64,000 bases of DNA, from assembly GCA_013306675.1 (NCBI GenBank), contig JABLUY010000014.1, positions 124,001 through 188,000 of the forward strand, written 5' to 3'. The position numbers and the translations under genes were made by a program. How positions within the stretch are numbered: the stretch's first letter is position 1; every line of letters starts with the position of its first letter. The stretch comes from Thraustochytrium sp. TN22 (lineage: Eukaryota > Sar > Bigyra > Thraustochytrida > Thraustochytriidae). Of the stretch, positions 1 through 64,000 are shown in pieces. The notes beneath the pieces were generated by a model. The model made no database searches and was not told the origin of the DNA. It saw only the letters and a program-made list of their open reading frames with translations.

Positions 1-1295
1 GCTGCTGCTGGCTAGCGAGCGAGAGAGGCCGCGGGACGCCTGCGTCGTCCCGAGCATGGTATGCGTGCTGCCCTGCCGCTTGCTTTTGCGAGGCGGCCAG
101 CTTGGAGACCTACTACTTTCGTCTTGCCTTGTCTGTCTGGACCATGGTTCGAAGTAATGTGTAATTATGGGGAGCTGAGCCTGCCAGCGAGGGCCGAGCA
201 CGCGCGCTGCGCGCTGCAAACGGGGGCCGAGCCGAGCAGAGTAGACGAGGGGGTGTGAGAGCTTGCAGAGCTTGTTTGCAGAGCTTGAAGGAGCTTGCGA
301 GAGCAGCCTTGCTCGTGGTTTGTGTGCAGTGAGCTGGGCTCGCCGGCGCTCGCCGGCGCTCGCCGGCCCCTCGCTCTGCTCGGTGGTCAGTTAGGCTTGC
401 AGGACAGAACAGAACCACTGCCTGCGGAGGCTCACAGCGCCGCGCTCTTGATGGTTGATTGATGGACTCGGATGCAGGAGACATGATGGAAGGCCGAGTT
501 CTGGAAGCTGATTCGCGTGCACTCGTTGCGAGCTGGCTGGCTAGTTACGTTCAAGCTCTCTTGGGCTGGCGGCGAATGAGCCGTCGTGGGCAGCGTGAGG
601 GGGCTGCTGCTGCTGCTCTTGCTCTTGCTCAGCGGCGTGCAGCGGGGTCGCTCGCCGTTCTCATGCTGCCACCACACACGCGCCGGATCAGATGTCACGC
701 CCCAGGGGCGGCTGTCGTGGCCGTGAAAAGCGCGCAAACCACGCCCAGCGCGCTAGACTTCGCCGCAGGGACTCCTCCTTCCTGATGTGGTGGTTTCGAT
801 ACGGAACGCAACGCCAGCGCATCCCGCGCCATCTCAGCTCGCTCATGGCCATCCTGGCTAGGCTAAGTTAGTTCGTTTGCTTGCACTTGCACCGCCCAGA
901 CTCTGTCTGCGTCACGGTCGCTTTGCTCCACTCCCTTGCTCGCTTAGTCATGCGCTCGCGCGCACCTGCAGTCCAGCGCCCCCGCGCGCCGCTCGCGCAA
1001 CTACGCGGTACTCGGCCTCGCTTGGTGGTTCGCAAAGTGAAGGGGTGGTTCGCTTTTGGCAGCGGAGTGCGCAACTTGAAGAGAAGACGCCGAGCTGAGC
1101 AGTGCGCTGGGCTGTGCCGAGGGCTTTCTTGACCGCCTGCGGTGGGTCGGCCGGCGCTCTCGCGCGCGGCTCGGAGGCCGACGGTAAGTCTCGCGCGGCG
1201 GGCCAAAGTCCCTTTGCGCGAGGCCGCCCTCGGCCGCCTTCGGCGCGAGGCCGCGCAGGAGGCGCGCAGAGCTGCAGCCGAGGCCGGGCGCGAGC
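1..1295. other. 5' region upstream of the RhoGEF gene, no supported gene
   Basis: No reading frame here resembles a protein. The sequence GCTAGCGAGCGAGAGA at 11-26 matches the 5' leader of the Sec22 gene and, in the same orientation, would suit a minus-strand gene just left of the window. A three-fold CTCGCCGGCG repeat lies near 338-367. AACTTGAA occurs at 1073-1080, 216 bp before the RhoGEF ATG. A GTAAGT at about 1184 could be a donor of a 5' UTR intron, but nothing confirms it. Confidence 0.5.
1073..1080 (+). promoter_or_regulatory. AACTTGAA 5' motif (RhoGEF)
   Basis: Exact AACTTGAA on the coding strand, 216 bp upstream of the RhoGEF start. The same octamer lies in the 5' region of several other genes here in sense orientation. 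Its function is unknown. Confidence 0.35.
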
Positions 1296-3010
1296 ATGAG
1301 CGCCAAGATGTCGCAGGCACAGGTGGCGCAAGCGCAGGCAGCGCAGGCGCAGGCGCAGGCGCAGGCGCAGGCGATGGCCCAGCAGCGGGTGGGCATGAAC
1401 CACGCGGCGTTTGGCGCGTGCGAGCTGGGGCGGCAGCTACGCCAGAAGAAGCTGCAGGAGCTCAAGGCGCGGCGCGAGATGAGCCGCAGCAAGGCGAACA
1501 TGAAGCTGATGTCGTTCAACCGCATGCGCACGAGCTACTCGAAGCAGCGGCCGCTCTTCATGGAGATGCTCAAGACGGAGCGCGAGTACGTGGACTCTCT
1601 GCACATCGTAGTCTCGCGCTTCATGCTGCCGCTGCAGGTGGCGCTGGAGAACTACCCGGCGCCGGTCTTCGTGACCAAGAAGGAGATGGAGGCCATCTTT
1701 GGCAACATCGCGCAACTCTTCGAGGTGAACATGGAGCTCTTGCGCATCATCGAGAGCAACCTGGGCATTGCGGACGCCGGCGGCGCGCACAAGGCGGAGA
1801 AGAAGGACGACAATGACCTCGCCACCGCCTTTGCCGAGGCTTTTACAAACATGCTTCCGGTCTTCAAGGCGTTCTACGCGGTCTTCGCAAACAATTATGA
1901 GCGCAGCATCGACACCATGGAGGAGCTGCGCGCGCAAAACCCCATGTTCCGCCGCTTCCTTTCCATCGCCGCCCGGTCTGAGGAGTGCCGCGGCCTCGAC
2001 CTGGGCGATTATCTGATTAAGCCCGTGCAGCGCATCTGCAAGTACCCTCTCTTCTTCCGTGGCCTGCTCGAATGCACGGACGAGACGCACCCGATGTACG
2101 CCAAGCTCAAGGCGGCGTCCGCGGCTGTCTCGCGCATCGCGGATCAGGTCAACCAGACCGGTCGCGAGGCTGCCAACGCGATGCGGAGCTTCGAGATCGC
2201 TAACCAGCTCGAGGGCCTCGACAAGTATGACCCGACCCTGGAAGTGGTATCCCCGGGCCGCCGCTTCGAGCTTGACTTCCAGTGCAAGGTGCACTACAGC
2301 TTCCAGGCGCCGGGCGCCAAGCCGACAAAGGAGATGCGCCACGCGCCGCACAAGAAGAAGCCGCGCGAGTGCTTCCTCTTCACGGACGCGCTCATCATCG
2401 CCAAGGCCATGGGCAACGACAAGCTTGAGTTCAGGTTCTGGCTCGACCTCGATAACATTCTCGTCACCATCCCGCCCTCGCACTCGCACGGTGGTGCGGC
2501 GGCAGGGCCTGCGGAGGGCGCCGATGCGGGCGCTGCGCAGGGCGACGCGCTGGAGCACGAGACCTTTAGCGCCGCGCAGAAGCGCCTGCCGCTCGACATC
2601 GTGCGCATCCGCCTCATCCCGAGCGACAAGGACAAGCCGGAGAAGAAGGAGCGCCCGGAGAAGAAGGAGAAGGAGGCCAAGAAGGACAAGGTCGACAAGA
2701 AGGAGGCCAAAAAGGACAAGGCGGAGCGCAAGGCTGACAAGAAGGCGGCCAAGCAGGCGGCTGCCGGCGCCGGCGCCGGCGCCACTTCCTCGAGCGCGGC
2801 AAGCCCGGCTGGCGCGGGTGCGCGTACCTCGCGCGGCAGCGTCTCGCTGCGCTCGAGCACGGACTCCTTCTCCTCCTCCTCGGCGCGCTCGCTGGACGGC
2901 ACCAACACGGAGCCGGCCGGCAGCGGCAAGAGCCTTGCGCAGCGCAGCGCCTCGGACGCGGCCCAAGGTGAGGAGGACCAGCAGCAGGGCAGCTTCACGC
3001 AAAAATCATC

Positions 3011-3041
<31 letters not shown>

Positions 3042-3596
3042 GACCAGAGCGAGGTCCAGAGCGAGGACCAGAGCGAGGAGTGGGAGGAGCAGGGCCACCC
3101 GCAGGAGAGCGAGGACGCCGAGCAGCTGGCGCCACCGCCGCTGCTGCAGATCCAGCAGCCCACCGAGGCGGCGGCGGACGCTGTTGCGCAGAGTAGCGCC
3201 GGTCCGGTGCCCTCGTCGCCCTCGTCGGTGGCGAGCGGCCCCTCGCCGCAAATGCACAAAAGGGCCTCCTCGGCCGCGAACTCGACCATCCCGGGCCCGC
3301 CCTCGGGTGTCCCGGTGGTGGAGAAGTACACGCTCTGGTTCAAGTCCGGCAAGGAGCGCGCGCGCGCCTTCCAGCGTATTGTCGCGCTGCAGTCTAGCCT
3401 CGAGCAGCTCAAGGAGCAGCGCGCCTCGCAGCTAAGCCAGATGCACAAGGCATCCGTGCCGGAGGCCTACCGGGACCCGCCGACTGTGCCGCTGGCGGGC
3501 CACGGACGCTCCAACACGAGCCCGTCGCCAGGCGCCGGCTCGCCCTCGGGGTCCAACAAGAACAGCACCGCGGACACGGCGGCCCGCACGGCATGA
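1296..3596 (+). CDS. Dbl-family RhoGEF (DH domain plus split PH domain)
   Basis: Guanine-nucleotide exchange factor for Rho-family GTPases, 766 aa, probably acting at membranes on actin signalling. After an Ala/Gln-rich start (1-32) and a basic helix comes a DH domain at about residues 84-300. It contains the CR1-like TEREYVDSLHIVV and the CR3-like LGDYLIKPVQRICKYPLF. A PH domain begins near 315 (ECFLFTDALIIAKA at 358-371), but its final helix (KYTLWFKSGKERARAFQRIV) appears only at about 675-695. Between them lie some 225 residues of Lys/Glu-rich, Ser-rich and Gln-rich low complexity, including (CAG)9 at 3015-3041. The ATG at 1296 is the first good start. The gene is convergent with the glutamine synthetase-like gene. 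The Rho target cannot be told from sequence. Confidence 0.88.
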
Positions 3597-3900
3597 CCGC
3601 GGCGCAGTAGGCCATTGAGCATATGCAACAAAACAAGGGGAGGCTAAAAGTCGGCGAAACGCGCTTCTTCCCGAGTGGTACCACGTAATAGAATGTTTCG
3701 ATCGCTTCTTGTTCGGGTTGGGAATACATCATTCACTGGCAAAGCGGCAGCCGCCTCGCTTTGCCTCGCGCTCGCCTCGCGCTCGCCCTTGCCAAAGACT
3801 GACGCACATCGTCCGTCGCACTTGGCAGGCATGCCCAAAGCATGCAGGCAGCCGATGGGTCGTTCGCTGCCCTTGGTGAAGCTTGTCGTGGCGGCGATGA
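3597..3900. other. Convergent 3' intergenic region
   Basis: About 300 bp between the stop codons of the RhoGEF and the glutamine synthetase-like gene. I see no gene or repeat. It presumably holds the two 3' UTRs and polyadenylation signals. Confidence 0.5.
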
Positions 3901-5415
3901 TCAAATCTGCTCAAAGTAGCGCTTACGCTCCCAGTCCGTGACGGCCTGGTCAAAGGCGCGCTGCTCGAGCGTGTAAAAGTGGGCGTAGTGGTCCTGGACC
4001 TCGGCGCCGAAGGAGGAGCGCACAAAGTCGCTCGCGCGCAGCGCCTCGGCCGCCTCGCCCAGGCTGCGCGGCACGCGGTTCTCCTTGGCCGCGGTCTCGG
4101 CCGCCTTGTAGCCGTCGCCCTCCAGGATGGGCGGCGGCGCGAGCCCGCGCTCGACGCCGTCCAGGCCGGACGCCAGCGCCGCTGCGAAGGCCAGGTACGG
4201 ATTCACGTCGGCACCGGGCAGGCGGCACTCGATGCGCAGCGACTGGCCGCTGCCCACGACACGAAACCCGGCCGTACGGTTGTCCTTGCCCCAGGCCGTG
4301 GCGGTAGGCGCCCACGAGCCCGACACGAAGCGCTTGTAGCTGTTGACGGTGGGCGCATAGAACGCAAAAAGCTCCGGCGTGTGCTGGATCCAGCCGGCCA
4401 GAAAGCTCTTGAAGACCGGGCTGCAGTTCGCGATCGAGTCCAGCGTATCCTCGCCGCGGAAGAGGTTGCCGCCCTGGTTGTTGAAGACCGAGCAATGGAT
4501 GTGGCACGAGCTGCCGGCGTCGTCGCCGAAGGGCTTGGCCATGAAGGTGACGCTGCGGCCCTGCATCTCCGCGATCTCCTTCATGGCCTGCTTGAAGATC
4601 ATGTGGCGGTCCGCCATTTGCAGCATCTCATCGAAGCGCACATTCACCTCATGCTGGCCTATGCCCGTCTCGCCCTTGGAGTTCTCCACCGGCACGCCCG
4701 AGGCCTCCAGCTGGCGCCGCACCTCGCGGTGAAAGGGCTCCGTGCGAAAGCCCTGAAGGATGTGATAGTCCTCGCTGTAGTACCCGGCGGCCTGCAGGTT
4801 GCTGTACCCCTTGCCGTGCGCCTCGCGGAAGCTGTCGTCGAAGAGGTAGTGCTCCAGCTCCGAGGCCGCGTTGATGACGCCAATGCGCTCCGCCGCCGGC
4901 TTGCTAGCGTTGAAGTCCAGCGCGTCCAGGCGCTCCAGCTGCTTGCGCAGCACGGACCGCGGCGCAATAGGCACCAGCTCGTGCGTCTCGATATCGTGCA
5001 CGTCACACTGCACGATGGCCGTGCCCGGGTTCCATGCGCACACCGTGAGCGAGTCCAGGTCCGGCACCAGGTGGCAGTCGCCGTAGCCGGCCTCCCAGCT
5101 CGCGAACTTGAACCCGGGCAGCGGGTTCATGGGCACGTCCACGCAGAACAGGTAGCCGCACGAGTGCGCGCCGTCGCGCAGCACGTTGGCCAGAAAGTCC
5201 GAGCTCGTGTACCGCTTGCCCATGAGCCGCCCGTACGGGTCCGTGAACCCGACCACCACCGTGTCCACCTTGCCCTCGTGCAGCGCGCGCTCCGTCTTGG
5301 ACCGCTGCGCGTCGCTCGGCGACTTGGCGCTCAGCGCTCGCACCTGCTCGCGCCGCGCCACGCGCCGCGCGGGCCGCAGCAGCGCGCGCGACATGTGCTC
5401 CAGCGCCTGCACCAT
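3901..5415 (-). CDS. Type I glutamine synthetase-like ligase with likely mitochondrial presequence
   Basis: 504 aa from the ATG at 5415, which has the context GCCATGG; the frame is open further upstream but without a better start. The fold is a class I glutamine synthetase. An N-terminal beta-grasp has GFTDPYGRLMGKR. The catalytic part has Glu/Asn-rich motifs (KGETGIGQHEVN), a nucleotide-loop His (SSCHIHCSVF), and the C-terminal RIECRLPGADVNPYLAFAAAL signature. The family includes glutamine synthetase, gamma-glutamylpolyamine synthetases (PuuA type) and lengsin/FluG relatives, so the amine substrate is uncertain. The first 35 residues are Arg-rich and poor in acids, fitting a mitochondrial targeting peptide (inference). 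It differs in type from the eukaryotic GSII enzyme. Confidence 0.85.
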   Translation of the reverse strand: MVQALEHMSRALLRPARRVARREQVRALSAKSPSDAQRSKTERALHEGKVDTVVVGFTDPYGRLMGKRYTSSDFLANVLRDGAHSCGYLFCVDVPMNPLPGFKFASWEAGYGDCHLVPDLDSLTVCAWNPGTAIVQCDVHDIETHELVPIAPRSVLRKQLERLDALDFNASKPAAERIGVINAASELEHYLFDDSFREAHGKGYSNLQAAGYYSEDYHILQGFRTEPFHREVRRQLEASGVPVENSKGETGIGQHEVNVRFDEMLQMADRHMIFKQAMKEIAEMQGRSVTFMAKPFGDDAGSSCHIHCSVFNNQGGNLFRGEDTLDSIANCSPVFKSFLAGWIQHTPELFAFYAPTVNSYKRFVSGSWAPTATAWGKDNRTAGFRVVGSGQSLRIECRLPGADVNPYLAFAAALASGLDGVERGLAPPPILEGDGYKAAETAAKENRVPRSLGEAAEALRASDFVRSSFGAEVQDHYAHFYTLEQRAFDQAVTDWERKRYFEQI

Positions 5416-5482
5416 GGCGACCTCCTCGACGACCGCGCCGACGCCGGCGCCGACACCGACGTCCACGAGCGAGCGAACACGA

Positions 5483-5499
5483 GCTAGCGAGCGAGCGAG
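5483..5499 (-). promoter_or_regulatory. CTCGCTCGCTAGC leader motif (glutamine synthetase-like gene)
   Basis: On the coding strand this reads CTCGCTCGCTCGCTAGC, 68 bp upstream of the chosen ATG. The same core occurs in the leaders of Sec22 and of the small ORF at 58300, always in sense orientation. Confidence 0.3.
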
Positions 5500-6144
5500 C
5501 TCGAAGGAGCGCGCGGCGCGCCGCGAGGGCTCGGGCGCGCGTGAAGGACCGACCAAGCGGGACGACTAGGTCTAGCCCCGCCGACTTGAGGTTGAAGGTG
5601 GTTCTGACAGGCTTCGCTCGCTCGCCTCGGCCGCCGTGCGGGGTCGCGCGCGCGCGGCGAGGTGGCGGCGACGCGGCCTGGGCTCTGCTAGCCTCGCCGG
5701 CGCTGCGTCGTCTGCCGGTCCGGCAGCGGCTGACCTGGCACTGCCCGCTTGGGAAGTAAACTTAGTCTGTGATGGTTAGCATGATCGCTCTCGTCTCGTC
5801 GGCTGATCAGAGCGTCCCAGCCGCTACCTGTAAAGAAGGAAGCCTCGTACCGCCTCCCCTTCTCAAAGCAACCCTCGCGGGCCGCGCGCCGCGGGCCGCG
5901 CCTACGCGCCTCGCCGCGCGAGCATCGCTCTGCAAGGCGGCCGCGGAGGGCTCCGGGCCGGCCGCCGCTGCGAGCAGGCTTTGCGCGGGCGGCCTCCGGC
6001 GAGTCGCGGGCAGTCGCGGTGATGGAATTGGGTTCCATTTGATAGAGGGAAAGATAGCCGCTGAGATGATTGCAACCATGTGTGCGAGAACATGAGAACG
6101 CGCACCCCCTTGCCTGTCGGGCCTGTCGGCTGTCGGCGTCTGTC
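5500..6144. other. Intergenic region between glutamine synthetase-like gene and transposon
   Basis: Holds the upstream region of the minus-strand ligase gene and GC-rich sequence up to the putative left end of the transposon. TGTCGG-type short repeats occur at about 6115-6148. No gene seen. Confidence 0.4.
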
Positions 6145-9053
6145 GGCGCCTTTTGCCACCAGTGTCGGCGCGCTAACATAGGACCCGGCGCACGCTAACA
6201 TCGCCGGCGAAAAGTTTCCCCGACGCGCCAAAGCTTAAATCCCACAGAGGCCGATCCAGACAAGCTAAGATGGAGGGATACAGGGGAACTTCCAGGGAAC
6301 GGAGGGAGACCTTCACGATCTTTGCCATCGTCGTCGCGGTGGCGGGGAGGTGGGACCAGAGTTGCCATTGCCGGGTTGCGCCGGGACGATGGAGAGCGAG
6401 GAGCTCTCCGCAGGGGGCGGCACGGTGCAGACCTCCACGAGCAGCAGTACCTCGTCTCTCGCCGAGCCCGTGAACATCAACAATGGCGAGCAGCAACAGG
6501 GAGTTGGCGCCCCTCGCCATGGCGGAGGCCAAGTCGCCACAGCCGTCCCTGTCGCTGGCGAGGCGGACGCCCTGAGGAGCATGGCTGGTACTGGCGAGCA
6601 CGCTGCCACTGCTGCCATGGACAGCCTTGATGCAGATGTCGTTTTTGCCGAAGCGTGCAGCGATCGCCCCTTCGCCAAGGTCAGTGCTGACGAGCTCGAG
6701 GAGCTCATCGGCCACACCAACAGTGGCGGCCGTTCACGCGCCACGAGCACGGCAGCCACCATGGCTGACCGGTATTGGCATAAGGCCGATGAAACTGTGA
6801 CCACGCTGGAGCGCGGCAGCAGTATGGAGCTGGACGCGAGCCACCAAGCTAAACACCGAGGAAACCAAGACGCCATGGACGTTACCACGTGGTCAAACGA
6901 CTCAAATGACGGCGAGTACGACGAGTCGGACGACGAGGATGTGCTGATGACCAACGCGGAAAGTGGGGAAGTTGGCGCCTTGGCCAGCGCCGACGGCGAC
7001 GAGGCCCTCGTCAACAGCACCCCAGCAGCGCTGGTGGCAGCTGGTCGCGAGCCAATGACCATGGCGCAGGAGAGGGTGGCCACTGCTCAGCCGCCTGCGG
7101 GCCTGGTCATGGATATTTCCATGCACTCGTCGCCGTCCGTGGCGAGCACGGCAATGCATGATGCATGCCAAGACGATGGCCGTGGCGAGACCCTCAGCTG
7201 CGCCTCACAATCCAAGGTTAGCGAGCCGGCGAGCTCCTCACCGAGGCACCGCCACAGGTTCACCCGTGAGCAGAAGGCGCTCATTCTCAACCTGTACGAT
7301 TCCCATGTGCACGATCGCAATGACAGCAGCCATGACGAAAGGGAGGCGCTGACGCATGGCCTGCGCTGCGCCATCAATGTAGGCGCGCACATGGAGCCAC
7401 CCATGGGCGAGCACACCGTGACTTCGCTCATTGGCCGCTACCGAAAATTTGGACGAGAGAAGGCGCTGGGCGCCAAGGTCAACTACCGCGGAGGGCACGA
7501 TACAAAGTGGAGGGAAGAGTACTTTCAGATGGCCTTATTTCTCTTCCATGAGCACTCGGACGCCAGTATGATCAGCGTTGCGAGTCTCATCAACCTTGAG
7601 ATCGGCAGATGGATCCTGCTTGACTACATCAAGACGTTCAACGACAAGCGCAACGAGGTACTCCAAATGACCAAGGAAGAGTGCGTGCCTTTCGCAGAGC
7701 TGCGCCTCGACGAACTGCTCGACAAGGTTCCCGGGCTCAAGGCAAAGTACGATCGCGCAAAGGTCTCTGTACGCACGGTCACGCGCAAGCTCCACGGCGC
7801 GCCACTCTTCTACACTCGCAAGGTCGTCAAGACAGAGAGAGCCACCGTGAACTCCATGGTGGGCAAGGCCGTGCGTTTTGAGTACGCGAAGAAGCTGTCA
7901 GCGCTCATCATGTGCGAGAAAAACTACGTCATCTACGTGGATGAGATGCCATTCTCCCTCACGGCGCATGGCTCGCATGGCTACGCTCCCCGTGGCGAGC
8001 GCGCGGTGGTCATGGTGCCGCCCACCGGAAACCTCTCGTACCGAACTCAGGTTGCCATGGCTGTAGAGGCGGGCGATGGTCTCCTCGAAGCCGACATTTA
8101 CCCTCCAACGAAGCAAGATGTTACGCTCAGGGATGGAACGAGCAGAAAGGTGCTCAAGTCCAACTACCACATGTCGCAATTTCACACGTTCCTCGACAAC
8201 CTCCTCATCTCACTCCGCACCGGCAAGAGCCATGACACCCGTCGCGGCCGCAGATATTTGATCGACCGGATCAAGAGCAAGCACATCGTCATTGTCATGG
8301 ACAATGACTCGACCCACAGCTCGAACTACTACAGAAGCCCGGGTGACTCGAGGGCGGACGCTGACTCCAGGATGCTCCAGGACCTTGTGTCTTATCCTGC
8401 TCTGCACGACGTGCTCAAGGCGAATGGCGGCTCGATCGAAATTATACGAGCCGCTCCCAACTCACCGCACCTCAACCTCTGTGAGTACTATAACCGCGTG
8501 CTGCGCACCTTCGCCAATTATCATCGTGGCGATCCCGAGTTTCAGCGGCACCTACTTGCCGAGGGCGCGCCTCCAGGTAAAAAGACTCAGGTCCGTCAGG
8601 CGGCCCTTGAGCAGATCATACTTGAGGGATTCAAGGTAATGCACGACCGCGCACCATACCAGTCGCAAGCAATGACCTTGATGCATTGCCTCGACCAGGT
8701 GATCAAGGACGAAGGCTACCTCAACTACTGGAAGCGCAACTAAGAGCACCATAATCTAGATTCTTCAAGCACTGCACCACGCATGCTATTTATAAGCGTC
8801 TGCTTGTATCTATCCGGTTATCGATATCTTGCCATCTGTCATTGGCTTTGCCCCAAAACTCCTTCAGCTGCGACCCAGCTCCAGAAGAATTTACCTCAAT
8901 CTCCACGAAAGGGGAGGCAAAACTAGCAATAAACCCTTTGGCCGGCCAGATTTAAGAATGGCCGGCCGCCCCAAGTCCCGTATTTTCTGCCACCCAAAAC
9001 GCTATGCCGTGGCCGAAATAGGCTTAGCAGAGGCTCCCGTGGTGGTTGGCGCC
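6145..9053 (+). mobile_element. Tc1/mariner-IS630-like DNA transposon with diverged terminal inverted repeats
   Basis: A single transposase gene is flanked by sequences that align in inverted orientation by eye. The left arm is 6145-6241 and the right arm 8949-9053. Shared blocks, in order from the outside, are GGCGCC, CCACCA, GCTAA, GGC(A)GAAAA and CTTAAATC (6234-6241 against 8949-8956). The arms are imperfect, with indels, so the ends are approximate and I could not identify a target-site duplication. An intact reading frame with weak repeats suggests either an old copy under constraint or low-stringency ends. Confidence 0.55.
6389..8743 (+). CDS. DDE transposase, Tc1/mariner-IS630 superfamily
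   Basis: 784 aa from the first ATG at 6389. Residues 1-285 are acidic and low complexity. A helix-turn-helix-like stretch (RFTREQKALILNLY) follows near 292, then the catalytic core. The core shows the three expected acidic blocks: YVIYVDEMPF (D518), IVIVMDNDSTHSS (D638) and APNSPHLNLCEYYNRVL (E699). The D638-E699 spacing of 60 residues is longer than the usual 34-39 of the superfamily, because of an extra loop after the second Asp. The reading frame is intact, so the enzyme may be active or domesticated. The long acidic N-terminus is unusual for a simple transposase. Confidence 0.85.
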   Translation: MESEELSAGGGTVQTSTSSSTSSLAEPVNINNGEQQQGVGAPRHGGGQVATAVPVAGEADALRSMAGTGEHAATAAMDSLDADVVFAEACSDRPFAKVSADELEELIGHTNSGGRSRATSTAATMADRYWHKADETVTTLERGSSMELDASHQAKHRGNQDAMDVTTWSNDSNDGEYDESDDEDVLMTNAESGEVGALASADGDEALVNSTPAALVAAGREPMTMAQERVATAQPPAGLVMDISMHSSPSVASTAMHDACQDDGRGETLSCASQSKVSEPASSSPRHRHRFTREQKALILNLYDSHVHDRNDSSHDEREALTHGLRCAINVGAHMEPPMGEHTVTSLIGRYRKFGREKALGAKVNYRGGHDTKWREEYFQMALFLFHEHSDASMISVASLINLEIGRWILLDYIKTFNDKRNEVLQMTKEECVPFAELRLDELLDKVPGLKAKYDRAKVSVRTVTRKLHGAPLFYTRKVVKTERATVNSMVGKAVRFEYAKKLSALIMCEKNYVIYVDEMPFSLTAHGSHGYAPRGERAVVMVPPTGNLSYRTQVAMAVEAGDGLLEADIYPPTKQDVTLRDGTSRKVLKSNYHMSQFHTFLDNLLISLRTGKSHDTRRGRRYLIDRIKSKHIVIVMDNDSTHSSNYYRSPGDSRADADSRMLQDLVSYPALHDVLKANGGSIEIIRAAPNSPHLNLCEYYNRVLRTFANYHRGDPEFQRHLLAEGAPPGKKTQVRQAALEQIILEGFKVMHDRAPYQSQAMTLMHCLDQVIKDEGYLNYWKRN

Positions 9054-10607
9054 TGTCGCGCCCATCGCACCCCGTCGCTGCGCAATTATCATGCAGTGCC
9101 TCGCGGATTGGAGGCCCGGCTCGCTTCCAAGCTTCGGCCGGGGCGCAAAGCAGCCATAAGACGCGCGTTTCGTTATTTTCCAAGCCCATGAACCTGCTCG
9201 GAGGGCGGGCGACCTGGGAGGCTGCAGCGTTTCCTCGCAGATTGCTCTTCGTCGTACATGCATGGGCGCGCACGAAGCTTTCAGGAAGAGATGGCTGCAC
9301 ATGTATGGCACGCGAATCAAGTCGACGTGGTTCGCGAAACGCTCCGTAGGCCACCAGCTACTGAGGCTGGTGCGACTCGGAATTCGGCCTGGAGAGGGAG
9401 GGGAAATCAATCAGCCCGTCGCGATCACTCGGCCGCAACGCGCAAGTGAGCACCACGACTCTCGTCTCTCCACATTGCGGCCGGAGCCGGACCACAGATC
9501 TGTTCTTGATCGTTGAACGTGAAGGAGGGAGCCGCATGCATTTTCTCTCTCTCTGAGGCTCGGTCACTCGGATTGGCTGCCCGGGGGTCAATTACGTGAG
9601 CAACGCTGCGACGGAACCCGCCCGCAGGCACACGCCGTACGCAGGCGGACAGCGGACACGGCCGCCCTGCGTCGTGCCGTGAGCTGGAAGCGTGGCGCGC
9701 CCCCGGCTGCACGTGCTGCATGCTTGCGGCGATGCGACAAGTGCCTATTTGCTGCTGGCCTTCATTCGGGAGCAAGGGCGGCAACACGGGCGCTTGATCG
9801 TTGCCGGAGTCGATGCAAAGGGCCAATGCAAAGGGCCTCCACCGCGGAGGGCCACCCGCTGCTTCTTTCCTTCCCAGCCCTTGTTAGCAACGAAGACACG
9901 GTGGCGAACTGCAGCGCAGCCGCCGACGCCGCCAACGGAGGCGTAGGTTCTACTTCCCGTCGCGCGGAGAGCGCAGCGGCCGCGTCTCAACGCTCTCGAG
10001 TCGAGTCTCAACCGCAATCCGAGCGAGCACGACTTCTTCCAAGGCCGCCACTTCAGGCTCTCTCTCTCTCTCTCTCTTTCTCTTTCTGTCTGACACACTT
10101 CGAGTGCGGACCTGCCACACAGTCGCGAGGCGAAGGGGGGGTCTACCCGCGGCGCTACGTGGCCCTTCCAGGAGGCCGGCGCGGACGACGTGGAGCGCGG
10201 ACAACGGCACCTTGGCCGCCTGGAGGGCCGCCACAGCAGCGAAGGTCAACCCACGGCCGCGAGCGCTTCGAAGACGCGACGTCGCCCAGATGCGACGCAA
10301 AGGTCGAGAGACGTGAACGTCGAGAGCGTGCGAGCCAGGCAAAAGAAACGAGCCTGGGCAGAGCACGCTGCCGATTCCAGGCCTCTTTGTTTTCTTCATC
10401 ATCCTCAAGCTAGGTCCGTCTGCCTGCATCCACCGTCCTCCACCCCCGATCCTCCGATTTGCGTACCACCACGACTCGGAGGAGACCGAGACGCATCGTC
10501 GGTCCAAGCAAAGAGAGCAAGCAGGCCTCCGAGGCAGTCAGAGGGGCAGTCAGAAAATCAAAGCATCAGGCAATCAGACTGGCGGGTGGGCGGCGCAGGT
10601 TGGCCGG

Positions 10608-10643
<36 letters not shown>

Positions 10644-10859
10644 CCGACCAAAAACCAATCGCCGTCCGTCTGCGCCAGCGGGCGACCGACCTCGGTGTCG
10701 TCCACACAAGGCCAGCCAGCTCTAGCTTTGGACAATTAGCCCTCCCTTTCCCGGCTCGCACTTGCACGCACTCGTACTCGAAGAGCGCACGCCACCTCTC
10801 GGCCCGCTTCTTGAGCACCTAGCTGCGGTCCTCGCGGGGGAGGCCATTCGCTGGCTGCC
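9054..10859. other. 1.8-kb intergenic region with simple repeats
   Basis: I find no supported gene between the transposon and the subtilase. It contains a CT dinucleotide run at 10059-10077 and a tetranucleotide (GGCA)n run of about 10 units at 10605-10644, 215 bp before the subtilase start. Confidence 0.5.
10605..10644. repeat. (GGCA)n microsatellite
   Basis: About ten uninterrupted copies of the tetranucleotide in the upstream region of the subtilase gene. Confidence 0.9.
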
Positions 10860-13082
10860 ATGCAGAAGTTCGTGGCGCTCGCGGTCGCCATTTGCTTCGT
10901 TGCCAGCGCACGCGCCGTCGAAGTCGATGTGCCGCTGGACGACATTGAGCGCGAGCTGGAGGAGCCCCTCGCCTCTGAAGTCTACACTGCGGCAAGTGTA
11001 AACTATGTGCCCACGGAGCTCGTCGTGCGCAGCGAGACTTGCACATGCGATGAGATCAAGGAGCTCGCACGCCAGTACCGCGAGGAGGACGCGCGGAGAC
11101 GCGAGCTGATGGCAACCATCAGCGCGGACGATGCCGCGCAGGCGCCGGTCGGCAAGGCCTGCTACATCGTCGTCGAGGGCACCGAGTATGTCAAGGAGAA
11201 GCTCGCCGAGCACTCCTGCGTGTCCTCTGTCACCTGGAACGAGTACGTCACGCCGCAGTATTCAGCGCCCAGCCTTGTGCAGAGGTACATGAACCAGGCC
11301 GCAGGCGGCTCCACCTATGAGCCCTCGCACACCGGCAAGGGAGTCAAGATCTACGTTCTGGACACCGGTGTGCGCGCCACGCATACGGAGTTCACCGACC
11401 GCCTGGGCCAGGGCCACTCGGTGGTGAACTTTGCCGCGCGAGGCTACGACCTGTCCGAGTCCAACACGGAGGAGCCCTGGGATGAGGATGACAGCGGCCA
11501 TGGCACCTGCGTCGCCGGCACCGCGGCGGGCAACACATTTGGCCTGGCCACCGAGGCCACCATCATCCCTGTGCGCATCTTTGGCCCAAATGGCGGTACC
11601 ACGGCAGAAGTCATTGCTGGCCTGTCCTGGGCGGTCCAGCAGCAGACGCCCTCGTGGTCCGGCTCAGGCTCCATCGACAAGGTCGACGAGGCTGCCGTCA
11701 TCAACCTCTCGCTCTCTAGCAAGGGCACTGCCCTGGACCAGGCGGCCAAGGACGCCAATGACGCCGGACTCATCATCGTCACTGCCGCCGGCAACTACGA
11801 TGAGGACGCCGCGGCCTACTCGCCGCAGCGCCTCGGCGGCGAGGCCGCGGCCACCTGCGGCTGCATCACCGTCGGCGCGCTGGCCAAGTGGGCCTTCCTC
11901 ACTGTCGCGGACTACAGCAACTTCGGCGACGACGTCGACATCCTCGCACCCGGCTCGCCCTACTGCGCCAGCCGCAGCTCGGACACCTCCATCTCCACTG
12001 GCTGGTCCGGCACCTCCTTTGCCGCACCCCATGTCGCCGGCGTTATGGCCATGTACCTCGAGAAGCACAACTTCGACAAGTGCGCCGCCATCACCAACAT
12101 GTTTGAGGACGCTGTGCGTGATTCCATCACCATTGAAGACGCCAAGAAGCCTCTCGTGAATGTCGTCGCCCAGGTCCCGTTCGCGAGCGCCGGCGACGGT
12201 GGCCGCGCCGCCACCGCCGCGCCCACCTCGGAACCTACTCGCTCGCCCACGCGCGACCCGACGCGAAGCCCGACGCGAGAGCCCACACGCGACCCGACGC
12301 GGAGCCCGACGCGGGAGCCCACGCGGGACCCGACCCGGAGCCCCACCCGCGAACCTACGCGCGAGCCTACGCGCGACCCAACACGGAGCCCCACGCGGAG
12401 CCCCACGCCCGCGCCCACGATCAAGGACGCGACGCCGGCACCGACGCGTGAGCCCACGCGTGAGCCCACTCGCGATCCGACGAGTAGCCCCACCCGTGAC
12501 CCGACGCGCGGCCCTACGCGCAGCCCCACGCGCAGCCCCACGCGCAGCCCCACGCGCAGCCCCACGCGTAGCCCCACACGCTCGCCGACCATGTCTCCTA
12601 ATGAAGGCCGCAACGGCGGCAACTCGTGCGTCACGCTGCCCGCCAAGGCGGCCGCCCAGACCGCCTTCACGCTGTCCGAAGGCTCCGCCGTATCCGTCAC
12701 CATGTCCGGCAAGTACGTCTCGTACTTTGGCGAGTGGACCGGCAAGGACCGGAACTACCCGGACGACCCGAAGAGGCCGAAGAACTGGGACTGCAAGTTC
12801 CGCTTCGCGCTCTACCGGCCGAGCACGCGCAAGAACAGCAAGTTCCTGCGCGCGGTTCCCAAGGCCAAGTGGTCGCCCAACCGTGTCATCAACCTTGGCA
12901 ACAAGAAAAACCAGGACACCGAGTGGGTCATTGTGGGCGCCGCGAAGAACAAGGTGCACGTCTACATTGTCGATGACGGCGTGCAAAAGCTCGTCTCGGA
13001 GGGTTCCATTCCCAGCGGATGCAGCCTGCCGCTCAACATGGATGTCTTCGAAGAGACCAGCGACATTGTTGTGTGCGAGTAA
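10860..13082 (+). CDS. Secreted subtilisin-like serine protease (S8A, proteinase K type) with PTR-repeat stalk
   Basis: 740 aa endopeptidase for secretion. A signal peptide covers about 1-19 (hydrophobic ALAVAICFVASARA). An inhibitor I9-type propeptide covers about 95-132 (ACYIVVEGTEYVKEKL). The catalytic domain runs about 158-430, with Asp168 (YVLDTGV), His214 (DSGHGTCVAGT), oxyanion Asn312 (AAGNYDED) and Ser386 (GTSFAAPHVAG), so all catalytic residues are present. Residues 457-578 are roughly 30 tetrapeptides of the form xPTR/xPTx, probably a glycosylated, basic stalk. A C-terminal domain of about 150 residues (from CVTLPAKAAAQ) is unrecognised; it has paired cysteines and could bind substrate or cell wall. 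The start at 10860 is fixed by the signal peptide. The gene is convergent with the oxygenase gene. Confidence 0.93.
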   Translation: MQKFVALAVAICFVASARAVEVDVPLDDIERELEEPLASEVYTAASVNYVPTELVVRSETCTCDEIKELARQYREEDARRRELMATISADDAAQAPVGKACYIVVEGTEYVKEKLAEHSCVSSVTWNEYVTPQYSAPSLVQRYMNQAAGGSTYEPSHTGKGVKIYVLDTGVRATHTEFTDRLGQGHSVVNFAARGYDLSESNTEEPWDEDDSGHGTCVAGTAAGNTFGLATEATIIPVRIFGPNGGTTAEVIAGLSWAVQQQTPSWSGSGSIDKVDEAAVINLSLSSKGTALDQAAKDANDAGLIIVTAAGNYDEDAAAYSPQRLGGEAAATCGCITVGALAKWAFLTVADYSNFGDDVDILAPGSPYCASRSSDTSISTGWSGTSFAAPHVAGVMAMYLEKHNFDKCAAITNMFEDAVRDSITIEDAKKPLVNVVAQVPFASAGDGGRAATAAPTSEPTRSPTRDPTRSPTREPTRDPTRSPTREPTRDPTRSPTREPTREPTRDPTRSPTRSPTPAPTIKDATPAPTREPTREPTRDPTSSPTRDPTRGPTRSPTRSPTRSPTRSPTRSPTRSPTMSPNEGRNGGNSCVTLPAKAAAQTAFTLSEGSAVSVTMSGKYVSYFGEWTGKDRNYPDDPKRPKNWDCKFRFALYRPSTRKNSKFLRAVPKAKWSPNRVINLGNKKNQDTEWVIVGAAKNKVHVYIVDDGVQKLVSEGSIPSGCSLPLNMDVFEETSDIVVCE
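12230..12594 (+). repeat. In-frame 12-nt coding repeats (xPTR stalk)
   Basis: Tandem 12-nt units encode SPTR, DPTR and EPTR tetrapeptides inside the subtilase gene. The last five or six units (about 12520-12580) are nearly identical, implying recent slippage or homogenisation. Confidence 0.85.
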
Positions 13083-13274
13083 AGCGCGTTGCGCACAGGA
13101 CCACCGTGGCCGCAACCGACGGCACACGTGAGACCGAGAGACTAGTGATGCTCGACTCGCGATGCGCCATCTGAGATTACGTTAGTACGATAGATGCCCT
13201 GCCTGGCCCTCCCCTGACCTCAGCGATAGTAAAATTGTGTGTGCAAATGATTGATTTCATCATGGTAATCATCG

Positions 13275-14390
13275 TCAGAGCTTGGAAGAGCCAGAATCCG
13301 ACTGCTGCTGCTCTTGCAGTCTTCGCTTGCGCTGCGCATAGATCATCTCTAGCGTGGCGCTCGTGAATGCCCCGAACGTCATGCCAGGCGCGTACTGCGG
13401 CGGCAGCGGCTCGCCGGGTGCTTGCGGCTGCGGCACCTCGAGAAGGTCGCCGGAGCTGGGCTGCAAAAAGAGCGCGTACGTGCAGCGCGAGAGGCCTGAC
13501 TGCGCAGGCAGCGTGACGCAGTGCGGCGTGGCGCGCAGCCAGCCCCCGCTCTGCACCTGCGCGGCCTGGCCGATCTGGAAGGCGATGCAGTCCTCTGGAA
13601 TGCGTGCCACGGCCTCCTCAGTGTTGCGCGCGCGGATGATGAGGTCGCCCTGGTCGTCCTCTGGCGGGGTCACCACCTCGGGCGCGCTCGCATCATCGGC
13701 GCTTCGAGAAGCAGACTCGTCAAAGTACATGGCCTTGGTCAGGCAAGTGATGGAGCCGTGGTCGTGGTGCCATCCACACCACTTGGCGGGCGCCGCCTCG
13801 GCCCCGGCCCCTGCCTCCGCCTCGCTCGCTGGAAAGTAGTAGAGCAGGCGGCCCTTGGCGGCGGTGGGGGCGGCGGCCACGCGCGCCAGCTCCGCAGCGC
13901 GCACGCCGCGCGACGCGAGGTAGGCGTCGCAGGCCCGCGCCACGAGCAGCGCCGTCTCGCGCATGATCTCGCTCAGACGCTCCAGCGCCGGCCGCAGCTC
14001 CGGCAGCTCGCGCTCCGGCCACACGTTATGCTGCGCCGACAGGTGCTCATCCTGTTCGCCGGCGTCGCCCCAGCCGCCGAAGGGGTTCGCGTAGAAGGAC
14101 CCCTTGCGCAGGTCCGGCGAGCCATCCTCCAGCACCTCCTTGCCGTGCGACCAGCCAAACTGGTAGTGCCGCTCCGGCACCTCGTAGCCGCGCAGCGCCG
14201 CCTCGTCCAGGCGCGCCAGCCGCCGCGCCAGCGGCAGCAGCGCCGCGCGCGCCTCCGCGAGGCCCTCCACGCCGCGCACGGCCACCACGCCCAGCCCGTC
14301 GCCGCCCAGCGCGCGCTCCACCGCCGCCAGCGCCGCCGGCGCGCGCGCGTCGCGCAGCGCCGCCGCCTCCACCACCTCCAGCCGCGCCAT
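13275..14390 (-). CDS. 2-oxoglutarate/Fe(II)-dependent oxygenase-like protein
   Basis: 371 aa from the ATG at 14390; an in-frame ATG at 14498 would add 36 residues that look like leader sequence. The double-stranded beta-helix ligands are visible. WHHDHGSIT gives the HxD pair (His208, Asp210), and RATPHCV gives the distal His290. SRCTYALFLQP downstream supplies the Arg expected to bind the 2-oxoglutarate carboxylate. The layout resembles isopenicillin-N-synthase-like or DUF-type plant and algal oxygenases, in which the jelly roll follows a helical N-terminus. The substrate is unknown. It shares a divergent promoter region of about 500 bp with FIGNL1. Confidence 0.7.
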   Translation of the reverse strand: MARLEVVEAAALRDARAPAALAAVERALGGDGLGVVAVRGVEGLAEARAALLPLARRLARLDEAALRGYEVPERHYQFGWSHGKEVLEDGSPDLRKGSFYANPFGGWGDAGEQDEHLSAQHNVWPERELPELRPALERLSEIMRETALLVARACDAYLASRGVRAAELARVAAAPTAAKGRLLYYFPASEAEAGAGAEAAPAKWCGWHHDHGSITCLTKAMYFDESASRSADDASAPEVVTPPEDDQGDLIIRARNTEEAVARIPEDCIAFQIGQAAQVQSGGWLRATPHCVTLPAQSGLSRCTYALFLQPSSGDLLEVPQPQAPGEPLPPQYAPGMTFGAFTSATLEMIYAQRKRRLQEQQQSDSGSSKL

Positions 14391-14892
14391 CGGCCTCCGC
14401 GGCCTCGCGCGACCGCGCCAATCGCCTTTGATTCCGCTTTGCCGGCTCGACGCCAACCTAACGGCGAGATCCGCGTGTGCCATTTCGAAACCATCCATCT
14501 TTTCAAGTTCAAATGCACGAGCGCCGCCGCGCCCGGCGCGCGCAGCAAACCTGCAACCGGCGGCCGCCTGGCGCGCGCCGCGCGGCGGCGCTGCGCAGGG
14601 GCCGCGTCGCGACGCGCCGCGCCTCGTCGCGCCGCGCTACGCCACGCCGCGAGGCGGCCCGAGCGCGCTGCTGCTGCGCGGCGGGGTTGAACTTCAAGTT
14701 GAACGACCGCGACGAGGACCTGGAGGACGACGGCGAGGTCGCGGCGGCGGCGGCGGAGGAGGAAGAGGAGTGCGCGGCACGGCTGGCCGGAGCGGTCAGA
14801 GCCGAGACTGCGCTTGAGCGCAAGGTGAAGAGGACTCGGAGCGCTCGGGCGGCTGGCTCGACGCCTCCTTCTCGCTCGTCGTCTTCTGGCTC
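14391..14892. promoter_or_regulatory. Divergent promoter region between oxygenase and FIGNL1
   Basis: About 500 bp separates the two start codons. Two copies of the AACTTGAA element lie here: 14502-14513 (TTCAAGTTCAAA on the plus strand, so sense for the oxygenase) and 14690-14703 (AACTTCAAGTTGAA, a near palindrome 190 bp before FIGNL1). Confidence 0.4.
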
Positions 14893-17100
14893 ATGGGCGC
14901 GGAAGGGGACGGCGGTGGCGGCAAGGAGAACTCCAGGACAGGCGAACAGAGGATGGAGGCAGCGGAGGACCACGGCAAGGGGCCGGCCGGCGCCGCAGCG
15001 ACGACCAAGGCGTGGCTGGGAGAGCTCGTGCTGAGGGCGGCGGCGAGCGCAGAGCGGAGGCAGATCGGCAAGCAAACCGGGCAAAAGGCGGCGGAGCCGT
15101 GGGAGGTGGACATGGGCCCCAAGGAGGGCTGGGCGCTCGCGGGTATCGATGATGGACCGCGCGGCGCAATGGTGCGCGCCGAACTCGCCGCGCGAGGTGT
15201 GCCGGAGGTGGCGCATGCGCTGGCGGCTACCGCGGCGCCCAGAGAGGCGGTCCGTGTGTCGCACGCGTCCATTACGGAGCTGGCGTCTCAGCTCCAGGCC
15301 TCGGAGCACCTGCCAGAGCCCTCTGCATTCCTGCAGGCCGCCGACCAGGTACTCGCAAGGCTTTGTGCGCCTCCGCCACCGCCATCCAGGCCAAAGACCA
15401 AGCCGACGCCTGTGCCCGAGCCCCAAGTCGCACGGCCGCGTGCGCCATCGCCCGCGGCTCAGGCCGCGCCAGCCGGCGACTCGCTCACCGACCTCCTGCA
15501 GCGCGCCGAGGAGGACTACGAGCTCTCAAGAGGCGCTGCCGTGGCCCCGCCGACACGGAGGGCAGCCTCGCCTGCGCCCGTACAGCAGGAGGAGCAGCCG
15601 CCCACGCGTGGACGACGACCGAAGCGGCCCGCTCCTGCGCCTTGGGCCCGTCAGTCGCCCGCCGGCATGCACAACGCTGCGGACGAGGACGACTTGGGCG
15701 TTGGCGACGACCAGGGCGCAAGCGGCTCTGGTTTCGTGTCGGCCTTGGCCAAGTGGCAAGGACCCGGGGCGCGCCGCGGCGGCGCCGCAGCAGCGGGCGG
15801 CCGTCGGGGCGGAAGCTGGCGCGGCGGCGGCGAGGACGACGACGACGACGGCAGCGCGGGCATGATGAATGGGAAGCCCATGAAGAGACGCCGCGGTTTC
15901 CGCCCACCCGCGCGCATCGACGACCCGTACGCGGCCCCGCCGCATGCGTCGGGCCCGCAAGGTTTGGGCGGCGGGCGGCGCCTCGGAGCACGGCCAGGAG
16001 GCGCGGGCCAGGGCGGCCCTACCTTTAATGCCGGCAAGGCCATCAAGCGGGCGCTGGCGGACCAAAACAATGACCAGGGGCAAGGCCAGGGCCAGGGGCA
16101 AGGACAGGGACAGGGACAGGGACAGGACGGCCTGCCGCCCGAGTACCTGGAAGAGCCGCGCCTGCGCGGGCTGGACCCGGCGCTAATTGAGCGGATCGAG
16201 AGTGAGGTCCTGCAGACGGGGGACCCAGTCACCTTTGACGACATCGCGGGCCTCCGCTTCGCAAAGGAAAACATCGAAGAGATTGTGGTCTGGCCACTGC
16301 GGAACCCGGAGTACTACACCGGCCTGCGGCAGCTGCCCAAGGGCCTGCTGCTGTTTGGGCCGCCGGGCACGGGCAAGACGCTCATCGGCAAGGCAATTGC
16401 GCACGAGGTTAGTGCAACCTTCTTCAGCATCTCGGCGTCCTCGCTCACCTCCAAGTGGATTGGAGAGGGCGAGAAGACGGTGCGTGCGCTCTTCGGCGTG
16501 GCCGCGGCCAAGCAGCCGTCCGTGGTCTTCATCGACGAGGTGGACTCGCTCCTTACGCAAAGGTCCGCAGACGAGAACGAGGCGTCGCGGCGCATCAAGA
16601 CGGAGTTCTTGGTGCAGCTCGACGGCGCAGCCACCTCGTCGGGCGAGCGCGTGCTTGTGATCGGAGCCACAAACCGGCCGCAGGAGCTCGACGAGGCAGC
16701 GCGCCGCCGTTTCATCAAGCGGCTCTACATCCCGCTGCCAGACCGCGTCACGCGACTCGCGCTCGTGCGGAAGCTGCTCGGCAAGAACGAGCACAGCCTC
16801 ACGGAGACTGACGTGGAGCGCCTCGTGGAGCAGACCAAGGGCTACAGCGGCGCCGACGTGACCAACTTGGCGCGCGAGGCATCCATGGGCCCGCTGCGTG
16901 ACAAGATGCGGAACCGCCGCGCCACGGCCGCTGACGACGAGGCCACCGGCTTGCGGCCCATCACCTTCCAAGACTTTCAGGTTGCCCTGCGCAGCATTCG
17001 CGCGAGCGTGGGTCAGGACGACCTCAAGTTCTATGAGCGCTGGAATGATGAGTTCGGCACGCAAGAGTACACAGCCGCGCACGCGGCCGAGGCTGGCTGA
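14893..17100 (+). CDS. FIGNL1: FIGNL1-type AAA ATPase (fidgetin-like 1)
   Basis: 735 aa meiotic-clade AAA ATPase. Residues 1-420 are disordered, rich in Ala/Pro/Gly, ending in a (QG)n run encoded at 16081-16128. The ATPase domain starts near 430. It has the Walker A GPPGTGKT at 489-496, the pore-side stretch FSISASSLTSKWIGEGEK, the Walker B VVFIDEVDSL (Asp548, Glu549), the sensor GATNRPQELDEAARRRF, and the Vps4/spastin-type C-terminal helix (YERWNDEFG). The run SASSLTSKWIGEGEKTVRAL and the ending are closest in my memory to FIGNL1 rather than katanin or spastin. FIGNL1 works with RAD51 in homologous recombination and can act on microtubules. It is convergent with the EF-hand gene. Confidence 0.88.
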   Translation: MGAEGDGGGGKENSRTGEQRMEAAEDHGKGPAGAAATTKAWLGELVLRAAASAERRQIGKQTGQKAAEPWEVDMGPKEGWALAGIDDGPRGAMVRAELAARGVPEVAHALAATAAPREAVRVSHASITELASQLQASEHLPEPSAFLQAADQVLARLCAPPPPPSRPKTKPTPVPEPQVARPRAPSPAAQAAPAGDSLTDLLQRAEEDYELSRGAAVAPPTRRAASPAPVQQEEQPPTRGRRPKRPAPAPWARQSPAGMHNAADEDDLGVGDDQGASGSGFVSALAKWQGPGARRGGAAAAGGRRGGSWRGGGEDDDDDGSAGMMNGKPMKRRRGFRPPARIDDPYAAPPHASGPQGLGGGRRLGARPGGAGQGGPTFNAGKAIKRALADQNNDQGQGQGQGQGQGQGQGQDGLPPEYLEEPRLRGLDPALIERIESEVLQTGDPVTFDDIAGLRFAKENIEEIVVWPLRNPEYYTGLRQLPKGLLLFGPPGTGKTLIGKAIAHEVSATFFSISASSLTSKWIGEGEKTVRALFGVAAAKQPSVVFIDEVDSLLTQRSADENEASRRIKTEFLVQLDGAATSSGERVLVIGATNRPQELDEAARRRFIKRLYIPLPDRVTRLALVRKLLGKNEHSLTETDVERLVEQTKGYSGADVTNLAREASMGPLRDKMRNRRATAADDEATGLRPITFQDFQVALRSIRASVGQDDLKFYERWNDEFGTQEYTAAHAAEAG

Positions 17101-17270
17101 CGCATCACTGCAAGCAAATGAGTTTATGTGTAAGCGAGAGGGGCCTGTCGTTTGTGCTGGCTGGGGCGGGGTTTTGGGGAGGGGGCATTCATTTGAAAAG
17201 AGAAATCCAGCAGAAAAGTTCGAGGCACGTCTCGCAGAAAGTCCAGACCACGCCCTGCTCGTCAGACAAT

Positions 17271-17825
17271 TTAGTCGATTGGTTCATTCTGCAAGCGCGT
17301 CGAGTCCTCGACCTGGTCGATGAAGTCCGTCAGCGCCGGATGGTCAAGCAAAGGATCCACGTAAATGGCGTAGGTCGTGTCCTGCGGCTCCTCATCGGTA
17401 ATCTTGTTGAAGACCCGCTCCACGAGGCTGTCCATGGCGTCGGCCGTTGGCTGCTTGTCGCCGAAGAAGGCGCTCGTCTTGGCCAGCCAGCGGAGGACCT
17501 TCGCGACATCGCTCTTTCCGAGCTGGCCCTGGCCGGCCTCGTCGTACAGCTCGAGCGCAAGCTGCAGTTTCTTGCGCGGCGCAGCCTTGACGAGGATCGA
17601 ACATCCGACCACGAACTCGCGGCTGCACACCACGCCGTCGCCGGCCCTGTCGAAGAGCACAAAGAGGCGGTCAAAGATCTCCTTGTCCTTGGGGTGGATG
17701 CGGAGGAGTGCCAGCGCCTCATTGAACTTATTGACCGTCACCAGCTGGTCCTGTGAGTCGTCAGCCACGCCGTAGAGCTCATCTTTGAGCTGCACGTACG
17801 TGTCGCGGTCGACTGATACCAGCAT
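17271..17825 (-). CDS. EF-hand calcium-binding protein (calcineurin B/recoverin-like)
   Basis: 184 aa from the first ATG at 17825. It shows the helix-loop-helix pattern of four-EF-hand sensors. The loop DRAGDGVVCSRE (59-70) keeps acidic residues at positions 1, 5 and 12. The next loop, DEAGQGQLGKSD (95-106), has Gln where Asp is expected at position 5, so it is probably a weak site. The N-terminal and C-terminal hands look degenerate. No myristoylation Gly follows the start Met. Likely a cytosolic Ca2+ sensor with an unknown partner. The tail ends on a short acidic segment. Confidence 0.75.
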   Translation of the reverse strand: MLVSVDRDTYVQLKDELYGVADDSQDQLVTVNKFNEALALLRIHPKDKEIFDRLFVLFDRAGDGVVCSREFVVGCSILVKAAPRKKLQLALELYDEAGQGQLGKSDVAKVLRWLAKTSAFFGDKQPTADAMDSLVERVFNKITDEEPQDTTYAIYVDPLLDHPALTDFIDQVEDSTRLQNEPID

Positions 17826-18516
17826 CGTCACGTCAGCGCTCTTCGTGTCCTCGGCCCGCTACAGACAAGTACAGAACTTTTAAAACTTACAGTGCACTAC
17901 GTGTGAGACGGCCGCCACCGCCAGACGGTTCGGCTCCGTCGCCGAGAGCGAGGCGCCCATGGCCGCCGCCGCCAGCCGCCGCGCGCGCACCGACGCCCAA
18001 AAGTCTGCGCGCTGCCTGCGCGCTGCGCGCACAGGGAGGGGGAGGGGGTGGGAGAGCAGTGATGACTGCGGCTTGCTCCCGCCGTTGCCAGGACAACCCT
18101 CTCTCTAAGTATCCTGTGCCTGCCCAGCGGCGGCGCGGCGCGGCGCTTTACATCAATAACGGCTAGCTCTGCATTTTCCAATCTCACCAGCGACGCACAC
18201 AACTTGACAGAGGAGCACAGTGAAGCACCGGGAGTTCTCACTGTCAGATGGGCAGTAGGCCTAGCAGCGGGACAGCTCACGAGCACGTGAAAGGTAGGTG
18301 GAGACGCTCGACTTGCTCAAGCCGATAATGACAAGCCTCGTGACGACAGATACGACCAAGTGTGCATGCAGAGCGCAAGGACTCCTCTCGGCGAAGCTGC
18401 GGTGCCAAAGAGCAAAAAGAAAGGTATCATGAACATGATCAGCAGCGTCGCGAGCCGCGCGCGATTTTTTCAGGAGAAAGCTATCATGGAGAGCGTTGCA
18501 TACTTGTGCGGTTCTC
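17826..18516. other. Intergenic region, EF-hand promoter and ferlin 3' flank
   Basis: About 690 bp without a convincing gene. It must hold the EF-hand gene promoter and the ferlin 3' UTR. Confidence 0.5.
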
Positions 18517-21500
18517 TCAGGAGACGCGAAAGACGAGGAAGAAAACGAGGAAGAGCGCGAGCACTAGAAGGAAGACGCAGCAGCACCAGCGCGCGCCGGA
18601 ACCCGCGGAGCGAAAGACCTGCGAGAAAAACGACTCGCGCGGCGGGTCGGGTAGAAAGGGATTCTCGTTGGGCGCGTCGCGCGCGTTGCCGACCGGATGC
18701 TGCTTGGCATAGCGGTCCCTTACCAGGCTCATCTGAATGTCGAGATCGCCGCGCGCCTCGCCAGGCCAGTTGCTGTGCGAGAGCGCCTTCCAGCTGCGAG
18801 GGCGGTCAATGACGTCGCCCTGCGATCGCACAGCCTCGCGCATGAGCGAGGTGAGGTCAATGTTAGCCTCACCCAGCGCCGAGTAGGAGAGCCCGTAGCG
18901 CTCCCAGACGCGGATCTTCAGCCGCACGAACTTGGCAGGTGCCTGGAACGGGAAGAGCATGCGGTAGTTGAAAATGCCCTTGCCGTCCTTCAGCCCAGTG
19001 TGCACGTCCGTGGTGTACTCGCGCTGGTGTGAGCGGCCGTCCAGATCCATGAACGCGAGCTCGCCCGTCACGTAAAGGTTCGCGTAGGAGTGGTCGTCGA
19101 CGAGCGGGACGCGGCGCGTCTCCCAGACCACCAAGCGGAGCTCCCAGTGCTCCACCTTGGGCTGGCGAATGTCGACGATGGCAGTGTTGCCGGCCTCGCC
19201 CGGCGTGAACATCTCCACCCAGCACTCGCAGACGCCATGCACAAGGTTGGACGAGGGCGAGGTGAGCGGGCGGAACTCCTTGAGGCGCTTACGCTGGTAC
19301 TTGAGCTCGTGCCAGTGCGGGTTGAACCAGCGGTCCTCAAGGTCAATCACCGTGCGCCCGATGAGGTCGTCGCTCAGGTAATTGGCGTTCCATACCTGGA
19401 TTTCCAGCTCGTGCACGTCTGGGAAGCGCGCGTCCAGCTCCACCCAGGCGCCAAAGTACGGGTGCAAGGTGTCGGACTTGTACTCGGCGCGCCAGCTACG
19501 GTACACAGCGCTCGAGTACTTGTTCTGTAGGTATGGCGGCACGTTAAGCCGCACCACCAAGTACGGATCGCTGGAGCTTGAAAAGTAGGCCTGCGACGGC
19601 AGGTTCGTGCACGCCACCACGTACACGCGCACGCGCACATCAACCGGCGAAAGCACTGTGCTGGCGATTGAAGTATAGTACGCGCCCGCCTGGACCTGGC
19701 GCTGTACCTCCGCGTCCCGCGCCGCCTTGCGCTCGTCCTGCGAAAGGTGGTGCAGATCGCTGCGGCGCGTCTGTTGCTTCACAATGGCCGCGGCGGCCGC
19801 GGCGGCGGTGCTCATGGCGCCCGCCGCGCCCTCGTGCTGCGACTCCACCTGCGTGCGCAGATTTGCAAAAGGGTCCGGCAGCGGCGCGAGCATTGTGCGA
19901 GGCAGCACGAGGTGCTGCTCGCGATCCAGGTCGCGCCGGTACCGCGCGGGCCGACGTACCTCGACGTAGCCCGTGGGCAGCTCCCGGTCCACCGTGACGA
20001 GCTCGCCGGCCCGAACAATCTCGTACGGAGCGCTGGAGCCGCCAGGGCTTTCGTCTTGCGTGCCGGTGAGCTCGTAGTCCTTCTCGACCACGAACACCTG
20101 GTCCAGCTCGTCCATGACGGGCCGAATGAGCACGGTAGCCTTGAAAACGCCCGCAAACTTGCGCTGGTCCAAGCTCTCTAGCTGCGCGCCACGGTGCAGC
20201 GGAATGGAGTGGAAGGGGAAGGGCGCCAGCTCCTTCGAGGTCTCCAGCAGGCGTGTCTGCTCGTTGGCCAAGCGCGTCTGCTCGTCCTCGCGCGGCCACA
20301 CGAGGGTGCGCGCCGCGTCAAACGGGTCGCTGGAGTCCTGTGGGTTCTCCGAGATGCCGCGGAGCTTCATGAGGCTCGGCAGATCGTCCTCGTAGACAAA
20401 GTTCATGTCCTCGACCTCCTCGCAGACCGCCTCCGGCAGCTCGTAGTGACCCTCGGCGGCCTTGGCGAAAACGCGCTCATGCGCTTCCGCCAGCTCCATC
20501 TCGGGCGACATGTAGAATCCACTGTTGCGTCGCCGCGGCAAGCGTGTCGAGGCCGCATCCCCGTCGTCCTCGCGGTTGTCCGTGCCAGGCGACCCGCTTG
20601 CGCTCGCGCTTCCGCTCGTGCTGCTGCCGCCGCCGACGCCCGGGAGGCTCATGTAGTCGGCGCCTGGGCTCATCTCCTCGTCGTCCTTGGCCAGTCTGGA
20701 GCGCGTGCAGTACGTCTCAAGCGGCAGGGCGCCGCCTGCGACCGAGACGGCATTGTCGCGCTGCAGGCTCTGCGCCGCAGGCTTGATGTGCTGAAAGCGC
20801 GGGATCTCAAAGTACGCCTCTGCCTTGCGCGTGTCCTCTTTCATGGCATCCGAGTACAGGAGCGCGTCCGCAAAGTCGCGCAGGTCCACGGTTGCGGTCG
20901 CTACCACGTACGGCTTGGTAAGGCCTTCATCGTACACCTTGATGGTCATGGACGGTGTGTAAAAAGGGTCCACCGGCATGTTGACCTGCAGCGTGACCGT
21001 GTCGAAGAAGGTGCGGCGCTGGCGCTCCTTGAGCACGGTGGCGTCCACGTCCTCGTCGCCGGCGTCCAGGTCGAGGTCCGCCTCGGATCCGCCGTCCAGC
21101 GCTTCATCTTCCACATCGAAGCCTTCGGGCCGGCGCTCAAAGACCGACATGCCGTGCTCCAGGTCGGCGGCCGGCCCGGGCCCGTCGCTCTCCGCGTCGT
21201 CTTGGTTGTTGCCACGGCGGCGCGGCGACGAGCCTGCGCCGGCGACCTGGCCGGTCTGCCGCAGGTACGCCGCATAGTCGCGCTCGTTCTGCAGAATCTT
21301 GGAAAGCGCGCTCACGTCTTCGGCGCGACGATTGCTCCATGAGGCGACGCCACGCGTGCAGGACGCCGGATGAAACATGCGCGTGGCGCCGGCAGCCGCG
21401 GTGGACTGCAGCTGCAGTAGGCGTAATAGATTCTTGTCGACGTGCCGGGAGAGCTCAAGCCAGTGACCCTTGAGGGCGCCCGTAGCAGGATCAATATCCG

Positions 21501-24432
21501 TTTCGGCATCGAGCGGCAGCGCGTCATAGGCGTACTCCTTGGCGCCATTCAGAAGCGCGCTTGCGTCATCGTCAGTGTCCGCGTCGATCATGCCAGTGTC
21601 GGGAGACGAATCCGCTCGACGCGCGCGGGATGCGCGCGCACGCGCTCCGCCTACCGGAACGGAGCTAGCCATGAACAGACTCGGCGACTCCGGTCCGCCC
21701 ACACCGCCGCCATTAGCGCCGCCGCCGCCGCCGCCGCGCCGCACGCCGGTGCGCACGAGACCTTGCTCGTTGGCGACCTTGGCAGCGACGACGCTAGGGC
21801 CAAGCATGTTAGGCACGCTCTGCACGAGCAAGTCGCAAAAGGGGCGCTGCACCTGGCCTTGGGCATCCTCAAGCTGGCGGAGACCCACGGTGCCGAGGTG
21901 GAGCAGGCACGGGACGACGCGCGGCCAGCGGTGCGCCCAGAGCGGGTACGAGTGCAGCTGCGCGACGGGTACGAGCTCGAACTTGACGAGGATCTCACCC
22001 GCAAGGTCCTCGGCCTCGAAACCATAAGGGCCGTGCGCCTTGACAGCCTGCTGAAGCACGCTGGTTGCCTTCTTGCGATTGGTCCGCTGCCGCAGCGCCG
22101 CCAGGTTGCCGCGCGCCAGCTGCAGCCAGCGCGGGCGCGCATGCGAGGGCCAGAGCTTGAGGTCGCAAAGGGATGCGGGGAACTTGACTGCGCCGATGGC
22201 CTCATCACTGCCGGGCCCACTCTTGTTGAGCACGCGCAGGTCGATATCCGGCGCCAAAGACAGGTTACGCGGAAGAAAGACCTCGTCCACCACGAGCGTC
22301 TCGTACCAAACCGGGCCGAGCGAGTCCGGGACGACACTGGTGCGGAGCAGGCCCTGCGGAACGGCGTCGCTGGCCTGGTTCGGACTAGCCACTTTGGTGG
22401 TGCCGGCCGCGCCAGCCAGGCTCGTTGACCAGGACGGCAGTGGCGTCTTGACGCGGAAGGCGCGCGAGTGGTGCGCGATCCCCAGGCGCATACTGGCGCG
22501 GGCCTCCACCTCGGCCTGCATGCGCTCGTTGGCCTCGCAAACCTGGGCGAGCTTGTCCTCGCGCGAGGTTGCGGCCAGGCGCGCCGTCTTGCCGGCGAAG
22601 GAAACGCGCACGAAGGGCGAGGCCAGACCGTCCTCGTTGGAAGCGCGCAGCTTGCGCGCCTGGTAGACGTGCGCGCGCAGCTGGTAGTGCTCGCCATCCT
22701 TGGCCGAGAGGCGTGCCCCCTGGCGCGGCGGCATGTTTGGCTTGCTCATGCCAAGCGAGACGCTCGCCAGCAGCTGCGCGGGCGTGCGCGAGGCACCTGC
22801 GCGGTTCGCAAGGCCGCGCACGGGAAACCACTCCGGCACGGGCTCGTGCACGCCGTGCACGAAGTCTGGGCGCATCACGTCCATGGCCTTAAAGCGCAGA
22901 AAGCCGACGCGATACGCCGCGCCCACCAGCGGCTTCACGTAAACGTTCAGCACAACGTCGAAGAACTGCTCGCACTCCTGGTCCGTGGGCTCGTTGCCAC
23001 GCGTCGGCAGCGCCACCTCGATGGTGCGGAACTGGCTGCTGGCCTTGCTGGCGGCGCCCTTGGCGCGGCGCGATGCCGCGGAGCCGCCGCCATTGGCCTG
23101 GTTGTTCTCGCTGCCGCTCACGGAGCGCGTATCGGAGTCCTCCTTGTGCATATTCTCGCCCGAACACACGAGCTTGATGGACGTGCCATCGCCCGCGAAG
23201 GCATCTTGCTCGTCCGTGGTCGAGCTGCTCGAGGAGGCGTAGCACCAGTCCGTCTGGCGCTTGAACGGACCGAACTGCACCTCGACCATAACCTGACCGT
23301 AGCCGAGGTCAAGCTCCGCGATGCGGTGCACGTCCACGTAGAGCAGGTAGGGCTGCGTCTTGGGGCCCTTGATGGGCGGGCACGGCTTGCTGGCCGAAAT
23401 GGGCGTGTCCGTGAGCTCCGTGTTGAGGCTGATCAGCACGCGGCCCATATAGTTGGTCACGTCCCGGTCCACCTTGAAGGTGCGGATCACGTCGCAGACC
23501 CAGCCGGACGAGTCCCGCTCCTCGTCCATGCGGCCGTAAAAGTTGAACCAGAACGGAGGGAAGGACTGGCCCAGCAGGCTGGTGAACTGCAGCCGGCGCG
23601 TCGCCAGCAGGCGATCCGGCTGACCGCGGACGTAGTCGTAGAGCTGGATCTCGATGGTGTTGCTGAAGCACGGCGTGTACACAGGCAGCACGAGCAGGTG
23701 GTTCCAGTTGGGCGAGGTGGTATGTGCCTGGTGCGGGGTGCGCGCCGAGAGACCGTTGAAGCGCACCACCACGAAGGGGTCGCTGGAGTCGTTCCAAGGA
23801 TCCGTGACGGCGATCTCTTCACCCCGGAAGACCTTGATACTGAAGTTGTAGCCGTGCCGGCGCACGTCGGGGTTGCGTAGGATGCGCTCCTCGGTGCCCT
23901 CCTTGATCTTGCTGCCGGGCTCCATGGCGGACACCGTGTAGTCCTCCTGGCGCGAGTGCGCTGGCGGCACGTCGCCCGGCCCCAGCACAGTCACAGATGC
24001 CTGCAGGTAGCCTTGCTCCTCGAGCGGGTTCTGCGGGTCCGTGAGTGCTAGCCATCGCCGGTACACCTGGTGCCTGTTGGGCGGCGGTTGGTCGCGCACC
24101 TTGGCGAGCCCGAACGAGAACTGCCCGATGAGCTCATTGCGCAAGATCACGTTGGCATCGAAGACCTGCAGCACGACCAGCTCCGCCTGGAACTCCTCCA
24201 CCGTCATGTCCAGGTCCTGGAAGGTGAAGGTCTGGTCCCACGTCGCGTTGATGCTGTTGCGCCTGATCTCCGTCGCCTGCCGCTTCCCGGCCACCGTGAC
24301 CCGCACAAAGGCGTCCGACAGGCGGTTGCTGCCCTTGCCCATCAGGTGTCGCGCCTCGATCACGTGCACCATCGCCGTCACCTTGATGCGCTTCTTGCCG
24401 TGCTCGCCGCCGCCCTCCTCCAGGTCCGCCAT
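18517..24432 (-). CDS. Ferlin-family multi-C2 tail-anchored membrane protein
   Basis: 1971 aa from ATG 24432 (context AAAATGG). Ferlins are Ca2+-responsive proteins of membrane fusion and repair. C2 domains can be followed from the N-terminus: about 15-140, 190-335 (NDSSDPFVVVRFNG), 360-480, 581-700, a divergent one around 1150-1190, 1596-1690 (SSSSDPYLVVRLN) and 1759-1890. The last keeps the ferlin hallmark of a DVHTGLKDGKGIFNYRMLFPF-like stretch. The C-terminus is a single membrane helix (about 1950-1968, CCCVFLLVLALFLVFFLVF) with a very short tail, the usual ferlin topology. Long acidic and Ser-rich linkers separate the C2 pairs. Several Ca2+-binding Asp residues are present in the second and sixth domains. 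Confidence 0.9.
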   Translation of the reverse strand: MADLEEGGGEHGKKRIKVTAMVHVIEARHLMGKGSNRLSDAFVRVTVAGKRQATEIRRNSINATWDQTFTFQDLDMTVEEFQAELVVLQVFDANVILRNELIGQFSFGLAKVRDQPPPNRHQVYRRWLALTDPQNPLEEQGYLQASVTVLGPGDVPPAHSRQEDYTVSAMEPGSKIKEGTEERILRNPDVRRHGYNFSIKVFRGEEIAVTDPWNDSSDPFVVVRFNGLSARTPHQAHTTSPNWNHLLVLPVYTPCFSNTIEIQLYDYVRGQPDRLLATRRLQFTSLLGQSFPPFWFNFYGRMDEERDSSGWVCDVIRTFKVDRDVTNYMGRVLISLNTELTDTPISASKPCPPIKGPKTQPYLLYVDVHRIAELDLGYGQVMVEVQFGPFKRQTDWCYASSSSSTTDEQDAFAGDGTSIKLVCSGENMHKEDSDTRSVSGSENNQANGGGSAASRRAKGAASKASSQFRTIEVALPTRGNEPTDQECEQFFDVVLNVYVKPLVGAAYRVGFLRFKAMDVMRPDFVHGVHEPVPEWFPVRGLANRAGASRTPAQLLASVSLGMSKPNMPPRQGARLSAKDGEHYQLRAHVYQARKLRASNEDGLASPFVRVSFAGKTARLAATSREDKLAQVCEANERMQAEVEARASMRLGIAHHSRAFRVKTPLPSWSTSLAGAAGTTKVASPNQASDAVPQGLLRTSVVPDSLGPVWYETLVVDEVFLPRNLSLAPDIDLRVLNKSGPGSDEAIGAVKFPASLCDLKLWPSHARPRWLQLARGNLAALRQRTNRKKATSVLQQAVKAHGPYGFEAEDLAGEILVKFELVPVAQLHSYPLWAHRWPRVVPCLLHLGTVGLRQLEDAQGQVQRPFCDLLVQSVPNMLGPSVVAAKVANEQGLVRTGVRRGGGGGGANGGGVGGPESPSLFMASSVPVGGARARASRARRADSSPDTGMIDADTDDDASALLNGAKEYAYDALPLDAETDIDPATGALKGHWLELSRHVDKNLLRLLQLQSTAAAGATRMFHPASCTRGVASWSNRRAEDVSALSKILQNERDYAAYLRQTGQVAGAGSSPRRRGNNQDDAESDGPGPAADLEHGMSVFERRPEGFDVEDEALDGGSEADLDLDAGDEDVDATVLKERQRRTFFDTVTLQVNMPVDPFYTPSMTIKVYDEGLTKPYVVATATVDLRDFADALLYSDAMKEDTRKAEAYFEIPRFQHIKPAAQSLQRDNAVSVAGGALPLETYCTRSRLAKDDEEMSPGADYMSLPGVGGGSSTSGSASASGSPGTDNREDDGDAASTRLPRRRNSGFYMSPEMELAEAHERVFAKAAEGHYELPEAVCEEVEDMNFVYEDDLPSLMKLRGISENPQDSSDPFDAARTLVWPREDEQTRLANEQTRLLETSKELAPFPFHSIPLHRGAQLESLDQRKFAGVFKATVLIRPVMDELDQVFVVEKDYELTGTQDESPGGSSAPYEIVRAGELVTVDRELPTGYVEVRRPARYRRDLDREQHLVLPRTMLAPLPDPFANLRTQVESQHEGAAGAMSTAAAAAAAIVKQQTRRSDLHHLSQDERKAARDAEVQRQVQAGAYYTSIASTVLSPVDVRVRVYVVACTNLPSQAYFSSSSDPYLVVRLNVPPYLQNKYSSAVYRSWRAEYKSDTLHPYFGAWVELDARFPDVHELEIQVWNANYLSDDLIGRTVIDLEDRWFNPHWHELKYQRKRLKEFRPLTSPSSNLVHGVCECWVEMFTPGEAGNTAIVDIRQPKVEHWELRLVVWETRRVPLVDDHSYANLYVTGELAFMDLDGRSHQREYTTDVHTGLKDGKGIFNYRMLFPFQAPAKFVRLKIRVWERYGLSYSALGEANIDLTSLMREAVRSQGDVIDRPRSWKALSHSNWPGEARGDLDIQMSLVRDRYAKQHPVGNARDAPNENPFLPDPPRESFFSQVFRSAGSGARWCCCVFLLVLALFLVFFLVFRVS

Positions 24433-24690
24433 TTTGCGCGCGACCAAATTTCAAACTTGCCGACCGCCCCCGCGCCGCCGCCGACCGGCCTCAACAGCCG
24501 GCCGCCGCCGCGGCCGCCCGCCGCTTGCGTCTCCGCGCGCCGGCCGGCCGCCGCGCGCAGGGCTCGCGTGCGCGGGAGGTCCTCGTTCGTTGGGCTCGGG
24601 CCGGCTCGGGTCCTCGCGCGGCCACGAGGCCGCCGCGATGCCTCGCGCCGCGGGCCCGCGGGGCCGGCCGCCGGGACCGCGCGGCGGGGC

Positions 24691-24733
24691 CGCCTCGCCT
24701 CGCCTCGCCTCGCCTCGCCTCGCCTCGCCTCGC
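24691..24733. repeat. (CGCCT)n pentanucleotide repeat
   Basis: Eight uninterrupted units in the ferlin 5' region. Confidence 0.9.
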
Positions 24734-24900
24734 CGTGCCGCGCCGCGCCGCGCAGCCCGCCGCCGCTCGCGGCCGCGCGCCGGGGCCTCGGCCGCTCTGG
24801 GCTTGGCGGTCTGCGGCTAGCTAGAGCTAGGACCGTGGTACCCGACGCCGCCTCCGCGCGCCGTGCACGCTTGCTCTGCTCAATGTTGTCAGTGGCGCGC

Positions 24901-24982
24901 GAGCTATCAAGCTCCAGCTCGAGCTATCAAGCTCGAGCTATCAAGCTCGAGCTATCAAGCTCCAGCTCGAGCTATCGAGCTC
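24901..24982. repeat. Five copies of palindromic GAGCTATCAAGCTC
   Basis: Copies lie at 24901-24914, 24921-24934, 24935-24948, 24949-24962 and 24969-24982 (last one with G in place of the second A of CAA). Each unit has GAGCT/AGCTC arms around ATCA. They are spaced by 0 or 6 bp (CAGCTC) and sit about 470-550 bp upstream of the ferlin gene. Confidence 0.9.
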
Positions 24983-25652
24983 CAGCTGCACTTGCCTTCC
25001 TCACTCCTTAGCAAGTCGACCATCGCCAAGCAGCTTGCCGTGCTCTTGGTGGTGCTGGCACCAACCATGGCGCCACCAAGGGCTACGGTCGCTGGCATTC
25101 CGGGACGTACGTTAGTTAGCCTTTGGATCACCATGCGCACGTTCTTCGGCCAAGTCGTTGTCGTCGCCCAGGGTGATACACGGTGGTAAGAAGTTAGAAC
25201 CACCGGATACAAACCTTGTAAGAGATGGCGGGCGTTGGACGATGCACGATTTGCCAAGTCCGAGCGCGACAACTTTGCAAGATCTCCGCGAAGCGCCGCG
25301 AGCGAAGTTGTGAGGAAAGACCACGGAGGTCGCGATGATCGCGGCCAGGACAGGACAAGAGTGAATCTGCACGGCGCGGTACTTGTCCTCGGAGAAGACC
25401 TCACCAAAGCCGTCCGCCTCCTCGAAAAGAGCTTGCTTCCGTGTCAGTGCCAGAACAGGGGAAAAGGGCTGAGATCTTCAGAAGATATATGTACGTGTGT
25501 TGGCAGCTTGCCAAGGCCTGACCTATTTGTTTGTGCTGAGACGTTGCGTCTCGGTCAAGAGTCTTGCGCCGTGCTGTTTGCTTGCCGAAGACAGAGAGAA
25601 CCCGTGGCGAGCTTTGGATTTTTGGCCCTGCGCGAAATGCGCCTGGTGCGGC

Positions 25653-28600
25653 TCAGATGGTCTGCAGGATGAGCCACTTGTTGCGGCAGAGCACGGCGCG
25701 GCGGCGGACGGCGCGCTTGGGGTCGTCGAGGGCCTTGAAGAGAGCCTTGGAGACGTCGGCGCGGTAGGTGTGGATCTTGTTGTAGGGCAGGTCGGAGAAG
25801 GCGTTGATGGTGTCAATGGCGAGCGCGCGGTGCTGCGCGAGAAGACCTGGCCTGTAGGCCGTGAGCGCGAGGAGGTGCGGGATGATGGCGTTAAGCTGCG
25901 GGATGGCGGCCTGGACGTCGTCGGCAATGAGGACGCTGAGCGAGGCAAGTGCCGAGGTCTTGACGTCGAGGCCTGGGTCGGCGAGCGCGTGCGTGAGGAA
26001 GGGCAGGAGGTTGGCCGCGTCCTGCAGCAGGAGCGCACGCGGGACCTGCTCAACGAGGCGCACGGCGGCCAGCAGGTAGGCGTGGTGGCGCGGGGAGCGT
26101 GCGGGCGCGTCGGAGACGCGCTGGCGCACCTCGGGGAAGTTCTTCGAGAAGTAGCGCTGCTGAAAGAAAAGGCGCTCGACGGCGAAGCTGGCCTTGGTGA
26201 GCACGTGGTCGGAGGGCGCGATGATGCTGCCAAAGTGCTGGGCGGCCAGCGCAAGGAGGCTCTCGTTGGCTTCTGAGGTCTCGGCGAGAAGCGCCAGCAC
26301 GCCATCCGAAAGGGCCTGGCCGCTCGGGTGCGCGCGCATGACGAGGCCCTTGGCGACGGGCGTGAGCGCCGCGAGGTGGCGCACGGAGCCAGCCTGTGCG
26401 CCGCGCAGAAGAGCGTCCGCGACGGCGGCCACGGTCTCGTCGCGCGCGGCGTCGAGCTTGTTAAGCAGGGCGGCCAAGCACTCGGCGGCCGCCTGCGTGG
26501 CGACCTCCGGCAGGTCGGCCTGCTCGACAGCGGCGGTCTGCAGGATGGCGACCACGTCCGGGCTTACCTGGCGTGCAACCTCGGGGCGCACGGAGCCCAG
26601 GACGGCGCGCACCGCGGGCAACGTCGTGGCGAAGCGCGCGGGCGCGTCTGGCGCCAGCACGAGCGTGCGCGTGAGGTCGTCGGCGAGCTGCGTTTGTACG
26701 TCGGCCGCGACGCTACGCGTGACCGTGCGCAGAATGCGAGTGGCGCTCGAGCCGAGGTCCTCGCCCGCCTGCAGGCGCGTCAGCAGCGCCGGCACGAGCG
26801 CCTCGGTGTCGCTGTCGTTCGAGCCCTCATCCATAGCGGCGCCGTCGCCGCTGCTTGCGGGCGAGCAACACTTGGTCATGCCCTCCGTGTAGGCGCTGTT
26901 GGCCTCGACGATGTCGGCGGCCGCGGCCAGGGTCTCGGCGAAGGGCCGGTCCGAGGCGCGCAGCAGGCGCGGGAGCGCCGCGTCAAAGACCTGCGGGATG
27001 GCGCAGAGGCGGGCGAGCGCGTCGACGCGCGCGGCCTCCTCGAGCGCCACGAGCACGCGCGTGGCAACGTGCTCGGCGCAGGCCTGGCGCGCCGTGCCGA
27101 CGTCGACGAAGGCCTGCAGGCAAGCTTCGGCGACGCCGTCGTTCTCGGCGGCAGTGGAGGCGTCGTCTTCGACGAGGAGCGCGGTCCAGGCGTCGAGCGT
27201 GAGGGTGATCTGCTCCGGCGACAGGAGCGGGGAGGGCGGGCGCGTGATGAGCTCGCAGAGCGTCTTGACGGCGATGCGGCGCGCCACAGCCGCGGCCTCC
27301 ACGGCAGCGTTGCGCGCCTCGCCGTCGTCGACGTCCATGACGCGGCGCAAGCCCTGGAGCTCCTCGAGCTCAAGCGCAAAAATGAGGTCGGCACTCTCGG
27401 GCTGCACCGGGTGCTGCTGGCGCGGATAGTCGACCTCGCGGTCGATGCCACGCACGATTTGCCAGATTAGGTCGAGCGCCGCGGCGCGCTGCGTTTCGGA
27501 GGCGTCAGCGCGCACGCACCACTTGCGCAGCACCGGCAGCGCCTCGCGCAGCACGAGGCGAAGGCCGAGCGCGCTGGACTGAGCGATGCAGGCCAGCAGG
27601 CGGCCCGAGGCGCGGCCGCGCATCGAGTCCACGACCTGGCCCACCGACTGCACGCCCTCGAGCACGGTAGGCACGACAAAGGTGGCCCAGGGCGCCAAAT
27701 CGGCGTCGGGGCCGATGGAAGCGCCGCCGGCGGCCAGCCGCGTCTCCTCCAGCAAGGCCACCGACCGCGCGACGGAGCCCACCGCCGCCACGGCCTCGTC
27801 CGCGATGTTGGCCTCGTCCGCCTCCACGACGAGCCGCACGAGCAGCTTCCGCAGCGGCGGCAAAAAGTCCGCCACGTTGGCCGGCCCGTAGGCGGCCAGG
27901 CAGATCTGCAGCGTGCGCAGCGAGTCCACCTTGGCTGCTGCCGCGTCGGGTGCCGTCAGGCGCAGCTTGTCCATGAGCATGCTCAGCACGTGCTCGGCCA
28001 TGTCAGCGTGGCACGTGAAGACCGCGTGCAGCGCGGCCCACAAGTCCTCCGCCTTGATGTTGAAGGGGTCGTTCGCCGGCGGTCGGAACACGATGGGGAA
28101 GTAGACCGAGGTCACGTCGAAGCTGCGCTGCACGGCCTCCAGCTCCGCCTGCGGCGACGCGAAGAGCAGCGCGCCGTCGCGCAGCAGCGCCGCCACCACG
28201 CGCAGGCTCACCAGCAGGCACCGCGGGTCCTTCTCGCCCTCCATCGCCTCGGTGAAGGCCGTCACGACGCGCGAGCCCTCGAACTGCTCGCGCAGTGCCG
28301 TCGCGAAGCGCTCGCGCTCCACGAGCTGCTGCAGAATCTGGTACACGTTGTGCCGAAGCGACTGCGAGAGCGCCGGCACGTGGTGCGCCGTGAGCACGGC
28401 GCGCACAAAGTCGCCCAGCTGCGCGTCCGAGGGGAAGGCCGCCTCGTGCATCTCCAGCAAGGCGCGCAGCGTCGCCAGGCACGGCCCGGCGCTGTCAAAG
28501 TCCGACTTGTACCGCTCCACCAGGAACCGCACCAGCGCGCGCACCATCTTCTCGTCCAGCCGCAGATCCGGCAGCCGCTGGATCACCTGCGCCAGCAGCT

Positions 28601-28814
28601 TGGTCCCGCGCATGCGCACGTAGCCGTCCTCGTGCGTCAGGAACGGCCGCAACCGGCCTCCGATCAGCTCGTTCAGACTGCCGGTCGCGCCGCGGTGCAG
28701 CTGCACCAGGATCACGTTCAGGCCCTCCGTGCGCTCCTCCTCCGAGCTCTCCGCCGCGCAGTACATCTCCAGCGCGCGCGGCAGCGCGGCCTCGCTCAGC
28801 ATTTCCGCCGTCAT
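25653..28814 (-). CDS. MMS19: MMS19, cytosolic Fe-S assembly targeting factor
   Basis: 1053 aa from the first ATG at 28814. An all-helical HEAT-repeat protein. The diagnostic stretch is DVTSVYFPIVFRPPANDPFN followed by IKAEDLWAAL at about residue 235-270, matching the MMS19 N-terminal domain. The C-terminus ends in the conserved VRRRAVLCRNKWLIL type motif. MMS19 docks the CIA targeting complex (with CIAO1 and CIAO2B) onto nuclear Fe-S clients such as XPD, DNA polymerases and primase. The length is close to the human protein. Upstream, CAAACTTGAAG on the coding strand (28928-28940) is another copy of the shared leader motif. Confidence 0.9.
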   Translation of the reverse strand: MTAEMLSEAALPRALEMYCAAESSEEERTEGLNVILVQLHRGATGSLNELIGGRLRPFLTHEDGYVRMRGTKLLAQVIQRLPDLRLDEKMVRALVRFLVERYKSDFDSAGPCLATLRALLEMHEAAFPSDAQLGDFVRAVLTAHHVPALSQSLRHNVYQILQQLVERERFATALREQFEGSRVVTAFTEAMEGEKDPRCLLVSLRVVAALLRDGALLFASPQAELEAVQRSFDVTSVYFPIVFRPPANDPFNIKAEDLWAALHAVFTCHADMAEHVLSMLMDKLRLTAPDAAAAKVDSLRTLQICLAAYGPANVADFLPPLRKLLVRLVVEADEANIADEAVAAVGSVARSVALLEETRLAAGGASIGPDADLAPWATFVVPTVLEGVQSVGQVVDSMRGRASGRLLACIAQSSALGLRLVLREALPVLRKWCVRADASETQRAAALDLIWQIVRGIDREVDYPRQQHPVQPESADLIFALELEELQGLRRVMDVDDGEARNAAVEAAAVARRIAVKTLCELITRPPSPLLSPEQITLTLDAWTALLVEDDASTAAENDGVAEACLQAFVDVGTARQACAEHVATRVLVALEEAARVDALARLCAIPQVFDAALPRLLRASDRPFAETLAAAADIVEANSAYTEGMTKCCSPASSGDGAAMDEGSNDSDTEALVPALLTRLQAGEDLGSSATRILRTVTRSVAADVQTQLADDLTRTLVLAPDAPARFATTLPAVRAVLGSVRPEVARQVSPDVVAILQTAAVEQADLPEVATQAAAECLAALLNKLDAARDETVAAVADALLRGAQAGSVRHLAALTPVAKGLVMRAHPSGQALSDGVLALLAETSEANESLLALAAQHFGSIIAPSDHVLTKASFAVERLFFQQRYFSKNFPEVRQRVSDAPARSPRHHAYLLAAVRLVEQVPRALLLQDAANLLPFLTHALADPGLDVKTSALASLSVLIADDVQAAIPQLNAIIPHLLALTAYRPGLLAQHRALAIDTINAFSDLPYNKIHTYRADVSKALFKALDDPKRAVRRRAVLCRNKWLILQTI

Positions 28815-29515
28815 CCCGCCGCCCGCGAGCGCCGCTGCCGGCACCGCTGCGCCGTGCCACGGGTCCGCCGCGGCCGTGCGCCCTCGCCTGCGGCCCGCGC
28901 GCTCGTCCGCGCGCCTCTTCGGCCCGCCTTCAAGTTTGAGCTTTGATCGAGCGACCCGGGTGACGGGGGCATTGCCGCCACGCGCCTACCATCGCGGGCC
29001 TCTTTTTAGGCCCCTTTATTCATCGATCGAGCGCTGCGCTCGCGGAGGTGGACCTCGAGCGGAGGTTCTCGCATTCTTGACGCCGCCGCCGCCGCCGCTC
29101 TCGGGCGCGCTCAGGCGGTGCTGTTGTAGTGCTGCCAGTGCCGGCGTCGCAAGAGAGAGGGCCCGCTTGCCGTCGGGCACGAGCCCTGCGTTGCGAAGCA
29201 GAGCACGAGCCGAAGGCACCGTGTACGCCGCTCGCGAGCGCGTCGACGCTCGCGAGCCGCCAAAGGCATGGCGAGGTTTGTGATGTGATCCTCCAGATCA
29301 CCCCTTGGCCTGCAGGGAAACCTTGAGCGAGACTTTTACCTGGACAGTGCATGGCAGAAGCTGATAGTGATAGCGCCGTCGTTCTTTCTTTCTTTGCCAG
29401 AGGGAACCCTCAACGGTCACTCTGGTACTTTTTGCCTACCAACGCCTATGTCACGGTCGCGGAAGAATAACTTGCTGGAGCGGAGCGTGGCTGGGCAAAC
29501 GGAGTTCACAGCGCG
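28815..29515. promoter_or_regulatory. Divergent promoter region between MMS19 and TRAP-gamma candidate
   Basis: 700 bp between the two starts. CTCAAACTTGAAG on the minus strand (28928-28940) lies about 115 bp before MMS19. A partial copy, TAACTTGC, precedes the other gene by about 45 bp. No gene seen between them. Confidence 0.4.
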
Positions 29516-30237
29516 ATGGCGCGCGGGCGCAAACAAGAGCGCGGCCTGGATGCCGCGCTCAAGGAATTCCCTGCGGCGGCGCAGCAGCAGGCTGCGGCTG
29601 CAAAGGCCTCGGGCCCGGCTTGGCGCTGGGCGGCCTATGCGGTCTGCGGCGGGCTTGCCGTCGCAGCGCCCTCGTTCCTGTACGCGAGCGAGCCGTACGA
29701 AGTAGACGCGACGCAGGTACGTGCCGAGGCAAAGGCGCCGAGGCAATAGCGCCGAGGCAAGAGTACGCTGAAGATCCAACGTGGTTCACTGACAGCAGGG
29801 CGCTTCGCGCACAGCACGCCGCGCTATTCTGCACGGTGACGCTGACGAGCATGCTGCTCTTGTGCCGCGTGTACGAGCAGCTGGCCAGAGCGAGGACGGA
29901 CGCGTTGTACAAGAGTCGCAGCGTGCGCGTCCCGGAAGCCTTTCGCGTGACGGGCGATCAGGAGCGCCCGATGATGGACTTCACAGCACTACGCGGGCTC
30001 TGCGAGGCGGAGGCCGTGGCGCTTTCGCTGTGCGTGGTGAATGTGGTGTTTCTGCTGGGCGCGCTGCTCCTGGGCCTCGGCGTGCTGCCCTTCGTGCTCG
30101 ACGCGTGTGGCGTCGGAGTTTTGGAGACCAGCGCGAGCGAGACGCTCGAGCTCGCGGCTGCGGAGACGAGAGGCCTCTTTAGCTACAGCCTCGCGCTCCT
30201 GGGACCTTCCCTAGCCCTGCAAGTCGTCACCATGTGA
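29516..30237 (+). CDS. Probable translocon-associated protein gamma subunit (spliced)
   Basis: Two exons: 29516-29716 and 29815-30237, intron of 98 nt (GTACGT...CACAG), giving 207 aa. The exon 1 frame runs into a stop without splicing, and the exon 2 frame has no credible start. Joined, the sequence reads EVDATQ|HAALFCTVTL, which fits the TRAP-gamma (SSR3) pattern of a short hairpin loop followed by a second membrane helix. Four membrane segments are visible: about 33-54, 68-90, 137-165 and 187-207. A basic loop follows the second segment, as in TRAP-gamma. The family assists Sec61-dependent translocation at the ER. The identification rests on layout and short matches recalled from the animal protein, so it is moderate. 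Confidence 0.55.
29717..29814 (+). other. Predicted intron, GTACGT donor
   Basis: 98-nt intron inferred from frame and homology. An alternative acceptor at 29763 would also restore the frame (47-nt intron) and would insert 17 residues. Confidence 0.5.
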
Positions 30238-30399
30238 GTGGCTAGGTTCCCAGCTGCAAGAGCCAACATGAATGAGAGGAACATTGTCTGTGGAATGGCA
30301 TTCTCGTATGTACACCACGGCGCGGCCACGCGCAGCGTCAGAAGCAAAGCTGGCCTCAGCTGCTCGAAAGTCCTCACCAGAGGTGCGTGGCCAGCGCGC

Positions 30400-32652
30400 T
30401 TAGCGCTTCTTGGTACCGCCGCTGCCGGGCCCGCCATGCTTTTCCTTGTTATGCTTCTTGTCCTTCTTCTTGTCCTTTTTCTTGTCCCGGTCGCTGCGCC
30501 GATGCGTTTGGTGCTGTTGGTCGTGGCACTGCTCGCTGCCACCCGTGCTGGGCCCCGCCTGCGCCTCGAGCTGTTCGAGTCGCGCGGAGAGCTGGTCAAC
30601 GAGCACCTCAAGCATGGCGGCGTCGCGGGAGGACTGGTGCAGCTCTGCCTCGAGCGCCTCGATGCGACTATTGGCAGCGGCAGCGGCAGCGGCAGAGGAG
30701 GCCTCGGCGGGCGAGCCCGACGCATCAGGGTGGACCTCGCAGACCTTGTCGACGCCGGGAGCCGGGTCTGCGCCAAAGAATTCGGGCGTGCAGCGGAACT
30801 CCTGGCCCTTGCTGAGCTTGCGATGCACAAAGCGGCCGTTGGCGCCGAATCGAACCATGCCGTCGGCGCCGGTCATGAGGCACTCAGAGTCCTGCCGACA
30901 GAGAGGCGTAAAGCCGTCAAATCTGGTGGCACTCGCATGAGTCTCGGGTCGGAATTCGCAGCGCGGGCGGTCCACGCCGGCCCCGTGGAAGTTAACGCGC
31001 AGCGTTTTGCCGGTCTGACATCTGAATCTCTTCTTGGCCGGGAGTCGCACAGTGTACCAGGAATCACGGGCGCCGAAACGCACCTCGCCGTCGCTGGGTA
31101 TCTCGCAGGATCTGCCATGCTCGCAGAGTGACGCCCATTCGCCACGCCACACCTGCAAAAGTGACAAATCTGTGGAGTTAACCCAGCGGCATCTCTTGCC
31201 GACGCCCCAGCGGGGGTCAAGCCCAAAAAACGCATTGGTGCACGGTACGCGCGACACTTCGCTGTCCACGGCGCGTGCCGTGAAGATACCGGTGCCTTTC
31301 TCACTCGCACCATACAGCAGAAAGCCGGGGCCTGGCACGCGTACGATCGAGTTCTCGCGGCCGAGCGCAAGATAGCTGGCCCAAGCCTCGTGCTGAAAGA
31401 CCTCCCGCGGAATGCCCTCGGGCCGCGCAAAGGCGGCGGCCACGAGCGAGTCGTCCCCCTCGTGAGGCTGCCCGCCAAGCAGAATAGCCAGGAGTGCAAC
31501 CGCCACGAATCGCGCGCCCCAGTGACCCAACCGCTTCAGCACGCGAAGCCAATCCACGCCGCGCGTCACGAGCGACTGCTGCTTGAGCACGGTCCAGTCC
31601 CCGTCCGGCGCAGGGCCGCGCCGCAGCGCAAGGGTCTCGCTCGTGGCGTCCACACACATACCGCCGGCGCCGGCCATGCCGATCGCGTAGTGTTGTTCCG
31701 CGGGCACAGCAGTCATGGCAGTCGCCTGGCGTTCGTCCGTGGTCCAGGACACGCACAGCGCATCCTCGTCGTTCTGGTCGTGGTAGAGGACCGCCAGCTC
31801 GTCGCAAGACTTCAGTACCATCACGCGGTCTCCGGCCGCGGTCCTGTGTTCCACCAGGCGCAGCACGCTGTCCGCATTGACCTCGGGCTCATCTACCTCC
31901 CGCCAACGAAGTACGTCGTTGTCCTCCCGGCAACAGACCTCCAGGACGCCGTTGGCGTTCAGCAGGTGGCGCACCAGAACGCCCCGTCGCACGAGCGCGG
32001 CAGTCAGTGCCTGCGCTTCCTCATCCTCCGTATCCACCACCACCTCCTCCTCCTCATCGTCGTCGTCGTCCTCGTCGTCGTCGTCCTCCTCCTCATTGTC
32101 ATCGTCCATCTCGATGCCGTCGTCCTCAGTGTCGTCCTCCGTGTCATCCTCGTCCTCGACCTCGTCCTCACTTTCGCTGCTTTCACTGTCGTCGCTGCTG
32201 TCGCTGCTGTCGCTGCCACTGCTCTCGTCGCCGCTCTCGTGAAGACCATCCACGGGCGCCTTCGTCTCAAACGGAAACGCCAGCTCATGAAGTGTCGGCA
32301 TGACAGTGGACTCGCACTCCGTTACTTCATCCTTCTCGCCATCTCCAGGCGCGCCCACCGGTTCCTCCTCCATCTCGCTGCAGATCCCCGCCTCTGTGCC
32401 CTCCTCCTCCTCGTCCGCCAACTGGGCCACCGGCAGGTCCGCCTCCTTCAGCCTCTCCTCCTCCTCCCCTTGCACCTGCGCGACCACGTCCGCAAAAGTC
32501 TCCTTCACCGCCGTCTCGCCCTCCTCCTCGCCCTCCTCCAGCTGCACGTCCTCCTCCAGCTGCGCCTCTTGCGCCTCCAGTTCCTGCGCGTCCGTCTGCG
32601 CGGTCGCCGCGGCGGCCGCGTCCACCATCTCCCAGGACGCGTCTTCCATCAT
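30400..32652 (-). CDS. Acidic single-pass membrane protein with three novel Cys modules
   Basis: 750 aa from ATG 32652. I do not recognise a named family. Residues 1-230 are extremely acidic and Ser-rich. A globular part of about 130 residues follows (VRHLLNANGVLEVCCRED onwards), then one membrane helix near 376-391 (FVAVALLAILLGG). The C-terminal half repeats one module three times, at about 443-490, 525-570 and 598-643. Each reads roughly [VL]xFGA...[FV]xC...FxGxDPxxGVxKxC; the middle copy is more divergent. A coiled coil (about 655-700) and a Lys/His-rich tail end the protein. With the acidic part cytosolic the Cys modules would be lumenal or extracellular, pairing two cysteines per module (inference). 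Confidence 0.75.
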   Translation of the reverse strand: MMEDASWEMVDAAAAATAQTDAQELEAQEAQLEEDVQLEEGEEEGETAVKETFADVVAQVQGEEEERLKEADLPVAQLADEEEEGTEAGICSEMEEEPVGAPGDGEKDEVTECESTVMPTLHELAFPFETKAPVDGLHESGDESSGSDSSDSSDDSESSESEDEVEDEDDTEDDTEDDGIEMDDDNEEEDDDDEDDDDDEEEEVVVDTEDEEAQALTAALVRRGVLVRHLLNANGVLEVCCREDNDVLRWREVDEPEVNADSVLRLVEHRTAAGDRVMVLKSCDELAVLYHDQNDEDALCVSWTTDERQATAMTAVPAEQHYAIGMAGAGGMCVDATSETLALRRGPAPDGDWTVLKQQSLVTRGVDWLRVLKRLGHWGARFVAVALLAILLGGQPHEGDDSLVAAAFARPEGIPREVFQHEAWASYLALGRENSIVRVPGPGFLLYGASEKGTGIFTARAVDSEVSRVPCTNAFFGLDPRWGVGKRCRWVNSTDLSLLQVWRGEWASLCEHGRSCEIPSDGEVRFGARDSWYTVRLPAKKRFRCQTGKTLRVNFHGAGVDRPRCEFRPETHASATRFDGFTPLCRQDSECLMTGADGMVRFGANGRFVHRKLSKGQEFRCTPEFFGADPAPGVDKVCEVHPDASGSPAEASSAAAAAAANSRIEALEAELHQSSRDAAMLEVLVDQLSARLEQLEAQAGPSTGGSEQCHDQQHQTHRRSDRDKKKDKKKDKKHNKEKHGGPGSGGTKKR

Positions 32653-33611
32653 GCTCCTCGTCCGTGAGTCAGGCGAAGCCGCCGAGGCCTTCGCCTTCGC
32701 CTTCGCCGCGTCCCGCGCCGCTCTCCTCGCGCTCCCTCCTCTGCCCGCGCTCCCGCGAGCTCGCGCCGCGCCCCGCTGCGACCGACTCTGGCTGCGATCC
32801 CCCTTTTTTTTCAAACGCGCCACACGCCCAGCCAGCCGGCTCTGGTCCGCTCGCTCGCTCTCGCGCGCGCGCTCGCTCCGCCGCGGGCCTCGGGGCGCGC
32901 CGCCGCCGCGCCGCGCGCGGCCGGCCCGGCAGCGGGCGTGGCGGGCGGGCGAGGGGCGGGGGGAGGGAGGGGAGGAGCTGAGGCGGCGTGCGGAAAAAGG
33001 GTTTGAAGGCGGCCGCGGCGCCGCCTCCAGGATCGCCCCCGGACTCGCGCAGTACCCCCCGCGCCGGCGCGGCCCCCGCGTTCGCCCCGGGTCGCGAGGC
33101 GCCGGCCGGGGGCGTCCTGCGGAGTCTGCGGCCTGAGAGAATTCCGCGGCAGCGTCTAGCAGGCCCAAGCAGAGGAAATGCGAGCTGGCGCGGGCGCGCC
33201 GCGAGCACGTGCCGCGGCGCCCGCGTGGCAGGCAGGCTGCTTCGCTGCTAGTAGTCACGTGGCAGGGAGCGGCCACGTCACGGGGCCGGGGTCCAGCCGC
33301 GCCAGCCCCGCCAGGCCCGCCGCGCGGCGCGGGCCGGTCCCGGATTGATCGCCGCGGAACTGACTGTGTAGTGATCGGCCACGGATGTGCGCGGGGAGGT
33401 GCACGCGCGCGTCGTGGGTCGGGCGCGACCTGTTCGCGGGTTCGCGGACATGGGTGGGCGCGAGCACCTAACCACCGGGACGTTGGTCAGGGCCTGAGAG
33501 TGGCGGCGAGATCAAAGCTGCGCGCAGGCGAAGCGACGCCGTCGCCGCGCGGCCAGGCCGGCCAGAGCGAGAGCGGCGCTCGCAAAGACGCGGGGTGGCG
33601 TGCTCGGCAGG
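32653..33611. other. Divergent region between acidic membrane protein and RNase H2A
   Basis: 960 bp. GAGCGAGC-type tracts occur at 32844-32880. GTTTGAA-type sequences lie at 32808-32817 (minus strand) and 33001-33008 (plus strand). The region is otherwise featureless and very GC-rich. The minus-strand frame stays open through much of it, but with no ATG and only low-complexity Arg/Ala/Pro, so I treat it as non-coding. Confidence 0.5.
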
Positions 33612-34718
33612 ATGCCGGGCTTCGTGGAGGGCGAGTTCGGCGTGGAGCTGGAGGAGGACGACTTCGAGGCGGCGAGCGACCAGGGCGGCGAGGCCAAGGA
33701 GGCCGAAGAGGAGGAGGAGGTCGTCGAGGAGGTGGAGGCGGCGGTAGAGGCGGCGCAGGCCGGCCTGCAGACCCAGCCCGTGTTCGACGTGGGCGAGGTG
33801 CCGGCCAAGTGCAAGGAGGGCGTGCCGTGCGTGCTAGGCATTGACGAGGCCGGGCGCGGGCCGGTGTTGGGGCCGATGGTGTACGCGGCGGCGTACTGGC
33901 CGCAGAGCGAGGCGGCGAGCATCGAGAAGCTTGGGTTCAACGACTCGAAGCAGCTCAAGGAGGAGGATCGCGACAACTTCTTCAAGGTGCTGGCCAAGGA
34001 GGAGGGCGAACGCATCGGGCGCGTGATCTGCGAGCTGCCTGCTGAGCACATCTCGGCCAGCATGCTGCTGCGCACGCCGGTGAGCCTGAACGCGATCTCG
34101 CACTCGGCGGCTATTGAGATGGTGAAGCGCGTCATGGCGCAGGGCGTCAACGTCGCGGAGATCCTCGTGGACGCCGTGGGCAACTGCGAGTGGTACGAGC
34201 GGCGGCTCTCGCGCGAGTTTCCGCACGCCAAGGTCACGGTGCGGCCCAAGGCGGATGCGCTGTACAAGGTGGTGGGCGCCGCCAGCATCTACGCCAAGGT
34301 GACGCGCGATCGCGCGATCAAGGCCTGGACCTTTCGCGAGCACTACGACGCGGAGGGCAAGCCGCTGCGCCGCAAGCGGCGCCTTCAGGCCATGGAGTGC
34401 TCGGGTTACCCGTCGGACGAGCGCACGGTGGCCTGGCTCGCGCAGAACGCGGACCCGATCTTTGGATTTCCCAGCGTCGTGCGCTTCTCCTGGAAGACGG
34501 CGCGCAACCTGCTTGGCGACCTCGAGGAGGCCGAGCCGGCCAAGCCCGAGGCGCCGACGTCGGTCACTACACCCTTTGTCCGTGTAGAGTGGGAGTCCGA
34601 GCAGGAGCGCGAAGGCATGACTTCGCTCACGAGTGTGTTCAAGCGCGGCCGCGCAGCGCAGCGTCGTCACAAGTACTTTCGCGACCGCCGCATGCACGTG
34701 GCGTCGTCTTGGGCGTAA
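33612..34718 (+). CDS. RNASEH2A: Ribonuclease H2 catalytic subunit A
   Basis: 368 aa from the first ATG at 33612. Type 2 RNase H removes RNA from RNA/DNA hybrids and starts excision of single ribonucleotides from genomic DNA. The active-site residues are all present: IDEAGRGPVLGP gives Asp78 and Glu79, ILVDAVGN gives Asp187, and AKVTRDRAI gives Asp233. The conserved GSGYPSD-type motif appears as CSGYPSDERT, and PIFGFPSVVRFSWKTA matches the eukaryotic subunit A. Residues 1-70 are an acidic extension not found in the human protein, and the C-terminal 40 residues are basic. In eukaryotes it works in a trimer with subunits B and C. It is convergent with SEC22. Confidence 0.93.
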   Translation: MPGFVEGEFGVELEEDDFEAASDQGGEAKEAEEEEEVVEEVEAAVEAAQAGLQTQPVFDVGEVPAKCKEGVPCVLGIDEAGRGPVLGPMVYAAAYWPQSEAASIEKLGFNDSKQLKEEDRDNFFKVLAKEEGERIGRVICELPAEHISASMLLRTPVSLNAISHSAAIEMVKRVMAQGVNVAEILVDAVGNCEWYERRLSREFPHAKVTVRPKADALYKVVGAASIYAKVTRDRAIKAWTFREHYDAEGKPLRRKRRLQAMECSGYPSDERTVAWLAQNADPIFGFPSVVRFSWKTARNLLGDLEEAEPAKPEAPTSVTTPFVRVEWESEQEREGMTSLTSVFKRGRAAQRRHKYFRDRRMHVASSWA

Positions 34719-34979
34719 AAAGAACAGATGTCAAGATGACTTGTGGTTGAAAACTGTATGCAGAGCGAGCCAGGCTTGGGAGGGCTTGGGCGTTGCTTTC
34801 CATTGATCACGGCGCTGCTCTTCTCTGTCCTTTTCCCTTCGTGTTCACATTCCTTGGGGTCCTTGTCCGAATTTCACCCTCTAACGTATTGGCTTGATTC
34901 AACGTGGTGGTACCCTCTCTCTCTCTTTCTCTCTATCTCTTTCCCGCACAACAGGGCAAGTCCGCGCTCCTCCTCCTTC

Positions 34980-35657
34980 TCAGAGCAGGTAAAAGCGCAC
35001 GAAAAGGAAGAAGAGAACGACGAGGACGCCAATGGCGACCGGGGCCCACCTCCGAATAAAAGCCATGCGGTTGAGCTTCTTCGCGCCGCCGTAGAACCTC
35101 TTGGAGTCATTGACGAGGTTGCTGGAAGCGGCGTAGGTGCTGTCGAGCAGCTCGCCGCGGTGGATGACGTCCTGAATATTTTTCCTCATGATGGTGTTGA
35201 CGTCCTGGAGGTCGGCGGAGAGTTTGGACATGGTGTGGCGCGAGTTGGGGTCGGCGAAGTCCTTGCGCAGGCGCTGGATCTGCTTGTCAAACTGAATATA
35301 GGCATAGGGCCGGTCCACGGTGGCGAGCTGGTGCTCCCAAGCCTGGCCGTGCTCCGCCTGCACGTGCTCCATGAACTTGTTGTGCAGCTCAGCCAGGTAC
35401 AGAAATGCGACGCGCTTCGGGTACGCCTTGTCGGCCAGCACCAGGTAGACAATGTTGCCCTCCAGGAGGTAGTGAAACGTAACGTCCTTGCTCTCGAACG
35501 AGCACTGCTTGGGCGACCGCGGGTTCAGGCTGCGGATGATCTGCTTGCCGTCCGCCTTGTGCTGCTCCGCCTGCGGGCCCTGTGCGCCGCCGCTGTCGAT
35601 GGACGCCACCAGCATGAGCCCGTCCTGCACCCGCGCCACGTAGGTGAACCTGATCAT
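34980..35657 (-). CDS. SEC22: R-SNARE SEC22
   Basis: 225 aa, ATG at 35657. It mediates ER-Golgi vesicle fusion. An N-terminal longin domain covers about 1-125 (VTFHYLLEGNIVYLVLADKAYPKRVAF matches Sec22). The SNARE motif runs about 140-195 with the zero-layer Arg167 (IQDVIHRGELLD). The C-terminal membrane anchor is 204-225. The length equals that of yeast and animal Sec22. The 5' leader carries CTCGCTCGCTAGC on the coding strand (35705-35720). Confidence 0.95.
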   Translation of the reverse strand: MIRFTYVARVQDGLMLVASIDSGGAQGPQAEQHKADGKQIIRSLNPRSPKQCSFESKDVTFHYLLEGNIVYLVLADKAYPKRVAFLYLAELHNKFMEHVQAEHGQAWEHQLATVDRPYAYIQFDKQIQRLRKDFADPNSRHTMSKLSADLQDVNTIMRKNIQDVIHRGELLDSTYAASSNLVNDSKRFYGGAKKLNRMAFIRRWAPVAIGVLVVLFFLFVRFYLL

Positions 35658-35763
35658 CCTGCTCCTGCTCCTGCTCCTGCCCGGCCTCGGACGCGAGCGA
35701 GCGAGCTAGCGAGCGAGAGAGAGGGAGCGGTGCGGAAGCGGCTTGCACGCGCCAAGCTCGCCG

Positions 35764-35807
<44 letters not shown>

Positions 35808-35991
35808 GCCGCCCGCTCGGGCTTGGAGGTCTGCCGCAACGTGGCAGCACGAGCGCGACCGACCATCCATCCATCCTGACTTCAAAACGGAATCGTCCAG
35901 ACGCGCGACGCGACGCGACGCGACGCGGCTAGGCTCGACAAGGCGCGCGACTCACGGTGCAGAGCGCAGAGCGCGGAGGCTTCGGGCCAGC
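35658..35991. promoter_or_regulatory. Divergent promoter region of SEC22 and unknown mitochondrial gene
   Basis: 334 bp. It contains the CTCGCTCGCTAGC motif (minus strand, 35705-35720), a (CGC)n trinucleotide run at 35761-35812, GACTTCAAAAC at 35878-35888 and a GACGC pentanucleotide repeat at 35907-35927. Confidence 0.45.
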
Positions 35992-36936
35992 ATGTCGCTC
36001 GGCCTAGCTCGGCTCGCGCTGCGGCGCGGCGGCGGCGGCCTCGGGCTCGCCGTGTGGCGCGGCGCGGGTGGCGGCGTCGCCAAGGCGCTGCCCGCGGCGC
36101 TGCCGTCGCTGGCTGCGCGCTCGCTGGCGTCGGCGACGGGCGGTGTGCCGCCGCCGCCGTCGGCGCCCTTTCCCGGCATGCCGGGCGTGGAGAGCCCGCC
36201 GGACGAGCTGAGCATGCAGCAGGCGCTGGGCATCTCGGAGACCGTGCTCATGTACCTGGAGCTGGGCCACCCAGGCAAGCAGCTGGACAAGATTCGCAAG
36301 GCCAAGAACTCGGTCGTGGTGGTGCGCCGCTTCCGCGACATGCTCATGACGTACATTAGTACGCAGATGTACGTCATCAGCCCCTTCGGCTTCTCCATGA
36401 ACCAGCAGAGCCTGGAGCACTACGCGCGGGCACAGATGACCATGATCTCCAAGCAGGACCCGAACTCGGCCGAGGTCAAGGAGCTGCAGGACCTGAGCGC
36501 CGAGACCTGGCGCGTTCTGGTGAACCGCGCCTTTGGCATCACCGTCATCCCTGAGCTCACACAGGAGCAGATGCGCTTCGCCGCGACGCGCGTCTCTGCC
36601 AACCTGCAGGACCCGGTCTTCTTGGACATGATCGCGGCCAAGTTCAAGGACGAGGTCGAGCCGCTGCTTAAGGAGGGCAAGGGCGAGCTCGCCGCCGACA
36701 AGCTCGAGGAGGCCACCATGCCTTGCTACATGTCCGTGTTGCAGAGCATGAAGGTGGACTCGCTGCCGCCCACCGACGAGGGCTTTGTGCTGCTCCAGGT
36801 CTGCCTCAACCAGAACATGGGCGACCCCACCATTGCCTCGGCGCTCACCTCTGGCTTTGGCGCGCTCCAGACGCGCGCGCCTATCCACCTTTACCAGCAG
36901 CAACAGCAGCAGCAGCAGCCGTCGCCTTATCAGTAG
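35992..36936 (+). CDS. Unknown protein with mitochondrial-type presequence
   Basis: 314 aa from ATG 35992. Residues 1-45 are Arg/Ala/Leu-rich and lack acids (SLGLARLALRRGGGG, AKALPAALPSLAARSLAS), typical of a mitochondrial presequence. The mature part, about 75-300, is soluble and mainly helical (ISETVLMYLELGHPGKQLDKI, then NRAFGITVIPELTQEQMRFA). I do not recognise the family. The C-terminus is a Gln-rich run encoded by CAG/CAA codons. No membrane helix is evident. Coding is supported by a long frame with ordered amphipathic helices and by its leader motifs. It is convergent with CDT1. Confidence 0.7.
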   Translation: MSLGLARLALRRGGGGLGLAVWRGAGGGVAKALPAALPSLAARSLASATGGVPPPPSAPFPGMPGVESPPDELSMQQALGISETVLMYLELGHPGKQLDKIRKAKNSVVVVRRFRDMLMTYISTQMYVISPFGFSMNQQSLEHYARAQMTMISKQDPNSAEVKELQDLSAETWRVLVNRAFGITVIPELTQEQMRFAATRVSANLQDPVFLDMIAAKFKDEVEPLLKEGKGELAADKLEEATMPCYMSVLQSMKVDSLPPTDEGFVLLQVCLNQNMGDPTIASALTSGFGALQTRAPIHLYQQQQQQQQPSPYQ

Positions 36937-37079
36937 TCAAAAGGGAAGAAAAAGAAACAGGGATCATCTTCGTCATGATCATCATCAGCATCATCAGCAG
37001 CACCAGCACCAGCAGCAAAAGGAAATGCAAAAGCAAATCAGTAAGAGGTATACCAATACCACCACCACACTCATCACCG

Positions 37080-38258
37080 TCAATTTGACGGGACAAGAGT
37101 TGATGTGGGCGGCGCGCGAGTTTGCTGTCGCCACGTTGCGAGTTGCGCCGCTTTACCTTTGCGCACGTTGAAGATCTTTCGCCCCGGAAAGGCCTCACTG
37201 TCGGTCAAGAAGCACCACTCGGGTAGCAAGTCGAGCAGCAGCCCGAGCTGCTCACGAATGATGGCCACCTTGGAGGCCGAGTCCTTGATGGCCGGGCCGT
37301 AGGTATTTGCGCCGCGCTTGTACAAAATGGTCGAGACGAGGTCGTCCAGGTCCCAGGTTGTGCGGCGTGCTGTACGAAAGTGCAGGTAGACCAGGTCAAA
37401 GAAGGAAGGCAGCGCGGCGCGCGCCTGCCGGCTCTGCCGCTTGCGCACCTCGCCGGCGGACATCTCCATCTCCAGCCGGGCGCGCTCGCGCACCTGGTCC
37501 ACGAGCTCCTGTGGCAGGCCCTTGAGGCCGCGCAGACGCTTGAGCGGGCGCGTCGCCGGCGCGCGCTGCTGGTGCTGCTGGTGCTGCTGACCCTTTGGCA
37601 ACGCGTTGTTCTCCTTTTCAAGCGGGTCGGCCGGGCTAGTCGCGCGCGGCCGCTTCACCTCCTGACGCCACACGACGGCTTGCCTCTGCGCGAGCCGCGC
37701 CAGTGCCATGCCCGTGCCAGCGTTGGCCGGCTCGCGTGGCGCTGGCAAGGCCTCGGACCGGAGCCGGCCCGTCTCGGCGTCCAGAACGAGCGCCATGCGC
37801 GGCAGCGGGAGCGCGGTGCGCGGGATTTCTGCAAGGGCGGCCGCCTCGGGCGTGCCAGGCGGTTGGCTCGCCAAGTACTCTCCGAGCTTCTTGCGGAAGG
37901 CGGCCTCCGCACCGCCATGGTGCATGGCCACCGCGAGGGTCAAGGCATCGGCCGACTCGCCGCAGCGCACGGCGTCCACCACGGCCGGGTACACCGTGAG
38001 GAAGACGCCCAGGAGCTCCGTCGTGAAGGGCTCGCGCGTCTGCGCCTCCACGGCGGCGCGCACCTCGCCGTACGGTACAGGCGTGCCGCGCCGCCGCGCC
38101 GCCAATACCTGCGCAGCCGCTGCGAAGACGCCGAAGCGGTCGGCGAGCGCCGCGCCGGTCGCCAGTGGCCCCTCATCTCGCGGCGCGCCGCCGCTGCCGG
38201 ACTCCGCCGCCGGCTGCGGCGCGCGCGACGCGCCCTCGCGCGCCGGCTCGCACTCCAT
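37080..38258 (-). CDS. CDT1: CDT1-like DNA replication licensing factor
   Basis: 392 aa, ATG at 38258. CDT1 loads MCM2-7 at origins together with ORC and CDC6. An N-terminal winged-helix-like region covers about 40-100 (FGVFAAAAQVLAARRRGTPVPYGEVRAAV, then FTTELLGVFLTVYPAVVDAV), resembling the geminin-binding domain. A Lys/Gln-rich linker follows. The C-terminal winged helix covers about 250-370 (GLPQELVDQVRER, LPSFFDLVYLHFRTA, LLLDLLPEWCFL), matching the MCM-binding domain of CDT1. No clear PIP box is visible at the N-terminus. The assignment is by pattern and is reasonably secure because both domains appear in the right order. Confidence 0.72.
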   Translation of the reverse strand: MECEPAREGASRAPQPAAESGSGGAPRDEGPLATGAALADRFGVFAAAAQVLAARRRGTPVPYGEVRAAVEAQTREPFTTELLGVFLTVYPAVVDAVRCGESADALTLAVAMHHGGAEAAFRKKLGEYLASQPPGTPEAAALAEIPRTALPLPRMALVLDAETGRLRSEALPAPREPANAGTGMALARLAQRQAVVWRQEVKRPRATSPADPLEKENNALPKGQQHQQHQQRAPATRPLKRLRGLKGLPQELVDQVRERARLEMEMSAGEVRKRQSRQARAALPSFFDLVYLHFRTARRTTWDLDDLVSTILYKRGANTYGPAIKDSASKVAIIREQLGLLLDLLPEWCFLTDSEAFPGRKIFNVRKGKAAQLATWRQQTRAPPTSTLVPSN

Positions 38259-38552
38259 CGCCGCCAGCGCCGCTGCTAAAGCCGCCGCTAATCCCAGGCA
38301 GAAGTGATGTGATTCTCTTCTGATGCTTGCTCGTCGCCTACGTTAGGCCTAACCACCGGCCACAAAGGGATGCTCCAAGCCGGTACCAGTATGAGTCCGC
38401 CAGAGCTTCTTCAAATAGCTCGTCGACGGCCAGGGGAAACCGAGATCGACCCGAGATCGAGATCAGCTAAAAGCGTCCTTCGAACGCTTTTCTTTTTACC
38501 TACGAAAATCACGATTTGCTGCTGTCTTGAGGTCTCTTTTCTTCGCGCATCC
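38259..38552. other. Short intergenic region CDT1-LRR
   Basis: 294 bp holding the CDT1 promoter and the 3' flank of the LRR gene. Nothing else seen. Confidence 0.5.
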
Positions 38553-40082
38553 TCATGGTCCAGGGCGCGCCAACGGCAGATCCTCGACGCTGGCGGTCAC
38601 CGCGGATACAAGAGCTCCAGATGTAGCGGCCGCCGAGGAGGAATCGTAGACCGGATCCGCCGAGATGACTTGGACCTCCACCTCCGCTCTGCGCAGAAAG
38701 GCGGGCCGGGCTCGGGTCGTGAGAAGCTCCGTGGCCTGCTCGCGGTACTGGAAGCCAAGCCAGCACATTAACGAGATGATGAACAAACCGCCGAAAGATG
38801 AGACAAGGATCGCGACCAGCAAGGCCTGAAACGTTTCCTCTTGGATGGCGGTTGGCGCAAAGGTAGGGAAAACCTCTGGGGCCCCTTCTGCGGTCCAGTT
38901 GCGGTCTGGGACTTCCTGGTAAATCTCGAGCGCGTCTAGGTTGGGCTGCAAGCCGAACAGCTCGAGGCCAGAGGTGTAAAAGTACCTGAGGTTCGTTAGC
39001 TGCGTCATGGACGCGGGCAAGCTCCTCAGGTACCGGTTATCCGAGATGTCCATGTGGGACAACATGTGAAGCTCGCCAATGTTGACTGGCAATGCGGTGA
39101 GATTGTTGTTGTCGAGCCACCTGCGAGCACGCGACCAACGTGCAAGATTCAAAGTAAGCCAGAGAGCTCGCATGCACGCTCCGTGACCCAACGTACAGGG
39201 ATTCCAGCGAGACGAGAGTTCCGAGAGCGTCGGGGACGATGCTAAGAAGGTTCTCCCCGAGGTCGAGCCACGTGGCGTTGGCAAGGTATGGGAAGTCCTC
39301 CAGCATGTTCGACCTTAGGTCGCTGCAACAACTGTCAGTCTTGTGCCGTGCCGGGACAAGAAATCTCCGTGGTATGGTGAGAGTCCGAAAAACGTACAGC
39401 CAAGTAAGAACTGCGAGACCTTCGAGATCCACGGATGTAAGAAGGTTGTCCCGCAGGTCTCTGTGACTCACAGCAACCAGTGTCAGCTAGTCGTCCTCCT
39501 ACGGACGAAAGATGCAAGCTTGGCGAGGCGCGGTACGTACAGGGTCTCCAGATTTGTCATCCCATCGCTCAGGTTCACGAAGCTGAGCTGGTTTGTCGTC
39601 AGGTCCAGCGACTGGAGGTTAGTTAGGTCTGCGAAGGACGCGGGGAGCGAGGTGAGCTGGTTCTCTCCTCCTCGGAAGGCGGTGAGTGCCGTGAGATGCC
39701 CAACCCCGTCGGGCAGGTCGGTGAGCTGATTCGCCTTGACCGAGAAGAAGGTCAGCTGGGTCAGCATGGAAATGCCCTCTGGCATCGAGACGAGCAGATT
39801 GTACGAGAGATCCGCGTACCGGAGCGTGGTGAGCTCGGTCAATTCCTCGGGGAGCGACCCCAGCCCGTTATTTCGCGCCCGCAGCTCCGTGAGCGACGTC
39901 AGGGTCCCGAGCGCGCTCAGCGAGCTCCACAGTGCGCTTGCATCCTCGCAAGAGTCGCACTCAGCCGCGACAAGCGGCCAGTAGTCCGGGTAGATGTCGT
40001 ACCTCGAGCACGTGCACGCGAGCGCAGGCGTTGCGAGCGCCAAGGCTGCCGCCGCAAGGCCGACCGCTCCCTTGGCCGGCAT
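38553..40082 (-). CDS. LRR single-pass membrane protein, four exons
   Basis: Exons on the minus strand: 40082-39541, 39460-39398, 39322-39197 and 39120-38553, giving 432 aa. The introns are 80, 75 and 76 nt, all GTACGT...CAG and all phase 2. The joins restore perfect leucine-rich repeats: NLETL|DLRDNLLTSV, LTWL|DLRSNMLEDF and SLESL|WLDNNNLTAL. Residues 1-23 are a signal peptide (VGLAAAALALATPALA) followed by a Cys-rich cap (CTCSRY...CDSCED). About eleven LRRs of the LPxx type follow. After a short loop comes one membrane helix (ALLVAILVSSFGGLFIISLMCW), then a cytosolic tail of about 60 residues with no kinase. This looks like a cell-surface recognition receptor; its ligand is unknown. Confidence 0.87.
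39121..39196 (-). other. Intron 3 of the LRR gene
   Basis: 76 nt, GTACGTTGGG...TCGCAG, phase 2, again at the same repeat position, 126 nt of coding sequence after intron 2. Confidence 0.87.
39323..39397 (-). other. Intron 2 of the LRR gene
   Basis: 75 nt, GTACGTTTTT...TTGCAG, phase 2, at the same repeat position as intron 1, 63 nt of coding sequence later. Confidence 0.87.
39461..39540 (-). other. Intron 1 of the LRR gene
   Basis: 80 nt, GTACGTACCG...TCACAG, phase 2, within the Leu codon that opens an LRR. Confidence 0.85.
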
Positions 40083-40115
40083 GTATGTCTCCGTGCGTGT
40101 CGCTGCCACTGCGCA

Positions 40116-40146
40116 CGTCTCGTCTCGTCTCGTCTCGTCTCGTCTC
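40116..40146. repeat. (CGTCT)n pentanucleotide repeat in LRR gene leader
   Basis: Six units immediately upstream of the LRR start codon, probably in its 5' UTR. Confidence 0.9.
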
Positions 40147-40949
40147 CGTGCATGCAGCTCTGCTGGCCGGTGCCACTGCACGCGCGTTGTCACAATATGT
40201 ATAGTACCAGTGGTACATGTTTTTTTGGTACCAAATTAAATTCTGCCGTGGCAGGGCCACGCGGGTTGGCGCGCCGCGTGCGCGCGCGCGCGGGGCAGAG
40301 CGGTGGCGCGCTAGCGGCCGGTGCCGACCGGGGCGGGGTGGTGTGGAGCTGCGCTTGTGCGCTCCTCAAGGCTCGGGAGTCCCGCTGGAGGCGGCGGCTG
40401 GAGGCGGCGGCCGAGAGGCATCGCCTGGGCGCATCAACGCGGCGCGTCAAATACTTTGGCGCGGGATCTAGGACCTCTGACCCTCGTCAAGGCGTATCAG
40501 GTGCTTCGTTACAACCCCCCCCGCTACCTGACGGTGCGGCGTGTCCATCAGACTCCGTCGCTGCAGCGGAAGGATCGCCAGAAGTTGGTGGAACCAGGAT
40601 TTGAGCAATTTGGACAGTGCTCACCTGACCTCGGCGGACGCCCCGGGCTCGCGGTACTATCAACCAGAGAGCCCTGCTTCTGTCGTTTTGAGCTTCTCAG
40701 AGCTCTCGACGGCCGCGTCAAAGTCGTCGAGGTGAGGAGCGGGAAAGAATCATCTTGCGGTAAACTCGGGCTCTCGCGTGACCGTGAGGGCGAGTGGCGT
40801 CTCTAGAGGCTATACAGCGCGAGCTCTCACGGCACCGACAAGGAGACTCGAGGGCCTTGGCGCTGCTTTGGAGGCCTCTGAAGCGTGAAAAGGGCACGCG
40901 GGTGTCCCCCTTTTATAGAGGAGGCGGGTGGCGGCGCGCCGTCCTGCGC
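40147..40949. other. Divergent region between LRR and THAP-like genes
   Basis: About 800 bp. It contains the 11-bp odd palindrome TACCAGTGGTA near 40204 and GGTACC near 40229. No supported gene. Confidence 0.4.
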
Positions 40950-42068
40950 ATGATGGAGTCGGGCGCTGGCAGCGATGAGCGGCCCAGGAAGAAGGTGCGT
41001 GTTCTCGAAGTAGACCAGGAGGGCAAGGGCCGCAGGCACCGTCCGAAGCCGATGCATGACCCCCATGCGGTATGTCTCTGCGAGCGAGTGGAGGCGAAGT
41101 GTAAGGCCGGTTCCTGTCGGGCAGCGGATCTCGAGGCGGACGAGAGCGCCTTGACGGGCTGGCTCACCAGGCTTCCCCGTGCGGATCGTGCGCACGGCGC
41201 TGTGAATCACCGCAAGCGCTGGCTGAGGCATCTCGGCATTCGTGAGTCTCAGCTCAATGGCATCTCGCCCAGGAGGATGTACGTCGGCTACAGGCATTTC
41301 CGGCCGGAGTGCTTCGGACGTTTGGACAAGAGCGTCCCTGCCCCTGGCCCGGATTCCACAGACTACTCCAATTGTATGCGTAAGATGCTTGTGCACGTCG
41401 ACATATCGGCTCGAACGGACCCGGCCGATGTTATCGTGGTCCGCGGTCACACGAAAAGCACCTCGCTTCCACGGAACCAAGCACTCGTTGTGCCCGATGT
41501 GATATTTCCGGCGCGTGCCGCATCGGATAGGCCGAATACGACCTCCGCCTCTTCGCGTGTTGAGCGAGCACATGCGCATGCGCTTGAGCTGCACGGGTTG
41601 ACGAGCCCAAGGGAGATCGGCTCTGCGCTGAAAGGCCTTTCGGACCTCGCAAACAAAGAGGCCGCACGTGCCCAGCGTGAACGTCAGCTGCGTGAAGAGG
41701 CAGAGGCGGCCCTGGCGAGCGCAGAGGCGGCCCTGGCGAGCGCACACGAGCAACTCCGGAAGGCGCAAGCGGAGAACGATGAGCTCAGGGAGGAAATTCG
41801 TGACCTCCAGCGGGACTTCCTAGCTCTGTTCAAGCTCATGGAGGCAAGAGTACGCAAGACGCGGCTCGAGTTGGACGCGAGCAAACAAGCGACGCGGGTC
41901 GAACGAGACCGCGTCAACGCCGCCCTCGCCGAAGGGCAGAGGGACACCCTAACGGATGACGAGACGCTCGCCGCTCTGCAGGCACTGCAGGACGCCGCCG
42001 GTGAGAGGATGGAAGAGGCGCGCGCAACGGAGGAGCGCGTGCGAAAAGCTGAGAAGAGAGCTCAATAA
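40950..42068 (+). CDS. THAP-like domain protein with C-terminal coiled coil
   Basis: 372 aa from ATG 40950. Residues about 40-135 follow the THAP zinc-finger plan: an N-terminal Cys cluster (CLCERVEAKC), a Trp/Arg helix (RKRWLRHLGI), the signature YRHFRPECF, and an AVP-box-like VVPDVIFP near 190. The Cys expected three residues before the His of YRHF is Gly, so zinc binding would be non-canonical. Residues about 245-372 form a long coiled coil (Glu/Ala/Arg-rich, tandem AALASAEAALASA). THAP domains bind DNA and are often taken from P-element-type transposases. The gene lies 180 bp from an inverted-repeat element, so an origin in mobile DNA is plausible. Confidence 0.6.
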   Translation: MMESGAGSDERPRKKVRVLEVDQEGKGRRHRPKPMHDPHAVCLCERVEAKCKAGSCRAADLEADESALTGWLTRLPRADRAHGAVNHRKRWLRHLGIRESQLNGISPRRMYVGYRHFRPECFGRLDKSVPAPGPDSTDYSNCMRKMLVHVDISARTDPADVIVVRGHTKSTSLPRNQALVVPDVIFPARAASDRPNTTSASSRVERAHAHALELHGLTSPREIGSALKGLSDLANKEAARAQRERQLREEAEAALASAEAALASAHEQLRKAQAENDELREEIRDLQRDFLALFKLMEARVRKTRLELDASKQATRVERDRVNAALAEGQRDTLTDDETLAALQALQDAAGERMEEARATEERVRKAEKRAQ

Positions 42069-42250
42069 GAGTTGGACTTGATTCACGGCCTCTTGTGCCG
42101 GCGGGCTTCAACGCAGGGAATCAAGAGGGATTGATTGTCCGCAGCAAGGGCTGAGAGGTTGGCCAACAAAGATCTCTCCAAGGGCACGTGGACGAGGCGA
42201 GGCGATGGTTCCGGGCCCTGGTGGGCCCTTGCGAAGTGAAAGAGACTCTC

Positions 42251-42290
42251 TTTTTTTAATAGGCCATCCACCCCTCAAGTGGTCCAAAAC
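42251..42290 (+). repeat. Left terminal inverted repeat
   Basis: T7 then AATAGGCCATCCACCCCT; pairs with 44294-44338. Confidence 0.88.
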
Positions 42291-42792
42291 AGGCCTCAGA
42301 ACGGGCGCGCCCTGGCATACATCGACTCTTGTGCGAAACGTCTCGCCTCATCCGGGCGTGCGGGGGGCAGAGGACACGGAGGAGGCCCTCTGGCGCCTTC
42401 TTCCTCGGTCGACGGCGGCATGGTCGGCGAGAACGAGGCCTCCAAAGTCGCCTCTCGCAGAAGCGGCTGGAGGCGACGGAGAGCTGCGACAGGCCACGCC
42501 AGACCGTGGGGAGCCTCGGGCAGGCCCCGGGCACCTTCTAGAACCATTCTTGATGGCTGGGAAGCGCGGGAAGGAAGCGTTGAGTGTCGATCCGGGCGAT
42601 GCGCGCGATGAGATGCGGATGCGACGGGGAGGGGGAGACCAACAGGGGGGGATGCGGCGCGGTCAGGCCTGCTTCAAGCGGCAGGAACGTGCGAAAGCTC
42701 ACACTGCGCGCAGTTCCGTGGCTTTTCAAGCCTCAAGGACGTCGAGCATGCTCTAGGAGAAGTGATACGTTCATGAGTACAAGCGTTTACTC

Positions 42793-43368
42793 TCAGTTGG
42801 CGACCTGATGCCTCTTCCTAGCAGCATTGAAGGCGCTCTTGAGCTGCGGGTCGGTAAGGCTCTTGCCATTCACGCCGACGAGGTCGACGAACCTCGTCCT
42901 GATCTCTGTCACCACGTCGCGTGGCTTCAGCTTCTTGGTCGGGTCGCGAAGCACGAGGGAGTCGAGGAGGGCGTGCACCTCCTCCGGTACGTTGCTCTTG
43001 CGTCCGCGCTGGCCACCTGCAGGTTTCTTCCCGTCCACCAACCCAGTTCCGGCATTCTTTCCCTCCATGACGAGGGCCGAGATCTTCGTCTGGATTTCGC
43101 CAACGCTTGGTACCGAGTAGGGCAGGTTCCCAGCCATGAGCCGCTCACGCATCTGCGCCGGGCCCTTCTTCGCGGTTGTGTTGACGACGCCCTCGTTGAA
43201 CATTGCAGCGATCTGCTCCGCATACTTGTTAGCGTAGTCGACGCCGTACTGCTTACCCTTCGGAGGCCGTCGGGCCCAGCCTTGCAGCCGTGGTGTTGTG
43301 GGCGTGTTCGCTGCGAGATCGTACTCCTCCATATGGGCGTGGCCAGAGCGGGTTGTGAGGGAGTTCAT
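42793..43368 (-). CDS. Unknown protein of the inverted-repeat element
   Basis: 191 aa from ATG 43368; the frame is open to 43512. Unrecognised. A helical block (YGVDYANKYAEQIAAMFNEG, then PAQMRERLMAGNLPYSVPSV and EIQTKISAL) is followed by a basic hinge (GGQRGRK) and a second small helical domain ending NAARKRHQVAN. The first block resembles, from memory, helical DNA-binding-like modules common in protist repeat proteins, but I cannot name it. The gene is inside the element and runs toward its left end. Confidence 0.5.
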   Translation of the reverse strand: MNSLTTRSGHAHMEEYDLAANTPTTPRLQGWARRPPKGKQYGVDYANKYAEQIAAMFNEGVVNTTAKKGPAQMRERLMAGNLPYSVPSVGEIQTKISALVMEGKNAGTGLVDGKKPAGGQRGRKSNVPEEVHALLDSLVLRDPTKKLKPRDVVTEIRTRFVDLVGVNGKSLTDPQLKSAFNAARKRHQVAN

Positions 43369-43468
43369 CTCATGGGCAGCACAGCGAAGAGCAAACGCCA
43401 CGAGATCGACTCGCGCGGCAGTCTGTTGGCCTGCACCCGAGGCGCCTGTCCGTCGCTGCCGCGTTGCG

Positions 43469-43840
43469 TCACGTGGGCCAACGAGAGCGCGCAGCGAGCT
43501 TCTCGCCAACAAGCGTCTGAATCATGCCCGTGTTTCCAGGATACATGAGCTCCGTCATTCGCACGGTCGCGGCCAAGACGTCGCTGACCAACGCTCGCAC
43601 CCGTGAGTCGTCCTCCAGCAGCTCTCCCGCCTCACGGTCCTTCTTGCTGGGCAGCTTCTTGCGAGAGCTCTCTCCAAACCCAAAGGCTGCAAGAAGGTCC
43701 GGAATGTCCTTGATGAGACGATCTTCCTTGCCCCTCTCCTTCGCTTTGTCCTCCAGCTCCTCGCTCGGTGCCGCGTCTGCCTTGATCGCCTGGGAAGCCT
43801 CGAGCGCAGCGCCACGATGACGCTTCGCCCGCGCTGGCAT
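43469..43840 (-). CDS. Small basic/acidic helical protein of the inverted-repeat element
   Basis: 123 aa, ATG at 43840. Lys/Glu-rich start, then IPDLLAAFGFGESSRKKL and a helix VRALVSDVLAATVRMTELMYPGN. Its end overlaps, in another frame, the open region upstream of the neighbouring reading frame (overlap 43469-43512). The two may therefore be parts of one gene that is broken or spliced, or two genes. No family recognised. Confidence 0.4.
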   Translation of the reverse strand: MPARAKRHRGAALEASQAIKADAAPSEELEDKAKERGKEDRLIKDIPDLLAAFGFGESSRKKLPSKKDREAGELLEDDSRVRALVSDVLAATVRMTELMYPGNTGMIQTLVGEKLAARSRWPT

Positions 43841-44293
43841 CTGCAGGATCTTGCGCTTGCCAGGCTGTTCACCAGGTTTGCGCCCGCCTCTATGATGCAG
43901 CGTGCCACCGCTGTCGTCGCCCTCGCTCGCGCCGTCCCGCGCCTCGTCGTTGCCCTTGTCTCCGCCTTCACATGCTCATGCAGATGAGCCATCCATGGTG
44001 GGGCGCCCCGCCTCCTAGAGCGCAGCCCAGCGCCTGAATCGCCGTCTGCAAGCTCCCAGGGGAGCCCGTAGCGCCTCCAGCGCGTGGCGCCGCCGTCGCA
44101 CGCCTCTAATCCGGTCTGCTCGACACCGTGCTCGAGCCCTTCACCAGCATGCTCAAGTCGCTCGTTCTCAACGACCACGCCAGCTACGTCCAAGCCACTT
44201 GGTGGGCGAAATCCTGGCCGGGTCGGCTTCCCTACGCACGCCCAGGCGAGCAGAAAGCCATCGCACGAGACTCGATAATTCGATTTTCCGCCC

Positions 44294-44338
44294 GTTTTGG
44301 TGGTACACTTAAGGGGTGGATGGCCTATTAAAAAAAAA
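44294..44338 (-). repeat. Right terminal inverted repeat
   Basis: T9 then AATAGGCCATCCACCCCT on the minus strand; differs from the left repeat by a T/C change, a 2-nt longer T run and a small insertion before CCAAAAC. Confidence 0.88.
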
Positions 44339-44639
44339 TCACAAAGTGACGGAGAAATGGTGGCAAGTGAGCACGAAGCCCTGCGCGCTCGTTGGGAGTC
44401 AGAGCGTCGACTGATGTGGCATCGCTTGGCAGCAACCTCAGCCACGTCGAGATCGCCTCCCTCAAGCTCTTTCAATCAAATACTCGTCATCTCTACCATG
44501 CATCGCCTCGGCTGAAGCCTCTTCCCATGAAAAATGATGCTATTCTCGCCCCTCTTCCAAACGCGCAAAGTGGCAAACTGCAAATTTCAAGCTCTTGCGC
44601 CCGAGGCTCCTTGAGTCATCCTCCTCCTCATCATCGTCA
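44339..44639. other. Flank of the element and 3' region of the ERO1 fusion gene
   Basis: 300 bp, nothing recognised. Confidence 0.5.
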
Positions 44640-47600
44640 CTATGCTCCCTGACGGAGGATGCCAATGGGGTCGAGGTCCTCGAGCAGGGAGGACGTGTGA
44701 ATCTCCATAAATGTGCGCGTACCATCGGTGCCGGCGAGGCTGGTGATGGCGTGGCTGCCGCCTGGATGATGCGGCGCATAGTGTGTGAGGTCGTAGACCT
44801 TGCCGTGGATGGCGACCCAGCAATCCTCGGGCGTGTTGTGGGCGGCGACCTCCGTGAGCGAGAAGGTTTTGGCCGGGGAGGGAATTTGGGCGGGCGCGGG
44901 CGCGGGCGCGCCCGCGGCGTCCTTGGGCTTGTCCTGTGCGATGCTGCTGGTGCCCCGCGGGCCGCGCGCTTGCACCGGGACATGGGAGCCCACGTGGAGA
45001 CCAAAAACGGCGCACTCGGTGAGGGCATTGCCGCCGAGACGGTTCTCGCCGTGGATGCCGCCCACGGCTTCGCCGACAACGTAGAGCCTGCCGCCGGCCA
45101 CCGGGACGCCGGCCTCGTTGACAGCGCGGCCCTGAGCGTCGATGCGCAGGCCGCCCATGGAGTAGTGCACAGCCGGCGTGATGTAGCCGACGTAGTAAGG
45201 CGCGTCCGAGGCAAGCGGCGCGGCCGGGCAGACGGTGCGGCTGAAGGGATCCGGGTGGCCGGATGGATCGCGGCAGGTGTGGTCGAAGTCTTCCAAAGTC
45301 TTGCGAACCACGGCAGCATCCGCGCCGAGCACCTCGGCCAGTGCATCGATGCTATCCACCTCCTCCATGAGCCCCTTGCGCAGGTACATGGGAATGTGTT
45401 TGGGCGCCTGCGCGGCGGAGGCAGAGCCGAGCACCATGAGAAACTCGGGCGGGCTGCCGTCCGCCTTCTTGCCATGCTGCATCATGCGATCCGAGACATG
45501 CTTGCGCGTGCCGAGCTCGTCCACGAAGCGACGGCCCTCAGCGTCCAGAATGACGGCGCCCACGCCGCGCAGGAGCTCGGCTGCCAGTGTCTTGACCGGG
45601 TTGGTGCGGTCCTCCGGGTCCACGAAGGCCGTCGGGTGCACCTGCACCTGGTCAATGTCAACCGTGTCGGCGCCGACGGCCTGCGCCAGCAGCACGCCGT
45701 CGCCCGTGGCGAACTTGCCGTTGGTGGTGGCGAACTTGGCCAGATCCGGCCGGTGCTTGAGCAAGAAGGCGTCCTCGCCGCCGCGATGGAAGCCATAGCC
45801 GCCCGTGGCGAGAATGACGGCGCGGCCCGCCACCTCGAAGCGCGCGCCGCTGCCAAGGTCCTCGCACATGACGCCGCGCGCTGCGGCGCCGGCGTCTCTG
45901 TCGCGCAGGAGCACCTCGGTGACGCGCGTCTGGCGATGAAAGACCAGGCGGCCGCTGCGCTCGTACTCCTTGAGCGCGCGGTTGACGGCGGCGATGAGCT
46001 CGGAGCCGGCCAGGCCGGTGGCCGGGCGCCAGGTGCGTGGGCGCGAGTGGCCGCCGAGCTGACCCACCTCGTCGAGCGCCAGGCCGGTGCGCGTGCGCAG
46101 CCAGGCCAGGGCGTCCACACTGCCCTTGGTGAGCACGTCCACGAGTGGATTGCTCGCGTATTCGGGGCGCTCGCTGCCGCGTACCATGTCATCCTTGAAG
46201 AGCTCGACGGAGTCGCCGAAGCGTTCGGCGCTGGAGTCATCAAGGCCGTTGATCCCGCTCGACGCCTTGGCAGAGTTGCCGCCCGGCCCGCCCTCCTTGT
46301 CCACGAGCACCACGGAGCCGCCGCGGTCTAGGATGGAAAGCGCTGCCGTGAGCCCCGAGAGCCCGGCGCCTACCACGACGGCATCCGGCTCTTCGCTGGC
46401 GCCGGCGGCAAGACCCGTGGCGCCGCCACGTTCCAGGCGCCTCAGCGCGTGCCGCAGAAAGGAGCCGTAGTGGCCCTCGGACGCGAAGTGACGCGCCAGC
46501 AGCAAGATCTCCTCGTTGCCGTCCAGGAGGGCGTCGACCAGCGCGTCCTCCTCTTCCTGCTCCAGCGAGCCCTCGCTGAGCGCAGCCGAGACGACGCCCA
46601 GCGACAGATCGCGCAGCGCCTCTGGGCTCTGCCGCGAGGCCGGCACCGAGAGCTCGCCGCCCGCGCCAGGGCCTGAGGTCTCGGGCCGTGCCAGCAGCGC
46701 CGCCTTCATGTGCTGGTTGATCTCGATCGCCTCGGAGAACTTGGCAATCGTATTGAAGAGCGCCACGACCTCCTCGCGCGACAAATTCTCCCGAATGAGG
46801 TCGTCCGGCAACAGCAAAATCTTGAGCGCCGTACCGATGCCAAGCAGCTGCAGCTTGCCGTGCAGCCGGCAGCGCTGGCACCGGATGCAGTTGAAGACGC
46901 CGCTGATGTTGTGGAAGATGTCCTTGAAGCGCCGCTTCAGGTTCGCCATGGTCGACACGCGAGGGCCCTTCTCGTCCACAAAGAGCAGGCTCTCATCGAA
47001 GGCCTCAAAGACTGCCTGGCACGAGCGCAGCACAAAGGAGTCCAGAAACAGCGAGACCAGCTTGTTGGTGCGCTGGTCCTCCTGCGCGCCGCCCGTGTCG
47101 AAGCTGAACTCGCGCAGCACGGGCGAGGCGCGCCGCACGGCGCGGAGCAGAACCACAAAGGCGAATTCCAGGTTCTTGAAGCGCTCCGGGTGGGTCTCGA
47201 ACTGCCGCTGGAACCGGCTCAGGTCGCGCTCCCAGCGGTCGCGCTTGCCCGGGATGGGTGGCTTGTAGTGCTCCGAGATGTGCAGGTTGATGCTCGAGTG
47301 CAGGCCCGACAGCATGCGGTACAGGAAGCGCTCCTCGTAGCACATGTGCGCCTCCTCGATCTCGAAACAGTTCTCCTTGTAGATGGCCTCCCACACGTTG
47401 CTCCCGTTATAGCCCGTGTACTGCTCCGGATTCAGCTTGAGATTAATGTACTCCTTGGTGGAGTCATTGAAGGGCAGCTTCGCGCACAGGTTCGTCCAGA
47501 ACGCAGGCAGGGACTCGTCCTCGCAGTCCTCTTCGGCGCGGCTCACGACGCTGTCTTCCGCCTGACTCAAGGTGCGGTCCACCTCGTTCGCACCGCCCTT

Positions 47601-47992
47601 GCCGCCCATGCCGCCGCCCATGCCGCCGCCCATGCCGCCGCCCATGCCGCCGCCCATGCCGCCGCCAAAGAACGGATTTGCGTCCGCCATGTCGGTCGGC
47701 TTAATGTTGCACAGCGGCTCGGGCGCGCCATCCTCGTGGTCGTCCTCCGGTTCCTCGGACCCGCAGCTCGGCTCGCTCGGCTCGGCGGCCGCGCCGCCAG
47801 CGCCGGCGGCCGCGTCTAGCGGGCACTCTCCGTCCAGCTGCACGCGGAAGAGCCTAAAGTACGTCGTGTTGGTCAGCTCCGTGAGCAGCCGCAGCAGGTA
47901 CTCGCCGTTGGCCGTGCGGATCGCCTCCGAGTTGCACACCAGCTCGTCCTCGAACAGCACGTTCGCGCGCAGCGGCGCCGCGTTCTCCTGGC

Positions 47993-48023
<31 letters not shown>

Positions 48024-48098
48024 GCACGCCGCCGCCGCCACGCACGCCGCCGCCACGCGCGCCGCGCGCCGCGCGCCGCGCGCCGCCGGCCGCGCCAT
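44640..48098 (-). CDS. ERO1 - fumarate reductase - cytochrome b5 fusion protein
   Basis: 1152 aa from ATG 48098. A signal peptide (RAARVAAACVAAAACVAAA) leads into an ERO1 domain, about 45-460. It has FRLFRVQLDGECPL, the FAD/oxidase core (NLKLNPEQYTGYNG, ENCFE, SGLHSSINLHISEHY) and the active-site CIRCQRCRLHGKLQ (Cys404, 407, 410). A linker of about 110 residues with no Met follows. Then comes a soluble fumarate reductase flavoprotein domain, about 572-1040: VVVGAGLSGLTAA (Gly577), the HPTAF region, HYSMGGLRI (His978), and GGIHGENRLGGNA (Arg1020). A cytochrome b5 domain ends it, about 1078-1152, with heme ligands His1111 (HHPGG) and His1134 (EIHTSS). ERO1 oxidises PDI; fumarate reductase reduces fumarate to succinate. 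All three parts are in one frame without stops. ER-lumenal location is inferred from the signal peptide. Confidence 0.9.
47598..47665 (-). repeat. In-frame GGGM-type repeats within the ERO1 domain
   Basis: Five copies of a 12-nt unit encode (GGGM)n between the shuttle-cysteine segment and the ERO1 core. Probably a flexible insertion. Confidence 0.85.
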
Positions 48099-48118
48099 GC
48101 CCGTTGCGATGCCGCGCG

Positions 48119-48158
48119 CCGCGCCAAGCCGCGCCAAGCCGCGCCAAGCCGCGCCGAC
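48119..48158. repeat. Three to four copies of GCGCCAAGCC
   Basis: A 10-bp direct repeat in the leader of the ERO1 fusion gene, starting 20 bp upstream of its ATG. Confidence 0.85.
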
Positions 48159-48355
48159 CGAGGCCTGCCGCGCGCCGCCGCCGCCGCCGCGGGGGTTGCC
48201 GCTCTGCCGCGCGCGCGCCCGCCGCCGCCCGCTCGCTCGCTCGGGGCCTGGGCCCCTCGGCGCGACTCGGCGGGTGGCGGGTCCGAGCCGGCAGCCGCCG
48301 ACTTCGTCCCAGACTCCAGCGTGGAGAGCCACGCTGGAGGGCGGGTCGCGCTTGG

Positions 48356-48366
48356 CTTCAAGTTCT
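48356..48366 (-). promoter_or_regulatory. AACTTGAA 5' motif (ERO1 fusion)
   Basis: GAACTTGAAG on the coding strand, about 260 bp before the ATG at 48098. Confidence 0.35.
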
Positions 48367-49492
48367 CCGAGTCCTCCAGCGCGGCCGGCCGAGCGTGGGC
48401 CAGGCCGACCACCTGGACTTGAACCAGCTAACTTAGCTAGCTAACTTAGCGGCTGGCACCCGAACGCGAGCTCGCAGACCGGCGCATTCCAGCTGGATAT
48501 CCTCAAGGACTTATTAGTGGTCGCCGGCGCTCACCATCAAGACGGCGCTCGTGTCGCTGTAGCCGCTGCTTTCGGCGCCCGAGCCGCGCGACCCGCAGGA
48601 CGATCAGATTGCCACGCAGTAACGTGAGGATTCGGAGACCTTCAAGAAGACGGCAGGGTTCTGGCTGGAGTACGCGCAAACGCGGCGCAAGCCCGTGGTG
48701 GTTGAGTCCAGAGTCCTACCGCGGTGGTCGGGCTCGCCAAGGCCGGCGGTGACGGCGGGCGAGCAGCCGAGAGCAACAGCTGCGTGGATGCAGTCGCGGC
48801 GGGACGGGAAAGCCAACCAAGCCCCTGACGGCGCCGAGCTAGCTCCTGCTTGACGCGCGTAGTGCAGAACGATCGCGGGCGACAGGATGGTTGCTCTGCG
48901 CGCGACCTGCTGGAGGAGGTCGGGCTCAAACGAGCCGTAAACGCGGAGGTTGTAGCCGACGCTGGAAGTCTAACTCCTGGCGACAGCAAAGCTGGCATGC
49001 AAGCCCAGCTGCGCTGCGCGTGATGGACCCAGACGCCACTTCGGGCAGAGAACGTTTTGTAAGTTGCGCCTCGTCGATGCGGAGCGCAGGCTCACAGTCA
49101 GTGAAAGGGGTCTCACTGACACGGACCTAACGTTACCTATACAAAGGACGTCGCCGACAGCGACAGCGGTAGCGGCAGTAGCTCCGAGTAATCGACTTCT
49201 CCTCCTCGCAAGGGTTGCGCAGCGCGTGTCGTCACTCGCAATGACCGCGATGCAGCTCGCAGCTATCCCCGTGCCTGCCAGAGAGTCAGCTCGAGCAATC
49301 GGTCGTCGAGCTCGAGCGGCAGCGGTGGCACCTCCGTATTGGATCACGCCGATGGCAACGGCGGCGGCGGCGGCGGCGGCGGCGGCGACGGCGATGACGA
49401 CGGCAACCGGGACAAGGATGGCGACGCGGTTGGCAGCGGTTGGCAGCAAGGACGCGGAGCGTGGTATCAGCGCCGACGGTGCCCAAGCGCTC

Positions 49493-49634
49493 AAGCGTCC
49501 GTGCCTTGCCTGCAGCGCCAGCGCACGCCAAAAGCCATTCGCGGCACCTACGCGCAAGACCAACAGATTGTGCCTCCAGTGTGACGTTGCGGGCTGCAAG
49601 CATTGCTTCGAGCAATTTCACGACTCCGAACAAG
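49493..49634 (+). mobile_element. Relic of a piggyBac-type transposase C-terminus
   Basis: The frame encodes a Cys-rich segment: PCLAC, then LCLQCDVAGCKHCFEQFHD. This follows the CxxC...CxxC...CxxCFxx[YF]H plan of the C-terminal zinc-binding domain of piggyBac transposases. Upstream in the same frame is only Ala/Thr low complexity, and I find no catalytic Asp blocks or inverted repeats. So at most the tail of an old copy remains. It abuts the IQ gene promoter. Confidence 0.45.
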
Positions 49635-49684
49635 TGGACGTCTCACATCTTTCGAACAGCTGTGGAGACCTTTCCCGCGAGCAC

Positions 49685-49694
49685 AACTTGAACG
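49685..49694 (+). promoter_or_regulatory. AACTTGAA 5' motif (IQ protein)
   Basis: CAACTTGAAC on the coding strand, 31 bp before the ATG. Confidence 0.4.
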
Positions 49695-49724
49695 AAGCAA
49701 TCTGACTCCTTCCTAGCTGCCACC

Positions 49725-52211
49725 ATGGCTACCAGGCTGCCGGAAAATGTCGCTCCGGTGACTTCGCCAGTGCCGGCGCCCGGGCGCGTGAGCGGTACAC
49801 ACGTCTGGTTTTCCGAACCAGCGCAGTGCGAGCAAGAGCAAGCCATTGCACAATCGGAGAGCATGGCGGGGCGGAGGCTGGTGCGAGTACGGCGCACGCC
49901 GGCGTCGGGGCGGCTCGCGCCGTTGCAGCATGAGGCACGCCTCCAGGCACTGCAGGCGCGGCTGGCGGCGCAGCTGGAGGAGGCCAGGGCGCAGGAAAGG
50001 CAGGCCAAGAGCGACGCGCACGTCGTTGACCTGCGCGTGGAGCGCCAGCGAGTGGCGCGGCGCAATGGAGGCCGAGCGGTGGAGCGGAAGCATGCCGCCA
50101 CGGTGCTGCAGGCGTGGCTCCGAGGTGAGGATGCACGGGAGCTGGTCTGGGGCGACGGCGGCGTCTGGGAGACACGCGCCGCGCTCAACGTGCAGCGCGT
50201 CTTTCGCGGCTGCCTGGGCTACCGGCGCGCGTGCGCCGTGCGCCGCGAGCGCGACCGAAGGGCTGCGTGCCGTATTCAGAGCCAGTGGCGCGGCTTTCTG
50301 GCCCGGCGCTTCGTTATGGAGCTGAAGCGCCTGCGCGGCGAGCGCGCCGCCACGGACATACAGCGCGTGCAGCGCGGCTGCTGGGGCCGGCGCCTCGCCA
50401 AGACGCTGCGTGCAGACTTGGAGCACCGCTGCGCTGTTCGCATTGAGCTACACGTGCGGCGGCTGCTGGCGCGCCGCGAGCGGCAGCGACGCGCTGCCGT
50501 CGAGGCGGACCGCGTGCAGCGGGTGGCTATGTGGCGCGCCTTGGCCGCGCAGGTGCCATACAACTTTCGCGCTTTGGTGGACGGCGCATCAGACCGCGAG
50601 CTGCGCAAGGATCATCGACTCTTCGGCGGCATTTTGCGCGACGCCCTCTTGCTCCTGGCCTTCAAGGATGAGCTCGAGATCGTGCTGCCCATGACGGCGC
50701 GCCTCCTGCGCGCCCGGCCGGACTGCCGCCTCACGTACGAGGCCCGCGCTATTGCACTGGTCGCCTGGGGCGGGCTGCCGCGCAACAAGCGCCAGCATGG
50801 CTTTTATTTTGCGGAGCAGGCCGTGGACCTGCTTGCGCGCGCGGAGAGCGCGCCCGTTGTTGGCATTCCCGGCGCCAACGGCGCACGCTGGGACATCACG
50901 GACCTGGTGGACTTCTTCTACGCCATCTCGCGCCAGCGCGTCAGGGAATACGGCGCCTTTCGCGCGCACCTGAACATGGCGCTCGCGCTGGGCTGCCTCA
51001 CGCCGGTCGAGGCGGCCCGTGCGCCGAGCTACTTCGCCAAGGCGCGAGAAGCGCTGCGCGGGCCGCGGGCGCGCTTCCAGGGCGAGCTGCTCGCCCATCA
51101 CGAGGAGTGGATCGCCAAGCTCGACCAAGGCCACCGCGACTTTTGGGGCGTGCAGCCGCAGGAGATTCGCGTGCCGCTCCGCGCCGGTCATCCAGACGCT
51201 GTGTATACCATCTGGCGCCGCGGCGACGCCGTCATCGTGCAGCGGTCGCGCGCTATCCCACTCGTGGCGGCCACGGACCAAGTGCAGGCAATTTTGCGCC
51301 GCGCCAGCAAGGCCACCATTGTTGCCGTGGAACCGGATGCTGCCGGCGCGCACTCCCGAGAGCTCATGCAGGAGTCCATTGCGGCGGTCCCCGAGGCCTT
51401 GGACGCCTGGGCATGCCGCGCGCTCCTCAAGATGGTGCGCTGCATCTCCGTGCGCGCCGGTGCGCCGCCTCGCCTTGTGGTTCCTGCACTCGAGCGCCAG
51501 CGCGGTCTCGAAATCGAGCACTCTGCGCAGGAGCGCGCCGTGATCGACCTGCAGCGCGTCGTACGCGGCGCCTTTGGCCGCGCTCGCTGGCGCAGACACT
51601 ACATGCGGCGTTGCGTCTTTGAGGAGCAGGGCGAGAGCCTGGTGCTCAAGCGCCTCGACTTGCTGCGGCAGCGGCAGCACCGTCGCCGCGCCGTCTGTCG
51701 TCTCCAGGCCCTCGGCCGAGGCCGCACCGTACGCGCCGATATCGCGCGCAAGCAGGTCTGCATCGTGGAGATCCAGCGTGTAGTACGTGGCCGCCTTGGC
51801 CGCGTACGCTTCCGCGAGCTCGAGCGGCGCCAGCGCATGGGGGTCATGGTCAGCGAGGTCTACAGCGGCTGCCGCACCATCACAGTACTCGGCCCGGCCG
51901 GCCCGACCGGCAGCACGCAGGTCATCGTGCAAGTCCTGCGCGCCGGCCTCAACTACCTCGTCTGTGGAACCGACCTGTGCACAGGCGAGCGCTACAAGTC
52001 CACCTTTACGCAGCAGCACATGCAGCGCCTGCTCGACCTCGAGAATCGCGGTTGCCCCAAGCCCCGCGAGGTGCGCCCAACGCAGTACGAGCGCGTCGCG
52101 GACGTCGTCCTCCAGCACCTGCGCCTGTGCCCGCCCGTCCCGGCGCTCGCCGACCTCAAGCGCGCCGAGGCCTCGCTCACCTTTGTGCTCCACGGCGTCG
52201 GTGCCGTCTAA
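49725..52211 (+). CDS. Multi-IQ-motif protein (calmodulin-binding), unknown central domain
   Basis: 828 aa; the start has the ideal context CCACCATGG. At least four IQ-like motifs lie N-terminally, about 120-270: AATVLQAWLRG, ALNVQRVFRGCLGYRR, ACRIQSQWRGFLARR, ATDIQRVQRGCWGRR. Three lie C-terminally, about 604-702: VIDLQRVVRGAFGRAR, VCRLQALGRGR, IVEIQRVVRGRLGRVR. IQ motifs bind calmodulin or related light chains. Between them, about 285-600, is a helical region I cannot name (FRALVDGASDRELRKDHRLFGGILRDALLLL; WDITDLVDFFYAISRQRVREYGAF). No motor domain is present, so it is not a myosin. The C-terminal 120 residues look like a small separate fold. Possible cytoskeletal or flagellar scaffold (inference). 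Confidence 0.82.
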   Translation: MATRLPENVAPVTSPVPAPGRVSGTHVWFSEPAQCEQEQAIAQSESMAGRRLVRVRRTPASGRLAPLQHEARLQALQARLAAQLEEARAQERQAKSDAHVVDLRVERQRVARRNGGRAVERKHAATVLQAWLRGEDARELVWGDGGVWETRAALNVQRVFRGCLGYRRACAVRRERDRRAACRIQSQWRGFLARRFVMELKRLRGERAATDIQRVQRGCWGRRLAKTLRADLEHRCAVRIELHVRRLLARRERQRRAAVEADRVQRVAMWRALAAQVPYNFRALVDGASDRELRKDHRLFGGILRDALLLLAFKDELEIVLPMTARLLRARPDCRLTYEARAIALVAWGGLPRNKRQHGFYFAEQAVDLLARAESAPVVGIPGANGARWDITDLVDFFYAISRQRVREYGAFRAHLNMALALGCLTPVEAARAPSYFAKAREALRGPRARFQGELLAHHEEWIAKLDQGHRDFWGVQPQEIRVPLRAGHPDAVYTIWRRGDAVIVQRSRAIPLVAATDQVQAILRRASKATIVAVEPDAAGAHSRELMQESIAAVPEALDAWACRALLKMVRCISVRAGAPPRLVVPALERQRGLEIEHSAQERAVIDLQRVVRGAFGRARWRRHYMRRCVFEEQGESLVLKRLDLLRQRQHRRRAVCRLQALGRGRTVRADIARKQVCIVEIQRVVRGRLGRVRFRELERRQRMGVMVSEVYSGCRTITVLGPAGPTGSTQVIVQVLRAGLNYLVCGTDLCTGERYKSTFTQQHMQRLLDLENRGCPKPREVRPTQYERVADVVLQHLRLCPPVPALADLKRAEASLTFVLHGVGAV

Positions 52212-53641
52212 CGAAAAAGCGCAAAGACAGAGAGTCGGGCGCGAGCATGGGGCGTGAAACAGCGTCGCCGAGAGGCTTTGATGTGACGAAAAATAACCTT
52301 AGAAGTCACAGGGCATACTACCCGCCTCAGGCTGCCGTGAGGATCACTAAACCTGACCACCCACATCTTCCTTGGTCTCTCTGCCAGTGGCGGCTGTAGG
52401 CTCACTTTCAACAGCCCAACTCCGAGCCGGCCATCAGGGGTGGCGACCAAGTCCGACCGTGACAGCTCATCGTGTTCAAGTTCTTCAGGCTGCCGGGCAT
52501 CTCATCACGCGAGCATCTGACCTACTCGAGGCTAGGCGACGGGCTGCAGCTCATGCGAAGTTTCGCCCAATCGACGGGCGGCCAGCAGGGGCGCCCGCCT
52601 TCGCGTGCGGAGCTCACGAATTGCGCAGGCGAGCTCGGCTCCAACGCGCCGAACGCCTTCGAGGCACCCCCCTGCCATTGGAGCGAGGGCCACACGCTCC
52701 CAGCAGCGAGCCCGCAGTCCATGATCTGATCAACACGCGCACTGGCAGCGGCAGAGGCTCGGAATCCAGAGTCTCCGCAGCCAAATAATCCTGGCGGAGC
52801 CGATCGGAAGCTTGCTCGAAGGGCAGAAGAAAAAGTCCTGACCAACACCGACGTGCCCCACCAACCGCCTGACCGTTCGCCGCTCCTCCGCATCCACAGC
52901 GACGTAACAACGGCCTCAAGGGTCGCTCGATCCTTTCGACCTGTGGCCTCCCACGCAGCGAGCGCGCGACGGGCCGCTCGCTGTCCGAGTCAATCGATCC
53001 CCTGCCAGTGGATGCTTCGACTCGGAATCGCAGCGACACCCGTTGGCCTGGCCGCGCTGGCCGCCAGGCTTCCTGGGCACCGGTGGCCGCTCCTTTGCTC
53101 TGTCCCGCTCCGACTCGCTCCTGAAAGGCGCGCGGCTTCCCCAGCCGCCTCACCGGCAGCTCCGAGCCGCCACAACCTCGACCAGCGACTGGGCCCCCGC
53201 CAAGACCTCCGCCGCCTTGCTCGTCTGCGGGCGCGGCGGTAGAGTCTTCAAACTGACCTTTTGGTGGACTGTGGAGCTGAAGGGGCAGAAGAACGCAGCA
53301 GCGTGACGTTGCTCGCGGCCGTCCGTCGACTTGTTGAAAGACGCCGCGGGTGACAAGGGCCGCGCTGCTTTGCCGCGGCCAGCGAAGCTCCAGCTGGCCA
53401 GCGAGAGGCCTGGATGCCGACTTGGTGGCTGCTGCTGCTGAGTTCCTCAGGAGCACGGCCAGCCGAAAGACCTGGAAAGACCTGGCTCAGCTGGCTCAGG
53501 CTGGCTGTTGGGCCGCTAGCAGGAAGAGGCCCCGCTAGCGAGGGCGGGGAGGAGCGAGTGAGCAAATCTGCAACCAAGGCCCGGCGAGTCCCCGGAGGCA
53601 CCTGCGCGCTCAAGCGACTCTTCCTTGCTACGCTCGAGACG
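52212..53641. other. 1.4-kb region before the kinase array
   Basis: No gene I can support. TTCAAGTT occurs at 52475-52482 but is not placed near a minus-strand start. The in-frame open region 53414-53641 upstream of kinase 1 has an ATG but no counterpart in the paralogue. Confidence 0.4.
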
Positions 53642-54604
53642 ATGCGGCTCCTGCACAGCGGCTCGACCGCGTCGATCTTAGTGGACGCCTGCGCGGAGGA
53701 GACTGGCGACATGGCCGGGACCTTCGTCCTCAAAGTGTACAAGCACGGCGAGCGCGCCGCCGCCGCGCTAGAGGCTGAGAGCAGGGCACTGGCCAGGCTT
53801 GGACATGCCGCGCAGACGCCCGGCTTCGTGGTCAAGTGCATTTGCGCCACAGAGATGAACATCCAAGGAGAGCACCACGCGGTGCTCGCGCTCGAGTTCT
53901 GCGCCGGTGGCGACCTCTGCGACCTTCTCACATGTGGCCCGGTGCCTGAGACCGACGCTCGGCACTACGCCGCGGAGATCGCGCTCGCGCTTGAGCACCT
54001 GCGCAGCGCCCAGATCGTGCACGGCGACATCAAGCCGGAGAACATTGGCCTCACCGCGCTCGGCCACTTGCGCCTGCTCGACTTTGGCCTCGCGCACTTC
54101 GTGGACTCCTCTGAGGATGACTCGCCGGGGCATCCGAGCGGCACGCTGGCGTTTGCGCCGCCCGAGCTGTTCCGGCGCTCCGCGCGCGGCTTCGCGGTGG
54201 ACTGGTGGGGCCTTGGCGCCACGCTCTTTTGCATGCTCTTCGGCTTCGAGCCCTTTGGGTCGCCTGCGGTCTTCTCGAACGAAGACCTGACCTACAACAT
54301 CATGCATGGCGTCATCCAGTGGCCTTCTGGGTCGGCAGCCTGCTCTTCCAACGCAACCGAGGCCATTCGCGCGCTCCTCGCCGCTGACTCCAGCGCGCGG
54401 ATGCAGTCCGTGTCTGCATGCACCACGCACCCGTTCTGGCAGGGCGTAGACTGGGTCTCGCTGCGCGACGAGGCCTGGGTACCGGCGCGCTTCCACGCTG
54501 TGCATCTGCAGCCGCCGCAAACTAACTGGCGTCGGCGCGCTCGCTCCGCGCCCTTCACGACTAGCGGCGGAGGCTGCAAAGGCCCCAACCGGCGTAACAT
54601 GTAA
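53642..54604 (+). CDS. Protein kinase 1 of a tandem array (AGC-like)
   Basis: 320 aa from ATG 53642, chosen because it aligns with the start of the paralogue at 56848; an upstream in-frame ATG at 53414 would add 76 residues. The Gly-rich loop is degenerate (SGSTASILVD), but the rest is intact: Lys31 (TFVLKVYK), helix C Glu46, the catalytic loop HGDIKPEN (Asp129, Asn134), DFG at 147-149, the GTLAFAPPEL activation segment, and VDWWGLGATLFCMLFGFEPFG. The VDWWGLG signature is AGC/calcium-kinase like, but there is no AGC C-terminal hydrophobic tail. HGD replaces HRD, so it may not need activation-loop phosphorylation. Substrates are unknown. Confidence 0.87.
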   Translation: MRLLHSGSTASILVDACAEETGDMAGTFVLKVYKHGERAAAALEAESRALARLGHAAQTPGFVVKCICATEMNIQGEHHAVLALEFCAGGDLCDLLTCGPVPETDARHYAAEIALALEHLRSAQIVHGDIKPENIGLTALGHLRLLDFGLAHFVDSSEDDSPGHPSGTLAFAPPELFRRSARGFAVDWWGLGATLFCMLFGFEPFGSPAVFSNEDLTYNIMHGVIQWPSGSAACSSNATEAIRALLAADSSARMQSVSACTTHPFWQGVDWVSLRDEAWVPARFHAVHLQPPQTNWRRRARSAPFTTSGGGCKGPNRRNM

Positions 54605-54837
54605 ATGATGTCTTGCAAGGCTGAGAAGACTGCTGTTAGCGTGAAGGCCTGCGCCGGTACTGGGCGCGCTTGCGCGCGAGCGCGTCACCTTGCAGCCAAG
54701 TGCAACGTATGCAAGCTCGGCTCGGAGCAGCGGCGGCGATTCCAGGACACCTTACCGTGAGCTTTTGCACCGTGACGGCACCTCGGAATCGTCTGGCTCG
54801 TCCGGTTAACCCACCCAGCCGTTCTCCTTCATCCACC

Positions 54838-54882
54838 CGTACGTTCATTCATCCAACCATCCATTCATCCATCCATCGCCCT
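54838..54882. repeat. (ATCC)n-type microsatellite
   Basis: Imperfect run of CATCCATC units downstream of kinase 1. Confidence 0.85.
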
Positions 54883-55214
54883 CCTGGCCACGCACGCCTC
54901 GAGGCGCAAGGCCCGGGCTGGGATGGCCTGGCCTGGCCTCGCGTCCCCCACAGCCCACCGTTCACTGTGGATTGTGCCCTTGCCGCGCGCCGGGCAGAAA
55001 AGCGGCGAGGCCCAGGAACAGGGTCGATGCAAGACTTCAATCGAGGCTTCATCAAGCTTCCCGGCCAGGGCTGCAGACCTGGAACGCCGCTCGCGGCCAA
55101 GCCACACGCGGCGTAGAGCGCGGTGCTCGGAGCCTCGGAGGGCCCTTGTCGGAGCGCGTGGCTGCCGCCAGGCTCTCCCGTGTGAACGACGCCGTAGACG
55201 CGCGCAGACCCGCT

Positions 55215-55433
55215 ATGTTGGCGCCGGCGTCTGCATCGCCAGCGCTGGCGGGCGCCCAGGCCCCGGCGCCGACCAGCAAGCGCAGCGGCGGGCCTATGCG
55301 ACGGCCGTGGCACAGACGCGTGCGCAGCGTTGCCGTCGCCGAGCTGCCCATCTTCTCCGGCGTTGCACGGCAAGCCGAGGCCGCCCAGGACCAGAGCAAA
55401 GACCGCCCCGGCACCCAGCTCAGCTGCCTCTAG
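55215..55433 (+). CDS. Small protein A, paralogous to the ORF at 58300
   Basis: 72 aa from ATG 55215; the frame is open upstream, so the start is provisional. The C-terminal part RRPWHRRVRSVAVAELPIFSG aligns with RQRPWRKRARSIVVAELPIFSG of the second copy, followed by a shared AEA. In this frame many differences between the copies are at third codon positions (ctg/ctc, ttc/ttt, tcc/tcg, gcc/gct). This suggests protein-level constraint. The N-terminus is Ala/Pro-rich. No family recognised. It lies about 600 bp after kinase 1. Confidence 0.5.
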   Translation: MLAPASASPALAGAQAPAPTSKRSGGPMRRPWHRRVRSVAVAELPIFSGVARQAEAAQDQSKDRPGTQLSCL

Positions 55434-56847
55434 CTAGGCCAAAGCTCCGCCAAGAGGCGAGAAGCGACAAGCGGCGAGAAGACGCGCACGACGTTCCGGA
55501 CACCTAGCCTCGTCGCGCCTAGCTCTGGCACTTACTGTTATTAGCGAGAGAAAATCAGAAGAAAATAGAAGCGCGTCCAATCTTGTACACAGCTGGCCCC
55601 GCGCTTACACAGCGGCGCACGGTGGCAGCCAGGCGTTATCTACCTGCGTCTCGCTGACACTCTGCCGAGGCGGCCCAGGCCGACTGGGCCTGCCGGGCCC
55701 GGCGCCCCTTGAATGCGACCGTCGCGAGGCCGACAGGGCTGTCGGATGGCGACGCTGGCCTTGGCGGCAGCCTGCCCAAGCGCTGGTCAAGCAGCCCAAC
55801 GGCCGTCCGGCCAAGCCTGAGCTGGACAGCCCGGACGGTCAAGGGCGATTCGAGAAGCGTACACAGGGTTGCTCTCTTGTTGCCGCTGAGCGTGGGAGCG
55901 CGGCCTGCTCTGGCCCGATGGGGCCTGCCTTGAGAGCAGGCAGACTTCGGACGAAGGACCTGCTCGTGTCGCGACTGGCAAGACGCGGGAGTCGCAAGCC
56001 GCCTTGCGGACGCCTTGCGCGTCCTGCCGGCGTCGCCGCGCCACCTCTGCGCGGATGCGTTCGACGCCCGATCTGCATCGCTTGCTGGAACTGTTGCGAC
56101 GAGCCCACGTCGCGCTCGCACGCAAACCCGCGGCCTGCCGGCCGCTGGCCGACTCCACGCCCGCGCCGCCGTCGCCGTCGCGCTGCCTCCGGGCGCCGAG
56201 CTCGCCGGCTCGCTCGCTCGCCCGCTCGCTTTGCGATTCGCGTCACTCCTCGCGCGCTTTGGCCGGACGCGCCGGCGCAGCTCCTTGTGGCAAGCCACTG
56301 TTCAGGCGGTGACCGCCGTTGGACCGCCGCAGGGTCCCGCACAGCCTCGCTGCGGGGCCCGGGCTCAATCGGCCCGGCAGAGGGACACGGACGCAACGGC
56401 AGGCCCCTCTCAGGACTTCCGCCGCTGTGTTCACGCGAGACTTGCTGTGCAAGGGGGATGTGGGGCAATCGTGGAGGTCCTTCTCTGGGCTGCGGAGGTC
56501 ATGAGCTGCGGGCCCGAGACGGCCGTTTACTCGCGTTGCGAATTTTCGCTCCTCTTGGAGGAGACCCGGCCGTCGCGCGACGTCAGTCTGCGCGCAGCCC
56601 CGCCAGGACGGGCTTCCGAGTCGCCGGTCTGTCACTCTCATCAAGGGAAGTGCCACGAAAGACCGCCCGCGAGGAGGCGCCGGGGGCTCGCCAGGGGCTT
56701 TGGCTGGGCTGAGTTGCAGACCCGGAATCAAGGCTGGAGGCTCATCGAGGAAGCTTCAGGCCGTAGGGTTGAGCATCAGCACAGCGGAGTGTCTTTCGAC
56801 GCCAGTCTCGCAGCCGGGCATCCCTCCTCTTCTGCTCGCAGGGAGGG
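55434..56847. other. 1.4-kb region between small ORF A and kinase 2
   Basis: No supported gene. Sequence just before kinase 2 (cctcttctgctcgcag at about 56826-56841) looks like a 3' splice site, so an upstream non-coding or short coding exon of kinase 2 cannot be ruled out. Confidence 0.4.
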
Positions 56848-57813
56848 ATGCGGCTCCTGCGGCATGGCTCGTACTCGTCGCTCTTCGTGGACGCCTGCGC
56901 GGAGCAATCCGGTGACATGGCCGGGACCTTCGTCCTCAAAGTGTACAGGCATGGCGAGCGCGCCGCCGCCGCGCTAGCGGCTGAGAGCACGGCACTGGCC
57001 AGGCTTGGCCAGGCCGCGCAAACGCCCGGCTTCGTGGTGAAGTGCTTGTGCGCCACGGAGATGGACATCCAAGGCCAGCACCACGCGGTGCTCGCGCTTG
57101 AGTTCTGCGCCGGGGGCGACCTCTACGACCTTCTCGCGCGTGGCTCGCTGACTGAGACCGACGCGCGGCTTTACGCCGCGGAGATCGCGCTCGCGCTTGA
57201 GCACCTACGCAGCGCCGGGATCGTGCACGGCGACATCAAGCCGGAGAACATTGGCCTCACCGCGCACGGCCACGTGCGCCTGCTCGACTTTGGCCTCGCG
57301 CACTTCGTGGACTCCTCTGACGGCGACTCGCCCGGGCATCCGAGCGGCACGCTGGCGTTTGCGCCGCCCGAGCTGTTCCGCCGCTCCGCGCGCGGCTTCG
57401 CGGTGGACTGGTGGGGCCTTGGCGCCACACTCTTCTGCATGCTCTTCGGCTTCGAGCCCTTTGGGTCGCCTGTGGTGTTCTCGGACGAGGCCGTGACCTA
57501 CAACATCATGCACGGCCTGATCCAGTGGCCGTCTGGGTCGGCCGCCTGCTCTCCCGGCGCGATCGAGGCCATCCGTGCGCTCCTCGCCACTGACCCCGGC
57601 GCGCGGATGCAGTCCGTGTCCGCCTGTACGACGCACCCGTTCTGGCAGGGCGTAAATTGGGTCTCGCTGCGCGACGAGGCCTGGGTGCCGGTGCGCTTCC
57701 ACACAGTGCATCTGCAGCCGCCAGGGCAACCCAACTGGCTCCGGCGCGGTCGATCTGCGCCCTTCACGACAAGCGTCCAAGCTTGTAAAGGCCATCACCG
57801 GCGCAACTTGTAG
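56848..57813 (+). CDS. Protein kinase 2 of a tandem array (AGC-like)
   Basis: 321 aa, ATG at 56848. It is nearly the same as kinase 1 over the whole length, including Lys31, Glu46, HGDIKPEN, DFG and VDWWGLG. Differences cluster in the first 20 residues (RHGSYSSLFVD against HSGSTASILVD), in the acidic loop after DFG, and at the C-terminus. All catalytic residues are kept, so it is probably active. The start codon is about 3.2 kb from that of kinase 1; the repeat unit includes the downstream small ORF. Confidence 0.88.
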   Translation: MRLLRHGSYSSLFVDACAEQSGDMAGTFVLKVYRHGERAAAALAAESTALARLGQAAQTPGFVVKCLCATEMDIQGQHHAVLALEFCAGGDLYDLLARGSLTETDARLYAAEIALALEHLRSAGIVHGDIKPENIGLTAHGHVRLLDFGLAHFVDSSDGDSPGHPSGTLAFAPPELFRRSARGFAVDWWGLGATLFCMLFGFEPFGSPVVFSDEAVTYNIMHGLIQWPSGSAACSPGAIEAIRALLATDPGARMQSVSACTTHPFWQGVNWVSLRDEAWVPVRFHTVHLQPPGQPNWLRRGRSAPFTTSVQACKGHHRRNL

Positions 57814-58299
57814 AGCCCTCCAATTAGGCCTTAAGAAGGGTCTGTTCGATGGCCAGTGAATGTGACTGTGCTCCTTGCGCTGCAGGTAACTTACCACTGG
57901 GGCTCTCGCGATTCGACCCATCTTGCGCTTCGGCCGCTAGCAACCAGCTTTTCTTGACATGCTCTCCTCCGCCTCCTCGGGAGTAGCCGGCTTGTCTCAC
58001 CTGGCCTCGCCTGACCCGCCTCCGAGTCGCATCGCTTCTCCACCTGGCCCAGCATCGCGTCGCCCCGCAGCGGCCAGCAGCCACCCTCCACTGTGGACCA
58101 CCTGAGCTGCCGGGACAAGCAGGCAGGCGTCCGCCGCCGGAGCAGCGCTCGGCTCGGCAGCGTCGCAGACCTGGAACGCCGCGAGGGAGTTGCACAGGGC
58201 CAGCGTCGAAGCGGGCGACCAGCGCGCTGCACAGCACCCGCCCGCGGCGCTCCTCTGCGCGCTCGCTCGCTAGCTAGCCAGCTAGAGCTCGACTTCACA
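57814..58299. other. Region between kinase 2 and small ORF B
   Basis: Homologous by eye to the region after kinase 1 (for example CACTGTGGA near 58090 and 54965). It ends in GCTCGCTCGCTAGCTAGC (58261-58278), the leader motif. Confidence 0.45.
58262..58274 (+). promoter_or_regulatory. CTCGCTCGCTAGC leader motif (small ORF B)
   Basis: Sense orientation, 26 bp before the ATG at 58300; same core as in the leaders of Sec22 and the glutamine synthetase-like gene. Confidence 0.35.
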
Positions 58300-58503
58300 A
58301 TGGAGGCGGCGGCGGCGCAAGTCCGGCCGCCTGCAATGCAGGCGTCCAGCGCCCGTGGCGCCGTCGGTCTGCAGCGGCAGCGACAGCGGCCGTGGCGCAA
58401 GCGGGCGCGCAGCATTGTCGTCGCCGAGCTCCCCATCTTTTCGGGCGCAACGTACCGGGCCGAGGCTGCTGCAGGCGCAGGCCAGCCGCTCAGCTCCCTC
58501 TGA
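58300..58503 (+). CDS. Small protein B, paralogous to the ORF at 55215
   Basis: 67 aa from ATG 58300 (context ACAATGG). The middle is Arg-rich (LQRQRQRPWRKRARS), followed by the conserved IVVAELPIFSG and an Ala/Gly tail. A leader motif lies just upstream, which favours a real gene. It has no membrane helix or signal peptide and no recognised family. It follows kinase 2 as its paralogue follows kinase 1, so kinase and small ORF were duplicated together. Confidence 0.5.
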   Translation: MEAAAAQVRPPAMQASSARGAVGLQRQRQRPWRKRARSIVVAELPIFSGATYRAEAAAGAGQPLSSL

Positions 58504-59101
58504 CAAGCCGCGGGCTCGCGCCCGAGCGCGGCCACGGCCAGGGCCACGGCCACGGCCACGGCCTCGGCCACGGGCCTGAGCTCGGGCGCGACGATAGAAA
58601 CGGAATCGCCGTAAAAACAAGAACAGAGCCAGATCTTTCCAGCCTCGTACACAGTTGCCTTGCTTGCTGTACAGTCCACAGCGGCCACCTTGAAGCGGCC
58701 CGGGTGCTCTGCCCCGGCAAGCAATGTCTTTCTGGCTGCCAGGTAGGCCTGTGCTCTCGCCCATTTGCCTGATAGCTGGGCTGGGAGGCTCGAGTCGCCA
58801 CGGCCACGTCGCGCCAGTACTCTAGCTCCAGTACAACGTCTGGGACGCAGGCCAGGCGATCGGTGCCCATTGCGCTGCCTGCTTGCACAACGGGCGCCAC
58901 GCCAAAGTGCCTCCAAGAGCCAAGCGCAGCTCGCTCCGGGTGGGCAGCGCGGCGCACCCGCTTGCGCAGGGCCGTTCCACAGGCACCGCCAGACCACAAG
59001 GCCCGCAGCGCAGCGCCAATGCTCCGACTTTCGTCTGGCGCTCAGGTTCTCAGGCTGCTGCACCAACAGCCAGCCAGCTTGCAGATTCTGCACTGTGGTA
59101 A
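58504..59101. other. Region between small ORF B and kinase 3
   Basis: Contains a GGCCAC hexanucleotide-rich stretch at about 58530-58575. It shares a short segment with the region after small ORF A (TCGTACACAGTTG at about 58645 against TTGTACACAGCTG at about 55582). A sequence at 59047-59097 in another frame (LRLLHQQPASLQIL) matches the first residues of kinases 1 and 2. Confidence 0.45.
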
Positions 59102-59980
59102 GGCCCAAGCGAGACGCCGGAGCACGCGGGCGAGCTGGAAGGCACCTTCGCGGTCAAGGTGTTCAAGAGCGCGGCGCGGCACCAAAGGGCCTTCGAGGCG
59201 GAGGCCCTCGCGCTGACGCAGCTCAGCCTGGCGGGCCAGCGGCCGAGGTTCATCGTCGAGTTCTTCGGCGTCGTGGACGAGGAAAAGTTCGGGCCGGAGC
59301 ATCCCGCGCTTGTACTCGAGCACTGCGCAGGAGGCGACCTCTTCGAGCTCCTCAAGTGCGGGCCGTTACCCGAGCTGGACGCGCGCAACTATGCCGCGCA
59401 GATCGCCATGGCGCTCGAGTACCTGCGCGACGCTGGCATCGTGCACGGTGACCTCAAGCCCGAGAACGTCGGCCTCACGGCGCGCGGCCACGTTCGGTTG
59501 CTGGACTTTGGCCTCGCTACCTTCGCCAACCAGTCGCAGCTCAGCCACACCAGCGGCACGCTGGCCTACGCGGCCCCGGAGCTGCTCTCCCGAGCCTCGC
59601 GCGGCTTTGCGGTGGACTGGTGGGGCCTCGGCGCCACGCTCTTCTCCATGCTCTTCGCGACGGAGCCGTTTGGCCAACCCACGGAGGATGAGGATGTTGA
59701 TGCTGTGACGCACAACATCGTCAGCGGTCTCATCCAGTGGCCCGAGGAAGCCAGAGGCGTCTCTCACGAGGCAAAGAACGCGATCGTCAAACTGCTGGCG
59801 GTCGATCAGAACCTGCGCATGCAATCCGTGCTGGCGTGCGCGGCGCACGCCTTTTGGCACAACGTGGACCGGCCCAGCCTGTACGAGGAGGCCTGCGAGC
59901 CCCAGCGCTTTCGCACCGTCCAGTTCTGCTCCACGCCTCCCGCCGAGAGACCCCTGTGGCGGCAGACTGCACGCTTTTAA
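59102..59980 (+). CDS. Protein kinase 3 of the array, 5' end unresolved
   Basis: The frame is open from 59102 (after a TAA) to the stop at 59980, about 292 codons, but contains no ATG before the kinase core. The core is intact: AVKVFK lysine, HGDLKPEN, LLDFGLA, GTLAYAAPELL, VDWWGLGATLFSMLF. The residues equivalent to the start of kinases 1 and 2 lie upstream in a different frame (59047-59097). Either a small intron joins them (a GTAAGG donor at 59098 and an AG at 59140-59141 would do so, 44 nt, from an ATG at 59019), or the copy has lost its 5' end. More diverged than kinases 1 and 2. Confidence 0.65.
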   Translation, partial: GPSETPEHAGELEGTFAVKVFKSAARHQRAFEAEALALTQLSLAGQRPRFIVEFFGVVDEEKFGPEHPALVLEHCAGGDLFELLKCGPLPELDARNYAAQIAMALEYLRDAGIVHGDLKPENVGLTARGHVRLLDFGLATFANQSQLSHTSGTLAYAAPELLSRASRGFAVDWWGLGATLFSMLFATEPFGQPTEDEDVDAVTHNIVSGLIQWPEEARGVSHEAKNAIVKLLAVDQNLRMQSVLACAAHAFWHNVDRPSLYEEACEPQRFRTVQFCSTPPAERPLWRQTARF

Positions 59981-60052
59981 TTTTGAACTTCGCTACCAGT
60001 GGTAGCCAGACCCATGTCAAGATGTATTTTTTGGTGCGGAGCGGTACACAAC

Positions 60053-63000
60053 TTAGCGTCCGGCCCGAGAGAGGCCAGCAATCTGAGCGGCTAGGGTAGA
60101 GTGAGTGTCATCAGTGTCGGCGTCCTCGTGCTCGTCATCTTCGAGGTGAACGTCTTCTGAGATGCGCTCGATCCAGGTGAGTGCGCGCGCCACGGCGATG
60201 CAAAAGCGCAGAAAACACCCGAGCCGGGGTTTGGGGTCGGCCTCGCCAAAGTCTTTGACCGGCGCATGGCCCTGGAGAGCCTCCTCGCGCTCATGAATGG
60301 CGTGGTGAGCGGCGCGCAGCACAATTTGCGCAAGCAGATTGGTCGCGAGCGCGCCGCAGACGAGCAGCGCGGTCCCGGGCTCAAGACTGGAGTTGATGAA
60401 GAGACAGGTAGCGTCCTCCTCCTCTACAAACCCCGTCGGCACGAGGACGTCCTCGATGAGTGGCAAGACGTGCTTGCAAACGGGCTTGAGCAGGACGTAG
60501 GATATGTGGCCGAGCTCCATGACGCCGACGATGAGGCCCACAACGAAGACGTCGACGCATGACCAGGCGGAGCTGATCTCTGCGAGAAGGTAAATCCACT
60601 TCTGTCGCTGCAATGTCATGGGCCGCAACCAGAGTGCAGCGAGGCCCGCGAGCGTGAGGATCGGGAAGACCGCCGCCGTGACCAGGTAGGCAAGCGCGAG
60701 AAAGAAGACGCCGAGGATATAGCCTGGGGAGTCGTCGACAGACTCGATGGCCTGGCGCATCGCAAAGGCGAAGGTGTCAAGCACCGAATACGGCATCCAG
60801 GACTGGACTTCGTCAATGTCCATGAACATCCCGACAACGCCCATGATATTGAAACCAAAGGACGGGATGCTAATGCCCACGACGACCAGGATCACCGCAA
60901 CCGCCAGCATGATGGAGATCCACCGACGCCCGGCCGAGGTGAAGCGCACCTTGGAGCCGTCCGCGAGGCTGAACTCGTGCTCGTGCAATCGCTCACGTGC
61001 CTCGTCATCCTGACCGCGTTCCAGCCAGGTGGAGAAGCGGCGGCGGCGCTCCGATGGAGGCGCCTCGGTAGCAGCGGCGCTCTGTGCGTCGCCAATGACA
61101 TTGGCGCCCGGGTCCACGTCCATCTCCATTGCAGCGCCTTCCATGTAGTTAGCGACCGCCACCGCGAGCTCAGGCTCCTGAAGTGCCTGCTTGTCAGCGT
61201 CGACAACGTTACGATGGTAATACACCAGGAGGTTGTTGACGAAGAGCGAGGTCATGGCGGCACCTGTGAAGGCAACAAGGCCGACAGCGGGGTCCACAAA
61301 GACGCGCACGCCATAAAACCCGTCCGGGAGGATGTCCAGGCGTGGGTTTTCTATGGAAATGCCGAAAGAGACCATGATGAGAAGCAGCACGTACACGTCG
61401 ATCATGGACCACTTGCCAACGGTGTCGAAGGCATCGAGAATCTTGCCGCGCCTCGTCACGCTGAGAAAACGCGGGGGCGTGAGCCAGCAGAACGTCATGG
61501 TGAGCACTTTGAGGTACGGGAATGCGCCGCTGAGGCCGGCGATAAGCAGCGCCAGCGGGATAATGCCACTTTCCCAGAGCTGCTTGATGCTGTTACCGAT
61601 GGAGAAGCTTTCCACGTTGCCCATGAGGATCTCGTCGCCCAGCACGGTAAAGAGCACGTTGATCTTGGCCGCCGTCACAAGGTGGCCAACCACGAAGAGG
61701 AAGACGTTCATGCAGAGCAGTCCCAGCACGCCATAGCGCGCATACGCGGGAACAGCGCGGTGGAAGCCTAGTGCGGACCGCGTTTGCTCCAGCACGCGCA
61801 CCTTGGCCTCGACTCCAGCGCCGCTCAGCTCCCCTGCGCCGCCTGGCGATGCGCCAAACTGGTCTACGAGCGAGGGCGCGGCGAAGGCAAGTGCATCCTG
61901 GGCGATTTCAATGTCGGCCGCGTCAGAAGCCTGCGAGTTAAAGCGAAAGAAGCGATGAAGCCCCATGGCGCTCGTCTCGCTGCTAAGCGAAGACGAATGC
62001 TCGCGCTCCTCGTCGCCCCAGGGGCGACGGCCACAGCACCGGCAGCACCTGGAGGCAGATGGCACACCATGCGAGCAGCAGCCGCGCCTGCCAAATTTGA
62101 GGCAGCAGCCGATGACGACACCTGACAGCATGGTGAGGCCCATGCCGCCCACAATGCCAAAGACGCTCAGGCGCGACTGGTTCTCTGCGTGATAACTAGT
62201 GGACGACGTGCTCAGGTAGGTCCCGTCGCACTTCTCGCGAGCCTCCTCGATGGTGATGGCGAGCTGCGCGCGGTCAATCTTCTCGCGAAAGCGGTCCAGC
62301 ACCGTGGCGATCCACTCGTTCATGGTCGTGGTGAACTGCTCCTGGTAGTCCTCGCGCTGCACCCTGCGCTCCATCTCCGGCATGCCGGGCGAGCTGCACT
62401 CGATGCAGCGCACGCCGACGCGAATCGTCTCGAAGCTCGCGCCAATGGCCTCGATGGCCGCGTCGTCCAGGCGCGCCAGCACGCAGTTCAGGTCCAGGAT
62501 CTGCTCGATGGACATGGTTTCAAAGTCGGTGCGGTTCACCATGGCGAGAAAGTCCACATAGGCGGCAAACCCCTGGAAGCTGACCCAGAACTCAAACTTG
62601 TTGGCGAAGCTTGTAGCATCGCCATCAAAGTTAATTTCCAGAATGACGGAGAGCGTTACGGGCGGCAGGTCGCCGCTGTCTCCGTCTGTCGCCGTGCCGT
62701 TGCTAGCGCTGGCCGCAAGAGCCAGGAGGCGCTTCTCGGCCTCTTCTCCGCGCATTTGCTGCAGCGAGCGCCGCGCCTCAGTGAGCGGGCCGCCCAGCTT
62801 GAAGGAGTTGCGCAGCACGTAGGGCCGCGGTGTCTCCATGAAGTGCACGTCGTACATGGAATCGAGGCCTGACACGCTGATCTCGGCCGTAGACATCGTG
62901 AAGGTGCCCACGGGAATGGCCAGATCCGCCATGGCCACGTCCTCCTGCAGTATGTAGGTGCCAGCCTCACCGCTCTGTGCCTCGCACATGGGCGCCAGGT

Positions 63001-64000
63001 AGCCCTCGTTGATGTCCGGCAGCACGTCGTCGCGCACAACCGTTACGAGATCTTGAAAGTACGAGTCGCCCGCAAAGTCAAAGTAGGGATCCTCCGTGTA
63101 CGCGGCGGGGGGCGCGCAGTCGGCGCCACGAATGAGCGTGTCGAAGCCGCTCGTCAACAGATCTGGCCCCTTCTCCATGAGAATGCCCGGCAGGGCCAGG
63201 AGGCCGGAAGGTCCGTACACGTGTAGAAGTGAGGTGAGCACGTCTTGCACAAGCTTGTTCACCTCTGGACTGACCAGACCGCTGAGACGTGGCGCGGCGT
63301 TGAAGCTCTGCACGCTACCCCAGACGCGCGATGCCTCGAAAAAGTCAAAGGTTGTCAACACGCAGTCAAACGGGTTTTCCAGCACCGCACCAAAGCCGAG
63401 TTCCCACGCACGCACGCTGTTGATGGCCAGTGCGACGGCGAGCTGCACCGTGAGCTCGTGCACGTCGAGGGAGAGCCGAAAGACCTGACGCTCCAGCACG
63501 ATGCCCACCTGCTCGAGGCGCCGCCGGTGCTCGCTCGTGGCACCGCTCAGCAGTTGCAGGTCAAGAACGAGCTCCGCTTCCGCTGTAAGATCAGCAAAGG
63601 TGATGTTGCTCTCCACCGTCATCGCCCCGTACACGTGCGCGGGATCAAAGCTCAGGACCTGGTCCAGGCCGTTCAGCTCGAGCCGGCTCATCTCCAGGCG
63701 CAATGAGAAGATGTCCTCCGCGGAAAATTCGAGCAGCGTGATGTTGCCGGCGTCCACCTCGTAGTTGCCCGTGCCCTGCGTGATGGACCGCACCAGGTCG
63801 GCGGTGGATGAGTTCCTGCCGAGCTCGAGGCCCTCCTCGGGCGTCAAGGAGAACCCGCTGTTGAAGGCGTCAAAGGCCATGCCAAAGATCTCACTTGTCT
63901 CGAAGTCGACCCAGTCTTCGTTGGGCTTCAGCACCGCATTTTCCACTCGGAGCCGGTCCACAAAGTCGTTCGCCAGCCCCTGGTAGCGCTCGATATAGGA
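60053..64000 (-). CDS. LetA/PqiA-domain membrane protein with large N-terminal domain (5' end outside window)
   Basis: Partial: the frame runs off the right edge, leaving 1315 residues here. The first 650 visible residues are a soluble, beta-rich region with several hydrophobic strands (VYGAMTVESNITFADLTAEAELVLDLQL; DYQEQFTTTMNEWIATVLDRF). They resemble in style a lipid-binding TULIP-type domain, but this is not established. After a membrane helix (VFGIVGGMGLTMLSGVVIGCC) come two PqiA/LetA modules, each with several helices. Their signatures are KWSMIDVYVLLLIMVSFGI (about 61345-61410) and AWSCVDVFVVGLIVGVMELG (about 60515-60575). Bacterial PqiA and LetA partner MCE proteins in lipid transport between membranes. 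The tail is acidic and cytosolic. Confidence 0.75.
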   Translation of the reverse strand, partial: SYIERYQGLANDFVDRLRVENAVLKPNEDWVDFETSEIFGMAFDAFNSGFSLTPEEGLELGRNSSTADLVRSITQGTGNYEVDAGNITLLEFSAEDIFSLRLEMSRLELNGLDQVLSFDPAHVYGAMTVESNITFADLTAEAELVLDLQLLSGATSEHRRRLEQVGIVLERQVFRLSLDVHELTVQLAVALAINSVRAWELGFGAVLENPFDCVLTTFDFFEASRVWGSVQSFNAAPRLSGLVSPEVNKLVQDVLTSLLHVYGPSGLLALPGILMEKGPDLLTSGFDTLIRGADCAPPAAYTEDPYFDFAGDSYFQDLVTVVRDDVLPDINEGYLAPMCEAQSGEAGTYILQEDVAMADLAIPVGTFTMSTAEISVSGLDSMYDVHFMETPRPYVLRNSFKLGGPLTEARRSLQQMRGEEAEKRLLALAASASNGTATDGDSGDLPPVTLSVILEINFDGDATSFANKFEFWVSFQGFAAYVDFLAMVNRTDFETMSIEQILDLNCVLARLDDAAIEAIGASFETIRVGVRCIECSSPGMPEMERRVQREDYQEQFTTTMNEWIATVLDRFREKIDRAQLAITIEEAREKCDGTYLSTSSTSYHAENQSRLSVFGIVGGMGLTMLSGVVIGCCLKFGRRGCCSHGVPSASRCCRCCGRRPWGDEEREHSSSLSSETSAMGLHRFFRFNSQASDAADIEIAQDALAFAAPSLVDQFGASPGGAGELSGAGVEAKVRVLEQTRSALGFHRAVPAYARYGVLGLLCMNVFLFVVGHLVTAAKINVLFTVLGDEILMGNVESFSIGNSIKQLWESGIIPLALLIAGLSGAFPYLKVLTMTFCWLTPPRFLSVTRRGKILDAFDTVGKWSMIDVYVLLLIMVSFGISIENPRLDILPDGFYGVRVFVDPAVGLVAFTGAAMTSLFVNNLLVYYHRNVVDADKQALQEPELAVAVANYMEGAAMEMDVDPGANVIGDAQSAAATEAPPSERRRRFSTWLERGQDDEARERLHEHEFSLADGSKVRFTSAGRRWISIMLAVAVILVVVGISIPSFGFNIMGVVGMFMDIDEVQSWMPYSVLDTFAFAMRQAIESVDDSPGYILGVFFLALAYLVTAAVFPILTLAGLAALWLRPMTLQRQKWIYLLAEISSAWSCVDVFVVGLIVGVMELGHISYVLLKPVCKHVLPLIEDVLVPTGFVEEEDATCLFINSSLEPGTALLVCGALATNLLAQIVLRAAHHAIHEREEALQGHAPVKDFGEADPKPRLGCFLRFCIAVARALTWIERISEDVHLEDDEHEDADTDDTHSTLAAQIAGLSRAGR

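Follow-up and report, generated by a model that had tools for sequence, protein, structure and literature searches.

A single open frame joining ERO1, soluble fumarate reductase and cytochrome b5: a candidate enzyme for fumarate-dependent disulfide formation

There is no settled account of the route by which ERO1 is re-oxidised when oxygen is absent. The earlier note on this DNA had said that yeast Osm1, a soluble fumarate reductase, has been reported to support ERO1-dependent oxidation when oxygen is lacking, and this is indeed in print: in PMC6242907, recombinant Ero1 and Osm1 from yeast use fumarate to oxidise thiols after O2 depletion. According to the same paper, the contact between the two yeast proteins is weak (Kd about 200 uM), Ero1 is reported to bind Osm1 in the place of the haem domain, and docking leaves the two FADs over 20 A apart, which is too distant. 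The contact is described there as not necessary for coupling, yet important for efficiency, and the authors themselves term direct Ero1-Osm1 transfer controversial. Nine residues of Osm1 (K76, S78, P162, W295, F297, L298, N359, F362 and Y363) make up a second pocket for FAD (PMC6242907). In Arabidopsis, no such alternative oxidation system has been identified yet, according to a 2022 plant paper (PMC9516139).

Here we analyse an open reading frame, located in a window of 64,000 nucleotides (the whole stretch of DNA examined), in which the same two enzymes appear to be joined in one chain and followed by a cytochrome b5 domain. We lean towards the reading that the frame is a single gene from what seems to be an intron-poor eukaryote, and that its product is an enzyme of the ER lumen which would make disulfides at the expense of fumarate, a function we infer from its sequence. 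The domains and their functional pairing are already known. In the portions of open-licence PMC papers that we covered, we found neither a description of an ERO1-reductase fusion nor any ERO1 described with a reductase domain; this literature thus yielded no single-chain form, and unpublished database entries with this domain order may exist.

Layout of the open reading frame

The earlier note had reported one frame of 1152 codons, and its length, position and strand are all as it said: the frame runs uninterrupted from ATG to TAG on the minus strand (44640-48098) in our ORF analysis of the window. Position 48098 is the first in-frame ATG; upstream of it the frame has no other ATG and meets its first stop, a TAG, at 48441-48443. 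Pfam places ERO1 and Cyt-b5 at the residues listed in Table 1 and FAD_binding_2 at residues 572-1026 (5.6e-72), each of the three matches being far above the curated cut-off. Among the best 60 of 116 matching PDB sequences, yeast Fumarate reductase 2 (Osm1) was top (2.8e-75), and human ERO1, yeast ERO1 and b5 chains were also present.

Table 1 Features of the fusion frame and their positions in the window
Feature	Positions	Strand	Basis
Whole ORF: ERO1, helical linker, soluble fumarate reductase, cytochrome b5	44640..48098	-	1152 aa + stop
Putative ER signal peptide, Arg/Ala-rich, residues 1-35	47994..48098	-	hydropathy
ERO1 domain, residues 70-459	46722..47891	-	PF04137 8.5e-83, profile 4-352 of 354
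Candidate shuttle cysteines, C112 to C130, 17 residues between	47709..47765	-	by eye
CIRCQRC active site, residues 404-410	46869..46889	-	aligned with yeast CVQCDRC, human CVGCFKC
Linker without Met, residues 465-569, helices predicted at 500-558	46392..46706	-	
Fumarate reductase domain, residues 570-1040 (H821, E841, R844, R865, H978, R1020)	44979..46391	-	
Pro/Ala-rich linker, reductase to b5, residues 1041-1080	44859..44978	-	
Cytochrome b5 domain, residues 1081-1137 (HPGG and His of EIHTSS)	44688..44858	-	PF00173 1.5e-20

The signal peptide proposed for the N-terminus fared less evenly. A hydrophobic stretch of 19 residues is there, starting at residue 15 (mean Kyte-Doolittle 2.25), but under the codon model the coding score of residues 1-36 was no better in frame (0.022, versus 0.258 in another frame). 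A signal peptide is a plausible reading of this hydrophobic stretch. The C-terminus reads ILRQGA and a KDEL-like tail is absent. The ERO1 part holds 5 N-glycosylation sequons against a shuffle mean of 2.0 (P 0.04), and the reductase and b5 parts hold 0 where <1 is expected, which supports no inference on topology. A full-length fold computed without an alignment had a mean pLDDT of 34.5 and was set aside.

Evidence that the linker belongs to one gene

The frame could also mislead: ERO1 and the reductase-b5 part might be separate genes or exons that stand open in one frame by chance, since GC-rich DNA carries many long spurious frames. By composition, the chance that the 105-codon linker is open is about 0.17, and 163 of 876 control frames (frames of linker length outside large ORFs) were open as well; linker openness alone is weak evidence for one gene. 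We give more weight to the coding score, obtained with a codon model trained on five Pfam-supported genes of the window. The linker scored 0.299 in frame, the best of the six frames, and the same frame was the best for every ORF segment tested, residues 1-36 excepted. This value was reached by 12 of the 876 control frames, 9 of them among the open ones, although some of these high scorers may be real small genes. In held-out windows of the five training genes, 28/34 scored 0.27-0.75 and 6/34, in two genes, scored -0.16 to 0.12. Third-position GC ranged from 73 to 100% over the ORF as a whole and was 85-92% in the linker blocks. Both coding score and codon-position GC are coding-like throughout the linker and speak against a chance junction.

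The start sites and splice signals argue in the same direction. As the earlier note had claimed, the linker is free of methionine: an in-frame Met is found at 464 and the next at 638, beyond the FAD-binding motif of the reductase, whose match begins at about 570. A reductase starting on its own has no Met between them. Residues 460-570 contain 0 donor-like strings of the form GT[AG][AC]G. The nearby families (RhoGEF, MMS19, Vps4-like AAA, kinases and ferlin-like C2) also lie in long open frames, of 1053 aa for MMS19 and 766 aa for RhoGEF, and point to an intron-poor eukaryote. Taking both sides together, we regard a junction of separate genes or exons as quite improbable.

The linker itself found no match in Pfam, and its best other match in the rest of the window had an E value of 0.54. 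Its predicted helices at 500-558 had an AF2 pLDDT of about 54-64 over most of their length, with no homologue covering the linker. As all three domains match strongly, the catalytic residues are intact and the linker is coding-like, the reading of this frame as a fusion is well supported by sequence analysis.

Other frames of the window were recorded on their own account. On the minus strand, 60053-63880 holds a 1275-aa frame that matches PqiA-type membrane domains (PF04403 1.6e-16; the NCBIfam PqiA models scored far under their cut-off), a family of bacteria here set among eukaryote-like genes, and 18517-24432 holds a 1971-aa ferlin-like frame in which C2 domains are accompanied by a FerI match below the threshold. 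On the plus strand are a 784-aa frame (6389-8743) that matches DDE_3 transposases and, below the cut-off, IS630, a Subtilase (10860-13082, PF00082) with a PT disordered repeat (PF04886), and two protein kinase frames lying near each other (53414-54604 and 56848-57813), possibly duplicates, the second of which has its best match starting at profile position 59.

Catalytic and cofactor residues of the three parts

The ERO1 part had been called complete. This holds for the profile, of whose 354 positions 4 to 352 are covered. The shuttle cysteines, by contrast, were not found in their usual C-x4-C spacing. The CIRCQRC active site claimed for this part was found at residues 404-410, and C404, C407, C410, R411, L412, G414 and K415 are invariant among the fusion, yeast and human proteins, giving CxxCxxC followed by RLxGK. 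C112 and C130 are the sole cysteines in the interval from C92 to C192; they form a candidate shuttle pair with C-x17-C spacing and an acidic loop, an assignment made by eye against the human sequence and numbering. We take the human shuttle pair to be the C-x4-C pair Cys94/Cys99. Human Cys94, 99, 104 and 131 are named in passages of PMC12666077 that do not say which of them form the shuttle pair, and comparison by eye found no obvious counterpart of Cys104 in the fusion.

Further differences concern the insert and the flavin site. A Met/Gly-rich insert follows the candidate shuttle cysteines, with a GGGM repeat run at 47601-47666 (minus strand), before the NPEQYTGY motif. Among the presumed FAD-contact residues of ERO1, W236, S264, H267 and R306 are kept. 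At two positions where the yeast and human enzymes both have arginine, the fusion has Q226 (NPER) and Q299, with R298 adjoining Q299; the latter position presumably equals yeast R260/human R287, and we assume FAD roles for both arginine positions. With Q226 and Q299 in place of Arg, FAD binding may differ. Both changes, together with the shuttle spacing, speak against a plain ERO1, and its regulation may be altered.

The reductase part is identical to Osm1 at 166 of 452 aligned residues (37%). The six Osm1 catalytic residues used for mapping (Kim et al. 2018, PMC6242907), namely H281, E301, R304, R326, H435 and R477, correspond to H821, E841, R844, R865, H978 and R1020 of the fusion and are identical in 6/6 cases; the His978 and Arg1020 named in the earlier note are thus the counterparts of H435 and R477. 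In NCBIfam, this middle part falls in the flavocytochrome c family TIGR01813 (320 bits, cut-off 285). An AF2 model of residues 465-1152, built on an alignment of 23 of the 53 bacterial relatives described below, had a mean pLDDT of 67.5, and its flavin and clamp fold matched Osm1 best in the PDB (5glg, E 1e-37, TM by target 0.87). An FxDPxDRxN stretch after VQVHPT is common to the fusion and Osm1 and missing in the four bacterial sequences compared, which suggests the eukaryotic Osm1 type of reductase. Urocanate reductase shares the fold, and the flavoprotein part might accordingly reduce another unsaturated substrate (urocanate-like or another acrylate) and offer no fumarate outlet. The match at 6/6 fumarate reductase residues and the PDB scores, 257 bits for Osm1 versus 142 bits for urocanate reductase, leave this reading with a very slim probability.

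Relatives were sought in contigs by means of few peptide patterns, so that a miss is not proof of absence. With these patterns, viral contigs gave 0 relatives, whether from the ERO1 part (3 pattern matches) and the ERO1 alignment (105) or from the reductase-b5 part (no pattern match) and the reductase alignment (60). In genome contigs, the 46 pattern matches of the ERO1 alignment included 0 relatives, and the 162 of the reductase alignment yielded 53, all bacterial and none reaching the b5 part. All 53 keep the six catalytic residues. The fusion also had a match in 23 phage records, and among the 15 listed all matches lie within query residues 549-1039. OR846748, OR848130 and other phage records carry a fumarate reductase-like stretch of about 31% identity, which may be host DNA.

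We then compared the free-flavin pocket, a trait reported for yeast Osm1 and not a family criterion, since several of its positions vary in relatives. The fusion retains K76, S78, L298 and Y363 and differs at the other five positions, with A for P162, V for W295, T for F297, H for N359 and M for F362. At position 297, where the fusion has T, 52/53 bacterial relatives have F or Y; at position 362, where it has M, F is found in all but one of the 49 relatives aligned there. These counts are not independent, since lactobacilli and their kin supply 48 of the 53. As the bacterial relatives vary at positions 295 (H in 48/53), 359 (A in 48) and 162 (A in 11), only 297 and 362 carry the pocket argument. 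With this limit, the fusion lacks two aromatics whose role would be to hold the isoalloxazine ring of a free flavin, which fits a tethered electron donor and not free flavin. The pocket change could also go with b5-bearing reductases generally, rather than with the ERO1 fusion.

Both b5 motifs that had been claimed are present, HHPGG at 1110-1114 and EIHTSS at 1132-1137, and we take the His of the HPGG and EIHTSS motifs to be the axial haem ligands. The b5 part was modelled with low confidence (AF2). No reductase domain serving the b5 was found within the fusion protein using Pfam, and we know of no lumenal electron partner for it.

A possible fumarate outlet compared with known systems

Our model suggests that electrons would pass from PDI to the ERO1 shuttle cysteines, on to C407/C410 and then to the ERO1 FAD. 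Instead of O2 or besides it, the reductase FAD would take them up and reduce fumarate to succinate, either directly or via the b5 haem, which could span a distance over which one flavin cannot pass electrons to the other. With the domains tethered, neither the weak contact between Ero1 and Osm1 nor the shuttling of free FAD, as in yeast, would be needed, and the loss of the two pocket aromatics fits such a replacement. Both the anaerobic outlet and the b5 relay are inferred. In its most specific form, the model has a single chain pass electrons from PDI to fumarate by way of the ERO1 FAD, the b5 haem and the reductase FAD, with neither O2 nor H2O2 involved and with the free-flavin site of Osm1 traded for an internal haem relay; this form is tentative.

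Alternatively, the protein might be an uncoupled scaffold, in which ERO1 uses O2, the reductase is fed by another lumenal donor via the b5, and only targeting and expression are shared. The lost pocket aromatics would be expected here too, if haem and not flavin donates, and flavocytochrome b2, which includes a b5, is among the PDB matches. Physical contact is, moreover, not necessary for Ero1-Osm1 coupling, though important for its efficiency (Kim et al., PMC6242907). Yet the protein carries no Pfam reductase domain for the b5, and an idle fusion of precisely the pair that is functionally coupled in yeast would be surprising, so that we hold two uncoupled enzymes to be unlikely.

If the coupled reading is right, secreted proteins could be folded without oxygen. 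Finding the two enzymes fused in nature would independently support their working together, and the fusion would offer a one-protein system of fixed stoichiometry in which to test the Ero1-Osm1 pair. The b5 domain suggests a way of bridging the two flavins.

Yeast Osm1 (5glg) and Ero1 share with the fusion the reductase type, the catalytic residues and the ERO1 partner. In yeast, however, these are two weakly binding proteins with no haem domain, and the pocket aromatics are present. Human ERO1-alpha (3ahr) and yeast Ero1p (1rp4) resemble the fusion over nearly the whole ERO1 profile and in CxxCxxC; the fusion differs from them in its C-x17-C spacing, in Q226 and Q299 for Arg, in the Met/Gly-rich insert and in the reductase domain. 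Flavocytochrome b2 is likewise a flavoenzyme with a b5 domain, which serves there as a haem relay, but its b5 is N-terminal (chain residues 11-72 match) and its flavoenzyme is a lactate dehydrogenase. The flavocytochrome c3 fumarate reductase of Shewanella, a bacterial periplasmic enzyme, has the same catalytic residues and, also in a single chain, an electron-donor domain N-terminal to the reductase. Its donor is a tetrahaem domain, whereas the fusion has an N-terminal ERO1 and a C-terminal b5; ERO1 thus stands N-terminal to the reductase, where flavocytochrome c3 carries its haem domain.
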